Source of the DNA: Candidatus Methanomethylophilaceae archaeon
Lineage (GTDB): Archaea > Thermoplasmatota > Thermoplasmata > Methanomassiliicoccales > Methanomethylophilaceae
Direction of reading: 5' to 3'
DNA: 55,637 bases
Assembly (NCBI GenBank): GCA_017461225.1
Contig: JAFTYV010000001.1
Location: forward strand, 1 to 55,637
Shown: one piece after another, positions 1 through 55,637 of the stretch
Layout of the letters: every line of letters starts with the position of its first letter
Position numbering within the stretch: position 1 is the first letter of the stretch
Program-made: the position numbers and the translations under genes
Notes under the pieces: generated by a model
The model's database searches: none
What the model saw: only the letters and a program-made list of their open reading frames with translations
Told to the model about the DNA's origin: nothing

Positions 1-2
1 AC

Positions 3-1097
3 CCCCGCGAGGTCGGTTTCATCATATGGGCACCGGACACCATGAAGACCAACGGAGACGACGTGGCGTACATCCTCTGGCTGATGGGCGTCAGACCCGT
101 CTGGTCCGCCGGTGGCGGACAGGTCATCGGCCTGGAGGCCATACCCGTGTCCGAGCTGGGGAGGCCGAGGATAGACGTGACGGTCCGCATCACCGGACTG
201 TTCAGGGACACCTTCCCCAACCTCATAGACCTCATCGACGACGCGGTCAAGCTGATCGCGGACCTGGACGAGTCCGACGAGGAGAACTACCTCGCCGCGA
301 ACCTCCGCCAGGACATCATCGAGGCCATGGCGAACGGCCTGACCGTGGACGAGGCGCGCAGGAGGAACTCCGTGCGCATCTTCGGATGCCCGCCCGGCGG
401 TTACGGTCCCGGAGTGAACCACGCCATCGAGACCGGCGAGTGGAAGACGGTCGAGGACCTGGCGGACATCTACATCACCTGGGGCAGCTACGCGTACGGC
501 CACGGGATCTCCGCGGAGAACATGAGGGAGGAGTTCGTCAGGAGGTTCTCCAAGGTGGGCGTCACCGTCAAGAACATGCCCGACAGGGAGATCGACCTGC
601 TGGACATAGACGACGTCTACGGATACCTCGGCGGCCTGAACTCCTTCATCAGGGCGTACGGCAACAAGGATGCCATCTCCGTCATGGGCGACGGCTCCAA
701 CCCCGACAAGGTCAAGCTGAGGGACACGAAGGACGAGCTGCAGTTCGTCTACAGGAGCAAGATCCTCAACCCCAAGTTCGTGGAGGGTCTGAAGCAGCAC
801 GGCTACAGGGGCGTGTCCGAGATCGCCAGCTTCACGGAGTTCACCTTCGGATGGGACGCCACCTCGGACATAGTCGACGACTGGGTGTACGAGAAGCTCG
901 TCGAGAGGTACCTCTTCGACGACGACACCAGGCAGTGGATGCAGGACGAGAACCCCCATGCCATGATGGACATGATGAACAGGCTCATGGAGGCCTACGA
1001 GAGGGGGATGTGGAACGCCAAGCCCGAGACCCTCGAGAGGATGAGGGAGATATACCTCGAGCTCGAGGAGAGGATCGAGGAGGTGAACGACAGATGA
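3..1097 (+). CDS. CobN/BchH-like metallochelatase large subunit, C-terminal part (5' end outside window)
   Basis: The reading frame is open from base 3, and the residues before the first ATG (position 42) already match the family, so this is the tail of a longer gene and not a 351-residue protein. The visible part has the CobN/BchH-type C-terminal pattern: an ILW and GVRPVW segment, GCPPGGYGPG near residue 115, a WGSYAYG segment, and a C-terminal region rich in WMQDENPHA-like sequence. Family members are ATP-dependent large subunits that bind a tetrapyrrole and insert Co2+ or Mg2+; methanogens carry several paralogues of unclear metal. The stop overlaps the next start (ATGA at 1094-1097), so the chelatase is translationally coupled to a nitrogenase-like reductase. 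This resembles the pairing of BchH with BchLNB in chlorophyll synthesis. The metal and tetrapyrrole are unknown. Confidence 0.82.
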   Translation, partial: PREVGFIIWAPDTMKTNGDDVAYILWLMGVRPVWSAGGGQVIGLEAIPVSELGRPRIDVTVRITGLFRDTFPNLIDLIDDAVKLIADLDESDEENYLAANLRQDIIEAMANGLTVDEARRRNSVRIFGCPPGGYGPGVNHAIETGEWKTVEDLADIYITWGSYAYGHGISAENMREEFVRRFSKVGVTVKNMPDREIDLLDIDDVYGYLGGLNSFIRAYGNKDAISVMGDGSNPDKVKLRDTKDELQFVYRSKILNPKFVEGLKQHGYRGVSEIASFTEFTFGWDATSDIVDDWVYEKLVERYLFDDDTRQWMQDENPHAMMDMMNRLMEAYERGMWNAKPETLERMREIYLELEERIEEVNDR

Positions 1098-3223
1098 GGT
1101 CCGGCGGTCCGTTCCAGCTGGCCGTGTACGGCAAGGGAGGGATCGGGAAGTCGACCATATCCGCCAACATCTCCTTCGGTCTCGCATCCCGCGGCCTGGA
1201 CGTCCTCCAGGTCGGATGCGACCCGAAGCACGACTCCACCAGGCTGCTCCTGGGCGGGGAGGCCCAGGACACCGTCCTGGACCTCATACGCTCCAGGGGG
1301 TCGGTCGGGTACGACGACATAGTCAGGACCGGTTCCAACGGCGTCCGCTGCGTGGAGGCCGGGGGACCCAGACCCGGGATCGGATGCGCCGGCAGGGGCG
1401 TCCTCACCACCTTCGAGACGCTGGACGAGCTCCACGTCGGGGACGACGCCGACGTCAAGGTCTACGACGTCCTGGGGGACGTGGTGTGCGGCGGGTTCGC
1501 CGTCCCCATGAGGGAGAGGTACGCCGACGCGGTCGTCATCGTCACCTCCGAGGAGTTCATGTCCGTGTACGCGGCCAACAACATCATGAGGGGGCTGCTG
1601 AACTTCGACACCGGCAGGCCGAGACTGCTCGGACTGGTCCACAACTCCCGCGGCAACGGGGACGACGGGCTGGTCAGGCGGTTCTCCGAGGCCACCAGGG
1701 TCCCCATCATCGCCACCATCCCGCGCTCGGACCTCTTCAGGGATGCCGAGTCCAGGGGGCACACCCTCCTCGAGCTGCATCCCGGATCCGGTCCCGCCGA
1801 CGCGCTGTCGGCCGTGGTCGACACCGTGGTGTCGCTCATGGACGGTGGCTCCGGCCTCCGCTACCCGTCCCCTCTGGACGACGGACAGCTCTCGGACCTC
1901 GTGTCCGGCGCACCCATCAGGGAGAGGGCGGAGGTGGAGGTCCTGGAGCAGTGCCCCGGATGCCTCTTCGACACGAAGAGGGTCGTCGGATCCTGCGCCA
2001 CCCACGGTGCGATGGCCGTCCTCAACAGGATAAAGGACGTCGCCGTCATCGTCCACGGACCCCGCAGCTGCGGGTTCATCATGTCGTACGCACAGAACAG
2101 GGAGTACTTCAACGGCAGGAACGCCAGGGTGTACCCGACCACGCCGTTCAGCGGCAACGTGCACACCACCAACATGGACGACTCCGATTCCATATTCGGC
2201 GGTGCCGCCGTCCTGGAGGCGAAGATCAGGGAGCTGGTCGCCGAGGGGCACCCCGCCGTGGCCGTCGTCACGTCGTGCGTGACGGGGATCATAGGCGACG
2301 ATTCGAAGGAGGTCGTCCGCCGCCTCAACGCCGAGTTCCCGCAGTGCGACATAATGTACGTGGAATCGGACGGTAGCATCACGGGCAACAAGTTCGGTGG
2401 GTACAACCAGGTCACCGACGCCCTGATGGACATCGTGGACGCAGACGTGGAACCCGTCCCGGGGACCGTCAACCTCGTCTGCGACACCTTCAAGAAGTCC
2501 AACAGACCGGACTACCGCAACAGGATACACGACGCCCTCGGCGTGTTCTCCCTGGGGATCAACGCCTCCATGGTCGACGTGTGCCGCTCCGAGGACATCC
2601 GCAACATAAAGCGCGGCATGTTCAACATCCGCCTATATGACAACGAGGAGACCAACCACATCACGGAATCCCTCGCCTCGAGGTTCGGGATGAGGACCCT
2701 GGAGAACCTCTTCCCCACCGGGACGGCCGAGACCGTCAGGTGGCTCGACGAGGTCGCCGGGATCCTGGACCTGGGTGCGGAGGCGGAGGCCGCGAAGGTC
2801 AGGATGGCGGATGAGAGGGAGTCGGCGCTAGCGACGTACGGCCACCACTTCGCCGGCAGACGCGCGGTCGTGTGCTGCCGCGACCCCACCAACCTGGACT
2901 GGATGTGCGAGCTCATGGGCGAACTGGGCGTGGATGTCACGGTCGCGTACCTCGACCCCGTGCTCGTCACGGAGGAGAGGGTGCACCACCAGAGCGAGAG
3001 GGAGGTCGTCCTCAACTCGTCCATGAAGGTGGTCAGGGAGACCTGCGGCAGGGAACGTCCCGACTTCGTCATCTCCGACTACCGCATCACCGACCTGCCC
3101 GTCCCGTGCATCCTCGTGGACAAGTCCAAACTCAACGTGTTCCGCTACGCCAACTCGATCAGGATGCTGTGGCTGCAGATGATGGCCCCGCCCACCGCCG
3201 GATGGACGGAGGTGGACGCATGA
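1094..3223 (+). CDS. NifH-NifD-like fusion protein (nitrogenase-superfamily reductase, copy 1)
   Basis: A 709-residue protein joining two nitrogenase-type components normally made separately. Residues 1 to about 275 are a NifH/BchL/CfbC-like ATPase: P-loop GKGGIGKST at 13-21, and the two cysteines that hold the inter-subunit [4Fe-4S] cluster, Cys98 (in GCAGRG) and Cys132 (in GDVVCGGFA). From about residue 285 a NifD/BchN-like domain follows, with Cys301 (GSCATHGA), Cys326 (HGPRSCGF) and Cys395 (TSCVTGIIGDD) at the places of the three cluster cysteines of NifD. I see no cysteine at the FeMo-cofactor site and no convincing His442 equivalent, so N2 fixation is unlikely. The start was chosen because the ATG at 1094 overlaps the CobN-like stop and begins directly before the P-loop. 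The stop overlaps the NifK-like start. The substrate is unknown; tetrapyrrole reduction is inferred from the chelatase neighbour. Confidence 0.88.
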   Translation: MRSGGPFQLAVYGKGGIGKSTISANISFGLASRGLDVLQVGCDPKHDSTRLLLGGEAQDTVLDLIRSRGSVGYDDIVRTGSNGVRCVEAGGPRPGIGCAGRGVLTTFETLDELHVGDDADVKVYDVLGDVVCGGFAVPMRERYADAVVIVTSEEFMSVYAANNIMRGLLNFDTGRPRLLGLVHNSRGNGDDGLVRRFSEATRVPIIATIPRSDLFRDAESRGHTLLELHPGSGPADALSAVVDTVVSLMDGGSGLRYPSPLDDGQLSDLVSGAPIRERAEVEVLEQCPGCLFDTKRVVGSCATHGAMAVLNRIKDVAVIVHGPRSCGFIMSYAQNREYFNGRNARVYPTTPFSGNVHTTNMDDSDSIFGGAAVLEAKIRELVAEGHPAVAVVTSCVTGIIGDDSKEVVRRLNAEFPQCDIMYVESDGSITGNKFGGYNQVTDALMDIVDADVEPVPGTVNLVCDTFKKSNRPDYRNRIHDALGVFSLGINASMVDVCRSEDIRNIKRGMFNIRLYDNEETNHITESLASRFGMRTLENLFPTGTAETVRWLDEVAGILDLGAEAEAAKVRMADERESALATYGHHFAGRRAVVCCRDPTNLDWMCELMGELGVDVTVAYLDPVLVTEERVHHQSEREVVLNSSMKVVRETCGRERPDFVISDYRITDLPVPCILVDKSKLNVFRYANSIRMLWLQMMAPPTAGWTEVDA

Positions 3224-4479
3224 TCCTCCCCGACGGCTTCACCGGATCCGTCTTGGCGGCGGAGAGCGTGGCGGACATGAGGGTCCTGCTGAACGGACCC
3301 GCCGGATGCCGCAACAGGTACATGGTCCTGGTCCGCCAGCTCTTCCCCCGCGGAGAGGACGACGAGAGGTTCGCCCTGCCGTACTTCAAGGGCCAGGCGC
3401 GCGTCCCCTGCACGTACATCGACGAGGACGACTTCATCAACGGGGGCGGCGGGAAGGTCGCCGACGCCCTGAGGGTCATCAAGTCGGTGTGCGACGACAC
3501 CGTCATGATCATCGACACCCCCGGATCCGCGCTCATCGGGGACGACCACGGCAAGGCCGTGTCCGATGCGGACATGGAGGGCAGGGCGTTCGCACTGGGC
3601 GGCACCCTGATATCCCTCGGGTTCGCCGAGAGCTACGACTCCACCCTGAGGTGCATCGTGGAGTTCATCCGCCCCGCGGAGCTGGAGACGGTGCCCCGCA
3701 CCGTCAACATAGTCGGATACCCGATGACCGACAACGACTGGAGGCACGGCCTCGCCCATCTCCGCGAACTCCTCGGGGCGATGGGGCTGACCGTGACCGC
3801 CGCCATAGGCGCGGGTGCGTCCACCGACGACATACGCGCATCCGTGGGCGCGGAGGCCAACGTGGTCGTGTACCCCGAGTACGCCCGCGAACTCACAGGG
3901 TACATGGAGTCCGAGTACGGTGTCAGGACCGTCGTGTCCCCCGCCGGGGCGCCCGTGGGGCTCCACGGCACGGAGGTGTGGATCCGCACCATCGCCGACG
4001 CACTGGGCGTCGACCCGTCCGGGGCGCTCGCCATGTGCTCCGCGGCACGCGGGGCGATCAGGGACGCGATCCTCAGCGACAGGTCCCGCATAAAGCAGCT
4101 CCAGGGGATGTCGTTCGGTGTGGACGGCGTACCGTCCCTGGCGTACCCGCTGACGGTGTGGCTGCACGACTACCTCGGGATGGTCCCCGCGTCCGTGATG
4201 CTGAACCCGGACGGCGACGGTACGTGCCGCGGGTCGCTGGAGGGGTACCTGTCCGACCTCGGGCTCGGATCGGTCGTGGGCGACCCCCTGCCGGACTACT
4301 GCGACGTCGTCCTGACCAACGGCCAGGACGCCATGCACCTCCAGGAGAACCGCAGGTGCGGGGTGGGGATAGACGTGGCGTTCCCATCGACGAGGGAGAT
4401 CGTGCTTCTCCCCAGACCGACCATCGGCATACCCGGTTCGCTCATGATCGTCGAGGAGATCCTCAACAGCATGTGGTGA
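3220..4479 (+). CDS. NifK/BchB-like partner subunit of nitrogenase-like reductase (copy 1)
   Basis: A 419-residue protein whose ATG overlaps the stop of the NifHD fusion (ATGA), implying stoichiometric synthesis. It begins ILPDGFTGSV, then GPAGC (Cys30) at the place of NifK Cys95, and later PGSALIGDDH, the NifK/NifD-type I-G-D-D element but without the third cluster cysteine. Only Cys30 is shared with the second copy at 23744-25018; Cys64 is not. Three cysteines from the D-like part plus one from this subunit would bind one [4Fe-4S] cluster between subunits, comparable to the BchN/BchB arrangement (three Cys plus one Asp), and would not suffice for a six-cysteine P-cluster. It is shorter than NifK (about 520 residues), like BchB-type minimal subunits. 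Its role as the redox and substrate-binding partner is inferred. Confidence 0.82.
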   Translation: MILPDGFTGSVLAAESVADMRVLLNGPAGCRNRYMVLVRQLFPRGEDDERFALPYFKGQARVPCTYIDEDDFINGGGGKVADALRVIKSVCDDTVMIIDTPGSALIGDDHGKAVSDADMEGRAFALGGTLISLGFAESYDSTLRCIVEFIRPAELETVPRTVNIVGYPMTDNDWRHGLAHLRELLGAMGLTVTAAIGAGASTDDIRASVGAEANVVVYPEYARELTGYMESEYGVRTVVSPAGAPVGLHGTEVWIRTIADALGVDPSGALAMCSAARGAIRDAILSDRSRIKQLQGMSFGVDGVPSLAYPLTVWLHDYLGMVPASVMLNPDGDGTCRGSLEGYLSDLGLGSVVGDPLPDYCDVVLTNGQDAMHLQENRRCGVGIDVAFPSTREIVLLPRPTIGIPGSLMIVEEILNSMW

Positions 4480-4488
4480 CGCATGCAC

Positions 4489-4509
4489 GTCCGGGGCGGT
4501 GCCCCGGAC
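4489..4509 (+). terminator. Hairpin after the first nitrogenase-like operon
   Basis: A perfect 9-bp inverted repeat with a 3-nt loop (GTCCGGGGC / GCCCCGGAC), 10 bases past the stop of the NifK-like gene. No T-run follows, so termination is plausible but not shown. Confidence 0.4.
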
Positions 4510-4561
4510 CGCAAACATCTTCGGTTTCTGAACAGAATGATGGGGTGAGGGGGTTTGGGAC

Positions 4562-4580
4562 GGTCCCCTCCCAGGGGACC
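4562..4580 (-). terminator. Hairpin after the leftward importer operon
   Basis: A perfect 7-bp inverted repeat (GGTCCCC / GGGGACC, 5-nt loop), 8 bases beyond the stop of the ABC ATPase at 4588. It lies in the convergent gap and probably ends leftward transcription. Confidence 0.4.
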
Positions 4581-4587
4581 GCGGGAC

Positions 4588-5499
4588 TCAGTCCGTGACA
4601 CCGCGTGCGGGTTCCTTCAGGACGTTGCGGACGATCGTGTCCCTCTCCATCCTGTCCACCACGCGGTTGTCGCTGGAGACGTAGACGTCGTCGTCCAAGG
4701 GCTTGATGTTGTCGTCGAACAGCGGGTCCAGCATGATGATGTGGGGTCTGCCGTGGCTCATGATGACATCGGACTCCACCCCGTACACGGTCTTGATGTT
4801 CTCCGCGGTGAGGACCTCCTCGGGGGTCCCCGCTGCGTACACCCCGCCGTCGTACAGCATGATCATGTGGTCGGAGTACTTCGCGGCGATGTTCAGGTCG
4901 TGGCTGATCATGATGACCAGGATCCCCTTCTCCTGGGACAGGTCCCTCATGATGCGGGTGACCTCCATCTGGTGCTTGATGTCCAGGTTGGACGTGGGCT
5001 CGTCGAGGAGCAGGACCTTCGGTTCCTGCACCAGTCCCCTGGCCAGCATGACCTTCTGGTGCTGTCCGGCGGACAGCTCGTCGAAGGACCTCATCGCCAG
5101 GTGCTCGATGTTGATCAGCCTGAGCGTCTCGTACACGACATCCAGGTCGTGGTCCAGGGACTTCCAGTTGCTGTGGGGGTGGCGTCCCATGAGGACGGTG
5201 TCCACGACGGACAGGGGGAACGCGTCGCTGGACGCGTAGGGCACGTAGCCGACCTTCTTCGCCAGCTCCTTCAGGGTGGTGGATGCCACGTCCTGGCCGT
5301 CGATGTAGACGACGCCCTTGGTGGGGGAGAGGATCTTGTTGATGCAGTGGATCAACGTGGACTTACCGACACCGTTCGGTCCGATGATGGAGAGCAGCTG
5401 GGGCCCGTTGACCGACAGGTTGATGTTCTTCAGGACAGGGTTGGCGGAGTATCCGAACTCCACACCCTCGATATCGATCCTTATGGTGCTCCCGCTCAT
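4588..5499 (-). CDS. FecE/BtuD-type ABC importer ATPase (second ATPase of importer A)
   Basis: A 303-residue cytoplasmic ATPase of the iron-complex/cobalamin importer family. Walker A is GPNGVGKST at 40-48, the signature is LSAGQHQK, Walker B is VLLLDEPTSNLD, and the switch is SHD. After the usual domain (about 250 residues) comes an acidic tail with a GRPHIIMLDP element of unknown role, shared with the upstream paralogue. It is the last gene of a five-gene leftward operon and its ATG overlaps the previous gene by 4 bases. It is clearly related to the neighbouring ATPase at 5496-6407, yet that gene is visibly lower in GC, so the two copies have different histories or different codon pressure. 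Having two ATPases with two permeases suggests an asymmetric importer; two alternative complexes are also possible. Confidence 0.9.
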   Translation of the reverse strand: MSGSTIRIDIEGVEFGYSANPVLKNINLSVNGPQLLSIIGPNGVGKSTLIHCINKILSPTKGVVYIDGQDVASTTLKELAKKVGYVPYASSDAFPLSVVDTVLMGRHPHSNWKSLDHDLDVVYETLRLINIEHLAMRSFDELSAGQHQKVMLARGLVQEPKVLLLDEPTSNLDIKHQMEVTRIMRDLSQEKGILVIMISHDLNIAAKYSDHMIMLYDGGVYAAGTPEEVLTAENIKTVYGVESDVIMSHGRPHIIMLDPLFDDNIKPLDDDVYVSSDNRVVDRMERDTIVRNVLKEPARGVTD

Positions 5500-6407
5500 C
5501 CCACGGCCACCTTCTCCACAACGTAGTACTCATGGTCGTCATCGTAATCCGTGTCATCATCGTCGATGAGTATCAGATGGGGGCGACCGCGGTCCATTAT
5601 GACGTCGGCTCCCACTTCGTAGACGTGCCGGATGTTGTCAGGGGTGATCACATCCTGTGGTTTCCCCAACGCGTATATCCCGCCACCATGCAGCATGATG
5701 ATGTTATCGGAGTACTTCGCTGCGATGTTGATGTCGTGGCTGATCATGATTACCAGCATGTTCTTCTGACGGGACAGACGTTTGAGCATACGGGTGATCT
5801 CCAACTGGAACCTCACATCGAGGTTCGACGTGGGTTCATCCAGGAAGAGGATGCGTGGCTCCTGTGCCAGCCCCCTCGCCAACATGACCTTCTGATGCTG
5901 TCCGGCGGACAGTTCGTTGAAGTTCCTCTCGGCCAGATCCTCGATGCCGATGAGCTGAAGCATCTCATGCACGATGCGAAGATCATCGTCGAGGGACCCC
6001 CATTTGCTGTGGGGATGCCTTCCCATCAACACCGTGTCAGTGACACTCAATGGGAAGTTATCTGTGGATGTGTATGGGACATAACCCATGACCTTTGCGA
6101 GATCCTTGATGGAGACATCCTGGACGTTCGTTCCGTTTATTCTCACACACCCGCCCGTGGGATCCAGGATCTTGTTCAGACAGTGGATAAATGTCGATTT
6201 ACCCACGCCGTTGGGACCGAGGATGGATACCAGCTGTGCCCCGTGTATGTTCAGAGATATGTCTGAAAGAACGTTCTTATCGGAGTCCGCACCCTTGTAT
6301 GAGAACGACAGCCCATCGATATCCACGTTTATCTCGGGATCGTCTCCGAGTAGTATCGCACTCTGTTCGGATTCCTTGCTTCTGATGGAAATCGATCTCA
6401 ATTCCAC
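5496..6407 (-). CDS. FecE/BtuD-type ABC importer ATPase (first ATPase of importer A)
   Basis: A 303-residue ATPase paralogous to the next gene. It has an N-terminal extension of about 30 residues, then Walker A GPNGVGKST, signature LSAGQHQK, Walker B ILFLDEPTSNLD, SHD switch and the same GRPHLILIDD tail element. The start is a GTG (minus strand, 6405-6407). It lies inside the end of the upstream permease gene (10-base overlap), which points to translational coupling. Base composition is visibly AT-richer than in the downstream ATPase and closer to the permeases. The family energises uptake of Fe-siderophores, haem or cobalamin; the actual substrate cannot be read here. Confidence 0.9.
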   Translation of the reverse strand: MELRSISIRSKESEQSAILLGDDPEINVDIDGLSFSYKGADSDKNVLSDISLNIHGAQLVSILGPNGVGKSTFIHCLNKILDPTGGCVRINGTNVQDVSIKDLAKVMGYVPYTSTDNFPLSVTDTVLMGRHPHSKWGSLDDDLRIVHEMLQLIGIEDLAERNFNELSAGQHQKVMLARGLAQEPRILFLDEPTSNLDVRFQLEITRMLKRLSRQKNMLVIMISHDINIAAKYSDNIIMLHGGGIYALGKPQDVITPDNIRHVYEVGADVIMDRGRPHLILIDDDDTDYDDDHEYYVVEKVAVG

Positions 6408-7459
6408 ACCTTCTTATTCTTTTTAATCAAAATGTAGAGGAACAGCGGACCCCCTACCATGGAACTGATCACCCCTACGGGCAATCCGTTGATACCGGAC
6501 ACCTTCGCCACGGTATCGGCTATGATCAGGAAGGCGGCACCGAAGGCCGCGGCTCCCGGCAACAGTAACTTGTTTTTCGAGCCCACGAACATCCTGGCGA
6601 TGTGCGGACCAACCAACCCTATGAAACCGATCGTTCCGGTGAAACTGACAACGGCGGCGGTCATCAGGGACACGATGATCAGACAGAACATCCTGAAGAA
6701 TGTCGTGTTTATTCCCAGGGTCTGCGCACACCTGTCCCCCGAGTACATTATATCCAGTTTCTTGTAGCATGCACACAGGACCGCACTGGTCGCCGTGACG
6801 AACACCACGAGGAACGGCAGGTTGTCCCATGTCACCTTCGACAGGGATCCGACCCTCCAATGGTACGCGGAGGCCATGGACTCCGACTCGGCGGTGACCA
6901 TCATGTACTGAGTGATCGAACTGAACACATACATGACGGCAATCCCTAGGAGGATTATGGCGGTCGGGGACAGCTTCTTGAACCTGGACACCACGGTGAT
7001 CAACGCCACCGGAATCAGGGAGAACACGAATGCGTTGCAGACGACAGCATAGTCCCCGGACAATGCGGGTATGATCGAGAAACCGCTGATCATACTCAAT
7101 ACGGCTCCGAGGAATGCTCCGGACGAGACCCCCATCGTGTACGGTTCGGCGAGGGGATTCTGCATGAGGTTCTGCATGACGACCCCTCCGATCGCCAGTC
7201 CGGCACCCACGAATGCCGCACCGATCGCACGGGGGAGGCGCACATCCCATACGTACAGGTCGTCCTTCGCGTTGACCACGTTTCCGGTCAGATGGTTGAT
7301 CAATGCATCGAATGCCTCCCCCATTGAGATCTTGTATGTACCGAATCCCAAAGATATGACCACGAACGATATCGCCACGATGAAGAACACTATGGCGAAG
7401 AAGGAACGCCTCTTGGCGATTGAATGGTAACGTTCAATGAAATCTACAAGTAAAGCCAT
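6398..7459 (-). CDS. FecCD/BtuC-type permease (second permease of importer A)
   Basis: A 353-residue multi-spanning membrane protein. The start chosen begins MALLVDFIERYHSIAKRR; the frame is open further upstream, but that sequence is not family-like and would lie inside the upstream gene. Family marks include ARLPR-like VRLPRAIGAAFVGAGLAIGG, QNLMQNPLAEPYTMGVSSGA and GTIGFIGLVGPHIAR, the loop that contacts the ATPase. About nine or ten helices are expected. The ATG shares one base with the preceding stop (TGATG). It is a distinct paralogue of the permease at 7459-8541, so the transmembrane pore may be a heterodimer, unlike the homodimeric BtuC2 pore. Confidence 0.92.
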   Translation of the reverse strand: MALLVDFIERYHSIAKRRSFFAIVFFIVAISFVVISLGFGTYKISMGEAFDALINHLTGNVVNAKDDLYVWDVRLPRAIGAAFVGAGLAIGGVVMQNLMQNPLAEPYTMGVSSGAFLGAVLSMISGFSIIPALSGDYAVVCNAFVFSLIPVALITVVSRFKKLSPTAIILLGIAVMYVFSSITQYMMVTAESESMASAYHWRVGSLSKVTWDNLPFLVVFVTATSAVLCACYKKLDIMYSGDRCAQTLGINTTFFRMFCLIIVSLMTAAVVSFTGTIGFIGLVGPHIARMFVGSKNKLLLPGAAAFGAAFLIIADTVAKVSGINGLPVGVISSMVGGPLFLYILIKKNKKVWN

Positions 7460-8541
7460 CAGTACACCGTCCCGTAGCCTTTCTTCTGCCACAGAATGAG
7501 GAGGAAGAAGATCGGACTGCCTATGATCGACATGACCACCCCGACTGGGACATCGGAGATGGTCATCGCAATGTAATCCGCCAGAACGAGGATGAAGGAC
7601 CCCACAGCCATGGATATGGGCACGACGAACTTGTTGTCGGATCCCACAAGGATCCTCACCAGATGGGGTGCGACCAGACCCAGGAACCCAATGGTTCCTG
7701 TGAAGCACACGATAGATGCGGTCATGATCGCCATCACAATCAAGCAGACGACCCTGAACTTCTCCACATCGAGACCCAGGGTCTTAGCATTGGCATCCCC
7801 CAGGGAAAGCACGTTGAGCTGACGTGTCAGCAACATGACGAAAGCACTACCGACAGCGGTCACCACGACCATCATGGGTATGCTGCTCCACACAATCGTG
7901 TCCAGAGTCCCGACCTGCCATATGTACGCGTTCTGGAGCGTATCGGCATCTGTTATGACCAGCAGGTATGTGACCATCGAACTGAAGAAGTAGGAGAGCG
8001 CGGTACCGACCAGGATGAGTGCCGCCGGACTCAGGGGCATCCTCTTAGAGATCAGGATGACGACCCCGACGGGGATCATCGCCCCCACGAATGCGTTCAC
8101 TATCATCCCGGACTGTCCGGATGTGGATGTTATCGTCAGACCGAGAACCAAAGCCACTATGGCTCCGAAACAGGCTCCGGATGAGATACCGGTACTGTAC
8201 GGATCGGCGAGGGGGTTGTTCATGAGCGCCTGCATCAGGGCACCGGCAGCTGCCAACGAGGCACCAGCCACGATGGCCGCCACGATACGGGGCATGACCG
8301 TGTTCCATATGAAACGGTCCGCCCACCATTCTGTTGTGCGTGGTTCGTACTCCACACCCATGATGTGGTCCCAGATTATACGGTACGCCTCCATCAGGGA
8401 GATGTTGTCGTAAGCGGAAACGGAGAACAAACCGACAACTATGATCACACCTATGACCGATACTACGAGGACGAGTAACTTCCTCATCGTGAGATGGTGA
8501 TACCTCTCCACAAGGGAGTCTGAATGGAGATTCTCGGACAT
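7459..8541 (-). CDS. FecCD/BtuC-type permease (first permease of importer A)
   Basis: A 360-residue integral membrane protein with the FecCD pattern: TVMPRIVAAIVAGASLAAAGALMQ, NNPLADPYSTGISSGA and GTIGFLGLVAPHLVR. The N-terminus (SLVERYHHLTMRK) resembles that of the second permease, which supports gene duplication. It follows the binding-protein gene after 39 bases that contain a GC-rich hairpin, and it runs directly into the second permease. Confidence 0.92.
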   Translation of the reverse strand: MSENLHSDSLVERYHHLTMRKLLVLVVSVIGVIIVVGLFSVSAYDNISLMEAYRIIWDHIMGVEYEPRTTEWWADRFIWNTVMPRIVAAIVAGASLAAAGALMQALMNNPLADPYSTGISSGACFGAIVALVLGLTITSTSGQSGMIVNAFVGAMIPVGVVILISKRMPLSPAALILVGTALSYFFSSMVTYLLVITDADTLQNAYIWQVGTLDTIVWSSIPMMVVVTAVGSAFVMLLTRQLNVLSLGDANAKTLGLDVEKFRVVCLIVMAIMTASIVCFTGTIGFLGLVAPHLVRILVGSDNKFVVPISMAVGSFILVLADYIAMTISDVPVGVVMSIIGSPIFFLLILWQKKGYGTVY

Positions 8542-8559
8542 GTTATCGAAAAGAAAAGC

Positions 8560-8573
8560 GGGGCCGGAGCCCC
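8560..8573 (-). terminator. Hairpin between binding-protein gene and permeases (possible attenuator)
   Basis: GGGGC / GCCCC stem with a 4-nt loop. Read leftward, a pyrimidine run (GCTTTTCTTTTC) follows. Its place between the binding-protein gene and the membrane genes would allow partial termination, giving more binding protein than transporter. This is inferred from position and shape. Confidence 0.4.
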
Positions 8574-8580
8574 TTGTTTA

Positions 8581-9954
8581 TCAGGCACCCTTGGCGTTCA
8601 CATAGTCCTCGTATGTGATCGCCACACAGGCCTCGGACATCGTGTGTCCATCCAGTGTTATGCTGGACTCAGAGACGATATCGAAAACCTCCTGCAGGAT
8701 GTCTTCATCGACGAGATCGGGGTACATGATGCTGGCGACGAATGCCAGTTTTATGATACCCGGGTTGATGGCGTTGATGAGGACCCTCTGTTCGCGGTTG
8801 TCCAGGGTCTCATAGTAGCTGGCGTACTCCTCGTACTCTGCGATGATGGTGTTGCTATAGTCCCCGGTCTGGATGTCCAGGTTGTTGGAACACCAAATGA
8901 ACTCAGCATCATCGAAGTTGGACAGTGTCTCGGGACCCTCCATCTTGACGGAGGATGTTCCCTCATAGAGGGCTGCGAACTCATCGTTGACGATGTAGTA
9001 GGGCATACCTCCGACGTAAGAGGGCATGGTGTTGAACGTGGAGTCGTTCTGACAAACGTAGCAACCCATCGTCTCACAGATGTAGGTCTTCTGATCATCC
9101 TTGTCCAGACCGGAAAGCGCATCCTCCACCAGTGCGAACGCCCTGATACTCTCAGACGCGTAGTTGTATCCCTGGTCGTCATCGCAGAGGAATCCGATGA
9201 GGAGTGCTGCATTGACATCTCCGATCGGGTCAGCGACTGCGAGACGAATCTCGGGGATGCCGGCTGCTGCTAGGTCGTCTCTGTACACGGAGCTCTTGCT
9301 GAGTGCTGTGACACTGTGGTCGACGAAGAATGCGTCCACACCCTTTCCGGTGCTCTCGATGAGGGCTGCGTCAAGGCTGATGAACTGCTCCCATCCAGCG
9401 GTGGTCATCTGGCGGGAGATCTCGATTGCGACAGCATCCGAGTTGAAGAGCTCGGAGTTCATCTCGGGGTAGGATGTCTTCTTGGACATGTATCCGGCGC
9501 AGTGATCTACGCCGCCTGCGTTGATGAAGACCCCGGTCATGTTGGATCCGTAGGGAACCGCGTTCTTGACGGGGAACTCCACTGCCTTCACGACATCGTT
9601 TCCGTTCTCATCCAGGCAGATGACCTGTACGGTGCAGTCCTGACCCTTGATGATCTTGTTCACAAGGTCCTTGTCCTTGGAATCCACAGCACCGTTCTTG
9701 TCGGCATCTGCAAGAGGGTAGTCTCCCGCTGTTGCCTTTCCATCCACGATATCCTGGATAATCTCCAGATCCTTGTCGTCGATGACGAGGTCCTCGTTGG
9801 CGTTACCGTACACGTCCAGCCTGAAACTGTACTGGCCGTACTCGGCATCGCCTTTCTTATCATCATCACCGTTCAAAACCAGAATGGCAGCAGCAGCCAC
9901 TATGATGATGGCCACCACTCCTATGGCGATGATCTGATTCTTGTTCAAATCCAT
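8581..9954 (-). CDS. Membrane-anchored FecB/BtuF-like binding protein with dockerin-like domain
   Basis: A 457-residue extracytoplasmic protein, first gene of importer A. Residues 8-28 form one hydrophobic helix with no lipobox, the archaeal style of anchoring. Residues 48-104 look like a type I dockerin: two calcium-loop and helix units, the second with DADKNGAVD (83-91), each followed by an LxxxxxIxxG-like helix. The remaining 340 residues resemble a strongly diverged FecB/BtuF fold (AVPYGSNMTGVFINAGGVD, then a GKGVDAFFVDHS segment). Dockerins normally dock onto cohesins; a dockerin in a solute-binding protein could tether it to a surface scaffold or act only as a calcium-stabilised spacer. 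The substrate is unknown. Two regulon operators lie 91 and 136 bases upstream of the start codon. Confidence 0.8.
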   Translation of the reverse strand: MDLNKNQIIAIGVVAIIIVAAAAILVLNGDDDKKGDAEYGQYSFRLDVYGNANEDLVIDDKDLEIIQDIVDGKATAGDYPLADADKNGAVDSKDKDLVNKIIKGQDCTVQVICLDENGNDVVKAVEFPVKNAVPYGSNMTGVFINAGGVDHCAGYMSKKTSYPEMNSELFNSDAVAIEISRQMTTAGWEQFISLDAALIESTGKGVDAFFVDHSVTALSKSSVYRDDLAAAGIPEIRLAVADPIGDVNAALLIGFLCDDDQGYNYASESIRAFALVEDALSGLDKDDQKTYICETMGCYVCQNDSTFNTMPSYVGGMPYYIVNDEFAALYEGTSSVKMEGPETLSNFDDAEFIWCSNNLDIQTGDYSNTIIAEYEEYASYYETLDNREQRVLINAINPGIIKLAFVASIMYPDLVDEDILQEVFDIVSESSITLDGHTMSEACVAITYEDYVNAKGA

Positions 9955-10044
9955 TGTTTCACCTAAATACCATCCCCTCGTTCCTCAACGAAACAAGAAG
10001 GATCTGTTTTGATTCTTGAGAGGACACCCACGATACTTAATACA

Positions 10045-10061
10045 TTGGTATATACATCCAA
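10045..10061. promoter_or_regulatory. TTGGAT-N5-ATCCAA operator, importer A site 1
   Basis: TTGGTATATACATCCAA: 17 nt, one mismatch in the left arm. It lies between the TATA-like stretch and the importer A start codon, where a bound repressor would block transcription start. Confidence 0.7.
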
Positions 10062-10067
10062 CTGGTT

Positions 10068-10085
10068 TTTTATATATTATAAATT
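10068..10085 (-). promoter_or_regulatory. TATA-like promoter of importer A
   Basis: An AT-only run (TTTTTATATATTATAAAT on the + strand) sitting between two operators and about 115 bases upstream of the leftward start at 9954. It is the best archaeal TATA candidate in this gap. Confidence 0.5.
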
Positions 10086-10089
10086 GAGA

Positions 10090-10106
10090 TTGGAATATCT
10101 ATCCAA
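10090..10106. promoter_or_regulatory. TTGGAT-N5-ATCCAA operator, importer A site 2
   Basis: TTGGAATATCTATCCAA: 17 nt, one arm mismatch. It lies just upstream of the TATA-like stretch for leftward transcription. Confidence 0.7.
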
Positions 10107-10300
10107 TGGAAACCAAACAACCACCGTGATCCATGTACATCGAGTTGCGGCTTTTTTCCAACGGGACCCTTGCATGAAAACGAACAACACGGAGGGCGAA
10201 TGAGATGGGGTCGAGTCGCAAAGAGAGTTGTAAGCCTATAGTTAAGGCGGAACAACCGTCGTTACAAAAGGATGAAAAACAGCAAGTTAGGGTGAAAGGG

Positions 10301-10316
10301 CGGGGATCACTCCCCG
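10301..10316 (-). terminator. Hairpin spanning the end of the importer B ATPase gene
   Basis: CGGGGA / TCCCCG stem with a 4-nt loop. It overlaps the stop codon of the leftward gene at 10307 and is a candidate terminator. Confidence 0.4.
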
Positions 10317-11092
10317 TGGTCCCTCTCCACAAGTTTGACGTCCAGTCCGAACCTCGGGTCCTGGGATATCTCGGTTATAATCTTGAAAATCCTGCGGTAG
10401 TTCTCCGCGGTGGCGACCAGCTCCGTCTCACCGATGTCCCTGATCTCACCCTTCTCCATGAACACGATCTTGTCACAGTAGCGGGAGGCCAGGATGATGT
10501 CGTGCGTGACGATCAGGATCAGGATGTTCTTCTCGCGGGAGAGCCTCCTGACCAGCTCCAGCAGGTCGAACTGGTGGTTGATGTCGAGATGGAGCGTCGG
10601 TTCGTCCAGCAGGAGGATCTCCGGTTCCTGGGCGAGCGCCTGGGCGATGAAGACCCTCCTGCGCTCCCCTCCGCTGAGCTCGTTGATCCTGCGGTCCCTG
10701 AAGTCCAGGATCCCCGCATCGGCCATCGCCTGGGTGACGATGTCCACATCGTGGTCGGACTCCTCCGACACGAACGTCTGGTGGGCGTACCTGCCCATCA
10801 TGACCGTCTCGAACACCGTGAACGGGAACGTCACGTTGTTGGTCTGCGTCACGAATGCCATCTTGCGGGCTATCGCCTTCTTGGACATCTCGGAGGTGTC
10901 CTCCCCGTCCAGCACGACGTTTCCCGACGTGGGCTTGTTGGAGCCGTTTATGCACCTCAGGAGCGTGGTCTTGCCGCATCCGTTCTGACCGAGGATGCCG
11001 ACCACCTCCCCCCTGTCCGCTCCGAAGGAGACTCCCTTGACGACCTCCTTGGAACCGTATGAGTAGCGTACGTTGTTGACTGTCAGATCCAT
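10307..11092 (-). CDS. FecE/BtuD-type ABC importer ATPase (importer B)
   Basis: A 261-residue ATPase of standard family length. Walker A GQNGCGKTT is at 35-43, followed by a TFPFTVFETVMMGRY segment typical of FecE/FhuC proteins, signature LSGGERRR, Walker B ILLLDEPTLHLD and switch THD. It is the last gene of a three-gene leftward operon (binding protein, permease, ATPase), 4 bases after the permease stop. It is more canonical than the importer A ATPases, whose signatures read LSAGQ. Confidence 0.93.
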   Translation of the reverse strand: MDLTVNNVRYSYGSKEVVKGVSFGADRGEVVGILGQNGCGKTTLLRCINGSNKPTSGNVVLDGEDTSEMSKKAIARKMAFVTQTNNVTFPFTVFETVMMGRYAHQTFVSEESDHDVDIVTQAMADAGILDFRDRRINELSGGERRRVFIAQALAQEPEILLLDEPTLHLDINHQFDLLELVRRLSREKNILILIVTHDIILASRYCDKIVFMEKGEIRDIGETELVATAENYRRIFKIITEISQDPRFGLDVKLVERDHGE

Positions 11093-11096
11093 GGTA

Positions 11097-12167
11097 TCAC
11101 TCCCAGACGTCCCTGCTCCTCTTCCTCATGACGTACACGAAGAACGGCGCACCCAGGAGGGATGTGAGCACACCCACGGGCAGTGCGGTCTCGAACGCCA
11201 TCCTGGAGATGGTGTCCATCACGAGCATGAACGCACCTCCACCGAGTATGCACAGGGGCATCAGCAGCTTGTGGTCCGACCCCGCCAGCATCCTGAATAT
11301 GTGCGGGACTATCAGTCCGACGAATCCGATCACACCGGATATCGCCACGGAGCCCCCCACGACGAGCGACGTGGAGACGATCAGCACGATCCTTATCGTC
11401 TTGACGTCCACACCCAGGTTCGCGGCCTGAGTCTCCCCGGCGGAGATCAGGTTGAGCTCGCGCCTGCAGAGCATCATCATGATCAGACCTATTGAGATCG
11501 GTATCGCCGCTGTGAAGAACGACGTCCAACCGCAACCGTTGAAGCTGCCCATGGTCCAGTACACTATGCTGGCGAGGACATCGTCCTCCACCACGTACTG
11601 CATGAGCGAGACCATGCCGTTGAAGAACGCACCCACGGCCACACCCGCCAGGAGCAGGGTCACGGGGGAGACCCCGTACTTCGTCCTGCCGAGGACGTAG
11701 ACCAGCACCATGGTGAGGCAGCAGAACAGGAACGCCATTATCGGGACGGCGAAACCGCCGAACACGCTCCCCACGCCGAACGCTATGGCCAGCGACGCAC
11801 CGAACGCCGCGCCGTTGGATATACCGAGGACGGAGGGCGATGCCATCGGGTTCTTGAAGAGACTCTGCATCACGAGTCCCGCGCAGGACAGCGCCGCACC
11901 CACGAGGACGCAGCACAGGATCCTGGGGATCCTCGTCTCGAACAGTATGTAGTTGTCCGTGTCGTCGTAGTGGGTCCCCGTGAGCATCCCCACGATCTCC
12001 CCGAACGACAGCGGGTACTTGCCGATCATCATCGTCGAGATGACGATCGCGATCAGGACTAGTGCGGTGCCCGTTACGATCAACGCGGCCTTCCTCTTGT
12101 TCCTGCGGTGGTAATCACGCATCCCATCGTTGCTTACGTCTTCCATAACGGGCACCTTCGTTTTCAT
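11097..12167 (-). CDS. FecCD/BtuC-type permease (importer B)
   Basis: A 356-residue integral membrane protein. Family marks are TRIPRILCCVLVGAALSCAG, KNPMASPSVLGISNGAAFGA and ISGVIGFVGLIVPHIFR. Residues 28-50 form the first helix after a charged cytoplasmic N-terminus rich in Arg and Lys. The start shares one base with the preceding binding-protein stop. One permease gene and one ATPase gene imply a homodimeric core, in contrast to importer A. Confidence 0.93.
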   Translation of the reverse strand: MKTKVPVMEDVSNDGMRDYHRRNKRKAALIVTGTALVLIAIVISTMMIGKYPLSFGEIVGMLTGTHYDDTDNYILFETRIPRILCCVLVGAALSCAGLVMQSLFKNPMASPSVLGISNGAAFGASLAIAFGVGSVFGGFAVPIMAFLFCCLTMVLVYVLGRTKYGVSPVTLLLAGVAVGAFFNGMVSLMQYVVEDDVLASIVYWTMGSFNGCGWTSFFTAAIPISIGLIMMMLCRRELNLISAGETQAANLGVDVKTIRIVLIVSTSLVVGGSVAISGVIGFVGLIVPHIFRMLAGSDHKLLMPLCILGGGAFMLVMDTISRMAFETALPVGVLTSLLGAPFFVYVMRKRSRDVWE

Positions 12168-13309
12168 CAGACCGTCCTCATCTTCTCGTCCATGGGACGG
12201 TCGTCATTCGTGTAGAAGCACAGGAGGGAGGGCTTCTCCGAGAGGAGGGACTCCATGTCGTGCTCCGCCCCGTCCATGAGCTTCGTGTCGAAGCCGAGGA
12301 ACTCCATGATCGTCTTCGCCATCGAGGAGCTGACGGCCTTGCCCGTGTTGGACTCCCAGTAGACCTTGGGCTTCTCGCTCTCGGCGTTCTCCTCCACGGA
12401 CTTGTACACTGTGTACAGTCTGATCTGGAAATCGTCGATGAGCCCGTTGATCACGGTCTCGTCGAATCCCATGAGCTTCCCGATCGCGTCGATGCAGGAG
12501 CACACGTCTCCGAATGTGCTGGGGGAGAAGAACGCGTAGTACGTTCCGGTGCTCTTGGCGGGGTTGGTGTTGGCCTGGTAGTACTTGTCATCGTTGATAC
12601 GGGTACCGGAGGCCATGTAGATCACGTCGCCGTTGTCAGCCTTCGCATCCGCGAGGACCTTGGTGAGCACTTCGGGATCCACCTTCTGGACGGACGTCAC
12701 TCCGAGGTCCATGTACTCGGACTCGTCTATGTAGGCGGTCATGTACACGCCCTCGTTCTGCTCGTAGTAGGAGTACTGCATGCCTCCCGCGATGTGCTTC
12801 TTCATAGCCTCTCCGACGGAGTCGTTGGAGAGTCCCGCATCGGAGTAGGGCTCGACACCGTACTGCTCGCAGAGGAGGAAGTACAGGGTCTCGGAGTACA
12901 TCGTACCGAGGGTGACCATCGAAGCCACCTTGGGGATGGTCACGGTCTCGCTTCCCTTGGCCTTGGTCTGGCTGACGACATCGAACGTCCCGTCCCCGTT
13001 GTCGGTGACGAGAGGCGTCCATGCGCAGAACTCGTTCCAGAACGCCTCGTCGGCCTTCACATCGTCGATCGTGTATTCCTTGTCAGTGTAATCGCCGTAG
13101 TACGCCTCGTACACGGTCTCGAGCGTGAGGATGACACTCGGCGTGGCGGAACACTGGCCCATGCTGACCTCGACGAACTCGGCATCGAGCTTGTAGAGGC
13201 CCTTCTTCTCGGATTCGGTCACCCCTCCTCCGATGACGACCGCCGCAGCCGCTATGACGATCACCGCCACCACGGCGACCGCTGCGATCTTCATGTTCTT
13301 TCCTTCCAT
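12167..13309 (-). CDS. Membrane-anchored binding protein of importer B (diverged FecB/BtuF-like)
   Basis: A 380-residue protein with one N-terminal helix (residues 7-27, Ala/Val-rich), no lipobox and an extracytoplasmic body. Sequence alone gives a weak family match; the assignment rests mainly on its place before a FecCD permease and FecE ATPase. It is a clear paralogue of the orphan protein at 13464-14597: both share LDA-FVEVSMG-CSA, TLYFLLC, GVEPYS, DLGV-S--KVDPEVLT, CIDA-G--MGFDE and LMDG-E-D-E. Several conserved cysteines and methionines lie in these segments. Three regulon operators sit immediately upstream. Confidence 0.72.
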   Translation of the reverse strand: MEGKNMKIAAVAVVAVIVIAAAAVVIGGGVTESEKKGLYKLDAEFVEVSMGQCSATPSVILTLETVYEAYYGDYTDKEYTIDDVKADEAFWNEFCAWTPLVTDNGDGTFDVVSQTKAKGSETVTIPKVASMVTLGTMYSETLYFLLCEQYGVEPYSDAGLSNDSVGEAMKKHIAGGMQYSYYEQNEGVYMTAYIDESEYMDLGVTSVQKVDPEVLTKVLADAKADNGDVIYMASGTRINDDKYYQANTNPAKSTGTYYAFFSPSTFGDVCSCIDAIGKLMGFDETVINGLIDDFQIRLYTVYKSVEENAESEKPKVYWESNTGKAVSSSMAKTIMEFLGFDTKLMDGAEHDMESLLSEKPSLLCFYTNDDRPMDEKMRTV

Positions 13310-13334
13310 AGTAACACTACCACGAAACCATCAG

Positions 13335-13351
13335 TTGGATGATTAGTCCAA
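13335..13351. promoter_or_regulatory. TTGGAT-N5-ATCCAA operator, importer B site 1
   Basis: TTGGATGATTAGTCCAA: 17 nt, one arm mismatch, 26 bases upstream of the importer B start codon. Confidence 0.75.
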
Positions 13352-13376
13352 TAATTGCCAATGTCATATTTTATAG

Positions 13377-13393
13377 TTGGCAATATTATCCAA
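13377..13393. promoter_or_regulatory. TTGGAT-N5-ATCCAA operator, importer B site 2
   Basis: TTGGCAATATTATCCAA: arms with two mismatches in the left half, 42 bases from the first site start to start, about four helical turns. Confidence 0.6.
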
Positions 13394-13418
13394 TTAATAT
13401 CCAATTATCGCCGATGTG

Positions 13419-13435
13419 TTGGATTATTAATCCAA
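13419..13435. promoter_or_regulatory. TTGGAT-N5-ATCCAA operator, importer B site 3
   Basis: TTGGATTATTAATCCAA: both 6-bp arms are perfect. It is again 42 bases from the previous site, so the three operators are evenly phased. Confidence 0.8.
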
Positions 13436-13463
13436 TATATGTGAAAAAGGGTTTCGGCCCACC

Positions 13464-14597
13464 TCAGTAGACCCTCATCCTCTCGTCCATGGTGCGCGGA
13501 TCGGTGTCGTAGAAGCACAGGACGTCCGGGGACTCCAGCATGAGCGCCTCCAGGTCGTACTCGGACCCGTCCATCAGCCTCGTGTCGAAACCCATGAAGG
13601 ACATGATCTCCCTCCCCATGGCCGTCTTCACGGACTTCCCGCTGCTGTACTCCCAGTAGACCAGGGGCCTGTCGCCGTCGGATTCCGACTGCACGGCGCG
13701 GTACACTGCGTACATGTCGCACTGGACATCCTCTATGAGTCCCGTGATCACCGCCTCATCGAAGCCCATGATCCTTCCGACCGCGTCTATGCACGCGGAT
13801 ATGTCCGGGATGGACTGGGGGTCCATGAACGCGTACTCGGAACCGGTGCTCCTGCAGGGGTCCGTGTTAGCACGGTACTGCTTGTCCTCACGTATCAGGC
13901 TGCCGTAGGCGAGGTACACTGCCGACGAACCGTCCCCGGATGCACGGGACATCACGTCCGTCAGGACCTCCGGGTCGACCTTCGTGGCGCTCTTGACTCC
14001 CAGGTCCAGGTATCCGTCGAGCACCCCGTACGCCTCCATGTACTCGGCGCCCTGGTCCGCGTAGTAGTCGGCATCGAGTCCTCCCGCGACCATGGAGCGC
14101 AGGTCCTCCCCGAGACCGGGGTGGCTCAGGCCCTCCTCCGAGTACGGCTCCACGCCGTGCTCCTGGCAGAGGAGGTAGTACAGGGTGTCCGTGAACACGG
14201 TGCTCATCACGACCATGCTGTCCGCCACGTCCATGACGACGTCCTCGTCGCCGTAGACGGACGTGTGGCTGTGGACCGTGACTGTGCCGTCGGGGTTGGA
14301 TGTCACGAGCGGCTCCCAAGAGCAGTGCGTCTCCGCGAACGCGGTGTCCGCCATGACCTCGTCGTGTGTGTACGTGCGGTCGGGAAGATCGCCGTAGTGT
14401 GCGTCGAAGATTGACTCGAGGGTCCCCACCACGACCGGTGATGCGGAGCAGCGCCCCATGCTGACCTCCACGTACGATGCGTCCAACCTGTACAGTCCCC
14501 TCTCGCCCTCCGTCATCCCCGGGATCATCGCCACGGCCGCAACTATGACCACGGCGACGACGGCGACGGATGCGATCTTCAGCGTCTTACCACCCAT
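13464..14597 (-). CDS. Orphan membrane-anchored binding protein, paralogue of importer B protein
   Basis: A 377-residue protein with an N-terminal helix (about residues 7-24) and no lipobox. The start was set at MGGKTLKIASVAV because it aligns with the importer B paralogue (MEGKNMKIAAVAV); an in-frame ATG 27 bases upstream is possible. It shares the paralogue's blocks (VSMGRCSASP, GVEPYSEEG, KVDPEVLTDV, CIDAVGRIMGFDE, RLMDGSEYDLE). No permease or ATPase follows; the next genes downstream are importer B. It may deliver a second ligand to the importer B membrane complex, or pass its ligand to another system. It is divergent from the ABC-2 exporter, with one operator between them. Confidence 0.7.
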   Translation of the reverse strand: MGGKTLKIASVAVVAVVIVAAVAMIPGMTEGERGLYRLDASYVEVSMGRCSASPVVVGTLESIFDAHYGDLPDRTYTHDEVMADTAFAETHCSWEPLVTSNPDGTVTVHSHTSVYGDEDVVMDVADSMVVMSTVFTDTLYYLLCQEHGVEPYSEEGLSHPGLGEDLRSMVAGGLDADYYADQGAEYMEAYGVLDGYLDLGVKSATKVDPEVLTDVMSRASGDGSSAVYLAYGSLIREDKQYRANTDPCRSTGSEYAFMDPQSIPDISACIDAVGRIMGFDEAVITGLIEDVQCDMYAVYRAVQSESDGDRPLVYWEYSSGKSVKTAMGREIMSFMGFDTRLMDGSEYDLEALMLESPDVLCFYDTDPRTMDERMRVY

Positions 14598-14694
14598 CTG
14601 TCTCACTTCCGACGGGGTACCCATACCCCCTTACGGTATATCGAACACCTCCGTGTATTTCAACGTTGGCTGTTGCATCCGAATACGTCCGACA

Positions 14695-14705
14695 AAGTAT
14701 ATATG
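14695..14705 (+). promoter_or_regulatory. TATA box of the ABC-2 exporter operon
   Basis: AAGTATATATG lies 53 bases before the start at 14748. Transcription would begin about 25 bases downstream, inside the operator at 14710-14726. Confidence 0.5.
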
Positions 14706-14709
14706 CGAA

Positions 14710-14726
14710 TTGGATGGATAATCCAA
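14710..14726. promoter_or_regulatory. TTGGAT-N5-ATCCAA operator, ABC-2 exporter
   Basis: TTGGATGGATAATCCAA: both arms are perfect, placed between TATA box and start codon, the classic position for an archaeal repressor. Confidence 0.8.
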
Positions 14727-14747
14727 CTACCAATCCCGAGTGATATC

Positions 14748-15608
14748 ATGAACGACATCATAGTCATCACCGACCTGGTGAAGAACTACGGGGAGAAACG
14801 GGCGGTGGATCACCTGGACCTGCGCGTTCACGAGGGGGAGCTCTTCGGCTTCCTCGGACCGAACGGAGCGGGGAAGACCACCACCGTCCGGTGCATCTCC
14901 ACCCTGACCAACTACGACGGCGGGAGCATAGTCGTGGACGGCTTCGACCTGAGGACCAACGCCACCGACGCCAAGAACAGCATGGGCGTCATCCAACAGC
15001 AGATCTCGCTGGACAAGGACCTGACCATCCGCGAGAACATGATATCGCACGCCATGTACCACATGATACCCAAGGCCGAGAGAAACGCCAAGATCAAGGA
15101 GCTCTCGGACTACTTCGGACTGGAGGAGTACCTGGACAAACCGGTGGACTCCCTGTCCGGGGGATGGAAGAAGAGGGCGGCGATCGTCTGCGCGATGCTC
15201 CACGACCCCAGGGTGCTGTTCCTCGACGAGCCCACGTCCGGACTGGACATCAACGCCAGGCGCCTGCTGTGGGACGTCCTCAAGCGCCTCCACCAGAGGG
15301 GGACCACGATCTTCCTCACCACCCACTACATCGAGGAGGCGGAGGCCCTCTGCGACAGGGTCGGCATCATCAACAAGGGCAAGGTAATCGCACTCGACGA
15401 GCCCAGGAGGCTGTGCGAGGGCATGGGCTCCACCGCGGTGGAGTACATGGTCGACGGGAAGACGCAGTACCGCTACTTCAGGGACAGGGACGAGGCCAGG
15501 GCGTTCGTCTCCACCCTCGAGGGGGACAACGTCCTCATCAGGAACACCAACCTGGAGGACGTGTTCGTGGAGCTGACCGGCGGATCATCGGTGGGTGATC
15601 AGAGATGA
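14748..15608 (+). CDS. ABC-2 type transporter ATPase (DrrA/CcmA family)
   Basis: A 286-residue ATPase. Walker A GPNGAGKTT is near residue 40, the signature is SLSGGWKKR, Walker B is VLFLDEPTSGLD, and the switch is TTHY. The C-terminal ~70 residues (with NTNLEDVFVELTG) are the extension typical of drug and lipid exporter ATPases. The start has a GAGTGAT Shine-Dalgarno-like element. Its stop overlaps the permease start (ATGA at 15605-15608). The pair most likely exports a hydrophobic compound. The operator shared with the importers suggests a substrate tied to the same metal or tetrapyrrole signal. Confidence 0.92.
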   Translation: MNDIIVITDLVKNYGEKRAVDHLDLRVHEGELFGFLGPNGAGKTTTVRCISTLTNYDGGSIVVDGFDLRTNATDAKNSMGVIQQQISLDKDLTIRENMISHAMYHMIPKAERNAKIKELSDYFGLEEYLDKPVDSLSGGWKKRAAIVCAMLHDPRVLFLDEPTSGLDINARRLLWDVLKRLHQRGTTIFLTTHYIEEAEALCDRVGIINKGKVIALDEPRRLCEGMGSTAVEYMVDGKTQYRYFRDRDEARAFVSTLEGDNVLIRNTNLEDVFVELTGGSSVGDQR

Positions 15609-16357
15609 AGTTTCTGAAGCAGGTCTACTACGTCGCCTGGGGCGACATGATGTTCCTGAAGCACAACTTCGCGAACATCCTCATCATGAGCATAATGAGC
15701 CCCCTCCTGTACCTGATAGCGTTCGGATACGGGCTCAGGACCGGGACCACGGACATCGGCGTGTCCTACGTCGCGTTCGTCATCCCCGGGATCGTCGCCC
15801 TGTCGTCCCTCAACTCGGCGTTCTCGTCCACGTCCACCAGGATGAACGTGCAGAGGCTGTACTACCGCAGCTTCGACGAGATGATGATGTGCCCCCTCAA
15901 CCTCGGTGCCATCGTCCTCGGCAAGTGCATGCTCGGTCTCGTCAGGGGGATCATGAGCTGCGGGCTCCTGTACGCACTCGGCATATTCCTCGCACCGGAA
16001 CTCGTGCTCTCCCCGCTGTTTATCGGATGCGTGCTGCTCTGCTGCCTCGTGTTCTCGATGCTCGGCATGGCCGCGGCGCTCATCGCCAAGTCCCACCAGA
16101 GCATGGGGACGTTCAGCAGCCTGATCATCCTCCCGATGACCTTCCTGTGCGGTACGTTCTTCTCCGTTTCCTCGCTCCCCGGCGTCTTCCAGGCGATCCT
16201 GTACTGCCTGCCCCTGACCCACGCGAGCGAGTGCATAAGGGCGGCGGCGCTGCCCGACTACCTCGCCTTCCCCTGGGTCTCCCTCGCGGTCCTGGTCGCC
16301 TTCGGCGTGGCGTTCTTCGTCCTCGACTGGTGGCTCCTCAAGACCAGGAAGGTCTGA
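15605..16357 (+). CDS. ABC-2 type transporter permease
   Basis: A 250-residue membrane protein with about six helices, including SPLLYLIAFGYGL, VIPGIVALSSLNSAF and the ABC-2 family loop between helices 5 and 6 (LPGVFQAILYCLPLTHASECIRA). It is coupled to the ATPase by an ATGA overlap. The pair forms an exporter; the substrate is not evident. Confidence 0.9.
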   Translation: MKFLKQVYYVAWGDMMFLKHNFANILIMSIMSPLLYLIAFGYGLRTGTTDIGVSYVAFVIPGIVALSSLNSAFSSTSTRMNVQRLYYRSFDEMMMCPLNLGAIVLGKCMLGLVRGIMSCGLLYALGIFLAPELVLSPLFIGCVLLCCLVFSMLGMAAALIAKSHQSMGTFSSLIILPMTFLCGTFFSVSSLPGVFQAILYCLPLTHASECIRAAALPDYLAFPWVSLAVLVAFGVAFFVLDWWLLKTRKV

Positions 16358-16394
16358 GGTCCCTTTTTCCCCCGGCGGGTGCCGTCCCGCCGGA

Positions 16395-16416
16395 CCCCCT
16401 CCCGGACGGGAGGGGG
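16395..16416 (+). terminator. Hairpin after the ABC-2 operon
   Basis: A perfect 9-bp stem (CCCCCTCCC / GGGAGGGGG, loop GGAC) 37 bases past the permease stop; a T-run (CTTTTT) lies upstream of it, just after the stop codon. Confidence 0.45.
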
Positions 16417-16457
16417 CGAAACCCCATCGTATCCCTTCTGGACCCGTCTCCCCGATG

Positions 16458-16474
16458 ATGGATGATACATCCAA
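16458..16474. promoter_or_regulatory. TTGGAT-N5-ATCCAA operator, first half-transporter pair
   Basis: ATGGATGATACATCCAA: one mismatch at the first base, 36 bases upstream of the start at 16511. Confidence 0.7.
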
Positions 16475-16510
16475 ATACGTGCACGTTCTGGTATCCGCGG
16501 AAGCGGGCGG

Positions 16511-18247
16511 ATGATACTGAAGTACCTTAGTCGGAAGCAGTGGGCGCTGGTCTGCGTGATGGCGGCCTTCGTCACCATGCAGGTCTGGTTGGACCTGGAG
16601 ATACCGGGCTACATGTCCGAGATCACGGTGCTGCTGGGAAGCGGCGGCGCCACGGAGGAGATAGTCGGAGTGGGTGTCGAGATGGTCCTCTGCTCCCTGG
16701 GGAGCGTCGTGTGCTCCCTGTGTGCCGGCGGGGTCGCGGCGTACGTCGCCGCGGGTTTCGCCGAGACCGTCCGCAGGATCCAGTTCTCCAAGGTGCAGTC
16801 CTTCTCCCCGGAGGAGATGGGGAGGTTCAGCACCTACAGCCTGATCACCCGCTCCACCAACGACATCACGCAGGTCCAGCTGGCCGTGGCCAGGACGTCG
16901 CAGCTGGTGGTCAAGGTCCCGGTGATGACCTACATCGCACTGGGGAAGATCGCCACCGGCAGCTGGGAGTGGACCGAGCTCACGGCCGTGGGCATAGTGG
17001 CGATCATCATCGTCCAGTCGTTCATGCTGTTCTACGTGATCCCCCGCTACCGCAGGGTGCAGAGGTACACCGACGGCATGAACAGGGTGGTCCGCGAGAG
17101 CATGACCGGGGTCAGGGTCATCCGCGCATTCAACGCGGAGGCCTACCAGAACGCGAAGGCCGACACCGCGAACGACGAGCTCACGGACAACAACCTCTTC
17201 GCATCCCGCCTGCTCGCGTTCACCCGCCCGTTCAACGGGGTCGTCCAGAACATGCTCACGGTCGCCATATACTGGTCCGGTGCCGTCATCATCATGGGTG
17301 CCGCATCGTCCGAATCGGCGCTCTTCACGTTCTCCAACATGATCGTGTTCTCATCGTACGCGATGTACGTGGTCTCGTCCTTCATCCTGCTGGCGCACAT
17401 CGCCATGGGCCTGCCCCGTGCGATCGTCTCGGCTCAGCGCATAGAGGAGGTCATCGACACCGACCTCGGCATCGGGGACGGAGAGGGTGCCGAACCCGTC
17501 CGCGGGGACGTCCACATCTCGTTCAGGGGCGTGTCCTTCACCTACGCCGGCGGGAGCGGTCCCGTCCTGTCGGACGTGGACCTCGACATCATGCGCGGCG
17601 AGACCCTGGCGGTGATCGGTCAGACCGGCTCCGGGAAGACCACGCTGGTCAACCTCATCCCCCGCCTTTTCGACGCCACATCCGGGACCGTGGAGGTCGA
17701 CGGTTCGGACGTGAGGGACTACCGCCTCTCGGACCTCAGGTCCCGTCTGGGGTACGCGACGCAGAAGCCCGTGATCTTCTCGGGCACGGTGGGGTACAAC
17801 ATAGCCTACGGCTCCGGGGACGTCCCGGAGTCCGAGGTGCTCCGCGCCGCCGGGATCGCGCAGCTCGACGGGTACCTGTCGGAGAACGACGGCCTGGACA
17901 CGGAGATCCAGCAGAAGGGGGCCAACCTGTCCGGTGGCCAGAAGCAGAGGATATCCATCGCCAGGGCGGTGTGCAGGAGGCCGGAGATCTACATCTTCGA
18001 CGACTCCTTCTCCGCACTGGACTTCAGGACCGACATCGAGGTCCGCAGGGCGCTCCGCAGGGAGACCTCGGGCGCCACGACCGTCATCGTCTCCCAGAGG
18101 ATCGGCACCGTCCGCGATGCGGACAGGATAGTCGTGCTCTCCGAGGGGAGGGTCGCCGGGATCGGGACGCACGACGAACTCATGGAGGGGTGCGGGGTGT
18201 ACCGCGAGATGGCGGAGTCGCAGATCCCCAGGGAGGCGGGCACATGA
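16511..18247 (+). CDS. ABC half-transporter (MdlA/TM287-like), pair 1 subunit 1, degenerate ATPase site
   Basis: A 578-residue protein: a six-helix exporter-fold membrane domain (about 1-320) and an ATPase domain (about 335-578). Walker A is GQTGSGKTT near residue 370 and the signature is LSGGQKQR. Walker B reads YIFDDSFSALD: the catalytic glutamate is replaced by aspartate, as in the non-hydrolysing half of heterodimeric transporters such as TM287/288. It overlaps the next gene by ATGA. Proteins of this fold usually export drugs or lipids, but YbtPQ and IrtAB, which sit with iron-siderophore genes, work as importers. With FecBCD systems and a shared operator nearby, that second role is worth considering. 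Confidence 0.92.
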   Translation: MILKYLSRKQWALVCVMAAFVTMQVWLDLEIPGYMSEITVLLGSGGATEEIVGVGVEMVLCSLGSVVCSLCAGGVAAYVAAGFAETVRRIQFSKVQSFSPEEMGRFSTYSLITRSTNDITQVQLAVARTSQLVVKVPVMTYIALGKIATGSWEWTELTAVGIVAIIIVQSFMLFYVIPRYRRVQRYTDGMNRVVRESMTGVRVIRAFNAEAYQNAKADTANDELTDNNLFASRLLAFTRPFNGVVQNMLTVAIYWSGAVIIMGAASSESALFTFSNMIVFSSYAMYVVSSFILLAHIAMGLPRAIVSAQRIEEVIDTDLGIGDGEGAEPVRGDVHISFRGVSFTYAGGSGPVLSDVDLDIMRGETLAVIGQTGSGKTTLVNLIPRLFDATSGTVEVDGSDVRDYRLSDLRSRLGYATQKPVIFSGTVGYNIAYGSGDVPESEVLRAAGIAQLDGYLSENDGLDTEIQQKGANLSGGQKQRISIARAVCRRPEIYIFDDSFSALDFRTDIEVRRALRRETSGATTVIVSQRIGTVRDADRIVVLSEGRVAGIGTHDELMEGCGVYREMAESQIPREAGT

Positions 18248-20019
18248 TGGGCGGCTCCAAGAAGTCCAAACCGCAGGACCTCGGCGAGGCCTGGGTGAAC
18301 ATCCTGAGGTACATCAGGAGGTACCGCTACGTCTTCGTGGTGGCCGTCGTCCTGTCCGCCATCGGCTCCATGCTGTCCCTGATCGGACCGTACTACCTCA
18401 GCGACATGACCGACGCCATAGAGGACGGGATACACGGCGGCATGGACATCGACCTGATAGCAGGCCTCACGGTGTCCCTCCTGTGCGTGTACGCCGCCAG
18501 CGGCATCATCCAGTTCGTGGACAACTACCTCATGGCCACGGTGTCCCAGCGCTCCGCGCAGATGCTGCGCAGGGACGTGTCCAGGAAGATGGACCGGATC
18601 CCCCTCTCCTATTACGATAGATCGTCCAAGGGCGACGTCATGAGCCGCGTCACCAACGACATAGACACGTTGGGGACGTCGATGAACCAGTGCATAGGCT
18701 CCGTGGTCACCGCCCTGACCACCCTGTTCGGATCGTTCATCCTCATGGTGTTCATGGACATCCGCCTCACCCTGATCTGCTTCGCCATCGCGGTGGTCGG
18801 ATTCGTGGTGATCAAGACCGTCGCCAAGCACACGCAGAGGTACTTCCGCGACCAGCAGAGGAACCTCGGTGCGATGAACGGACTGGTCGAGGAGCAGTAC
18901 TCCGGCCACCTCATAGTGTCGTCGTTCGGCGGTGCGGAGGAGGCGATGGGGAGGTTCGACGCCATCAACCGCGAACTCAGGACCACGTCATTCAGATCCC
19001 AGTTCCTTGGCAGCGTGTCCACCCACCTGAACGGACTCATCAGCAACGTGGGGTACGTGATCATCTGCGTCGCAGGGGCGATGCTGTACATGGAGGGTGC
19101 GATAACCTTCGGCGTGATCGTGGCGTTCATGATCTATGTGAAGCTGTTCACCGGATCCTTCACACAGCTGTCCTCCGCGGTCGTGTCCATGCAGTCGGTG
19201 GCGGCCGCCGCGGAACGCGTGTTCGTGTTCCTCGACTACGACGAGATGCCCCCGCAGGGGACCTCCGTGGAACCGGAGAGGGTCGTCGGACGCGTCGAGT
19301 TCAGGGACGTCCGCTTCGGGTACGAGCCCGGGAGGGAGGTCATCCACGGATTCACCGCCACGATCGAACCGGGCCAGAGGGTCGCCATAGTCGGACCGAC
19401 CGGTGCCGGGAAGACCACGCTTGTAAACCTGCTCATGAGGTTCTACGAGGTGGACTCCGGCGACATCCTGATCGACGGCGTGTCCATACGCGACATGGAC
19501 AGGTCCCGCCTGCGCGGCATGTTCGGGATGGTGCTCCAGGACACGTGGATGTTCGAGGGGACCCTCAGGGAGAACATAGCGTTCAACAGGACCGGGGTCA
19601 CCGACGCCGACCTCGACAGGGTGTGCAGGGAGGTGGGGCTCCACCACTACGTGTCGGCGCTCCCCGACGGGTACGACACCCCGATGAGCGACGAGGACTC
19701 CCTGTCCGTCGGCCAGAAGCAGCAGATCACCATCGCGAGGGCCCTGATCGGGGAGCCCCCGATGGTCATCCTCGACGAGGCCACCAGCTCCGTCGACACC
19801 CTCACGGAGATGGAGGTCCAGAGGACGATGGACCGCATGATGGAGGGACGCACCTCCTTCGTCATAGCCCACCGCCTCTCCACGATCCTGGACGCGGACA
19901 TGATAATAGTGATGGATCACGGCGACATCGTCGAGACAGGGACCCACTCGGAGCTCATGGCGGAAGGGGGATTCTACCGCGACCTGTTCGACAGCCAGTT
20001 CGAGGTCCCCGACCCCTGA
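18244..20019 (+). CDS. ABC half-transporter (MdlB/TM288-like), pair 1 subunit 2, catalytic Glu present
   Basis: A 591-residue exporter-fold protein. Walker A is GPTGAGKTT near residue 384 and Walker B is VILDEATSSVD, with the catalytic glutamate. Its own signature is LSVGQKQQ and not LSGGQ. In a heterodimer this defective signature would face the DD Walker B of subunit 1, so both defects fall in the same composite site and the other site stays complete. That is the standard layout of asymmetric ABC transporters and supports pairing with the gene upstream. The start is the first ATG of ATGATG in the ATGA overlap. Confidence 0.92.
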   Translation: MMGGSKKSKPQDLGEAWVNILRYIRRYRYVFVVAVVLSAIGSMLSLIGPYYLSDMTDAIEDGIHGGMDIDLIAGLTVSLLCVYAASGIIQFVDNYLMATVSQRSAQMLRRDVSRKMDRIPLSYYDRSSKGDVMSRVTNDIDTLGTSMNQCIGSVVTALTTLFGSFILMVFMDIRLTLICFAIAVVGFVVIKTVAKHTQRYFRDQQRNLGAMNGLVEEQYSGHLIVSSFGGAEEAMGRFDAINRELRTTSFRSQFLGSVSTHLNGLISNVGYVIICVAGAMLYMEGAITFGVIVAFMIYVKLFTGSFTQLSSAVVSMQSVAAAAERVFVFLDYDEMPPQGTSVEPERVVGRVEFRDVRFGYEPGREVIHGFTATIEPGQRVAIVGPTGAGKTTLVNLLMRFYEVDSGDILIDGVSIRDMDRSRLRGMFGMVLQDTWMFEGTLRENIAFNRTGVTDADLDRVCREVGLHHYVSALPDGYDTPMSDEDSLSVGQKQQITIARALIGEPPMVILDEATSSVDTLTEMEVQRTMDRMMEGRTSFVIAHRLSTILDADMIIVMDHGDIVETGTHSELMAEGGFYRDLFDSQFEVPDP

Positions 20020-20070
20020 CGGTCGGGGCCCCTCCCCCTTCTGGGAAGGGTTATCTACCCGTTCACGATA

Positions 20071-20087
20071 TTGGATGATATATCCAA
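20071..20087. promoter_or_regulatory. TTGGAT-N5-ATCCAA operator, second half-transporter pair
   Basis: TTGGATGATATATCCAA: both arms are perfect. Its end is 15 bases before the start at 20103, in a short gap between two similar operons, which suggests independent control of the second pair. Confidence 0.8.
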
Positions 20088-20102
20088 TTTGGTGTGGTCC
20101 AG

Positions 20103-21890
20103 ATGGGGGAATCGGAGAGGTCGGGGAGGAGCGTGGGATCGTTCATCAGGGACGTCCGCTCCGTCCTCCGCTACTTCGGACGCCTGGAGTGGACCGTGGT
20201 CGCCCTCGTGTTCGTCCTCACCGTGGCACAGGTGTACCTGGACCTGAGGATACCTGAGTACATGGCGTCCATCACCGAGACCCTCGTGAACCACGGTTCC
20301 ACGGACCTGGTGATGGTCGATGCGTGGAGCATGGTGAAGTGCGCCCTGGCCAGCCTGGCCATGGGGATGTGTATAACCCTCCTGATCGGGGTGGTGTCGT
20401 CGAGGTACTCCATGCGCCTCCGCGAGATCCAGTTCGAGAGGGTCCAGGGGTTCTCCATGGAGGAGATGGGGAGGTTCAGCACCTACAGCCTGATCACCCG
20501 CTCCACCAACGACATCAAGCAGATACAGGACTTCATCGGCATCAGCCTGGAGTCCCTCATGAGGGCCCCCGTGGTCTGCGGCCTCGCACTCTTCAAGATA
20601 TCCTGCAGCGACCTGTCGTGGACGGCGGTCACCGTGGTCGCCGTCGGCCTCATGCTCGTCCTCGTCGGATGCATCCTCCGTAGGACCATACCCGGTTTCA
20701 GGAGGGTCCAGAGGCTCACCGACGGCGTGAACCGCGTGTCCGCGGAGCTCATCGACGGGATCAGGGTCATCCGCGCATACAACGCGGAGGGGTTCGAGAG
20801 GGGGAGGTTCTCCGAGGCGAACGGGGAGCTGACCCGCAACAACCTCGGCGTGTACCGCGTGATGGCGTTCAACGTGCCGTTCAACGCACTCATCAGGAAC
20901 AGCCTGACCATGGCCATCTACTGGGTGGGTGCCTTCACCATCGCCGGTACGGCCGGCTACGAGGCGAGACTGACCCTGTTCTCGGACATGATCGTCTTCG
21001 CCACCTACTCCGTGATGATCCTCAACGGGTTCAGGACCCTCACGCAGATGTTCAACCTCATGCCGCGTGCGACCGTGGCGTCGCAGCGCATAGCCGAGGT
21101 CATAGACACCGTGCCGTCCATCGTGGGCGGCCCCTCCCACGGGGATCCCGCCCATGACGTGGCGGTATCGTTCAGGGACGTCTCCTTCAGGTACCCCGGT
21201 GCGGGTTCCGACACGCTCTCCGGGATCACGTTCGACGTGGGGAGGGGCGAGACGGTGGCCGTCATAGGCTCCACCGGTTCGGGGAAGACCACGCTGGTCA
21301 ACCTGATCCCCAGGTTCTACGACGCCACGGGCGGATCCGTGGAGGTCATGGGCACCCCCATAGGCGACCTGGACCTGGACGCCCTGCGCGGGAACATCGG
21401 GTTCGTCTCCCAGGACAACTCCGTGCTCTCCGGGACCGTGAGGTCCAACGTCTCCTACGGTTCCGCGTCGTCATCCGACGAGAGCGTCACGGATGCCCTT
21501 CGCACCGCGAGGGCGGACACGTTCGTGGAAGATATGGGCGGACTCGACTCCAGGATCGAGGAGAGGGGGAGGAACCTCTCCGGTGGACAGAAGCAGAGGA
21601 TATCCATCGCACGCGCGGTGCACAAGTCCCCGGGCATATTCGTGTTCGACGACTCGTTCTCGGCCCTGGACTTCAGGACCGACCGCGACGTGCGCTCCGC
21701 CCTCAGGGAGCGTTTCCCCGACGCCACGGTCATCGTGGTCGCCCAGAGGATCGGGACCGTCATCGGTTCCGACAGGATCGTCGTCCTGGACGGTGGACGC
21801 ATCGCGGGCATCGGGACGCACGACGAGCTGATGTCGTCGTGCACGGTGTACAGGGAGATCGCCGAATCGCAGATCGAGGGGGCGGAGTGA
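20103..21890 (+). CDS. ABC half-transporter (MdlA/TM287-like), pair 2 subunit 1, degenerate ATPase site
   Basis: A 595-residue paralogue of the protein at 16511, with shared segments such as EEMGRFSTYSLITRSTNDI and GIRVIRAYNAEGFE. Walker A is GSTGSGKTT near 389, the signature is LSGGQKQR, and Walker B is FVFDDSFSALD, again lacking the catalytic glutamate. The ATG at 20103 was preferred over a GTG nine bases upstream because the latter would place the start almost on the operator. It precedes its partner by a single base. This pair and the one before it form a tandem duplication of a whole operon. Confidence 0.92.
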   Translation: MGESERSGRSVGSFIRDVRSVLRYFGRLEWTVVALVFVLTVAQVYLDLRIPEYMASITETLVNHGSTDLVMVDAWSMVKCALASLAMGMCITLLIGVVSSRYSMRLREIQFERVQGFSMEEMGRFSTYSLITRSTNDIKQIQDFIGISLESLMRAPVVCGLALFKISCSDLSWTAVTVVAVGLMLVLVGCILRRTIPGFRRVQRLTDGVNRVSAELIDGIRVIRAYNAEGFERGRFSEANGELTRNNLGVYRVMAFNVPFNALIRNSLTMAIYWVGAFTIAGTAGYEARLTLFSDMIVFATYSVMILNGFRTLTQMFNLMPRATVASQRIAEVIDTVPSIVGGPSHGDPAHDVAVSFRDVSFRYPGAGSDTLSGITFDVGRGETVAVIGSTGSGKTTLVNLIPRFYDATGGSVEVMGTPIGDLDLDALRGNIGFVSQDNSVLSGTVRSNVSYGSASSSDESVTDALRTARADTFVEDMGGLDSRIEERGRNLSGGQKQRISIARAVHKSPGIFVFDDSFSALDFRTDRDVRSALRERFPDATVIVVAQRIGTVIGSDRIVVLDGGRIAGIGTHDELMSSCTVYREIAESQIEGAE

Positions 21891-21891
21891 C

Positions 21892-23697
21892 ATGGCCGCC
21901 AGGCACGCTCTGATGACGGGGAAGAGCAAGAACCCCTCGGGCGTCGTCATGGACAGACCGGAATCCGTGGTCGCGGCCTGGGGCAGGATAATACGCTACA
22001 TGGGCAGGTACCGCTGGTACATGCTCCTGGCCGTGGTGTTCGCCGCCATGGAGGCCGGGCTGTCATCCCAGGCCCCCAACAGGATCAGCGCCATGGCCGA
22101 CACCATCGAGGCGGGGCTCTCGTCGGGGTCCATCGACCTGGCGGCCGTATCGTGGCTTGGACTCACCGTCCTGCTCATCTACACCCTGTCCAGCACCGTG
22201 TCCTTCCTGCGCCACCGCACCACATCGTCCGTGTCGCAGAGGATCAGCGGTCACCTCCGCGAGGATCTGGCGGCCAAAATGGACCGCCTCCCGCTCGGGT
22301 ACATAGACTCCCTGGGACGCGGCGACCTGATGAGCAGGTTCACCAACGACACCGACACCATAGGCGCGGCCCTCAACAACAGCATGGGCGCGTTCATCCT
22401 CGGGATCACGACGTTCGTTATGTGCCTGACCATGATGGTCCTCACCGACTACAGGCTCGCGTTCGTCGCGGTGTCGTCGTCACTGCTGGGGATAGCCGCG
22501 TCCGCGCTCATAATCAAGGTCACCCAGAAGTACTACCGCAACCAGCAGGAGAACATCGGCAGGATGTACGGTCTGGTGTCGGAGGTGTACTCATCGAAGA
22601 GGGTCGTCATGGCCTACTGCGGGGAGGGGGATGCCAAGGGCAGGTTCGACACCATCAACGAGAACCTCAGGGACAGCTGCCTGAAGTCCGAGATCACGGT
22701 GGGACTGCTCCCGGCGATGACCAGTTTCGTCGGGAACATCAGCTACGTCCTGGTGTGCCTGGTGGGTGCGCTCATGGTCCTGGAGGGGGAGATCACCATC
22801 GGTGTGATCGTCGCCTTCATCGTGTACGTGAAGATGTTCGCGGGACCCTTCGACATGATATCCAGCTCGATCAGCAGACTGCAGGCCGCGGGAGCCGCAT
22901 CCGAGCGCATCTTCGGTTTCCTGGACCACGTGGAGATGACCCCCGACCCCGATGCGGAGCCGGTGGGGGAGGTCCGCGGACGCGTCGAGTTCAGGGACGT
23001 CCGCTTCGGGTACACCCCGGACAGGGAGATCATCCACGGACTGGACCTCGTGGTGGAACCGGGTCAGAGGGTGGCCATCGTTGGGCCGACCGGTGCGGGG
23101 AAGACCACGCTCGTGAATCTGCTGATGAGGTTCTACGATGCGGACTCCGGGGACATCCTGGTCGACGGCAGATCCATATACACGATGACCAGGGAACAGG
23201 TTCACGACCTGTTCTGCATGGTCCTGCAGGACACCTGGCTCATGGACGGGACCATCAGGGACAACGTGGCGTACTGCAACGACGTCTCCGACGCGGATGT
23301 CAGGGCGGCCTGCGAGGCCGTGGGGATACACGGGTTCGTCGAGGGGCTCCCGGACGGGTACGACACCGTGATCGGACGCGACCTGGAGCTGTCCGCGGGA
23401 CAGAGGCAGCAGCTGACCATAGCCCGCGCAATGGTGGACAGGGCGCCGATGCTCATCCTGGACGAGGCCACCAGCTCGGTGGACACCAGGACCGAGCGCA
23501 GGATCCAGATGACGATGTCCGGACTCACCGCCGGGAGGACGTCGTTCATAATCGCGCACAGGCTCTCCACGATCCGTGACTCGGATCTTATCCTCGTCAT
23601 GGACGGCGGCGACGTGGTGGAGCAGGGCACGCATGCGGAGCTCCTCGCCAGGGGAGGGTTCTACCACAGGCTGTACCACTCCCAGTTCGATGGATGA
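21892..23697 (+). CDS. ABC half-transporter (MdlB/TM288-like), pair 2 subunit 2
   Basis: A 601-residue exporter-fold protein paralogous to 18244-20019 (shared VEFRDVRFGYTPDREIIHG-type segment). Walker A is GPTGAGKTT near 398, the signature LSAGQRQQ is altered, and Walker B LILDEATSSVD is intact. As in pair 1, the altered signature and the partner's altered Walker B would form one degenerate site. The N-terminus is about 20 residues longer than in the pair 1 counterpart; a later ATG (MDRPESVV) is an alternative start. Confidence 0.92.
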   Translation: MAARHALMTGKSKNPSGVVMDRPESVVAAWGRIIRYMGRYRWYMLLAVVFAAMEAGLSSQAPNRISAMADTIEAGLSSGSIDLAAVSWLGLTVLLIYTLSSTVSFLRHRTTSSVSQRISGHLREDLAAKMDRLPLGYIDSLGRGDLMSRFTNDTDTIGAALNNSMGAFILGITTFVMCLTMMVLTDYRLAFVAVSSSLLGIAASALIIKVTQKYYRNQQENIGRMYGLVSEVYSSKRVVMAYCGEGDAKGRFDTINENLRDSCLKSEITVGLLPAMTSFVGNISYVLVCLVGALMVLEGEITIGVIVAFIVYVKMFAGPFDMISSSISRLQAAGAASERIFGFLDHVEMTPDPDAEPVGEVRGRVEFRDVRFGYTPDREIIHGLDLVVEPGQRVAIVGPTGAGKTTLVNLLMRFYDADSGDILVDGRSIYTMTREQVHDLFCMVLQDTWLMDGTIRDNVAYCNDVSDADVRAACEAVGIHGFVEGLPDGYDTVIGRDLELSAGQRQQLTIARAMVDRAPMLILDEATSSVDTRTERRIQMTMSGLTAGRTSFIIAHRLSTIRDSDLILVMDGGDVVEQGTHAELLARGGFYHRLYHSQFDG

Positions 23698-23722
23698 CGG
23701 ATGCATCCGTAAAAGGAAGGAT

Positions 23723-23740
23723 GGCGGGGATTACCCCGCC
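23723..23740. terminator. Shared hairpin between convergent operons
   Basis: GGCGGGG / CCCCGCC stem with an ATTA loop in the 46-bp gap between the half-transporter and the second NifK-like gene; it could serve both directions. Confidence 0.45.
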
Positions 23741-23743
23741 GTT

Positions 23744-25018
23744 TCAGTTGACCCTCGCACCGTGTAGCATCTCGTCCAGGATGTAGAGGGAGCCCTGCAC
23801 CCCGTATATCGGACGTGGGATCACGTCGTCGAGTCCCATGGACGAGTGTCCGATGGGGACCCCGACCCTGCATCCGCCGTTGACGGACATCGTCACCGCA
23901 GTCAGACCCTCTGAGAACACCGCCCCGCAACCGTGGACAGGGGGCCTCCCGAACGATTCCGCGTAGTCGATGGACTCCAGGAACGACCTCACGGCGTCCA
24001 CCTCGTCCGGATCCGCACCCGGATCCACGTCCACCGCCACCGGTGCCATGCACAGGTAGGTGTACAGCCACTCTGTGAGCGGCCTGACCACGGATGCTAT
24101 CCCCGCGGCGGAGAACGTCATGCCCTTGATGCGAAGGGCGTTGTACTTCATCCCCACGAACTTCTCCAGGACCCTGTCGCGTGCACGGCGGACCCTGGCC
24201 AGTGCGGGTGCGGGATCGCATCCGGCGGCCTCCGCCACCGTGCGGATCCAGCCCTCCGTCGCATCGAAGCCCACCGGGGCGCCGTGCGGCGAACGGATGA
24301 TGCGGACCCCGTTGTCCGCATAGTAGTCCACGAGACCCTGGCAGGCCTCCGGGCACACGACGACGGCGAACTCGGCGTTCAGGGACCCCCTGAGCTCCGC
24401 GACCGTCGCCCCCGCACCGGGGACCGCGACGACCTCCAGACCCATGGACTCCACGAGTCCGCACAGCTCCTCGGTCGCCGCCCTCCAGTCCTTGTCCATG
24501 ATGGTGAGTCCCAGGAGGACCACCGTCCCGGGGCGCGGCGAGTCCCTCACCGGGTCCAGGCCCTCCAGGACGGTCCTCAGCATGTGGCCGTAGCACATGG
24601 TGACGGGCATGGAGACGAGGGACTCGTCCATGTACACCACTTTCGACTCCAGACCGAGGTCGCGTATGGCCTTCTCGTGGTTGTCACCGATCAGCCCGGC
24701 ACCCGGGGAGTTGATGATCACCGCGAACTCCGGCCTGCGGGACTCCACGATCGGCAGTCCCTCGCGGACCTTGTACGCGGCACCGTTGATGAAATCGTAC
24801 TCGTCGAGGTACGTGGCAGGCACCCTCGGGTACCCGTAGAAGTACGGTGAGAAGAAGTCCAGGTCGTCGTCGGGGTCGTCCCTCGGATAGACCGCTGTGG
24901 AGTGCACCATGTGTCTCACCCTGCATCCTCCGGGTCCGTGGAGGAACACCATCGCGTCGGAGATGCTCTCCACGGCCATTATCGCCCCGTTGAAGCCATC
25001 GGGCAGGACCCTGGTCAT
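23744..25018 (-). CDS. NifK/BchB-like partner subunit of nitrogenase-like reductase (copy 2)
   Basis: A 424-residue protein with an ATGA overlap with the NifHD fusion before it. It is a clear paralogue of 3220-4479: VLPDGFNGAI at the start, HGPGGC with Cys32, YLDEYDFINGA, and SPGAGLIGDNHEKA without a cysteine at the NifK Cys153 place. Cys32 is the only cluster-type cysteine shared by both copies, and Cys64 of copy 1 is Ala here. The C-terminal GVQGSLYILDEML matches copy 1 GIPGSLMIVEEIL, a motif that may be specific to this subgroup. With the D-like cysteines it would complete one [4Fe-4S] site. Confidence 0.82.
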   Translation of the reverse strand: MTRVLPDGFNGAIMAVESISDAMVFLHGPGGCRVRHMVHSTAVYPRDDPDDDLDFFSPYFYGYPRVPATYLDEYDFINGAAYKVREGLPIVESRRPEFAVIINSPGAGLIGDNHEKAIRDLGLESKVVYMDESLVSMPVTMCYGHMLRTVLEGLDPVRDSPRPGTVVLLGLTIMDKDWRAATEELCGLVESMGLEVVAVPGAGATVAELRGSLNAEFAVVVCPEACQGLVDYYADNGVRIIRSPHGAPVGFDATEGWIRTVAEAAGCDPAPALARVRRARDRVLEKFVGMKYNALRIKGMTFSAAGIASVVRPLTEWLYTYLCMAPVAVDVDPGADPDEVDAVRSFLESIDYAESFGRPPVHGCGAVFSEGLTAVTMSVNGGCRVGVPIGHSSMGLDDVIPRPIYGVQGSLYILDEMLHGARVN

Positions 25019-27168
25019 CTTATCACCCTCCCCTCCTTCCAGCCCTCGTCGTTCGGGAGGCGCATTATGTTCTCCACGTACTCGGCGTACTCGAGGACGG
25101 ACCTCACGCCCACGCCGACCTTCCCGAAGCGCGCCATGCGGCACCTCCCGGACAGGGGTCTGGCTATGTCGCTGATCAGCAGGTCGGGGTCCAGGGAGGA
25201 CATGTCCTCCAGAAGGTCCTCGACCTCGTAGTCCGTGGTGATCATTTCCATGTGGCGGGAGTAGATGCGGGAACCGTTCTTGCGGGGGCTCGAGACGAAA
25301 CCGACCCTCACGATGTCGGCACCCAGGTCCTGAAGCAGGTCTATCAGCCAGTCCACGTTGTGCGTGAGCTTGTTCATCACTATCACCCTCTTCCCGGCGA
25401 ACCTGTGGCGGTGGTCGACCACGAACGCGTCGTACTCCGCACAGACATTCCCGGCCTCCTCCTCGGCCTCGGCCTCCATCCCGAGTTCGGACCCCACGGC
25501 GCGGAGCCACTCGGTGTAGTCATGCAGACCCACCGGCATGGGGACGGGGAACGGCCTGCGACCCGTCCTGGATTCTATTATGGATGCGAGTTCGCGGGAG
25601 TTGGCGTTGTCGGTGACCATCATGTCCATGGACGCCCTGCAGTAGTTCCTCACGGTGTCCGAGGTGGTCTCGTCCAGGAACCTGCAGTTCTCCCTCAGTC
25701 CGAAACGGGCGAGCATGCGCTCCAGCTCCCTGGCGTGCTCCCGGGACTGGAGGTCGAAGAAGGACGTGCCTATCAGGTTCACGTAACCCGGTTCCACCGG
25801 CACATCGGGATCGATCATGTCCGCGATCGCACCGGCGGCCATCATGAACCCGTCCGTGTACTCGCCGCATATGTCCCCGTCGGCAGGGACCAGGTGGAAG
25901 CGCACATCGGGATGCAGTCCCGATACCCTTGTCAGGAGGGCCTCACAGTCGTCCCCGATTATCCCTGGCATGCAGGTGGTGACCACGGCTATGTCATGGA
26001 AACCCTCGGCCACCGTGGCCTCCAGCGCCTCCTCCAGGAACCCGATGCCCCCGAATATGGAGGCGCTGTCGTCCATCATGGTGCAGCGGATGTTGCACTG
26101 CGGGTCCCTGCGGTACACCCCGCGGGCGTACAGGTCCAGGATGGCCTTCCCGCGTGTGGTCGCCATCAGGTACTGGCAGCTGCGGGGCCCATGGATCACC
26201 ACGGCGACATCGTTCATCTTCAGGAACGCCGCCGTGGCACCGTAGGCCGCACATGAGCTCATGACGCGGTGGTCCCGGATGGACCCCCTGACCCCGCACC
26301 CGTGGCAACCCGATCGTGCGACGGGGACCCCGCCGGACGATGGACGGATCTCCCTCCCGGCCGCCAGGTCGGACATCTGGTCGTCGTCCAGGGGGGTCGG
26401 GGCGACCGCGGCGACCCTACCCTCGGACACGTCGAGGATGCGCTGGGCTATCGCATCGAGCGATGCAGCGACCTCCGAATCTGGGTGGAGCTCCCTGACG
26501 GTGTGGCCTGCGGCCTCCGCCTCCGCGAAGAGCCTGTCGCGGGGTATGACCGATATGACCTCGGTCCCGGTGGCCGCCGCGAACCTGCGGACGGTCTCCT
26601 CCTCCCCCTTGACACCGCGGGAGTTGAGGATTATGCCTATGAGACGGGGGGAACCGGTGTCGAAGTTCTCCAGACCCTTCATGATGTTGTTGGCGGCGTA
26701 CATCGACATGAACTCGCCGGACGTGACCAGGATTATGCCGTCCGCGTACTCGCCCCTCAGGGGGACGGCGAAACCGCCGCAGACCACGTCGCCCAGGACG
26801 TCGTAGACCCTGACGTCGGTGTCCAGGTCGTCGGCACCCAGCTTCCTGAGCGTGTCGAAGGTCGTGAGGATGCCGCGACCGGCGCACCCTATGCCGGGCT
26901 CCGGTCCGCCGGCCTCCGCGCAGAGGACCCCGGCGGTGCCCTCGACGATGATGTCCTCCAACCTCCTCTGGGGGAGCGGTACGGAACGCACGTACTCCAG
27001 AACGGTCTTCTGCGCCTCGCCTCCGAGGAGGAGCCTCGTGGAGTCGTGCTTGGGGTCGCATCCGACCTGCAGCACCTTGAGACCCCTGGAGGCCAACGCC
27101 ACGGAGATGTTCGCAGACATCGTGGATTTCCCTATTCCGCCCTTGCCGTAGATCGCCACCTGATACAT
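25015..27168 (-). CDS. NifH-NifD-like fusion protein (nitrogenase-superfamily reductase, copy 2)
   Basis: A 717-residue fusion with the same order as copy 1. The NifH-like part (1 to about 275) has P-loop GKGGIGKST at 8-16 and cluster cysteines Cys95 and Cys130. The NifD-like part has Cys306 (SSCAAYGA), Cys331 (HGPRSCQY) and Cys399 (TTCMPGIIGDD). The linker between the two includes PLDDDQMSDL, close to PLDDGQLSDL in copy 1, so the fusion predates the duplication. The NifH-like halves are more alike than the D-like halves, whose C-terminal thirds differ strongly; the copies probably share the electron-donor chemistry and differ in substrate. No CobN-like gene adjoins this copy. A perfect-arm regulon operator lies 45 bases upstream of the start codon. 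Confidence 0.88.
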   Translation of the reverse strand: MYQVAIYGKGGIGKSTMSANISVALASRGLKVLQVGCDPKHDSTRLLLGGEAQKTVLEYVRSVPLPQRRLEDIIVEGTAGVLCAEAGGPEPGIGCAGRGILTTFDTLRKLGADDLDTDVRVYDVLGDVVCGGFAVPLRGEYADGIILVTSGEFMSMYAANNIMKGLENFDTGSPRLIGIILNSRGVKGEEETVRRFAAATGTEVISVIPRDRLFAEAEAAGHTVRELHPDSEVAASLDAIAQRILDVSEGRVAAVAPTPLDDDQMSDLAAGREIRPSSGGVPVARSGCHGCGVRGSIRDHRVMSSCAAYGATAAFLKMNDVAVVIHGPRSCQYLMATTRGKAILDLYARGVYRRDPQCNIRCTMMDDSASIFGGIGFLEEALEATVAEGFHDIAVVTTCMPGIIGDDCEALLTRVSGLHPDVRFHLVPADGDICGEYTDGFMMAAGAIADMIDPDVPVEPGYVNLIGTSFFDLQSREHARELERMLARFGLRENCRFLDETTSDTVRNYCRASMDMMVTDNANSRELASIIESRTGRRPFPVPMPVGLHDYTEWLRAVGSELGMEAEAEEEAGNVCAEYDAFVVDHRHRFAGKRVIVMNKLTHNVDWLIDLLQDLGADIVRVGFVSSPRKNGSRIYSRHMEMITTDYEVEDLLEDMSSLDPDLLISDIARPLSGRCRMARFGKVGVGVRSVLEYAEYVENIMRLPNDEGWKEGRVIR

Positions 27169-27212
27169 CTGAATTACCTTGGAAGATGGAGGGGTTGTGG
27201 TTATTTAACCTG

Positions 27213-27229
27213 TTGGATTATACATCCAA
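27213..27229. promoter_or_regulatory. TTGGAT-N5-ATCCAA operator, second NifHD-NifK operon
   Basis: TTGGATTATACATCCAA: both arms are perfect. It lies just upstream of an AT-rich stretch (27202-27210) that could be the leftward TATA box. Confidence 0.8.
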
Positions 27230-27275
27230 TGCACCCGGGGGAACCGTTCTCAGGCACCGGGAGTGGGAAAACGGA

Positions 27276-27293
27276 CGCCCCCTAGCGGGGGCG
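27276..27293 (-). terminator. Hairpin after importer C operon
   Basis: CGCCCCC / GGGGGCG stem, loop TAGC. Read leftward it is followed by TCCGTTTTCCC. It lies 25 bases past the stop of the ATPase at 27318. Confidence 0.5.
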
Positions 27294-27317
27294 GAAAGGA
27301 CGGACGGCCGTCCTGTT

Positions 27318-28124
27318 TCAGATCAGGTCGTGGCCTCTCCTGACCCTCTTCGGCAGTACGAACAGCTCGCCGTCGTCATCGAAACCCACGGATGCGCTGA
27401 CGTCGTAGACCTTCTCTATCAGCTCCGGCGTGATGACCTCCTTCGGCTTCCCGATACCGAGGATCTCGCCCTTCCTCATGATGATGCAGAGGTCGCAGTA
27501 CCTGGCCATCAGCGAGATGTCGTGCTCCGCCACGAGGATCGTCATGTCCTTCTTGACCATGGCGTTGAGGTACTCCATCACGTCGAGCTTGTACTTCATG
27601 TCCAGGTGCGAGGTGGGCTCGTCCACCAGCATCAGCCTGGGCTCCTGCACGTAGGCCTTCGCGATCAGGACGCGCTGCTGCTCACCGGATGAGAGCATGT
27701 TCAGCTGCCTGTCCTGCAGATGGGCGACACCGAACTTCTCCATCGCGTCGAACACGACCGACTCGTCGTTCTCGGTCTCCCACCACACGTTCTTCAGGAA
27801 CGGGTAGCGGCCCATCATGACCGTCTCGTAGACGGTGAGGCCGAAGCTGTTCCTGAGCTCCGCGGGGACGTTGGCGACCTTCCTGGCCACCTCGGCGGGA
27901 CTCTTGTCCAGGACCGACTCCCCGTCGATGAGGATCTCCCCGGAGGACGGGTCGTGCATCCTGTTGATGCACTTCATCATCGTGGACTTCCCGCAACCGT
28001 TCGGTCCTATCAGGCCTACCAGCATGCCGGGCGGTATCGAGTAGGACACGCCGCGCACGGCGTGGTAGCCGTCATCGTAGTACTTCTGGAGGTCCCTGAC
28101 CTCCAGCAACGGGACATCATCCAT
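27318..28124 (-). CDS. FecE/BtuD-type ABC importer ATPase (importer C)
   Basis: A 268-residue ATPase. The start was set at MDDVPLLEVRDL, 8 bases inside the end of the permease gene; the frame is open further upstream but that part is not family-like. Walker A is GPNGCGKST, the signature LSSGEQQR departs from LSGGQ, Walker B is LMLVDEPTSHLD, and the switch is EHD. It is the last gene of a four-gene leftward operon. Its ATPase lineage differs from those of importers A and B. Confidence 0.92.
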   Translation of the reverse strand: MDDVPLLEVRDLQKYYDDGYHAVRGVSYSIPPGMLVGLIGPNGCGKSTMMKCINRMHDPSSGEILIDGESVLDKSPAEVARKVANVPAELRNSFGLTVYETVMMGRYPFLKNVWWETENDESVVFDAMEKFGVAHLQDRQLNMLSSGEQQRVLIAKAYVQEPRLMLVDEPTSHLDMKYKLDVMEYLNAMVKKDMTILVAEHDISLMARYCDLCIIMRKGEILGIGKPKEVITPELIEKVYDVSASVGFDDDGELFVLPKRVRRGHDLI

Positions 28125-30978
28125 CGTACATCCTCCCCTTCCTGATGAGAAGGTACGCGAACACCGGCGCACCTATGATCGTGGTTATCGCACCGACCGG
28201 AAGCTCCATCGGGATCATCACCATCTTCGCGAACAGGTCCGCGGCGAGCATCAGGGCGCCTCCGACGACCATGGAGGCCGGCATGACCAGCCTGTGGTCG
28301 CCACCGAGGATCATGCGGCACAGGTGCGGGACGACGAGTCCCACGAAGCCGATGATACCCACGAACGCGACGCAGACCGAGGCCAGAACCGACGCGAGGA
28401 TGAGCATCCACCTGTTGAACCTGCGGACGTCCAGACCCATCTGGCGGGCCTGGTCCTCGCCCAGGAGGACGAGGTTGAACTCCTTGGCCCAGATCAGGGA
28501 GACCACGGACATGGTCACCGCCGGGATCAGGATGAGCAGCGCCTCGCTCCAGTCGATGTTGGCGAACGATCCGAACAGCCACGACATCACGCTGTTGAGC
28601 TTGTCGCCGGCCATGCTCATCATGAGCGTCTGCACCGCCGAGAAGACCAGACCGATGATGACTCCGGCCAGGACGTAGTTTATGGACGAACCGCCGGACT
28701 TCTCGGCCAGGAGCATCGTGGCGCCGAACGCCACCACGCCCCCGACCATGGCCACTATGGGCGTCACGTAGGTGATGCTGTCCAGGAGGCCGAAGAACGT
28801 GAAATCGAACGCTATGGTCGCCACGGCCGCGACACCGGCACCCGCGGAGACACCCATGATGTAGGGGTCGACCATCGGGTTGCGGATGATGGCCTGGTAG
28901 ATGGATCCGGATATCGAGAGTCCGAGTCCGACACCGAAGGCGGCGACCGCCCTGGAGCACCTGGAGTCGAACACGATGATCTCATCATCGGATATCTCCT
29001 GCCCGGACAGCGTCTTCTCTATGGCCGACCCGAGGATCGACATCGTCTCCCCGAGGGTGTAGTTCCCTCCGGGACCGTATGCGAGGCTGGCGATGAACAG
29101 CACGAAGCCTATGGCCAGACCCACCAGGATGACGGTCACGAGCCTGCGCTTGTTCCTGGCCACCTTGGATGTGCGCTCGTTGTTGAAACCGCTGTGCTCC
29201 CTCAGCTTGGAGTTGATGTACGCCAGCGGGGGCATCCCCCTGACCCTGCTCATGTGGAGCAGGAGCAGCACGGCCGCCAGGATCAGGACCGCCGCCACGG
29301 CCACGGCGACCCACAGGGGGTCGGTTCCGCTGTCGTCGGAGGGCGTCACCCACAGGGGCATGGCGCCTGCGTAAGCGAACATCCCCCCGTCGGTCCCGTT
29401 GTAGAGCATGCCGTCGATGACGATGACGGCGTCCATGGTCCACTCCTGGATCTCCTCGGGATGCGTGGTGCCGCTGAGGATGTTCCCGTCGAGGTCCATG
29501 GTGTAGATGTACCCGCCGGTCTCGTACTCCACGGAGTACAGCGTGTCCCCGTTCACCAGCACCAGCGGTGCCTTGAACGAGGTGTCGAACGCGTGCATCA
29601 GCTCGTGGGTGCCGTCGAGGTCCATCCTCCAGAGACCGTCGTAGTTGTTGTAGTACACCCCTGTGAACCCGTCGGACTCCACCGGGAGGATGTACGTGGA
29701 GCAGAGCCCCACCTCCATGTCCTTGTAGAGCTCCACGAGGCCGGAGGACGTCAGCTCGTAGATCGCGATACCTCCGTACCTGGAGTTCATGCCTATGCCG
29801 TCGGAGAACGAGAACACTATGCGGTCCCCGATCACCACGGGGGTGTTGACTCCCCCGTACTCCCTCACGACACCGTTCTGCTCCTCCTCGTAGGTGTAGA
29901 CCTTGACGGAGTCCATCAACTCCCCGGTGTAGCGGTCGAACGCGTACAGGCACCCGTCGAGGGAGCCGGTGTACACCACGTCGCCGTCCACCGTCGGGCA
30001 GCTGTAGTACGAGCGTCCGCCGAGGGGGGACTTCCAGATGACCTCCAGGTCCAGATCGGTGCAGTACATGTACCCGCCGCATGACGAGAAATACAGGACC
30101 CCGGAGTCGTAGACGACGGACGTCGGCCCGGCGTTGTAGACGGTGCCCACGAGGTCCGTTCCGGTCGCATTGGGGACAGGCAGGGTCAGGACCTCCGAGT
30201 AGTCCTCGCCCGGACCGGTCACCGGTATCCTGTAGAGGTTCCCGTTGGTCGCGGGGAGGTAGACGTGACCGCCCACGACCGCACCGGTCGTCGTCTCGTA
30301 TCCGGCACCCTTCTCGTAGGAGAAGCTCCAGAGCTCCTCCCCCGTGAAGCGGTCGTAGCAGTACAGGGTGGGGTCCGCCATCACGGCCGTGTAACCGCCG
30401 CCGGCGACCACGTACGCACGCGGACCCTCCACCAGCACGGTGGAGCAGACGTAGTTGGACTGGCCGTACGTGTACTGCCACGCCACGTGTCCGGGTGTGT
30501 CGTCCAGGACCGCGGTCTGGTGCCCGCTCGATCCCGAATCCCCGCGGACCATCGTCCACGAGGACCTGTAATCGGGGGTCTCGGTCGGGAGCACCCCCTC
30601 GGGGTAGAAACCGACGGCGACGCATCCGCCCGTGTACGCCGAACCCATGTCCAGCGAACCGGTGACGTCGTCCCACTGGGTACCTCCCCATGTGTACATC
30701 CTCCACGAGGACCGCGTGTCCCCGATCGTCCTCTCACGGAGACCATCCACCGCCAGTGACCCATCGTGGGTGACCACGTGTCCGTCGGACTCGAAGGCCC
30801 TCGAGACGATGTCCATGTAGGTGTCCCCCGAGGCCTGGTGCCACGAGGTGTCCCCGTCTCCCCCGTCCAGAAGGACGAGGTCCCCTGCGGCCCCCTCCGA
30901 ACCGGTGACGACCAACGGCACCGAGCACAGGAGGACGGCCAATGTCATTATGGTCGCAACCTTGGAAAAGCGGTTCAA
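28117..30978 (-). CDS. Fusion of extracytoplasmic PQQ-like beta-propeller with FecCD-type permease (importer C)
   Basis: A 953-residue protein, almost three times the usual permease length. Residues 1-28 form a signal or anchor helix. Residues about 30-150 are a small extracytoplasmic region. Residues about 160-545 show repeats of the PQQ/quinoprotein propeller type, for example GGHVYLPATNGNLYRI and DGDVVYTGSLDGCLYAFD, with tryptophan-containing blades (EELWSFSY, EVIWKSPL). A helix at about 555-575 leads into a cytoplasmic Arg/Lys stretch and then a complete FecCD permease (about 620-953) with CSRAVAAFGVGLGLSISG, RNPMVDPYIMGVSAGAG and GIIGFVGLVVPHLCR. One uninterrupted reading frame and ATGA-type overlaps on both sides argue against an assembly error. 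The propeller could capture substrate or dock the binding protein; this is inference. Confidence 0.85.
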   Translation of the reverse strand: MNRFSKVATIMTLAVLLCSVPLVVTGSEGAAGDLVLLDGGDGDTSWHQASGDTYMDIVSRAFESDGHVVTHDGSLAVDGLRERTIGDTRSSWRMYTWGGTQWDDVTGSLDMGSAYTGGCVAVGFYPEGVLPTETPDYRSSWTMVRGDSGSSGHQTAVLDDTPGHVAWQYTYGQSNYVCSTVLVEGPRAYVVAGGGYTAVMADPTLYCYDRFTGEELWSFSYEKGAGYETTTGAVVGGHVYLPATNGNLYRIPVTGPGEDYSEVLTLPVPNATGTDLVGTVYNAGPTSVVYDSGVLYFSSCGGYMYCTDLDLEVIWKSPLGGRSYYSCPTVDGDVVYTGSLDGCLYAFDRYTGELMDSVKVYTYEEEQNGVVREYGGVNTPVVIGDRIVFSFSDGIGMNSRYGGIAIYELTSSGLVELYKDMEVGLCSTYILPVESDGFTGVYYNNYDGLWRMDLDGTHELMHAFDTSFKAPLVLVNGDTLYSVEYETGGYIYTMDLDGNILSGTTHPEEIQEWTMDAVIVIDGMLYNGTDGGMFAYAGAMPLWVTPSDDSGTDPLWVAVAVAAVLILAAVLLLLHMSRVRGMPPLAYINSKLREHSGFNNERTSKVARNKRRLVTVILVGLAIGFVLFIASLAYGPGGNYTLGETMSILGSAIEKTLSGQEISDDEIIVFDSRCSRAVAAFGVGLGLSISGSIYQAIIRNPMVDPYIMGVSAGAGVAAVATIAFDFTFFGLLDSITYVTPIVAMVGGVVAFGATMLLAEKSGGSSINYVLAGVIIGLVFSAVQTLMMSMAGDKLNSVMSWLFGSFANIDWSEALLILIPAVTMSVVSLIWAKEFNLVLLGEDQARQMGLDVRRFNRWMLILASVLASVCVAFVGIIGFVGLVVPHLCRMILGGDHRLVMPASMVVGGALMLAADLFAKMVMIPMELPVGAITTIIGAPVFAYLLIRKGRMYDG

Positions 30979-32330
30979 ACCGAACCCTCCTTCGTGAATG
31001 TGAGGTAATCGCGGTACCCGTCGCCGATGAACTTCGGGACGTCGATACCGTCGTCGAACGCACCGCCGTGGACCATCCTTGCCATGAGCTCGGCCATCTG
31101 GGCCACACGGGGTCCCGGACGCGATGCGAGGTCGCAGGCGTCACCCACCAGTAGGTAGATGTTCCCCTGCTTGTACGCGGTGGTCCCGCGCCACTCCGAG
31201 GACATGGACGCGATCATCGCGTCGTAGTCCGACTGCGTGGCCTCGTAGTCGTTGGTGACCACCACTATGTAGTGCGGGTCGTTCCTGAGGACGGTCTCGG
31301 CGTTGACCTGAACCCATCCCGACTCCCCCGAGTAGACGTTGTGTGCGCGGACGTGCGTCATGATGTCCGAGATGTACTTGTTGGATCCGGAGACCCACGG
31401 CGACTTCACGGCGGATAGGGACAGCATCACCGGCTTGTCCCACACGTCGGCGTAGGAGCGGAGGACGTCCTCCACATCCCCTATCTGGGACTCCGTCGTC
31501 CCGATGAGCTCCACCGCGGCACCGCCCAGACCGAGGGCCACACCCACCATGTAGGTGTTGTCCATGACGGTGGATATCGCCTCACCGCCGTTGGTGACCA
31601 GCACGTCCACGCCCACGGAACGGAGCTTCTCGGCCATCTGGACGTGGGCGTTCTGACTGCCTGTGCACACGACCAGGTCGGGATCCTGCTTGAGGACCAT
31701 CTCGTAGCTCGGGTTGGTGAAACCACCGACCACCGCGATGGAACCGTCCTCGTGACCCTCGGCCACCGCGGACGGGTAGTTGCTGTACATGTCCGTGCCG
31801 ACGATCCTGTCCAGACCCCCGACCGCGCAGACGGTCTCGGTCACGGACGGCGATATCGCCACCACGCGCTCCGGCACGGGGTACCCGTAGAAGCACACCC
31901 CCGTGTCGTCGACGGCGCATGTCGGGACCCCGCCCTGCGGACGGTAGCCCCAGCAGACCGCCGAGTAGTCGTCGACCTCTATGTCCGAGGGATCGCCCGT
32001 GACCCGGGTCCACTCCCTCTGTCCCCTCTCGACGACGAATAGGGACCATTCGGATCCGGAACCGTTGGACACGGAGCCTATGGAGACGACACGTCCCCCC
32101 TCCATGACCAGTTCCAGCCCGTTCCTGTCGCATGCGTACTCCAGGGCACCGACGGGGTCCGGATCGTCATCCGTGTCCACGCCGGTGTAGATGACATCGT
32201 ACTCACCGAAATCGATGAGGATGCCGGATGTTGCGGTGAACGATGCCGACGAGACCGCCAGCACCGTCACGGCCAGTCCTATGACGAGGACGACCACCGA
32301 CAGGGCTATCTTGAACCTGCTCGCCTGCAT
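30975..32330 (-). CDS. BtuF/FecB-type binding protein with extra N-terminal domain (importer C)
   Basis: A 451-residue protein with an N-terminal membrane helix (8-28). The first ~130 residues after it (GALEYACDRNGLELVMEGG, SEWSLFVVERGQREW, AVCWGYRP) resemble a DUF4430/transcobalamin-like domain. Residues about 155-440 are a well-conserved BtuF-type fold: PERVVAISPSVTETVCAVGG, DRIVGTDMYSNYP, VGGFTNPSYEMVLKQDPDLVV and the C-terminal SRPGPRVAQMAELMA. Its stop overlaps the propeller-permease start. Of the four binding proteins here it is the closest to cobalamin- and iron-complex-binding homologues. A cobalamin or related corrinoid ligand is plausible but unproven. Confidence 0.88.
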   Translation of the reverse strand: MQASRFKIALSVVVLVIGLAVTVLAVSSASFTATSGILIDFGEYDVIYTGVDTDDDPDPVGALEYACDRNGLELVMEGGRVVSIGSVSNGSGSEWSLFVVERGQREWTRVTGDPSDIEVDDYSAVCWGYRPQGGVPTCAVDDTGVCFYGYPVPERVVAISPSVTETVCAVGGLDRIVGTDMYSNYPSAVAEGHEDGSIAVVGGFTNPSYEMVLKQDPDLVVCTGSQNAHVQMAEKLRSVGVDVLVTNGGEAISTVMDNTYMVGVALGLGGAAVELIGTTESQIGDVEDVLRSYADVWDKPVMLSLSAVKSPWVSGSNKYISDIMTHVRAHNVYSGESGWVQVNAETVLRNDPHYIVVVTNDYEATQSDYDAMIASMSSEWRGTTAYKQGNIYLLVGDACDLASRPGPRVAQMAELMARMVHGGAFDDGIDVPKFIGDGYRDYLTFTKEGSV

Positions 32331-32352
32331 CGTGTCACCTTAATGGGTTTCA

Positions 32353-33147
32353 TCAGTTGTAGACGATCTTGAACTCGGGGTTCTCCGAGACGGACAGCCC
32401 GTCCATCATGATGTTGGATGTGGTCCAGACACCGTTGTCCTTGACGTACTGCCCCCACCAGTGCCAGTTGCCCTCGGCGTCCTGGTACATGTTCAGTCCG
32501 TAGAGGGAGTCGATTCCGTACGCCTTGCCGTCCTTCTCGGTGGCGACGAAGGGGATCTTGTAGTCGTTGGTGGCGTCGACGAACGCGTCGATGACCTTGT
32601 CACCCTGCCCGTTGACCTTGAAGGTCATGCCGGAGGAGGACTCGATGGTGAACACGGTTCCCTTCTCGGAACCGTTCCAGACCTTGGCATCCTCGGGTGT
32701 CGGCAGTGTCTTGGTGTCGAGGTTCCAGTCGGCGTACACGATCGCCATGTACCCGTTGCAGTCCGCAGCGGTGATCTGATCCATCATGACGTTGTTGGTC
32801 TCCCATTCCTCCCCGTTCCAGGAGAACTGGGACCACCAGTACCATGTCCCGTCGACCTGCACGGTCGCGAGGTCGAAGAGGGAGCTGATTCCGTTGGGTT
32901 CCCCTGTGTTTCCGTCGGTGCTCGCGACGAAGGGCATGTCGAACTCGTCGGCCGCATCCTCGAACGCATCGATCGCCGTGTCCCCATCCCCGTAGGCCCA
33001 GAAGTAGACCCCCTGGTTGTCCTGGATGAGGAATGTAATCCTGTTCTCGTCATCATCACCGTTGTCGCCTATGAAAACGAAAGCGGCGGCCGCAATCACG
33101 ATGACCGCGACCACTCCGATGGCGAGATACTTCATCTTGTTGTCCAT
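32353..33147 (-). CDS. Membrane-anchored protein with two tandem DUF4430-like repeats (importer C operon)
   Basis: A 264-residue protein with a helix at residues 5-26, an acidic linker (DNGDDDEN), then two copies of a ~105-residue unit. The copies share ITFLI/TVFTI, GD-AIDAF or GDKVIDAF, ADEFDMPFVAS or TNDYKIPFVAT, GISSLFDL or GIDSLYGL, WYWWSQF or WHWWGQY, and NNVMMD or SNIMMD. Each unit is predicted to be a small beta-rich, tryptophan-rich ligand-binding domain of the DUF4430/transcobalamin type; this family call is by pattern only. As first gene of the importer C operon it is probably abundant and may act as an extracytoplasmic scavenger that passes ligand to the binding protein. Confidence 0.68.
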   Translation of the reverse strand: MDNKMKYLAIGVVAVIVIAAAAFVFIGDNGDDDENRITFLIQDNQGVYFWAYGDGDTAIDAFEDAADEFDMPFVASTDGNTGEPNGISSLFDLATVQVDGTWYWWSQFSWNGEEWETNNVMMDQITAADCNGYMAIVYADWNLDTKTLPTPEDAKVWNGSEKGTVFTIESSSGMTFKVNGQGDKVIDAFVDATNDYKIPFVATEKDGKAYGIDSLYGLNMYQDAEGNWHWWGQYVKDNGVWTTSNIMMDGLSVSENPEFKIVYN

Positions 33148-33168
33148 TTGATCTCACCTTTAAGTAAG

Positions 33169-33185
33169 TTGGATGATAAATCCGA
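33169..33185. promoter_or_regulatory. TTGGAT-N5-ATCCAA operator, importer C site 1
   Basis: TTGGATGATAAATCCGA: one mismatch in the right arm. It is 21 bases upstream of the leftward start at 33147, at the likely transcription start. Confidence 0.7.
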
Positions 33186-33189
33186 CCAG

Positions 33190-33200
33190 CTGATATAAAG
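33190..33200 (-). promoter_or_regulatory. TATA-like promoter of importer C
   Basis: CTGATATAAAG on the + strand, read leftward as CTTTATATCAG. It lies between the two operators and 43 bases from the start codon. Confidence 0.5.
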
Positions 33201-33202
33201 AT

Positions 33203-33219
33203 TTGGACGATACATCCAA
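33203..33219. promoter_or_regulatory. TTGGAT-N5-ATCCAA operator, importer C site 2
   Basis: TTGGACGATACATCCAA: one arm mismatch. It also lies just upstream of a rightward TATA-like TTTTATAC (33225-33232), so it could control the divergent gene at 33315 too. Confidence 0.7.
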
Positions 33220-33314
33220 TAGAATTTTATACCCACCAAAATGACCACATGTCAACTGTGGACCGATACCAATCCAACCTCACTACCCTTATCTAAATGC
33301 GTGACGATTCACTT

Positions 33315-34247
33315 CCCATGAAGATGGGAACACTGTTCAGGATCCTCAGGGTCCTGGTCATGGTCGCACTGGTGGTCGCGGTGGCCTACCCTGCCGCGAG
33401 CACCCTCACCGCGACCGACGGGTCCGACATCGCCGTCGGGATCGACGCGACATACGACCTGGGGATGATGGATGCCGACACCCTGGGCGACAACATACGC
33501 AACGCCGTCGGGGACAGGACCGACTGCTCCGTGACCTACGGGCAGGTCACCGTGCCCGTCACGGACCGCAGTGCCGACACGGTCGCTGCCGCGGTCATGT
33601 CCAGCGGCGCGGAGACGGCATCGGTCGTGGGTCCGGACGGCGAGGTGGTCGTCCAGCCCAGCATCTCGTACTCCGACACCGTCGTACAGCGCATAGCGTC
33701 GGGCGTCGTCATGCCCGGCGACCTGCACGGATCCATGGAGTTCGCGATGACGGTCGGGTTCGAATCCGCCGACGGCGGGATCAGGATGGACTGCGAAGCG
33801 GTCTCCGAGAGCAACGGGAAGGGGATAGTGTACACCGTGACCGTCCCCCACATCGTCATGGCGGTCGCACAGGCGTACGGCTGCGACATGGTCTCCGGAA
33901 TCCACGCGGGTTACATGGGACTCTTCGAGGTCGACGTGGGGATGGGAGGGGAGACCCTGGAGAAGCTGGACTTCCACTACTCCGAGGTCGCCGGGGTGTG
34001 CACCCTGGTCGTGACCGGATGCGGTGTGCCCGAGTCCGTCGGCACCATCGGGGGCGCACTGTTCACATCGTCCCCCCTGGGGGACGTCCTCACCATCACC
34101 GCCACCGGCGGGAGCCTGTCCGAGGTCCTGACCGGGGGGATGGATGACGGCAGACTGACCGTGACGGCGGGGGGCGACAGCTACACCATGCCCGCCGACC
34201 TGTCCGCCGCGTTCGTCGACACCATCTCACTGATGGAGGCGGCCTGA
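33315..34247 (+). CDS. Unknown membrane-anchored extracytoplasmic protein
   Basis: I do not recognise the family. The 310-residue product has an N-terminal hydrophobic helix (about residues 8-28, LFRILRVLVMVALVVAVAYP) followed by a soluble, Gly/Val/Asp-rich body without further helices, so it should lie outside the membrane. No metal-binding cysteine pattern is evident. The ATG at 33315 was preferred because it sits close to the helix; ATGs at 33297 and 33321 are also possible and none has a good ribosome-binding site. The stop overlaps the start of the next gene by one base. It is divergent from importer C and may share its second operator. Confidence 0.62.
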   Translation, partial: PMKMGTLFRILRVLVMVALVVAVAYPAASTLTATDGSDIAVGIDATYDLGMMDADTLGDNIRNAVGDRTDCSVTYGQVTVPVTDRSADTVAAAVMSSGAETASVVGPDGEVVVQPSISYSDTVVQRIASGVVMPGDLHGSMEFAMTVGFESADGGIRMDCEAVSESNGKGIVYTVTVPHIVMAVAQAYGCDMVSGIHAGYMGLFEVDVGMGGETLEKLDFHYSEVAGVCTLVVTGCGVPESVGTIGGALFTSSPLGDVLTITATGGSLSEVLTGGMDDGRLTVTAGGDSYTMPADLSAAFVDTISLMEAA

Positions 34248-34774
34248 TGTCCGGGAAGGAGAAGGGCAGGGGCGGCGGGATCGGCAGGGGCATCCTGGCA
34301 TCCTTCGTGTCCGCACTCGGGATGATCGTCGTCCCGATGGTCCTGGTAACGTACCTCCCGGAAGTCGCAGGAGAGTCGGTGGACCTGTCCGCGGTCACGG
34401 AGCTGCTGCACAGGTGGATGATGACCGGAGCCGTGCTGGTCGTCCTCGCGTTCCCCACCGGGTACTTCCCGAGGGGCAGCAGGGGACGCATCGCATCGGT
34501 GGTCCTGCAGTTCGTGGCATGGCTGGCGTGGTTCGCCTACGTGCTGAACATGGGCGACCTCACCGGCATAGTCTCGATCGTGTCTGAAGGGAGCGAGATA
34601 TCCGTGGACATCGTGCTGAAGGGCATCATGCTCATGTGGGTCCTGTCCAGGGCGCTCAAGGTCCTGGTCGCCTTCGGGGACCACCACGACAACAGGAGGG
34701 GTTTCCTCGAGGAGAGGGGACCCGCCGATGAGGAGCAGAGGGACGACATCAGGATCGGCGGAAGGTTCGACTGA
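34247..34774 (+). CDS. Unknown small polytopic membrane protein
   Basis: A 175-residue protein starting in the stop of the previous gene (TGATG). Four hydrophobic segments are visible, at about residues 15-35, 58-75, 84-102 and 120-140, with charged ends and an acidic C-terminal tail (EERGPADEEQRDD). No family is recognised. Coupling to the extracytoplasmic protein upstream suggests they work as a unit in the membrane. Confidence 0.62.
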   Translation: MSGKEKGRGGGIGRGILASFVSALGMIVVPMVLVTYLPEVAGESVDLSAVTELLHRWMMTGAVLVVLAFPTGYFPRGSRGRIASVVLQFVAWLAWFAYVLNMGDLTGIVSIVSEGSEISVDIVLKGIMLMWVLSRALKVLVAFGDHHDNRRGFLEERGPADEEQRDDIRIGGRFD

Positions 34775-34786
34775 GGAGGTCACGAT

Positions 34787-35509
34787 ATGGGGATAAACAT
34801 GGGAATACGCGAGATGGAGGCCTCGAACTCCCCCTGCAGGGAGCTCAGGGCGAGACTGGTCAAGGTCCATGTGGACGACACGTCCGGGATCGAGGACCTG
34901 CTCGAATACGACGAGGTCGTGGACCTCGACACGGCCAGGGGCGCCGTCGGCGACTGGGAGGCGTTCCTGAAGAGGAACAGGATGAACGCGGAGACCGATG
35001 CCGTCTACATCGACAAGCTGAAGAAGGACGCCGACAGGGACCTCCTGGTCCCGCTGGCGGAGAGGGTGTGCACGGGCTGGGTCCCCGTGGGGGGACTCGA
35101 CGGCGACGCCCTGGAGACGGTGCTGTCGAGGTCGTCCGAGGAGGACAGGCTCACCGGATGGGACATGCTGTCCTTCGACGAGATGAACGCGATGTGCGCC
35201 GACTGCCCCCTGTCATGGGACAAGGGACGCGGATGCATAGGGGCCTTCGGCCCCGACAAGAGCCTGCTCCCCGGGATCGCGGAGAAGCACGGCTGTCCGA
35301 TCGTGGCATCCGTCCCGGCATCCGCCGCCGAGGGGCGCGTCTTCACAGCGGACGACGCCGAGAAGCTGCTGGCGGAGACGGGGGTCCTGAAGGACGCCCT
35401 CCCGGGGGAGGGCAAGATGGCGGTGCACCGCTACAGCGGACCCGTCGAGAGGCTGGAGGCCATGGCGAGGGCATGCGTCTCCGGCGGATGCGGCTTCTAC
35501 TTCTTCTGA
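34787..35509 (+). CDS. Unknown soluble cysteine-motif protein
   Basis: A 240-residue soluble protein of no recognised family. Two cysteine-rich places stand out: MCADCPLSWDKGRGC at about 136-150 with a further GC about 20 residues on, and CVSGGCGFYFF at the extreme C-terminus. The spacing suggests binding of Zn or an Fe-S cluster, but no known signature matches. An AGGAGG ribosome-binding site precedes the ATG at 34787, supporting this start. It lies 12 bases behind the membrane protein and abuts the convergent flavoprotein gene with no gap (35509/35510). Confidence 0.65.
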   Translation: MGINMGIREMEASNSPCRELRARLVKVHVDDTSGIEDLLEYDEVVDLDTARGAVGDWEAFLKRNRMNAETDAVYIDKLKKDADRDLLVPLAERVCTGWVPVGGLDGDALETVLSRSSEEDRLTGWDMLSFDEMNAMCADCPLSWDKGRGCIGAFGPDKSLLPGIAEKHGCPIVASVPASAAEGRVFTADDAEKLLAETGVLKDALPGEGKMAVHRYSGPVERLEAMARACVSGGCGFYFF

Positions 35510-36091
35510 TCAGGCGTAGCCGTTCAAACGCATTATGGTGTCCACCATGCCCTTGACCAGGGCGTGGACACCCCTCATGCCCAGGACGTCGTCGGAGTAC
35601 TGCGGCGAGTTCAGGGCACGGATGACGGGGAGGGGCGTGGAACCGCACACGAGCATCCCGTTGCGGAGCATGAAGCGAACCAACTGGTCGTACACATGGT
35701 CGGCACCGTCGTGACCGCACACGGCGAGGGCGCCGCCCACCTTCCCGGTGAGGCCCCTGTCACCCTTCTCGTAGACGAGTGCCGCCCTCTCGAGGAAGGT
35801 CTGCATCACGCTGGGACACGCACCGGCGTACGTGGGGGACGCGAGCACTATGCCGTCCGCCGCACGCAGGACGTCCAGGAGCTCGTTGAGGCCATCGTCC
35901 TCGTCCATGCACCTCCCGTCTCCGCGGATCTCGCAGGTCATGCAGACGTTGCAGTTCACGAAGCTGTAGTTGTAGAGGTGGACGATCTCGAACTCGATCC
36001 CCTCCCTCTCGAACTCGTCCTGCATCTCGTTGAGGATGTTGGTTGTGTTGCCGATGGGGCGGGGACTGCCGTTCAGTGCGATGACCTTCAT
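35510..36091 (-). CDS. Iron-sulfur flavoprotein (NADPH-dependent FMN reductase fold)
   Basis: A 193-residue flavodoxin-like protein. The FMN phosphate loop is NGSPRPIGNT (7-16) and ASPTYAG lines the flavin site. A compact cysteine motif, Cys47-x2-Cys50-x2-Cys53-x7-Cys61, matches iron-sulfur flavoproteins (Isf) of methanogens, which carry one [4Fe-4S] cluster and FMN per subunit and pass electrons from ferredoxin, sometimes to O2 or peroxide. It is divergent from sufCB across a 162-bp gap with two inverted repeats, so both may answer to iron or oxidative stress. Confidence 0.88.
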   Translation of the reverse strand: MKVIALNGSPRPIGNTTNILNEMQDEFEREGIEFEIVHLYNYSFVNCNVCMTCEIRGDGRCMDEDDGLNELLDVLRAADGIVLASPTYAGACPSVMQTFLERAALVYEKGDRGLTGKVGGALAVCGHDGADHVYDQLVRFMLRNGMLVCGSTPLPVIRALNSPQYSDDVLGMRGVHALVKGMVDTIMRLNGYA

Positions 36092-36139
36092 GTCCCGTGA
36101 ATCCCACGACGCCGATAAAAGGGAATCGCAGGCGGAGTT

Positions 36140-36154
36140 ACGATAAACTATCGT
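36140..36154. promoter_or_regulatory. Inverted repeat between isf-like gene and sufC
   Basis: ACGATA-AAC-TATCGT: a perfect 6-bp-arm inverted repeat, 49 bases upstream of the flavoprotein start. It is unlike the TTGGAT operator and may bind a separate regulator. Confidence 0.45.
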
Positions 36155-36197
36155 TTAATACATGGAACCCCATGGGGAACCCGTAGGCACGGCCGCA

Positions 36198-36220
36198 CCC
36201 TACATCTATTATATGTAGGG
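36198..36220. promoter_or_regulatory. Inverted repeat overlapping the sufC promoter
   Basis: CCCTACAT-N7-ATGTAGGG: perfect 8-bp arms around CTATTAT, which with the next bases forms a TATA-like stretch 34-49 bases before the sufC start. An operator or a stem are both possible. Confidence 0.5.
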
Positions 36221-36253
36221 GCAAGCGATTCGCAGGACGTTAAAGGTGATGAC

Positions 36254-37009
36254 ATGACCGAGATGCTGAAAATTGTAGATCTGCATGCCGAAGCCGGCGA
36301 GAGGGAGATCCTCAAAGGGGTCAACCTGACGGTCAAGGAGGGGGAGACCGCTGTCCTCTTCGGACCCAACGGCTCAGGCAAGTCCACACTGCTGGCCACC
36401 ATCATGGGGTACAGCACGTGCAAGGTCACCCAGGGGGAGATCCTGTTCAAGGGACAGGACATCACGGAGATGACCGTCGACGAGCGCGCGAAGCTCGGTA
36501 TCGGCATGATGATGCAGAGACCCCCGAACATCTTCGGCGTCAGGCTCGGGGACCTCATCAAGGCCACCTCGGAGAACGGCGAGGCCATCCTCGGGGAGGC
36601 ACCCAACTTCAAGATGCAGAACTTCCTGGACAGGGAGATCAACGTCGGTTTCTCCGGAGGGGAGATCAAGAGGTCCGAGCTGCTGCAGCTCACCGCGCAG
36701 AAACCCGAGTTCATCCTCCTCGACGAGCCCGAGTCGGGTGTCGACCTGGAGAACATCGACCTCATCGGCAACAAGGTCCGCGACCTCCTCTACGACCAGA
36801 GGAAGGGATGCGGCGGGAACATCCAGAGACACGTGTCCTCACTGGTCATCACCCACACCGGACAGATCCTGGACTACATCGGTGCCGACTGCGCGTACGT
36901 CATGAAGGAGGGCAGGATTCGCTGCTCCGGCAGGCCCATGGACCTGCTCAAGGAGATCAAGGAGAACGGATACGGGGAGTGTGGAGCATGTCAGATAATA
37001 GAGCTGTGA
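36254..37009 (+). CDS. sufC: SufC, Fe-S cluster assembly ATPase
   Basis: A 251-residue ABC-type ATPase. Walker A is GPNGSGKST, the Q-loop region contains MMMQRPPNIFGV, the signature reads GFSGGEIKRSELLQL, and Walker B is FILLDEPESGVDLENI, the SufC-specific form. The ATG has a typical GGTGAT ribosome-binding site. It overlaps sufB by 22 bases. SufC powers conformational change in SufB during de novo [4Fe-4S] assembly; archaea commonly have only this two-gene version. The nitrogenase-like reductases and the flavoprotein nearby are natural clients. Confidence 0.95.
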   Translation: MTEMLKIVDLHAEAGEREILKGVNLTVKEGETAVLFGPNGSGKSTLLATIMGYSTCKVTQGEILFKGQDITEMTVDERAKLGIGMMMQRPPNIFGVRLGDLIKATSENGEAILGEAPNFKMQNFLDREINVGFSGGEIKRSELLQLTAQKPEFILLDEPESGVDLENIDLIGNKVRDLLYDQRKGCGGNIQRHVSSLVITHTGQILDYIGADCAYVMKEGRIRCSGRPMDLLKEIKENGYGECGACQIIEL

Positions 37010-38190
37010 AGGAGGCCCTCGGCAAGCAGGGCGCGTACGGGGAGGACATCGACATAGACCTCTACGAGACCGGTTCCAGGGACGTCGACCAGATCGACGA
37101 CCTCGAGAGCTCCGAGTACAGGAAGTACATGGAGAACGTGGGTGTCGTGGCCGACGAGATCAACCGCTCCGGAACCCTGATGTTCATCGACAACGGCATG
37201 AGCCACTGCCATGCGCAGGAGCAGGAGGGGCTCGAGATGATGAGCGTCCGCGAGGCGCTCGAGAAGCACGACGGACTCAAGGACTACTTCTGGACCGCCG
37301 TCGACCCCACCAAGGACAAGTACACCGCCACCAGCTACCTCGACGACGCGGACGGCTACTTCATCCGCGTCAAGGCCGGACACCACGTCAAGAACCCCGT
37401 GCAGACATGCATGCTCATCAACCAGAACAAGAGCGCGCAGAAGCTCCACAACATCATCATCGTCGAGGACGGCGCGTCCCTCGAGATGATCACCGGATGC
37501 TCCACCGCGCACCATGCGGGCGACTCCATCCACGTCGGGGTCTCCGAGATATTCGTCGGGGACAACGCCAACCTGACCTTCTCCATGATCCACAGCTGGG
37601 GCAAGCAGACCGGCGTCCGCCCCAGGACCGTGTGCAACGTGGGCAAGAACTCCAACTACACGAACAACTACGTCATCCTCAACCCCGTGGGCAGCCTCCA
37701 GAGCTTCCCCGTCGCCAACCTCGGCGAGGGGTCCTCCGCCACCTACAACACCATGTGCATCGCACACGAGGGGTCGGAGATCGACACCGGCGGACTCGTC
37801 AACCTCAACGGCAAGGGCGCCAGGTCCGAGATCATGAGCAGGAGCATCTCCATGGGCGGCAAGATGTGCGCCCGCGGAAGGCTCGTCGCCAACGCACCCC
37901 AGGTCAAGGCGCACCTCGAGTGCAGGAGCATCATCCTGAAGGACGGCGGCTCCACACTCGCCGTCCCCGAGCTGGAGGCGCACGTGGCCGATGTCGAGAT
38001 GACCCACGAGGCAGCAGTCGGGAAGATCGCGAGGGACCAGATCGAGTACCTCATGTCCAGGGGACTCGACGAGGACCAGGCCATCAGCATGATCGTCAGG
38101 GGATTCCTCTCCGGAAGCATCAACGGTCTGCCCCCCGCGCTCCAGAAGGAGCTCGACGAGGCCATCGAGCAGGCCAACCTCGGTGACTGA
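36988..38190 (+). CDS. sufB: SufB/SufD-family Fe-S scaffold protein
   Basis: A 400-residue protein, the scaffold partner of SufC. The start at 36988 (MSDNRAVKEALGKQG) is inside the end of sufC, indicating coupling. The core beta-helix contains GCSTAHHAGDSIHVGVSEIFVGD in its middle and the conserved C-terminal AHVADVEMTHEAAVGKI and YLMSRGLDEDQA segments. It is shorter than bacterial SufB (about 490 residues), as usual for archaeal minimal SUF. As the only such protein here, it probably forms a homodimer with two SufC. Confidence 0.93.
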   Translation: MSDNRAVKEALGKQGAYGEDIDIDLYETGSRDVDQIDDLESSEYRKYMENVGVVADEINRSGTLMFIDNGMSHCHAQEQEGLEMMSVREALEKHDGLKDYFWTAVDPTKDKYTATSYLDDADGYFIRVKAGHHVKNPVQTCMLINQNKSAQKLHNIIIVEDGASLEMITGCSTAHHAGDSIHVGVSEIFVGDNANLTFSMIHSWGKQTGVRPRTVCNVGKNSNYTNNYVILNPVGSLQSFPVANLGEGSSATYNTMCIAHEGSEIDTGGLVNLNGKGARSEIMSRSISMGGKMCARGRLVANAPQVKAHLECRSIILKDGGSTLAVPELEAHVADVEMTHEAAVGKIARDQIEYLMSRGLDEDQAISMIVRGFLSGSINGLPPALQKELDEAIEQANLGD

Positions 38191-38200
38191 TGACATCCAT

Positions 38201-38223
38201 GCCCGGTGGGGAGACCACCGGGC
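38201..38223 (+). terminator. Hairpin after sufCB
   Basis: GCCCGGTGG / CCACCGGGC: a perfect 9-bp stem with a 5-nt loop, 11 bases after the sufB stop. Confidence 0.5.
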
Positions 38224-38300
38224 CAAACCACAATCAAACGACTTCCACCACACATCCCCGAACGGATCGCGGTCGATCGCAGGGAGCGTTTCTGATAGCT

Positions 38301-38313
38301 CATTATGATAATG
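38301..38313. promoter_or_regulatory. Palindrome CATTATGATAATG, copy 1
   Basis: A perfect palindrome with 6-bp arms around a single G, in the gap upstream of the Fic gene. An identical copy follows 76 bases later. Confidence 0.5.
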
Positions 38314-38376
38314 AAATGGCACAATAGGTCCACGATTTAAATACGGGCCCTTCGGGATGAGCGGATATGCACCCGC

Positions 38377-38389
38377 CATTATGATAATG
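38377..38389. promoter_or_regulatory. Palindrome CATTATGATAATG, copy 2
   Basis: Identical to copy 1 and 36 bases before the Fic start. A partly overlapping ATGAT-TT-ATCAT stem lies at its right side. Two identical sites suggest a dedicated regulator, possibly the Fic protein's own winged-helix-like C-terminus. Confidence 0.5.
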
Positions 38390-38425
38390 ATTTATCATAA
38401 AATGTCCATCTGCTGATGAACTGTG

Positions 38426-39502
38426 ATGTTGATGACAAAACAATACGGCATATCCGGAGCGGAGGGGTACCCTGCCGGACATGGAAGGAGGATGCCTTTC
38501 GAACCCAGACTCATCCTGGATCTGGACTCCAGATCGATGATGTGCGAGATAGACCGCATGGACCGTGAACTCGGGGGATTCCTGTTGTCCGCAGAGGATT
38601 ACAGGGAGCTCGTCGAGGATGCGTACGCATCCAACATCCATTGGTCGACGAAAATCGAGGGGAACAGGTTGACGTTCGAGGAGGTGAGGGGGCTGACCGG
38701 ACTGTACTCGTCGGGGACACTCCGCGGACCACGGTACGGTCCTGAGAAGGAGATCCTCAACCACCTGCACCAGATGTTCTCGGATCGCCTTCCCCTTCCA
38801 TGGACCGTCGGGACCGTGATGAGGGTGCACAGCATCCTGCTGGAGGGTGTCGGGGACCAGGAACCGGGGATGATCGGAACGGAGGATGTGTCCGGGAGAT
38901 TGGAATCCCTGGTCGAATGGGTCAACTCCTCCCCGTATCCTGCGGTGATCACGTCCACACTGTTCCTCCATGAATTCGAGAACATACACCCGTTCGATAA
39001 TGGGAACGGTCGTACGGGAATGGCCCTGTTCCGGATGCTGCTGCAGGAGTACGGTCTGCCCAACTGCCACCTGTGCAGGTTCGGGGAGAGGCTGTTGTCG
39101 GACGGGGGCATGCACCACGACCTCCCGGAGTTCACCGATTCGACGGAGTTCTACACCGAACTGGTCTCCCGTGTGATATGTTCCATGCATGAGGCATACG
39201 TGGAGGCCATGGACCTGTTCGGGTCCCGCGACCGTCTGGGACACTACGATGGGGATCTGAGGCCGTTGGCCAGGGGAGCCCGTTCGAAGAAGATGTTCAC
39301 ACTGTCCGAGGCATGCGGGTGGTCCGATGCAGGCGAACAGACCATCAGATCCCGGTTGAACGTCCTTGTAGATGATGGTGTGCTGAGGAAGGAGGGCAAG
39401 ACCAGGGCGATGCGCTACGTGTTCAACGATCCCTTCGACGGTCTGCGTACGGTGATTGACGGGGTGCAGGCCCTCCGGTGGACGGACCCCGATCCGGTGT
39501 GA
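38426..39502 (+). CDS. Fic domain AMP-transferase (class II, inhibitory motif N-terminal)
   Basis: A 358-residue protein. The Fic active-site motif HPFDNGNGR is at 188-196, with the catalytic His188. The inhibitory (S/T)xxxE(G/N) motif is S74-TKI-E78-G79, making it class II (inhibitory helix N-terminal to the Fic core). The C-terminal third (TLSEACGWSDAGEQTIRSRLNVLVDDGVLRKEG) resembles a winged helix, as in Fic/DUF4172-type proteins. Such enzymes transfer AMP to Ser, Thr or Tyr of a target. Start codons cluster (GTG 38423, ATG 38426, ATG 38432), so the first residues are uncertain. It is a lone gene with no antitoxin beside it. Confidence 0.88.
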   Translation: MLMTKQYGISGAEGYPAGHGRRMPFEPRLILDLDSRSMMCEIDRMDRELGGFLLSAEDYRELVEDAYASNIHWSTKIEGNRLTFEEVRGLTGLYSSGTLRGPRYGPEKEILNHLHQMFSDRLPLPWTVGTVMRVHSILLEGVGDQEPGMIGTEDVSGRLESLVEWVNSSPYPAVITSTLFLHEFENIHPFDNGNGRTGMALFRMLLQEYGLPNCHLCRFGERLLSDGGMHHDLPEFTDSTEFYTELVSRVICSMHEAYVEAMDLFGSRDRLGHYDGDLRPLARGARSKKMFTLSEACGWSDAGEQTIRSRLNVLVDDGVLRKEGKTRAMRYVFNDPFDGLRTVIDGVQALRWTDPDPV

Positions 39503-39528
39503 TGGGTTTTGAGAACCGGACGGGGTCT

Positions 39529-39542
39529 CCCCCGCCCGGGGG
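39529..39542. terminator. Hairpin between fic and cbiC
   Basis: CCCCCG / CGGGGG with a 2-nt loop in the 42-bp convergent gap; it may end both transcripts. Confidence 0.4.
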
Positions 39543-39544
39543 CG

Positions 39545-40174
39545 TCAGCCCTTGTAGTACATCATGGCGTTGCAGATGGTCGCCGCGATGTTGGATCCTC
39601 CCTTGCGTCCGCGGGGGACGATGTAGGGGACGTCGCGCTCCATGATGAGCTCCTTGGACTCCACGACGTTCACGAATCCCACGGGTGCACCGATGACCAG
39701 TGCGGGTTTGACCTCTCCCGCGTCGATCATCTCGGCGATCCTCACGAGGGCGGTGGGGGCGTTGCCGATCGCGAATATGATCGGGCGTCCCGCCGCGACC
39801 TCGACACCCTTCTCCATCGCGACGGTGGCACGGGTGCAGCCGCGCTCCTTCGCCGCGGCGGCGACGTCCTCGTCGCTGATGAAGCAGTGGACCTCCCCGC
39901 CGTACTCCGCGAGCCTGGTCTTGTTGATTCCGGCCGCGGCCATCTTGGTGTCCGTGATGATCACGGGGCCGTTCCTGATGGCCTCGACCCCTATGTTCTC
40001 GGCGTTCTCCGAGAAGCACAGGTTGTCGGCGTAGTCGAAGTCCGCGGAGGTGTGGATGCACCTCTTCACGATGGAGAACCGGGGTTCGGGCCATGTCCTG
40101 CCCCCGAGTTCGGAGACGATCGTCTCCATGCTCTTCTTCTCGATCTCGTCCGGTTTGACTATCTGTATCGCCAT
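39545..40174 (-). CDS. cbiC: Cobalt-precorrin-8 methylmutase (CbiC)
   Basis: A 209-residue enzyme that moves the methyl group from C-11 to C-12 of cobalt-precorrin-8, giving cobyrinate. The catalytic histidine lies in VKRCIHTSADFDYADN. Further marks are TDTKMAAAGINK, AIGNAPTAL and GAPVGFVNVVESKE. Length and order match CbiC/CobH throughout. It is the last gene of the leftward cbiL-cbiF-cbiH-cbiC operon, its ATG directly abutting the stop codon of cbiH in sequence (40174/40175 on the opposite-reading order), so its start is likely coupled to the gene before it. Confidence 0.95.
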   Translation of the reverse strand: MAIQIVKPDEIEKKSMETIVSELGGRTWPEPRFSIVKRCIHTSADFDYADNLCFSENAENIGVEAIRNGPVIITDTKMAAAGINKTRLAEYGGEVHCFISDEDVAAAAKERGCTRATVAMEKGVEVAAGRPIIFAIGNAPTALVRIAEMIDAGEVKPALVIGAPVGFVNVVESKELIMERDVPYIVPRGRKGGSNIAATICNAMMYYKG

Positions 40175-40918
40175 TCACTCTCCTCCTACCTTGTATCCCC
40201 TGGGGGTGATCATGCGTCCGTTGGACTCGTACGTCTGCGAGTTGCCGATGATCACGATGGTGAACATGTCCACGTCGTCGGGGTCCATGCCGCCGAGCGT
40301 GGTGACCTTGGACCACTCGCCCTCCCTGCCGGCGTCCCTGACGATACCCACGGGGGTGTCGGGGGAGCGGTACTTCAGGAGGATGTTGCGTGCCTGGTCC
40401 AGGTACGTGGTCCTGGTCTTGCTCTTAGGGTTGTAGAGGCACACGATCATGTCGCCCTGTCCCGCGCAGTCGACGCGCTTCATGATGAGGTCCAGGGGGG
40501 TCATCAGGTCGGAGAGGCTGATGATCGCCAGGTCGTGCATCAGGGGCGCCCCCAGGACGGAGGCGGCCGTGGACGCGGCGGTCATGCCGGGGACGGTGTC
40601 GATGTCGATGTCCGCGCCCATCTCCTCCGCGAGCTGGTAGATGATGCCGGCCATGCCGTAGATCCCGGAGTCGCCGCTGGAGATCATCGCGACGTCCTTG
40701 CCGGACATCGCGTCCTCGATCGCCATCCTGCAGCGCTCGACCTCCCTCATCATGCCCGTGGCCTTGTACTCCTTGTCCGGAAAGTACGGTTTGACCATGT
40801 TCACGTACGCTGTGTAGCCGGTGACGACGTCGGCGTTCTGGATGACCTCCGCCGCCTTGAACGTCATGTGCTCCTTGCCACCGGGTCCGAAACCGACGAC
40901 GTGCAGTCTTCCCCTCAC
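40175..40918 (-). CDS. cbiH: Cobalt-precorrin-3 C17-methyltransferase (CbiH)
   Basis: A 247-residue SAM-dependent methyltransferase of the CbiH/CobJ type that methylates C-17 and contracts the ring. It has the N-terminal GFGPGG loop, then SSGDSGIYGMAGI, DTVPGMTAASTAAS, the long LIMKRVDCAGQGDMIVCLYNP segment typical of CbiH, and VGIVRDAGREGE. The start is a GTG at 40918 with a GGAGG element ahead; it lies 4 bases after the cbiF stop. A longer in-frame ORF reaches into cbiF but its extra residues are not family-like. Confidence 0.93.
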   Translation of the reverse strand: MRGRLHVVGFGPGGKEHMTFKAAEVIQNADVVTGYTAYVNMVKPYFPDKEYKATGMMREVERCRMAIEDAMSGKDVAMISSGDSGIYGMAGIIYQLAEEMGADIDIDTVPGMTAASTAASVLGAPLMHDLAIISLSDLMTPLDLIMKRVDCAGQGDMIVCLYNPKSKTRTTYLDQARNILLKYRSPDTPVGIVRDAGREGEWSKVTTLGGMDPDDVDMFTIVIIGNSQTYESNGRMITPRGYKVGGE

Positions 40919-40922
40919 CGGA

Positions 40923-41678
40923 TCACTCCTCCGCCTGGCGGAACTCCGTCGTGAAGTGCTTGTCGTACAGCTTGGACAGCTCGTACTCGTCACCGAGGAA
41001 GTCCCCGACGACGGTGAGGGCGGTCTTGGTTATTCCGGCCTCCTTGACCTTCTCCGCGATGTCCGCGATGGTTCCGGTGACGATCTTCTGGTCGGGCCAG
41101 GTCGCCTTGTACACGACCGCAACGGGTGTGGTGGGCTCGTATCCGCCCTCCATGAGCTGCGCGGTCATCTCGTCCATGAACCCGATCGAGAGGAATATGA
41201 TCATGGTGGAGTGGTGCCTCGCCAGGTCCACGAGCTTCTCGCCCGGGGGCATGGGGGTCCTGCCCTCCATCCTGGTGCAGATGACGGTCTGGCTCTTGCC
41301 GGGGAGGGTGTACTCCTTGTTGAGGACCGCCGCTGTCGCGAGGAAGGAGCTGACACCGGGGACGACCTCGTACGTGATGCCGAGCTCGTCGAGCCTGTCC
41401 ATCTGCTCCCTGTGGGCGCCGTAGATGGCGGGGTCGCCCGTGTGGACGCGGACGCACTTCTTGCCCTCCCTCTCTGCCCTCTCCATGATCTCTATGACCT
41501 GGTCCAGGTGGAGGTAGGCGCTGTCGTGGATCTCCGCACCCTCCTTGTGTCCATCGAGGACGCCGGGGTTCACGAGGGAACCGGCGAAGATGATGACATC
41601 GGCCTCGTCGATGAGCCTCTTCCCCTTGATCGTGAGCAGTTCGGGGTCTCCGGGACCCGCACCTATGAACGTAATCAT
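40923..41678 (-). CDS. cbiF: Cobalt-precorrin-4 C11-methyltransferase (CbiF)
   Basis: A 251-residue SAM-dependent methyltransferase. Marks are FIGAGPGDPELLTIKG at the N-terminus, ADVIIFAGSLV, HTGDPAIYGAHREQ, EVVPGVSSFLATAA and RTPMPPGEKL, all standard for CbiF/CobM. It methylates C-11 of cobalt-precorrin-4 in the anaerobic route. It is followed by cbiH with a short gap and preceded by cbiL at 7 bases. Confidence 0.95.
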   Translation of the reverse strand: MITFIGAGPGDPELLTIKGKRLIDEADVIIFAGSLVNPGVLDGHKEGAEIHDSAYLHLDQVIEIMERAEREGKKCVRVHTGDPAIYGAHREQMDRLDELGITYEVVPGVSSFLATAAVLNKEYTLPGKSQTVICTRMEGRTPMPPGEKLVDLARHHSTMIIFLSIGFMDEMTAQLMEGGYEPTTPVAVVYKATWPDQKIVTGTIADIAEKVKEAGITKTALTVVGDFLGDEYELSKLYDKHFTTEFRQAEE

Positions 41679-41685
41679 TTCTTGA

Positions 41686-42384
41686 TCACCTCTTCCTTAT
41701 CAGAACAGTTGTGAAGTACCCGTACTCCCTGTTGCGGTCCAGGGGACCGATGTACTCGCCCTCCATGCCCACGTTGCTGACCACAACCGCGTCGGACGGG
41801 TCCAATCCCTTGGCCTCCATCATGTCCGCTATCGTGTCGACTGCCTTGAAGGCCTTCATCACGACTATGTTGTCGAAACCCTCCATCGCCTCCATGAGGA
41901 GATGGGTGTTCCCCTTGGCCATCGGGACGACGGCGAGGCCCTCGTCCCCGATCATGAGCGGTTGGCGCGCCAGGGCGGAACCGTGGCAGAACGAGGGTAT
42001 TCCCGGGACGATCTCCGTCTCGTAGCCGCGCGAACGGACCTCCTCGTCGATGTACATGTACGTGCTGTACACGCCCACGTCGCCGAGGGTCACCATCGCT
42101 ATGTCGGACCCCTCGTCCAGCAGGGAGCACATGCGGTTTATCGCGGCCTCCCTGCACTTCTCACGGACGGAATCACGGGGGTTCATGCTGAACACGAACT
42201 CCGCAACGGTCTTGGACGACATGTCCACCACCTGGGAGGCTATGTCGAAGGCGACACTGCCCTCACCCTCGGACCTCACCGGATACCCGACCACACCGCA
42301 GCGCTCCAGGATCTCCTTGGCCCTCAGGGTCATCAGTCCGGGATCACCCGGCCCGACCCCTATTCCGTACAACTTCCCTGTCAT
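41686..42384 (-). CDS. cbiL: Cobalt-precorrin-2 C20-methyltransferase (CbiL)
   Basis: A 232-residue enzyme that adds the C-20 methyl to cobalt-precorrin-2, the entry step of the corrin branch. Marks are GIGVGPGDPGLMTLRA, the DIAMVTLGDVGVYSTYMYI block and EIVPGIPSFCHGSAL. The start at MTGKLYGIG was chosen because it is directly before the SAM loop; the frame is open upstream, but that would run across the operators into cbiD DNA. It is first of the leftward operon, with a perfect-arm operator 15 bases upstream. Confidence 0.95.
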   Translation of the reverse strand: MTGKLYGIGVGPGDPGLMTLRAKEILERCGVVGYPVRSEGEGSVAFDIASQVVDMSSKTVAEFVFSMNPRDSVREKCREAAINRMCSLLDEGSDIAMVTLGDVGVYSTYMYIDEEVRSRGYETEIVPGIPSFCHGSALARQPLMIGDEGLAVVPMAKGNTHLLMEAMEGFDNIVVMKAFKAVDTIADMMEAKGLDPSDAVVVSNVGMEGEYIGPLDRNREYGYFTTVLIRKR

Positions 42385-42398
42385 TGTCACACCAATGG

Positions 42399-42415
42399 TT
42401 GGATATAACATCCAA
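42399..42415. promoter_or_regulatory. TTGGAT-N5-ATCCAA operator, cbiL side
   Basis: TTGGATATAACATCCAA: both arms are perfect, 14 bases before the cbiL start codon (leftward). Confidence 0.8.
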
Positions 42416-42426
42416 AGTATTTTAAG

Positions 42427-42443
42427 ATGGCATATACATCCAA
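42427..42443. promoter_or_regulatory. TTGGAT-N5-ATCCAA operator, cbiD side
   Basis: ATGGCATATACATCCAA: right arm perfect, left arm with two mismatches. It is 28 bases from the first site, so both may control the two divergent cobalamin operons together. Confidence 0.6.
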
Positions 42444-42484
42444 ATGGCGTCCAGCGCAAGCTGTACCACGGGGTTCGGAGAATC

Positions 42485-43630
42485 ATGCCATCTACAAGCG
42501 GAGACAACGCACATCTTGAGAACGCACAGGGGCTCAGGAGGGGCCACACCACGGGGACGTGCGCGGCGGCGGCATCCAAGGCCGCGGCATTGGCGCTCAT
42601 CACCGGTGAGCCGCAGACGCATGTCAGCATCCGCACCCCCAGGGGGATCGTCCTGGACCTCCCCGTGGAGGACATGTCGACAATGGAAGATGTGTCCAGA
42701 TGCGCCGTCAGGAAGGACGGCGGGGACGACGCGGACGTCACCCACGGCTCCCTCGTGTACGCCGAGGTACGCAGGACGGACTCCGGCGTGACCATAGACG
42801 GCGGGACCGGCGTGGGCAGGGTCACCAGGAAGGGCCTGGACCAGCCCGTCGGCAACGCGGCGATAAACAGCGTCCCCCGCAGCATGATCAGGGAGGCCCT
42901 GGAGGACGTCATGGAGTGCACCGGTTACAGGGGCGGACTGGACGTCGTCGTCAGCATCCCCGACGGGGTCGACCTGGCGTCCAGGACGTTCAACCCGCGT
43001 CTGGGCATAGTGGGCGGCATATCCGTGCTGGGCACCAGCGGGATAGTGGAGCCGATGAGCGAGACCGCCCTCGTGAAGACCATCCACACGGAGATGAACA
43101 TGCGCGCCGCGGAGGGGGACAGGATCCTCGTGGTCGTCCCCGGCAACTACGGCAAGGAGTTCGTGGACGGGCTCCCCGGGATAGACCCGGAGTCCCCTGT
43201 GAAGTGCAGCAACTTCGTGGGGGAGATGCTGGACCACGCCTGCGAACTGGGGACCGACATCCTCCTCGTGTCCAACATGGGGAAGATGGTCAAGCTGGCG
43301 GGGGGCATCATGAACACCCACTCCCGCAACGGCGACTGCAGGATGGAGATCGTCGCATCGAACCTCGCCATGGTCGGAGGGGACATCGGAGCCGTCAGGG
43401 AGGTCATGGGATGCGTGTCCACGGACGACGCCCTCGACGTGGTCGCGGGGACCGGCCTCATGGGGGAGCTGTGCTCCCTCCTGATGGAGAAGATCGAGTA
43501 CAGCATGAACCACCGCACAGGTGGGAGGATCAGGACGGGGGCCGTGATGTTCTCCAGCACGTACGGCCTGCTCGGCAAGACGTCCCTCGCGGACGAGCTG
43601 CTGGAGGAGTTTCTGGAGGTATCACAGTGA
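42485..43630 (+). CDS. cbiD: Cobalt-precorrin-5B C1-methyltransferase (CbiD)
   Basis: A 381-residue protein. The hallmark GHTTGTCAAAASKAA is at 20-34, followed by RTPRGIVLDLPV, KDGGDDADVTHG and GGTGVGRVTRKGL, all CbiD-specific. It methylates C-1 in the anaerobic pathway. The start at 42485 was chosen; the frame is open for another 435 bases upstream but that part crosses the operators and cbiL. The stop overlaps the GTG of cbiG. First gene of the rightward operon. Confidence 0.94.
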   Translation: MPSTSGDNAHLENAQGLRRGHTTGTCAAAASKAAALALITGEPQTHVSIRTPRGIVLDLPVEDMSTMEDVSRCAVRKDGGDDADVTHGSLVYAEVRRTDSGVTIDGGTGVGRVTRKGLDQPVGNAAINSVPRSMIREALEDVMECTGYRGGLDVVVSIPDGVDLASRTFNPRLGIVGGISVLGTSGIVEPMSETALVKTIHTEMNMRAAEGDRILVVVPGNYGKEFVDGLPGIDPESPVKCSNFVGEMLDHACELGTDILLVSNMGKMVKLAGGIMNTHSRNGDCRMEIVASNLAMVGGDIGAVREVMGCVSTDDALDVVAGTGLMGELCSLLMEKIEYSMNHRTGGRIRTGAVMFSSTYGLLGKTSLADELLEEFLEVSQ

Positions 43631-44652
43631 AGATCAACGTAGTGGCTTTCTCGACGAACGGATGCAGGACGGCAATAAGGCTCAAGGAGGCCCTCAAGGA
43701 GGACGATGTGAGGCTGTTCAGCAAGACCTCCTCGGACAACCTCGGCCTCGAGAAGATCGAGGGCAGGACGTCCGACTGGACCCGCAGGTCCTTCGAGGAG
43801 TGCGACGCCCTCGTCTACATCGGCGCCATAGGCATCGCGGTCCGCTACATCGCCCCGCACATCAGACGCAAGGATGTGGACCCCGCCGTGGTGTGCATGG
43901 ACGAGCACGGGAAGTACACCATACCCATCCTCTCCGGCCACATCGGAGGGGGCAACAAGCTGGCGAAGACCATCGCCGGACGCATGGGCTCGGAACCGGT
44001 GATCACGACCGCCACCGACATCAACGGCAAGTTCTCAGTCGACACGTTCGCCACGGAGAACCACATGAGGATCATGGGGCTGAAGATAGCCAAGGACGTC
44101 GCCGCCAGGGTCCTGGACGGCAGGTTCGTCGGGTTCTGCAGCGACACCGAGATCGAGGGGGAGCTCCCCGCCGGACTGACACCCGCCGAATCGGGGGAGT
44201 TCGGGGTGTGCGTCACCCACGACGCATCGTACGAACCCTTCGACACCACGCTCCGCCTGGTGCCCATGGACATCGTCCTGGGGATAGGGTGCAGGAAGGG
44301 TGCGGACCCCATAAGGATGCAGAACTTCGTGAACAGGGTCCTGGCCGAGGAGGGCATCTCCCCCGAGAGGGTCTCCGTCATCTCCAGCATAGACCTGAAG
44401 AGGAACGAGGTCGCGATCCTGGAGCTGTCCCGCAAGATGCGCACACCCGTCCGCTTCCACACCTCGGAGGACCTGATGTCCCTCGAGGGCGAGTTCACCA
44501 GGTCGGAGTTCGTGCACAGCGTCACCGCGGTCGACTGCGTGTGCGAGCGCTCCGCCGTCATCGAGGGCGGGGGCGAGCTGATCAGGCGCAAGACCGTGGA
44601 CAGCGGGATGACGCTCGCGATCGCCAGGGTGCCCATGTACTCGAGGTTCTGA
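43627..44652 (+). CDS. cbiG: Cobalt-precorrin-5A hydrolase (CbiG)
   Basis: A 341-residue enzyme that opens the delta-lactone of cobalt-precorrin-5A and releases acetaldehyde. It carries both family parts: the N-terminal domain (YIGAIGIAVRYIAPHI, then DEHGKYTIPILSGHIGGGN) and the C-terminal domain (VLGIGCRKGADPIRM, later ISSIDLKRNEVAI). The start is GTG at 43627 in a GTGA overlap with the cbiD stop. Confidence 0.94.
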   Translation: MKINVVAFSTNGCRTAIRLKEALKEDDVRLFSKTSSDNLGLEKIEGRTSDWTRRSFEECDALVYIGAIGIAVRYIAPHIRRKDVDPAVVCMDEHGKYTIPILSGHIGGGNKLAKTIAGRMGSEPVITTATDINGKFSVDTFATENHMRIMGLKIAKDVAARVLDGRFVGFCSDTEIEGELPAGLTPAESGEFGVCVTHDASYEPFDTTLRLVPMDIVLGIGCRKGADPIRMQNFVNRVLAEEGISPERVSVISSIDLKRNEVAILELSRKMRTPVRFHTSEDLMSLEGEFTRSEFVHSVTAVDCVCERSAVIEGGGELIRRKTVDSGMTLAIARVPMYSRF

Positions 44653-44653
44653 C

Positions 44654-46654
44654 ATGACGCGCGTGCTGGTGTTCTCAGGGACCGCCGAGGGCAGGTCGAT
44701 CTCCAACATGCTCCACACCGGCGGGGTGGACGTGTGCGTAAGGGTCGCCACCGAGTACGGTGCCGCGACCGGGGGCTACGCCGAGGGCCTGGTCCCGGAG
44801 ATCGGGAGCTGCGGTGGCGTGGAGGGGATCTGCGAGAAGATCGTGAGGGAGTCGATCGGCATCGTCGTCGACGCCACCCACCCCTACGCCACGAAGGTGT
44901 CGTCCCACATCCGCGAGGCCTGCTCCATCACCGGGGCGGAGTGCATCCGCATAACCAGGGACGGGAGGGAACCCGTCGGAGACGACGTGGTCGTCGTCGG
45001 CAGCGTCGCCGAGGCCGTGGAGTACCTGAAGGGGACCACGGGCAGGGTGCTCGCAGCCACCGGATCCAACGACATAGACCTGTACACATCCATACCCGAC
45101 TACAGGGAGAGGGTCGTGGCACGCGTCCTCTCCATCCCGTCCTCCGTGCTCAGGTGCGCCGAGTACGGTTTCGAGGGCAGGAACCTCATCTGCGGCCAGG
45201 GACCGTTCTCCGAGGAGGCGAACTACGCCACCCTCAGGGACATCGGCGCCAGGTACCTCGTCACGAAGGACTCCGGCACCGTCGGCGGCTTCGACGACAA
45301 GGTCCGCGCCGCACGCAGGGCGGGGGCCACCGTGGTCCTCGTCAGGAGGCCCGAGGACCCCGGGATCACGTACGACGAGGCGGTGGCGGTCCTCTGCGGA
45401 AGGTTCGGCATCGAACCGCCCGCATCACCCGTGGAGACCGGGGCGGCCCGCAGGTCCGTGACGGTCGTGGGCATCGGCGTCGGAAGGGACGGCATGACCG
45501 TCAGGGCATCCAGGAGGGTCGCGGGATGCGACCTCCTGATCGGCGCCCCGCGCATGCTCGAATCCGTCGAGGTCGGCGGCAGGGCCACACTGGACGAGTA
45601 CCGTGCGGAGGAGGTCGTGTCCTTCCTGGACTCCCATCCCGAATACGTGTCCGCCGCGGTCCTGATGTCCGGGGACGTCGGGTTCTACAGCGGTGCGAAG
45701 AGACTCCTGGAGAGGATCGACCGCGACAGGTACGACGTGCACGTGGAGTGCGGGATCTCGTCCGTGGTCCACCTGTGCTCGAAGCTCGAGACCTCGTGGC
45801 AGGATGCGCACCTGGTCAGCGCCCACGGCAAGGACTGCAACCTGGTCGGTGCATGCCGCACCCATCCCAAGGTGTTCTCGCTCATGACCGGCGACGAGTC
45901 CGTCCGCTCCATGTGCAGGTCGTTCATCGACCACGGACTCGGGGACGTCACCGTCTCCGTCGGATGCGACCTGGGCTACCCCGAGGAGAGGATCCACACC
46001 GGATCCCCGGAGGAGATCCTGGGGATGCCGTCCTTCGGACCCCTGTGCGTGTCGCTGATCACCAACCCTTCGCCCGACACCAGGTGCCCCCTGGGGATAC
46101 CCGACGAGGAGTTCATCCGCGGGGACGCGCCCATGACCAAGAGCGAGGTCAGGACCCTGTCCGTGGCGAAGCTCAAGCTGTCACCGGACTCCGTCGTGTA
46201 CGACGTGGGTGCCGGCACCGGATCCGTGTCTGTCGAGATGGCCCTCGCGGTCCCCCTCGGGACCGTGTACGCGGTGGAGAGGGAGGACGTCGCCGCCGAC
46301 CTCATCGAGGAGAACAAGAGGAAATTCGGAACCCCCAACGTCACCGTGGTCCGCGGCCTCGCACCCGAGGCCATGGCCGACCTGCCCGCACCGACCCATG
46401 CGTTCATAGGCGGGTCCGCGGGGAACCTGAGACAGATCGTCGAGTGCATCCTCGCCAAGAACCCGGATGCGAGGATCGTGATCAACTCGGTCACCATGGA
46501 GACCATGGCGGAGACCGCCAGGGTCATCTCCGAACTGGGACTCGTCGAGGAGGAGATTTCCTGCATCAACGTGTCCAAGTCCAGGAAACTCGGAGGCTAC
46601 CACCTGATGACCGCACAGAACCCCGTCTACATCGCGGTGGTGAGGGGCAGATGA
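44654..46654 (+). CDS. Triple fusion CbiJ-CbiE-CbiT (cobalt-precorrin-6A reductase and C5/C15-methyltransferase)
   Basis: A 666-residue protein doing three consecutive steps. Residues 1 to about 255 are CbiJ (VFSGTAEGRSIS at the N-terminus, VVDATHPYATKVS, LAATGSNDID, TKDSGTVGGFDDK), an NAD(P)H-dependent reductase of cobalt-precorrin-6A. Residues about 268-470 are CbiE (VGIGVGRDGMTVRA, LIGAPRML, SGDVGFYSGAK), a C-5 methyltransferase. Residues about 485-666 are CbiT (DVGAGTGSVSVEMA, FIGGSAGNLRQI), which methylates C-15 and decarboxylates the C-12 acetate. CbiE-CbiT fusions (CobL type) are common; the added CbiJ at the front is less usual. The stop overlaps the cbiA start. Confidence 0.93.
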   Translation: MTRVLVFSGTAEGRSISNMLHTGGVDVCVRVATEYGAATGGYAEGLVPEIGSCGGVEGICEKIVRESIGIVVDATHPYATKVSSHIREACSITGAECIRITRDGREPVGDDVVVVGSVAEAVEYLKGTTGRVLAATGSNDIDLYTSIPDYRERVVARVLSIPSSVLRCAEYGFEGRNLICGQGPFSEEANYATLRDIGARYLVTKDSGTVGGFDDKVRAARRAGATVVLVRRPEDPGITYDEAVAVLCGRFGIEPPASPVETGAARRSVTVVGIGVGRDGMTVRASRRVAGCDLLIGAPRMLESVEVGGRATLDEYRAEEVVSFLDSHPEYVSAAVLMSGDVGFYSGAKRLLERIDRDRYDVHVECGISSVVHLCSKLETSWQDAHLVSAHGKDCNLVGACRTHPKVFSLMTGDESVRSMCRSFIDHGLGDVTVSVGCDLGYPEERIHTGSPEEILGMPSFGPLCVSLITNPSPDTRCPLGIPDEEFIRGDAPMTKSEVRTLSVAKLKLSPDSVVYDVGAGTGSVSVEMALAVPLGTVYAVEREDVAADLIEENKRKFGTPNVTVVRGLAPEAMADLPAPTHAFIGGSAGNLRQIVECILAKNPDARIVINSVTMETMAETARVISELGLVEEEISCINVSKSRKLGGYHLMTAQNPVYIAVVRGR

Positions 46655-48012
46655 CCCTCCCACGCGTACTGATAACCGCACCGTCCAGCGGAAGCGGCAA
46701 GACGCTCGTCACATGCGGGATCCTGCAGGCGCTGGTCAACCGCGGGCTGAGGGTGGCATCGTTCAAGTGCGGTCCGGACTACATCGACCCCATGTTCCAC
46801 AGCAGGGTCATAGGCACCAGGTCCAAGAACCTGGACCCGTACTTCGTGGACGACCCCACCCTGAGGTACCTCTTCTCGAGGACCGCGGAGGAGTGCGACA
46901 TCTCCGTCATCGAGGGTGTCATGGGGTTCTACGACGGCATAAGGGTGGACTCCGACGAGGCGAGCTCCTGTCAGGTCTCGCTGAAGCTGGACACCCCCGC
47001 CGTCCTGATAATCAACGGGCGCGGCACCAGCATATCGGCGCTAGCCGTGCTCAAGGGCTTCCTGGAGTTCAGGGAGAACAACATCAGAGGGGTCATCTTC
47101 AACCGCATGTCCAAGAAGGTCTTCGACACCCTGAGGCCCGCCGTTGAGGCCATGGGCGTGAGGGCCCTCGGGTACGTCCCCAACGTGGGGGACCTGGTCC
47201 TCGAGAGCAGGCACCTCGGACTGGTCATGCCCTCGGAGATCGAGGAGCTGAGGGAGAAGCTGAACTCGCTGGCCGAGGTCCTCGAGGGGACCTTGGACAT
47301 CGACGCCCTCATCGAACTGGCCGGCGACGTCCCGGACCTGGAGTACACGGCACCCGAGGTGCCGAGGATCGACGGTCCCGTGAGGATCGGACTGGCGGTG
47401 GACGAGACGTTCTGCTTCACATACGAGGACAACATCGAGCTCCTGAGGAGGTGCGGGGCGGAGATCGTCGAGTTCTCGCCCATGCACGACGCGGAGCTCC
47501 CGGACGTGGACGGGATCATCCTCTCGGGAGGGTACCCGGAGCTCCACGCCGCCGAGCTGTGCGCCAACCGCGGCATGATGGACGACATCAGGAGGCGCAT
47601 CGCCGACAGGATGCCCTGCATAGCCGAGTGCGGGGGGTTCATGTACCTCCACGAGACGATGGTCGACGCCGAGGGTGCCGAGCACCGCATGTGCGGCGTC
47701 ATCCCCGGGAGGGTCGCCAACACCGGGAAGCTCGCACGCTTCGGGTACGTGACACTCACACCCTGCCACAACGGCATGGTCCCCAAGGGGACGTCCGTCC
47801 GCGGACACGAGTTCCACTACTGGGACAGCGACAACTGCGGGGACAGCTGGTCCGCGCTGAAGACCAACGGCACGGAGTACCTCTGCATGCACGACACCGG
47901 CCTGCTGATGGCGGGCTACCCGCACCTGTACTACTACTCCAACCCCGAGGTCCCGTACAGGTTCCTCGAGAGGTGCAGGACGTACCGCGGGGAGAGGTCG
48001 GGGACACAGTAA
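46651..48012 (+). CDS. cbiA: Cobyrinate a,c-diamide synthase (CbiA; CfbB-like alternative)
   Basis: A 453-residue ATP- and glutamine-dependent amidase. The N-terminal half is a P-loop synthetase domain (SSGSGKT at 12-18, SFKCGPDYIDPMFH). The C-terminal half is a class I-like glutamine amidotransferase with ILSGGYPELH and the nucleophile Cys327 in IAECGGFMYL. It amidates the a and c acetates of cobyrinate. CfbB, which does the same to Ni-sirohydrochlorin in F430 synthesis, is homologous and hard to separate by eye; the position at the end of a cobalamin operon favours CbiA, and one enzyme might serve both. Confidence 0.9.
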   Translation: MTLPRVLITAPSSGSGKTLVTCGILQALVNRGLRVASFKCGPDYIDPMFHSRVIGTRSKNLDPYFVDDPTLRYLFSRTAEECDISVIEGVMGFYDGIRVDSDEASSCQVSLKLDTPAVLIINGRGTSISALAVLKGFLEFRENNIRGVIFNRMSKKVFDTLRPAVEAMGVRALGYVPNVGDLVLESRHLGLVMPSEIEELREKLNSLAEVLEGTLDIDALIELAGDVPDLEYTAPEVPRIDGPVRIGLAVDETFCFTYEDNIELLRRCGAEIVEFSPMHDAELPDVDGIILSGGYPELHAAELCANRGMMDDIRRRIADRMPCIAECGGFMYLHETMVDAEGAEHRMCGVIPGRVANTGKLARFGYVTLTPCHNGMVPKGTSVRGHEFHYWDSDNCGDSWSALKTNGTEYLCMHDTGLLMAGYPHLYYYSNPEVPYRFLERCRTYRGERSGTQ

Positions 48013-48039
48013 AAATACGATACGCCCGATGGGGTGCGC

Positions 48040-48411
48040 ATGGCGAAGGCTTCGTGTCCTCTGCTCGTGATGGTACTCGCGGTGCTATACCTGGTCTCAG
48101 GCGTGATCGTCCTGGCCGCATCCCTGCTCACCGTGCTCGGGATCTCCCTCCTGGGGGACCCGGTCGCGGGAGGAGTCGTGGGCGGTGCCGGGGTGCTCGT
48201 CGCACTGATCTCGATCGTGGTCGGCATCGGGTTCCTGAAGGGGTGGAGCGTGATGTGGTACCTGGGGGTCATCTTCACGGTGATATCGCTCCTGGGTTCC
48301 GTCGTGACGATAATCACCGGGAACGTCGTGTCCGTCGTGGGCGTGCTGTTCCAGATCGTCGTCCTGTACTACCTGTTCAGGGACAACGTGAAACGCTACT
48401 TCCTCGGATGA
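48040..48411 (+). CDS. Small hydrophobic membrane protein
   Basis: A 123-residue protein, almost wholly hydrophobic, with about four helices and a charged C-terminus (RDNVKRYFLG). No family is recognised; the pattern resembles many small DUF membrane proteins. It follows cbiA by 27 bases in the same direction and could be co-transcribed. The start at ATG 48040 was chosen over a GTG six bases earlier. Confidence 0.6.
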   Translation: MAKASCPLLVMVLAVLYLVSGVIVLAASLLTVLGISLLGDPVAGGVVGGAGVLVALISIVVGIGFLKGWSVMWYLGVIFTVISLLGSVVTIITGNVVSVVGVLFQIVVLYYLFRDNVKRYFLG

Positions 48412-48441
48412 GGGGGCGACCCCCATCCGGTTTCCTTTTTC

Positions 48442-48849
48442 TCAGATCCTGAACTCGGCTCCGGTCTCGATGGCGTGGATGATGTTGCCGTCGTCGTCCC
48501 TGAACGACGTGTACGTCCCGAACGGTCCGCGACGGGGCTCCATCGTGAAGACCACGCCCTCGTCGATGAGGCGGCGGCGCGTGTTGTACGGGTTGTCCAC
48601 ACCGAGGTACAGGCCGGTGTCCACACCCACGGTCTCGGACCTGCCCAGGATGATGTTGCAGGTGCCCCTCCTCAGGTACGCCCTGTCACCGTCCTCGTGG
48701 AGGACCTCCATGCCGAGAAGGTCCCTGTAGAACGGGACGGCGCGCCCGACGTCCCTGACCGGCACCGTGCAGACGCCGATGCTCTCCGGCAGACCCTCTG
48801 TCGTGTACTCGAAGAAACCCCCGTGCGGATCACCCAATGGCATGCCCAC
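48442..48849 (-). CDS. VOC/glyoxalase-family protein
   Basis: A 135-residue single-domain protein with beta-alpha-beta-beta-beta repeats: IGVCTVPVRDVGRAVPFYRDLLGMEVL in the first half and a second with YTSFRDDDGNIIHAIE. Members bind a divalent metal and catalyse varied reactions (isomerase, dioxygenase, resistance), so the substrate is open. The start is uncertain between 48849 and 48843. It is on the opposite strand to its neighbours. Confidence 0.85.
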   Translation of the reverse strand: MGMPLGDPHGGFFEYTTEGLPESIGVCTVPVRDVGRAVPFYRDLLGMEVLHEDGDRAYLRRGTCNIILGRSETVGVDTGLYLGVDNPYNTRRRLIDEGVVFTMEPRRGPFGTYTSFRDDDGNIIHAIETGAEFRI

Positions 48850-48946
48850 CGGATGGATGGGGGACTATTTGAACCATCCACAGGAGGGACCGGACACCTG
48901 GATTCCAGAAAGTATTATATACTTCCCCGATATACAGAGGATTGTT

Positions 48947-49019
48947 GCCCTGGTAGTGTAGCGGCCTATCATGAAGCCCTGTCGAGGCTTCGACTCGGAT
49001 TCGAATTCCGACCAGGGCG
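48947..49019 (+). tRNA. tRNA-Asp (anticodon GTC)
   Basis: A 73-nt cloverleaf. Acceptor arms are GCCCTGG (48947-48953) and CCAGGGC (49012-49018) with discriminator G; the D-arm contains GTGTAGCGGCCTATCAT. The anticodon stem AAGCC/GGCTT encloses CTGTCGA with GTC at 48981-48983, and the T-loop is TTCGAAT. CCA is not encoded. It resembles known archaeal tRNA-Asp closely. Confidence 0.93.
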
Positions 49020-49178
49020 CTTTTCTTCTTCATCTCGTCGATTCCCATCACTCCGTTCTCGTTCCGGCGTTCTCCCATGTGAATGGTTCCCCTGCGGTTC
49101 CGCGTGATGCACGGGTCCCCCTCGCGTCCCGGCCGCCTTATCGGGAAGGTTTTTCTATGACCCGCCGATAACACGGTC

Positions 49179-49526
49179 ATGCGCTGGTTGCTCCGCAGCA
49201 AGATACACAGGGCCACCGTCACCGAGACCCGCCTGGACTACGAGGGAAGCATCACCATAGATGAGGAACTCGTGGAGAGGTCGGGGATGTGGGTCGGCGA
49301 GAAGGTCACGATAGCTGACGTGGACAACGGCAACCGCTTCGAGACGTACATCCTCCCGGGTGAGCGCGGATCCGGCATCATCGCGATCAACGGCGCCGCG
49401 GCACACCTGTGCGGCGAGGGCGACAAGGTCATCATCATGGGCTACGAGCTCACCGATGAACCCATCGAGGCGAAGGTCCTTCTGGTGGGTCCCGACAACG
49501 GGATCGTCAGGGAGCTGGTCTACTGA
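49179..49526 (+). CDS. panD: Aspartate 1-decarboxylase, pyruvoyl type (PanD)
   Basis: A 115-residue protein matching bacterial PanD from end to end: KIHRATVTETRLDYEGSITI near the start, NGNRFETYILPGERGSG, and INGAAAHLCGEGDKVII. The precursor should self-cleave between Gly23 and Ser24 (in YEGSITID), turning Ser24 into the pyruvoyl group; Lys8 and the catalytic-site Tyr region are present. It makes beta-alanine for pantothenate and CoA. Pyruvoyl PanD is mainly bacterial; many archaea use a PLP-dependent aspartate decarboxylase instead, so this gene may have been acquired by transfer. It overlaps the RNase HI gene. Confidence 0.94.
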   Translation: MRWLLRSKIHRATVTETRLDYEGSITIDEELVERSGMWVGEKVTIADVDNGNRFETYILPGERGSGIIAINGAAAHLCGEGDKVIIMGYELTDEPIEAKVLLVGPDNGIVRELVY

Positions 49527-49924
49527 GGTACACCGTCTACTCCGACGGCGGGTCCAGGGGGAACCCCGGGAAGTCCGCCTACGCCATCGTCGTCACATCC
49601 GGCGGCAGGGTGGTACACGAGCACTCCGAGTTCCTGGGGGTGCACACCAACAACTACGCCGAGTACCGCGGCCTTATCGCCGGGATCTCCAAGGTCCTGG
49701 AGCTCGGCGGCACCGAGGCGGAGTTCGTCATGGACTCCCAGCTGGTCATCAGGCAGATGACGGGGCAGTACAGGGTGAAATCCCCCGACATGCGCGTGCT
49801 GTACGAGGACGCGGTCGCCCTGTCCTCCATGATCCCGAAGGTGTCGTTCAGGCACGTCAGGAGGTCCGAGGAGTTCATCCCGCGTGCGGACGCCCTCCTG
49901 AACGCGGAGATGGACCGCAACTGA
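49523..49924 (+). CDS. Ribonuclease HI with apparent CTG start
   Basis: A 133-residue RNase HI-type protein. Catalytic acids are visible: Asp in VYSDGGSRGNPGKSA (residue 8), Glu in NNYAEYRGLIAG, Asp in FVMDSQLVIRQMTG, and a last Asp in IPRADALL. The first ATG in frame (or GTG at 49607) would begin after the SDGG motif and destroy the active site. Tracing back from SDGG to the in-frame stop at 49457, no ATG, GTG or TTG occurs. The codon in the right place is CTG at 49523, which overlaps the panD stop as CTGA, like the ATGA/GTGA couplings elsewhere. The enzyme cuts RNA in RNA-DNA hybrids. Confidence 0.82.
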   Translation: MRYTVYSDGGSRGNPGKSAYAIVVTSGGRVVHEHSEFLGVHTNNYAEYRGLIAGISKVLELGGTEAEFVMDSQLVIRQMTGQYRVKSPDMRVLYEDAVALSSMIPKVSFRHVRRSEEFIPRADALLNAEMDRN

Positions 49925-50011
49925 GCGTCACTGGAGGTTCACGGACGCACGTTCCGAACCACCGTTAAACGACACACAACAATTATTATCTGCGACCCAT
50001 TAGGAACATCC

Positions 50012-50030
50012 ACCACGGGTTCCCCGTGGT
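50012..50030. promoter_or_regulatory. Inverted repeat next to a TATA box
   Basis: ACCACGGG / CCCGTGGT with a 3-nt loop, directly followed by TATAAAAC (50031-50038). Transcription would start near the ATG at 50061, giving a very short or no leader. An operator is plausible. Confidence 0.45.
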
Positions 50031-50060
50031 TATAAAACACCCCGTGTGGGGGATCACATC

Positions 50061-51572
50061 ATGAGCGGTGACGGTTCCAAGAAGACGATGACCGAGGTAA
50101 TCCTGGGTCCCAACAACAGGAAGAAGCGCAAGGAGGAGATGCTCAAGGCGGAGCTCGACCCCAACTACGTTCCGGACATACCGCCCAAGAAGACGATGAC
50201 GGAGGTCATCCTCGGTCCTGACAACCGCAAGCTCCGCGAGATCGAGAGGCAGAGGATGCTCGAGGACCCCGACTACGTCCCCACCGTCCCTCCCAAGAAG
50301 ACGATGACGGAGGTCATCCTCGGTCCTGACAACCGCAAGAAGCGCAAGGAGGAGATGCTCAAGGCGGAGCTCGACCCCACGTACGTCCCCCAGATCCCTC
50401 CGAAGAAGACCATGACCGAGGTGATCCTGGGTCCCAACAACAGGAAGAAGCGCAAGGAGGAGGCGGAGAGCCTCAGGATCGAGGCGACCCTCGCCGCGAG
50501 GCAGGCCCAGGTGCAGCAGATCCCCGCACCGGCCCCCCAGCAGGCCGTCCCCCAGCCCAGACCCCGCGTCCTGTGCCCGTACTGCGGCGGGGAGAACGAC
50601 AACCCCTACAGGTTCTGCAACAACTGCGGGAGGCCGTCGCCCCAGGTGCAGCCCCTCCAGACCGAACCCGTCGAGCGCATCGCCGCCGCCGAGCCGACCG
50701 TGGCCGCACCCGTCACCGCGACCGCCGTCAGGGAGGCGCCCGTGGTGCAGCCCGTGCCCGAACCGCCTGTGCAGGTCCCGGAACCCCAGGTGGCGTCCGC
50801 GACCTCCACCGCACCGGTGACGGTCGCCGCCGCGAGGACGGAGGAGACACGCGTCGTGGAGAGACCGCCCGTGGCACCCATCGGACAGCAGAGGGGCATC
50901 GGATTCGGTTCCAAGAAACGCGAAGAGGAGGAGCGCATGATGCGCGAGGCCCGCCTCGAGGAGTACCGTGCCAGCAGGAGGGCGGCCATGGCCGCTGCGG
51001 GTGTGGTCAGGGCGGAACCGGTGGCACAGCCCGTCGCCGAACCTCCTGTACAGGTCCCGGAGCCCGTGCCCGAGGTCCAGATCCCTGTCCCGGAACCGGT
51101 CCGGTACCAGGCGCCGGAACCCGTCGCCGTCAGGGGGGTGCCCGTGGTGCAGCCCGTGCCCGAACCCGTCCCGGAACCTCCGGTCGCACCGGTCGCGACA
51201 CCCGCTCCGCCGGTGGAGCGCATCGCACCCGACACACCGCGTACGACGTCCTCCGTCGCATCACCCATGATGTCCAAGGGACACGACCGCGGTTTCGCGG
51301 TCTACCATGCCAAGGCGAAGTACCTGGAGTCCATGGAGGACTACGACGGCATGTTCATATTCACACCCGGCTCCGACTCGGAGCTCCAGCTCCTCGACGC
51401 ACTCGCGGCTGGGGAGGGGTCCGGCATCGGCAGGCTCTACGACGACAGGGACTGCGTGAACGTCGGCGATCCCGTGTCCCTCTACTTCGTGGTCCGCCTC
51501 AGCAAGCACAGGACCATGACCTTCGACAACGGTTTCACCGACTGCGAACAGGTCCGCTTCGACCTCATGTGA
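50061..51572 (+). CDS. Zinc-ribbon protein with four exact 36-residue repeats and a new C-terminal domain
   Basis: A 503-residue protein of no recognised family. Four units of exactly 36 residues begin at residues 7, 43, 79 and 115, each with KKTMTEVILGP followed by N/D-NRK, a charged helix (KRKEEMLKAELDP) and YVP-IPP. A zinc ribbon follows: Cys172-x2-Cys175 and Cys186-x2-Cys189 (CPYCGGE, CNNCGRP). Next is a Pro/Glu/Val-rich linker of ~230 residues (EPPVQVPEP-type), interrupted by a charged helix near 290-320 (REEEERMMREARLEEYR). The last ~95 residues (from SKGHDRGFAVYHAKAKYLE) look like a folded domain. No signal peptide is seen, so it is probably cytoplasmic. The start at 50061 was chosen because an upstream GTG adds only a poor extension. 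Confidence 0.7.
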   Translation: MSGDGSKKTMTEVILGPNNRKKRKEEMLKAELDPNYVPDIPPKKTMTEVILGPDNRKLREIERQRMLEDPDYVPTVPPKKTMTEVILGPDNRKKRKEEMLKAELDPTYVPQIPPKKTMTEVILGPNNRKKRKEEAESLRIEATLAARQAQVQQIPAPAPQQAVPQPRPRVLCPYCGGENDNPYRFCNNCGRPSPQVQPLQTEPVERIAAAEPTVAAPVTATAVREAPVVQPVPEPPVQVPEPQVASATSTAPVTVAAARTEETRVVERPPVAPIGQQRGIGFGSKKREEEERMMREARLEEYRASRRAAMAAAGVVRAEPVAQPVAEPPVQVPEPVPEVQIPVPEPVRYQAPEPVAVRGVPVVQPVPEPVPEPPVAPVATPAPPVERIAPDTPRTTSSVASPMMSKGHDRGFAVYHAKAKYLESMEDYDGMFIFTPGSDSELQLLDALAAGEGSGIGRLYDDRDCVNVGDPVSLYFVVRLSKHRTMTFDNGFTDCEQVRFDLM

Positions 51573-51591
51573 AGGGGGCGCACCGCCCCCT
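51573..51591 (+). terminator. Hairpin after the repeat-protein gene
   Basis: AGGGGGCG / CGCCCCCT with a CAC loop, starting immediately after the stop codon at 51572. The rest of the gap to 51785 shows nothing recognisable. Confidence 0.5.
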
Positions 51592-51785
51592 GAACAAAAC
51601 CTTCCCCGTCCCACGTTGTTGTTTTGACGATCCCCGGGTTCTCCCCGCTTCGTACGGGCGGGGATCGGACGGATCACGGGAGATATCCGTCCATCGAAGA
51701 ATTCACGGAGAACAGTGGGGCATCGTACCCCGGAGGGCACGGTCGCCCGGGGACACGCCCCGGACGCCCGTGGATTATGCGTTTA

Positions 51786-54371
51786 TCAGCGGGATCCCCT
51801 GATCATCCTGGAGTTGACGAACAGGATCACCGCGGCTATGGCTATGGATGCCACCAGGGACACGACCGTGTACAGCACGAGGTTCGGTGAGTCCTCCTCG
51901 GCCTCCCACATGGCGTAGTACACCGCGGACGAGGTGACGGTCGATGTCGATGAGACCGGCACGGTACCAGCGACATCGGTGAACCATCCCTTGAAGCTGT
52001 ATCCGTCGCGGGACGGGTTCTTGAGGAACTCGGACACCTTCTTGCCGCTGTCGACCACGACGGGATCCATCTTGGACCCTCCCATGGTCTCGAGGACCAC
52101 CATGCACTTGGTTCCGGGTGCACCGTCGGCCTTGGTGAGGTACACGACGTCCTCTGAACCGACACGGATGGCGGTGAGACCGCCCTTCTGGACCTCCACA
52201 TCGGTCTTGGCACCGGTAGGGTCGAATGCGTATCCGATGGTCTTGAACGAGGTGATGCCCTTCACGACGAGCATCGATCCCTCCATGCTGTAGGTCAGGG
52301 GTGCGTCGAAGTCCGTGTTGACGACGACCGCATCACCTGCGGACGACAGTGTGGAGTCCTTGGAGACCACGACGACGTCGACACCGCTGTTGGTGAACGC
52401 GTCGTCGTCGACGGAGGTGACCTTGTCCAGGAGGACGGTCCTCAGCTTCGCGCATCCCTCGAAGGCGTTCTCCCCGACGGTCGTGCACGCGGGAAGGTCT
52501 ACGGAGGTCAGCGATGTGCAGTACCTGAACACGCCCTCCCCGATCGAGGTGACGTCGTCCATCCTGACGGATCCGAGCTTGAAGCAGTCCTGGAACGCGA
52601 AGTCGGAGATCGGGACGGCACCGGTGACGGTGACTGATGTCACCTTGCCGAACCCGTCCGCACCGGTGATGCCGAGTACGTCGCATTCCACGCCGTACTG
52701 CGTCATGATCTTGGGGGACAGGGACACCGCACCGGTTCCCGTGTACCCTGTGATCACGCATGAGTAGGATGTGAACTCGGTGATGTTGCCGCTATTATCG
52801 GTGTTGCAGACGAGATTCACTTCCCCGACCAGGATATCCCCTACACTTGTCAATCCCATCAGTTGAGCTTTCGTTATGCTCTTCACACCCACAGGGAAGA
52901 CATCGTAGCTGCCGCCGGCGGTCGCTGTGAAGGTGATCGTGTAGGAACCATCGGTGGTGTTCTCGGTCACCTTGGCGTCCGTGGCACCGGTGACCTTCCA
53001 CTTGTCGTCCGCCCATCCGTCGTGGAGCTTGTACGTCATGGAGAACTTGTTGCCTGTGGACAGCGTCGGGTTGAGCGTACCGTCCACACCCTGGTGGGAG
53101 TAGAGGATGCCCATCGCCTTGGGGGAGGTGGCCTCCTTCTTGAAGGTGTAGTCCGTGGACGTGCAGTCGAAGATGTAGTGCACCGCGGCGTATCCGAGAT
53201 AGATCGTCCTGACCGAGGATCCGATGTCGTCGGCATCGAGGAGACCGGTCACGGTGTTCGCCACCATGTACAGTGTCTTTTTGTCAGCAGAGTAGAGGAA
53301 CTTACCGTCGGTGTCCGTGGCGTAGGTGGTGTTCCCGGTGCCCACGGTGAACTTCGCGAGCCTTGATGCGCCTGCGAAGGCGTCCTGGTGGACGCTCTTG
53401 ACCTTCTTGAGGTCGATGGATGTCGCCGTGATTCCCTTGAACGCGTTCTTCGCGATGGTCTCGACGTTGTCGTTGAGGTTCACGGTGGCGAGCGCGGAGC
53501 AGCCCTCGAAGGCGCTCTCGGGGATGGTCTTGATGACCGCGGGGGTCGTCGACGATCCGAAGGATATGGACGTGAGAGCGGTGCAACCCTTGAAGCAGGA
53601 TGCACCCAGGGTCGTTATGTGGGAGGGAATGGTGTATGATGTGAGGGAGGTGCAGCCCTCGAACGCACTGCTCGGGATCTCCCTGAGGACAGATGTCGCG
53701 TTGGATACAGGAGCTGTGATCGAAATCGTTGCGAGTTTGACACAACCCTTGAAACATCCGGAGCCGAGCGTCACCACATTCTTCGGAATGGTGATGGATG
53801 TGAGCTTAGTGCATCCCTCGAAGGCGCCCGATTCGATCTTCGTTATGGTGCTGGATATTGAGACAGATGAGAGATTGGTGCATCCTTTGAACGCATTGGA
53901 ACCGATGGATGTCATCTTCGATGTGAATACGACTTCTGTGAGGGATGTGCAGCCTTCGAATCCGCTAGCTGGGATCGTTGTGATGTTCCCGAAATCGATT
54001 GTCTTGACGTCGGTACCTTTGAACACAGTACCTAACGACGTGATATTCGAAGCGTTGACATCCAAATCGAACTCGTCTCCATCGATGACATCGTCCATAT
54101 CCCACGAACTCGGAACGTTGGAAGTCGTGATTTCCCAAGTAGACATGGATGCGATCGAAGATTCGGTACCAGATATGGTGAGTTTCTTGGATGAAGTATC
54201 GTATTCCCAATCCGGATATGAATCGGAAGAGCCACAGTATCCTTTGTACACTGTGGTTGTTGTCGGCGGAGTCGTAGTACCATTAGCATGAATCTCCTCC
54301 CCAATCATGGGAACCGCCAACAACGCGACCACCAGGACGGACACGAATGCGATGAGTTTCACAGCCCTCAT
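51786..54371 (-). CDS. BspA-type leucine-rich-repeat cell-surface protein
   Basis: An 861-residue surface protein. An N-terminal signal helix (residues 4-21) is followed by a Thr-rich segment. The body has many ~23-residue BspA-like repeats of the form SAFEGCTSLTSITIP (for example NAFKGCTNLSSVSI, SGAFEGCTKLTSI), broken by a non-repeat domain around 400-610, then further repeats. A Listeria-Bacteroides-type repeat lies near 775-810 (SRDGYSFKGWFTDVAGTVPV), and a C-terminal helix (about 830-855) ends in basic residues, anchoring the protein. Such proteins are expanded in gut bacteria and gut methanogens and are linked to adhesion. The part coding the N-terminal third is clearly AT-richer than the rest. 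It is translationally coupled to the gene before it. Confidence 0.85.
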   Translation of the reverse strand: MRAVKLIAFVSVLVVALLAVPMIGEEIHANGTTTPPTTTTVYKGYCGSSDSYPDWEYDTSSKKLTISGTESSIASMSTWEITTSNVPSSWDMDDVIDGDEFDLDVNASNITSLGTVFKGTDVKTIDFGNITTIPASGFEGCTSLTEVVFTSKMTSIGSNAFKGCTNLSSVSISSTITKIESGAFEGCTKLTSITIPKNVVTLGSGCFKGCVKLATISITAPVSNATSVLREIPSSAFEGCTSLTSYTIPSHITTLGASCFKGCTALTSISFGSSTTPAVIKTIPESAFEGCSALATVNLNDNVETIAKNAFKGITATSIDLKKVKSVHQDAFAGASRLAKFTVGTGNTTYATDTDGKFLYSADKKTLYMVANTVTGLLDADDIGSSVRTIYLGYAAVHYIFDCTSTDYTFKKEATSPKAMGILYSHQGVDGTLNPTLSTGNKFSMTYKLHDGWADDKWKVTGATDAKVTENTTDGSYTITFTATAGGSYDVFPVGVKSITKAQLMGLTSVGDILVGEVNLVCNTDNSGNITEFTSYSCVITGYTGTGAVSLSPKIMTQYGVECDVLGITGADGFGKVTSVTVTGAVPISDFAFQDCFKLGSVRMDDVTSIGEGVFRYCTSLTSVDLPACTTVGENAFEGCAKLRTVLLDKVTSVDDDAFTNSGVDVVVVSKDSTLSSAGDAVVVNTDFDAPLTYSMEGSMLVVKGITSFKTIGYAFDPTGAKTDVEVQKGGLTAIRVGSEDVVYLTKADGAPGTKCMVVLETMGGSKMDPVVVDSGKKVSEFLKNPSRDGYSFKGWFTDVAGTVPVSSTSTVTSSAVYYAMWEAEEDSPNLVLYTVVSLVASIAIAAVILFVNSRMIRGSR

Positions 54372-55267
54372 TCCGCACCGCCCCCTACCCTGAGGCGCAT
54401 CTCCGCCGGGGGCACGATGAACCCCGCCTTGATGTCCATGATGACCGCACCCAGCTCCATGAGCGTCAGGTCGACGTCGTCGCCGAAGTCGGTGCCGTCG
54501 GTCTCGTCTACCACACGGGACACCAGGAGCTGCTTGGAACCGGGTCCGCCCAGCCTCATGACGATCCATCCCCTGGCCCTCACATCGGCGGCCATGATGA
54601 CGGCCCCGACGGTGAACAGGACCACACCGACGATGCAGCACACGAGTGAGACGGTGGCTATGGAATCGGACAGGTACTCGCCGGTCGGCACGGAGAACGT
54701 CCTGTTCGCCGTCACATCGGCCGTGGCGTCCTTGGAACCGACCTTGAGTCCCTCGGCGTAGCCCCTGTCGTACCTCGCGGAACCGTAGGGGTCCACGTCC
54801 GCCTCGAAGCCCGCCGGGATCGAGTTCGCCACGGTGCCGGCCTGCACGGATGCCAGGTATGTCGTGTAGTACCCGTACCTCACGCCGTCGTTGTACCCAT
54901 CGGTGTAGTCGCCCGCTGTGTCCACCGCATCCGTGGCGTACGCGTAGACCAGCGGCGCCACCATCAGCAGGATCGCGGCCACCGCCAGAACCAGCGGGAG
55001 ACGTATGTCCCTGTTGAACCTGTAAATCAGAGAGTACACCGAGGTTATGTGGGGTATCCCCACCTCCTGGTGGACCGGGGCCTTCCTGCCATCACCGCCG
55101 GTGTCGCAGAGCACCCTCCTGTCGGTGACCGTTATCACGCACTCCGAATCGGCCGATGCGCCGAACCTGAATGGGATCACGGAACCGATCAGGGGGATGC
55201 AGCCGTCATGTGCCGTGCACCTGTACCTGCGGATGACATCCTCACCTTCCGAGAGCCTGACATCCAT
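54368..55267 (-). CDS. Unknown membrane protein, partner of the leucine-rich-repeat protein
   Basis: A 299-residue protein with no recognised family. An N-terminal cytoplasmic part of ~85 residues (VITVTDRRVLCDT) looks like a PH-like or bPH2-type fold. A first helix (about 89-110, LVLAVAAILLMVAPLVYAYA) leads to an extracytoplasmic stretch with GY-rich residues (DYTDGYNDGVRYGYY, SARYDRGYAEG); a long second hydrophobic region (about 203-227) is followed by a cytoplasmic tail. The ATGA overlap with the surface protein suggests joint production, perhaps for its display or anchoring. Confidence 0.65.
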   Translation of the reverse strand: MDVRLSEGEDVIRRYRCTAHDGCIPLIGSVIPFRFGASADSECVITVTDRRVLCDTGGDGRKAPVHQEVGIPHITSVYSLIYRFNRDIRLPLVLAVAAILLMVAPLVYAYATDAVDTAGDYTDGYNDGVRYGYYTTYLASVQAGTVANSIPAGFEADVDPYGSARYDRGYAEGLKVGSKDATADVTANRTFSVPTGEYLSDSIATVSLVCCIVGVVLFTVGAVIMAADVRARGWIVMRLGGPGSKQLLVSRVVDETDGTDFGDDVDLTLMELGAVIMDIKAGFIVPPAEMRLRVGGGAE

Positions 55268-55637
55268 TGAAATCCATCCCTGCCGCGACGCTTCCCGGCC
55301 GGGGTCCGGCGGGCACCGTCGCTCCGCGGGGGAGAGCGACTCTCAGTATGATAAACCATCGCACACGCGTTAGTGTGTTTCCTTATTCCTGACTCCATGT
55401 GAAAATCTGCATAGTCTTTCAAATAACCTGTGGATCCCATGCGAGGGTTTTTCTTTTGAATATATATCAACCAGCAAAGCTGGTTGATTATAATTCAAAG
55501 TTGAACGACCGGCAGAGAGGCGTCCGTTCCGGGTTCGTTCGAAGGGATCGTCCCGGCCCCGGCTGCGCCAACAGCCCGGGTGGGGTCGGGACGGACGGTC
55601 TGAAAACGGTGGGCGTCATGGGTGGAAGCGCGAACGG
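55268..55637. other. Terminal intergenic region
   Basis: About 370 bases without a supported gene. It holds the AT-rich hairpin at 55466-55488. An ATG at 55618 might open the next gene beyond the window, but nothing supports it yet. Confidence 0.5.
55466..55488. promoter_or_regulatory. Long AT-flanked inverted repeat
   Basis: ATCAACCAGC-AAA-GCTGGTTGAT: perfect 10-bp arms. The symmetry extends to TTGAA/TTCAA about 10 bases outside, with four mismatches between. It could be an operator at a promoter (TATATAT lies in the left arm) or an RNA stem. Confidence 0.45.

Follow-up and report, generated by a model that had tools for sequence, protein, structure and literature searches.

A fused NifH-NifD protein in Methanomassiliicoccales and beyond: a candidate nitrogenase-like reductase linked to corrinoid salvage

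The start of contig JAFTYV010000001.1 from a Candidatus Methanomethylophilaceae archaeon (the 55,637-nucleotide stretch analyzed here, referred to as the window) encodes a NifH-like ATPase joined to a NifD-like domain. This raises the question of whether such a fusion is real and, if so, what it reduces. The first-pass annotation described one uninterrupted NifH-NifD frame coupled by an ATGA overlap to a separate NifK/BchB-like gene. Both observations were borne out. The 709-codon frame (HD) lacks internal stops, with residues 8-271 matching PF00142 (1.1e-81) and residues 301-664 matching PF00148 (3.2e-51), and it overlaps the gene for its partner (K) by ATGA at 3220-3223. K also matches PF00148 (9e-38), making D and K homologous component-1-type subunits. 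By sequence, HD-K is a member of the nitrogenase superfamily, with a NifH-type Fe protein and a NifD/K-type component.

A CobN-like gene that does not appear in the first-pass annotation lies directly upstream of HD. It is truncated by the contig start, and its best NCBIfam match, cobN, falls below the cut-off. Because the CobN stop also overlaps the HD start by ATGA (1094-1097), the gene junctions indicate that the unit here is CobN-HD-K, with HD-K translationally coupled to the chelatase gene.

Table 1. Features of the window discussed in the text
Feature	Position	Strand	Evidence or remark
CobN-like class I chelatase large subunit, C-terminal part	3..1097	+	PF02514, 5.6e-133
HD1, fusion of NifH-like Fe-protein ATPase and NifD/BchN-like domain	1094..3223	+	709 aa, no internal stops
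NifH domain of HD1 (P-loop; [4Fe-4S] cysteines C98, C132)	1115..1906	+	PF00142
Inter-domain linker of HD1	1907..1993	+	low confidence in model
NifD/BchN-like domain of HD1 (cluster cysteines C301, C326, C395)	1994..3085	+	PF00148
K partner of HD1, 419 aa, DPOR BchB/NifK-like fold	3220..4479	+	PF00148; model; Foldseek to BchB/AnfK
Two ABC ATPase genes, FecE/BtuD/HmuV type	4588-5499, 5496-6407	-	PF00005; cluster analysis
Two FecCD/BtuC-type permease genes	6398..8541	-	PF01032, 1.6e-77 (7462-8541); FecCD cluster (frame 6398-7708)
Secreted protein, probable substrate-binding protein of importer	8581..9954	-	cluster SBP_b
Second importer, ABC ATPase and BtuC/FecCD permease	10307..12167	-	Pfam, NCBIfam
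K partner of HD2	23744..25018	-	ATGA overlap with HD2
HD2, second HD fusion	25015..27168	-	717 aa, 42% identical to HD1
Importer upstream of HD2: binding protein (30975-32330), FecCD permease, ABC ATPase (27318-28172)	27318..32330	-	PF01497, 4.4e-29; PF00005, 4.6e-32; permease by FecCD cluster

A frameshift, chimera or assembly artefact was ruled out because the genome contains three further fused paralogues and fused homologues occur in independent genomes. Each of the four strong NifH matches in this genome lies in a frame of at least about 700 codons: HD1 and HD2 in the window, and one each on contigs 24 and 48. HD1 is divergent (best match 42%). Across the order Methanomassiliicoccales, 119 of 147 genomes carry NifH-type genes, with as many as eight matches in one genome, and many of them have fused genes of 690-840 codons alongside a stand-alone NifH of 250-290 codons that is presumably CfbC. 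A wider search for such fusions, proposed together with the original reading, returned about 60 fused sequences from Methanomassiliicoccales, other methanogens, Clostridia, Treponema and Myxococcota. The first-pass annotation had named a stop or frameshift between the H and D parts in a related genome as grounds for abandoning the fusion; what we found was its recurrence in independent genomes. In a scan of named genomes, a K gene overlaps or adjoins the end of fused HD in Methanomethylophilaceae, Methanoregula and Methanosarcina sp. KYL-1 and, among bacteria, in Clostridium tetanomorphum DSM 4474, Lachnospiraceae, Sporobacter, Peptococcaceae, 'Ndiopella', Oscillospiraceae and Treponema. The fused frame of a Myxococcota genome is longer.

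In the phylogeny of D and K domains, the fused D domains group as a single clade (support 1.0) whose sole other member is a fragment in locus L158, and their K partners form another (support 1.0). Sister to fused D (support 0.90) are the unfused H-D-K systems of Methanocorpusculum, Methanoregula, other Methanomicrobiales and one member of Bacillota. The H tree is concordant with weaker support (0.60), and one H fragment at a contig edge falls inside the fused group. On these trees, the fusion arose once.

The first-pass annotation was unaware of any described system of this kind, and here it was mistaken. A NifH-NifD/E fusion is listed as cluster 443 in a 2024 survey, 'Fusion/fission protein family identification in Archaea' (PMC11237513), and the label 'fused nifH/nifE' appears in a 2014 paper (PMC4153887). 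Both entries apparently concern the fusion described here, present in Methanomassiliicoccales and split in other methanogens. The portions of these papers that deal with it assign no function, do not analyze ligands and mention neither bacterial members nor a link to corrinoids. HD1 was also to be placed by phylogeny, in case it belonged to a characterized fused family: it does fall in a monophyletic fused family that had been catalogued, one that is functionally uncharacterized. The fusion itself is therefore known; what is new is a functional link to corrinoid salvage, of which we found no description.

Does the fusion hold the ATPase in place? It had been suggested that a fixed tether would change the docking cycle. 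That the tether is fixed is doubtful: the spacing from L261 to C301 varies between 35 and 120 residues across the fused family, and residues 279-299 have pLDDT values below 50 in a model of HD and are predicted to be disordered. Because the linker is variable in length and predicted to be disordered, the ATPase domain may well still dock and leave. In the same model (pTM 0.58), the H domain is confident and matches Fe proteins and the D domain is reasonable, but the H/D orientation is uncertain, so we do not rely on the domain arrangement. The fusion is probably not essential to function, since unfused H-D-K relatives occupy the same kind of gene neighborhood.

The cluster ligands give a clearer view of how the enzyme might work. 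We aligned 58 fused proteins and compared K with NifD/K/E/N of Bradyrhizobium and Nostoc, ChlN/B of Nostoc and archaeal CfbD. The cysteines singled out at first reading, C98 and C132 of the Fe protein and C301, C326 and C395 of D, are invariant in 58/58 fused proteins. In K, the residues that are invariant at the cluster positions are D5 and C30. C30 aligns with the second NifK cysteine and with the ChlB aspartate (BchB Asp36), D5 aligns with the first NifK cysteine, and the third NifK cysteine is replaced by another residue. The P-cluster cysteine set was thus not found in the K alignment, where one of the three NifK cysteines is kept. In a by-eye comparison with NifD, the C-terminal region of D has neither an invariant Cys nor an invariant His that could stand for the FeMo-co ligands Cys275 and His442, and these ligands appear to be missing. 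The earlier description of K as NifK/BchB-like holds for its fold (AlphaFold2 pTM 0.88; Foldseek matches to BchB, AnfK and NifK with E about 1e-18 and TM about 0.75) but not for the NifK P-cluster cysteines. As read from the alignments, the ligand pattern of three cysteines from D plus one from K is DPOR-like, probably COR-like as well, and rules out a normal P-cluster.

Neither HD nor K is accepted by any curated NCBIfam model, which agrees with the initial view that the system is separate from nitrogenase, DPOR, COR and CfbCD. The best scores are those of CfbC (282.5, cut-off 402) and NifH (270.9, cut-off 394) and, for K, BchB (67.5 vs 490.35). BchL (197.8 vs 345.15), BchX (165.2 vs 331.2), BchY (26.7 vs 425.15), BchZ (43.3 vs 529) and CfbD (33.2 vs 268.4) also fall short. 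DPOR (BchL/BchN/BchB or ChlL/N/B) resembles HD-K in pairing an Fe protein with a two-subunit catalytic component, in placing three ligands on the D side and one on the partner, and in the fold that BchB shares with K; its substrate is a tetrapyrrole. However, BchL is a separate protein, the DPOR ligand set is present only in part (the three cysteines, with Cys30 in place of BchB Asp36) and chlorophyll pathway genes are absent here. COR (BchX/BchY/BchZ) also carries out an ATP-driven tetrapyrrole reduction, and the all-cysteine 3+1 pattern present in HD-K probably resembles the ligation of the COR cluster. In contrast to HD, BchX is a separate protein, and the BchY/BchZ scores are weak. CfbC/CfbD is archaeal, acts on a tetrapyrrole and includes the best-scoring relative of the H domain (CfbC, 3e-84, below cut-off), whereas CfbC is a stand-alone protein, CfbD consists of one short subunit and the two are encoded in a separate gene cluster in most of the same relatives.

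The genes beside HD-K may point to its substrate. In the window, CobN-HD-K faces two importers of the FecCD/BtuC type, and locus L066 has the same layout. The closest NCBIfam models for the second importer are a corrinoid ABC ATPase and a vitamin B12 permease, both below cut-offs. The probable binding protein of the first has no Pfam or NCBIfam match, and another member of its cluster, in L163, matches PF01497 weakly. No family match was obtained for the window frames at 12167-13309 and 13464-14624 or for the L168 homologue of the frame at 34787-35509.

We surveyed 59 HD loci against 20 CfbCD control loci from the same order. Recurring neighbors of HD are BtuD/FecE/HmuV-type ATPases, FecCD/BtuC permeases, PF01497 binding proteins, an ABC-2 exporter, CobN, ChlI/ChlD-type AAA proteins and CbiZ. 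In tests that are uncorrected and treat non-independent loci, FecCD permeases are commoner near HD (34/59 vs 5/20, p=0.019), as are ABC-2 permeases (18/59 vs 0/20, p=0.004); CobN (11/59 vs 0/20, p=0.057) and CbiZ (9/59 vs 0/20, p=0.1) are suggestive and not significant alone. Importer, CobN and CbiZ are all absent from the fetched flank in about 15 of the 51 archaeal HD loci.

The fullest clusters (L169, L174 and L176) read binding protein, FecCD, ATPase, CbiZ, ChlI, ChlD, HD and K, with CobN close by, and CbiZ (PF01955), ChlI/ChlD-type AAA proteins, CobN and BtuFCD-type importers lie beside HD-K in these and in L071. At L151, the gene for the ATP:corrinoid adenosyltransferase CobA (PF02572, 5.8e-59) ends a few bases upstream of HD-K, and at L170 an aminotransferase, CbiB, CbiZ and CobS adjoin it. 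Unfused H, D and K genes accompany CobN in Dialister, Phascolarctobacterium, Sporomusa and a Negativicutes MAG, and these loci variously hold ChlI/ChlD, CbiZ and BtuFCD-type importers. In the Sporomusa locus (L105), H-D-K is followed downstream by FecCD, an ATPase and CobA.

Regulatory elements point in the same direction. Rfam cobalamin riboswitches are present in 8 of 14 bacterial H-D-K loci, comprising four of eight fused loci (L068, L073, L074, L077) and four of six unfused ones (L084, L088, L105, L117), and in L074, L088 and L117 the riboswitch lies 123-166 bases upstream of the H or HD gene. None was detected in seven Firmicutes-type control loci (141 kb) carrying other NifH/D/K genes. 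The Rfam search found none in the window or in four archaeal loci; cobalamin riboswitches are not known to be common in archaea. In L073, a PF01261 TIM-barrel protein with a homologue in L105 is encoded between the riboswitch and HD. We take it to resemble the cobamide-remodelling enzyme CbiR, and this resemblance and the L105 homologue would fit cobamide remodelling.

Based on these features, we propose with a probability of about 0.6 that HD-K is an ATP-driven, tethered two-component reductase, DPOR/COR-like in its working, that acts on a corrinoid during uptake, salvage or remodelling. The corrinoid role is suggested by the cobalamin riboswitches of the bacterial loci and by the corrinoid genes and importers beside HD-K and unfused H-D-K. 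The manner of working is suggested by the three invariant cysteines of D and the one of K, together with the lack of a P-cluster set and the apparent lack of FeMo-co ligands. Against a corrinoid, the riboswitch evidence comes from bacterial relatives only, and FecCD importers also carry siderophores and heme.

We infer the cluster assembly, stoichiometry and substrate class as follows. Two H domains would dimerize, bind MgATP and jointly ligate one [4Fe-4S] cluster through the C98 and C132 of both copies. This dimer would pass single electrons to one [4Fe-4S] cluster at the D/K interface (C301, C326 and C395 of D; C30 of K), and from there onto a tetrapyrrole bound between D and K, putatively a corrinoid in the course of its uptake, salvage or remodelling. 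With one H2 dimer for two D/K halves, an (HD)2K2 particle would have half the usual number, and docking should either alternate between the halves or take place between particles. The reaction that we favor, as a guess held at somewhat less than even odds, is a low-potential, ATP-driven one-electron reduction of cob(II)- to cob(I)-corrinoid, which would feed CobA adenosylation and/or cobalt insertion or removal by CobN-ChlI-ChlD. We favor it because CobA requires Co(I) (PMC7242693), because CobA is a direct neighbor in two loci and because an anaerobic corrinoid reductase is unassigned in most producers: most of the verified cobamide producers lack cobR, which was excluded for that reason (PMC6461909).

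A non-exclusive variant keeps the corrinoid and changes the reaction, with HD-K reducing the corrin macrocycle or supporting a reductive metal exchange with CobN-ChlI-ChlD. In its favor, DPOR, COR and CfbCD, the systems nearest to HD-K in mechanism, each reduce double bonds of a ring; CobN and ChlI/ChlD are found together with HD-K; and HD in the window is translationally coupled to CobN. The pairing with CobA in L151 and L105 better suits a supplier of Co(I), and we know of no reduced corrin product. We consider the variant nearly as likely as cob(I) formation.

The main rival class, by analogy with HmuS, is porphyrin or heme salvage, in which the importer would take up heme or a chlorin, the CobN-like protein would demetallate it and HD-K would act as a reductase on the porphyrin ring or on the iron of heme. 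HD1 has a CobN partner from the superfamily of HmuS, CobN and ChlH class I (de)chelatases (PF02514). HmuS, a CobN-family protein of gut Bacteroides, de-chelates heme in a manner dependent on NADH and reduced heme, and has archaeal homologues without a known role (PMC12583661). FecCD importers would be suitable, porphyrin rings are the substrates of DPOR and COR, and the HD locus of L073 lies beside what read as heme precursor genes. Nevertheless, the cobalamin riboswitches, CbiZ, CobA, CbiB and CobS beside HD-K indicate corrinoids, and no heme-specific uptake gene was recognized beside HD-K, so that we regard heme salvage as unlikely.

Replacement of CfbCD in coenzyme F430 synthesis is less likely by far. 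It was a natural candidate: this genome encodes McrA, yet CfbC, CfbD and CfbE were not found in it and every NifH protein that it has is fused. G094, which is 99% complete, likewise yielded no CfbD or CfbE, and both are missing from G000, G089, G094 and several other Mcr-bearing genomes. As a general function, however, it is ruled out, because the full canonical cfb cluster is retained by most relatives that carry HD, complete genomes of the genus among them, and because HD-K is present in bacteria that are not methanogens, under B12 riboswitches. Neither CfbCD nor HD is present in other Mcr-bearing genomes, and HD neighborhoods differ from the cfb cluster, to which HD-K is not linked. In favor of a nitrogenase or NifEN-like scaffold, D scores best with NifD/NifE profiles, though far below cut-offs. 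This reading can be dismissed on the ligands: K lacks the P-cluster cysteines and D apparently lacks FeMo-cofactor ligands. In addition, no nif maturation genes were seen near HD-K.

Returning to a corrinoid reductase, the HD paralogues may differ in substrate, since one genome can hold up to eight NifH-type matches. More tentatively, HD-K and its unfused H-D-K relatives could be the missing anaerobic, ATP-driven corrinoid reductase that supplies cob(I) for adenosylation and for metal exchange by CobN-ChlI-ChlD, with HD-K as the form that has ATPase and catalytic subunit on one chain. In a literature search with mostly open-access coverage, we found no report of a nitrogenase-like corrinoid enzyme. 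Whatever the substrate, the natural tether makes it possible to ask by experiment if the Fe protein has to be released in every electron-transfer cycle, an issue at the center of nitrogenase mechanism. The substrates of characterized nitrogenase-type reductases are N2, the precursors of chlorophyll and of F430, sulfur compounds and a few others. If our proposal is true, corrinoids would be a new substrate class for these enzymes, with a widespread member tied to vitamin B12 salvage; HD-K would be a candidate for the corrinoid reductase still to be assigned in anaerobes, and the archaeal CobN genes would gain a use.

The second of the window's two genes that fuse a NifH-like ATPase to a NifD-like domain (HD2) lies near genes for corrin-ring synthesis, among which is a fusion that combines CbiJ with TP_methylase and methyltransferase domains. 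A CbiK-type cobalt chelatase adjoins the genome's fourth HD fusion, and CbiK is present too near the unfused H-D-K genes of two bacterial loci, L105 and L117. Repeatedly adjoining HD2-type loci are an FMN-reductase-like protein and a protein of cluster c10, whose L168 homologue had no match in Pfam.

Neighboring genes and an unusually long fusion frame
Feature	Location	Remarks
Cluster c10 protein	window 34787-35509	homologues in HD loci L164, L167, L168, L172, L183
FMN-reductase-like protein	window 35510-36091	homologues in the same loci
Corrin-ring synthesis genes	window 39500-46700	~12 kb from HD2; TP_methylases; CbiJ fusion
CbiK-type cobalt chelatase	L013 10065-10934, own-genome contig 48	strand opposite to adjoining fourth HD fusion
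Myxococcota fusion frame	L075 2465-5881	1139 codons; H profile match over residues 65-646

In the 1.5-Mb genome itself, CobN-like sequences occur five or six times, as genes or as fragments (contigs 5, 39, 40, 55 and 60), and several of them lie near FecCD importers or ChlI/ChlD-type genes. This number of chelatase copies would seem to exceed the needs of corrinoid synthesis.

CfbD and CfbE function in F430 synthesis. Our genome search listing contained neither protein for 12 McrA-bearing genomes (G000, the genome studied here, and G089, G094, G048, G049, G110, G130, G138, G139, G141, G142 and G145), several of which are 95-99% complete. Because related genomes agree in this absence, we favor a real loss, with true F430 auxotrophy and import of the cofactor, over a single locus falling in assembly gaps.

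Some fused frames are irregular. In two otherwise complete genomes, the HD frame is broken inside the D domain (L148, 499+237 codons; L166, 545+171 codons), possibly reflecting pseudogenes or frameshifts. The Myxococcota frame is far longer than all other HD fusions, possibly through H domain duplication or an insertion.

HD-K pairs are also duplicated locally: in L154, 5 kb separates two divergent pairs. Two HD genes are present in each of L162 and L181, and L150 has two CobN genes. Since HD-K paralogues within one genome have also diverged to below 45% identity, their sequences suggest that they may differ in substrate.
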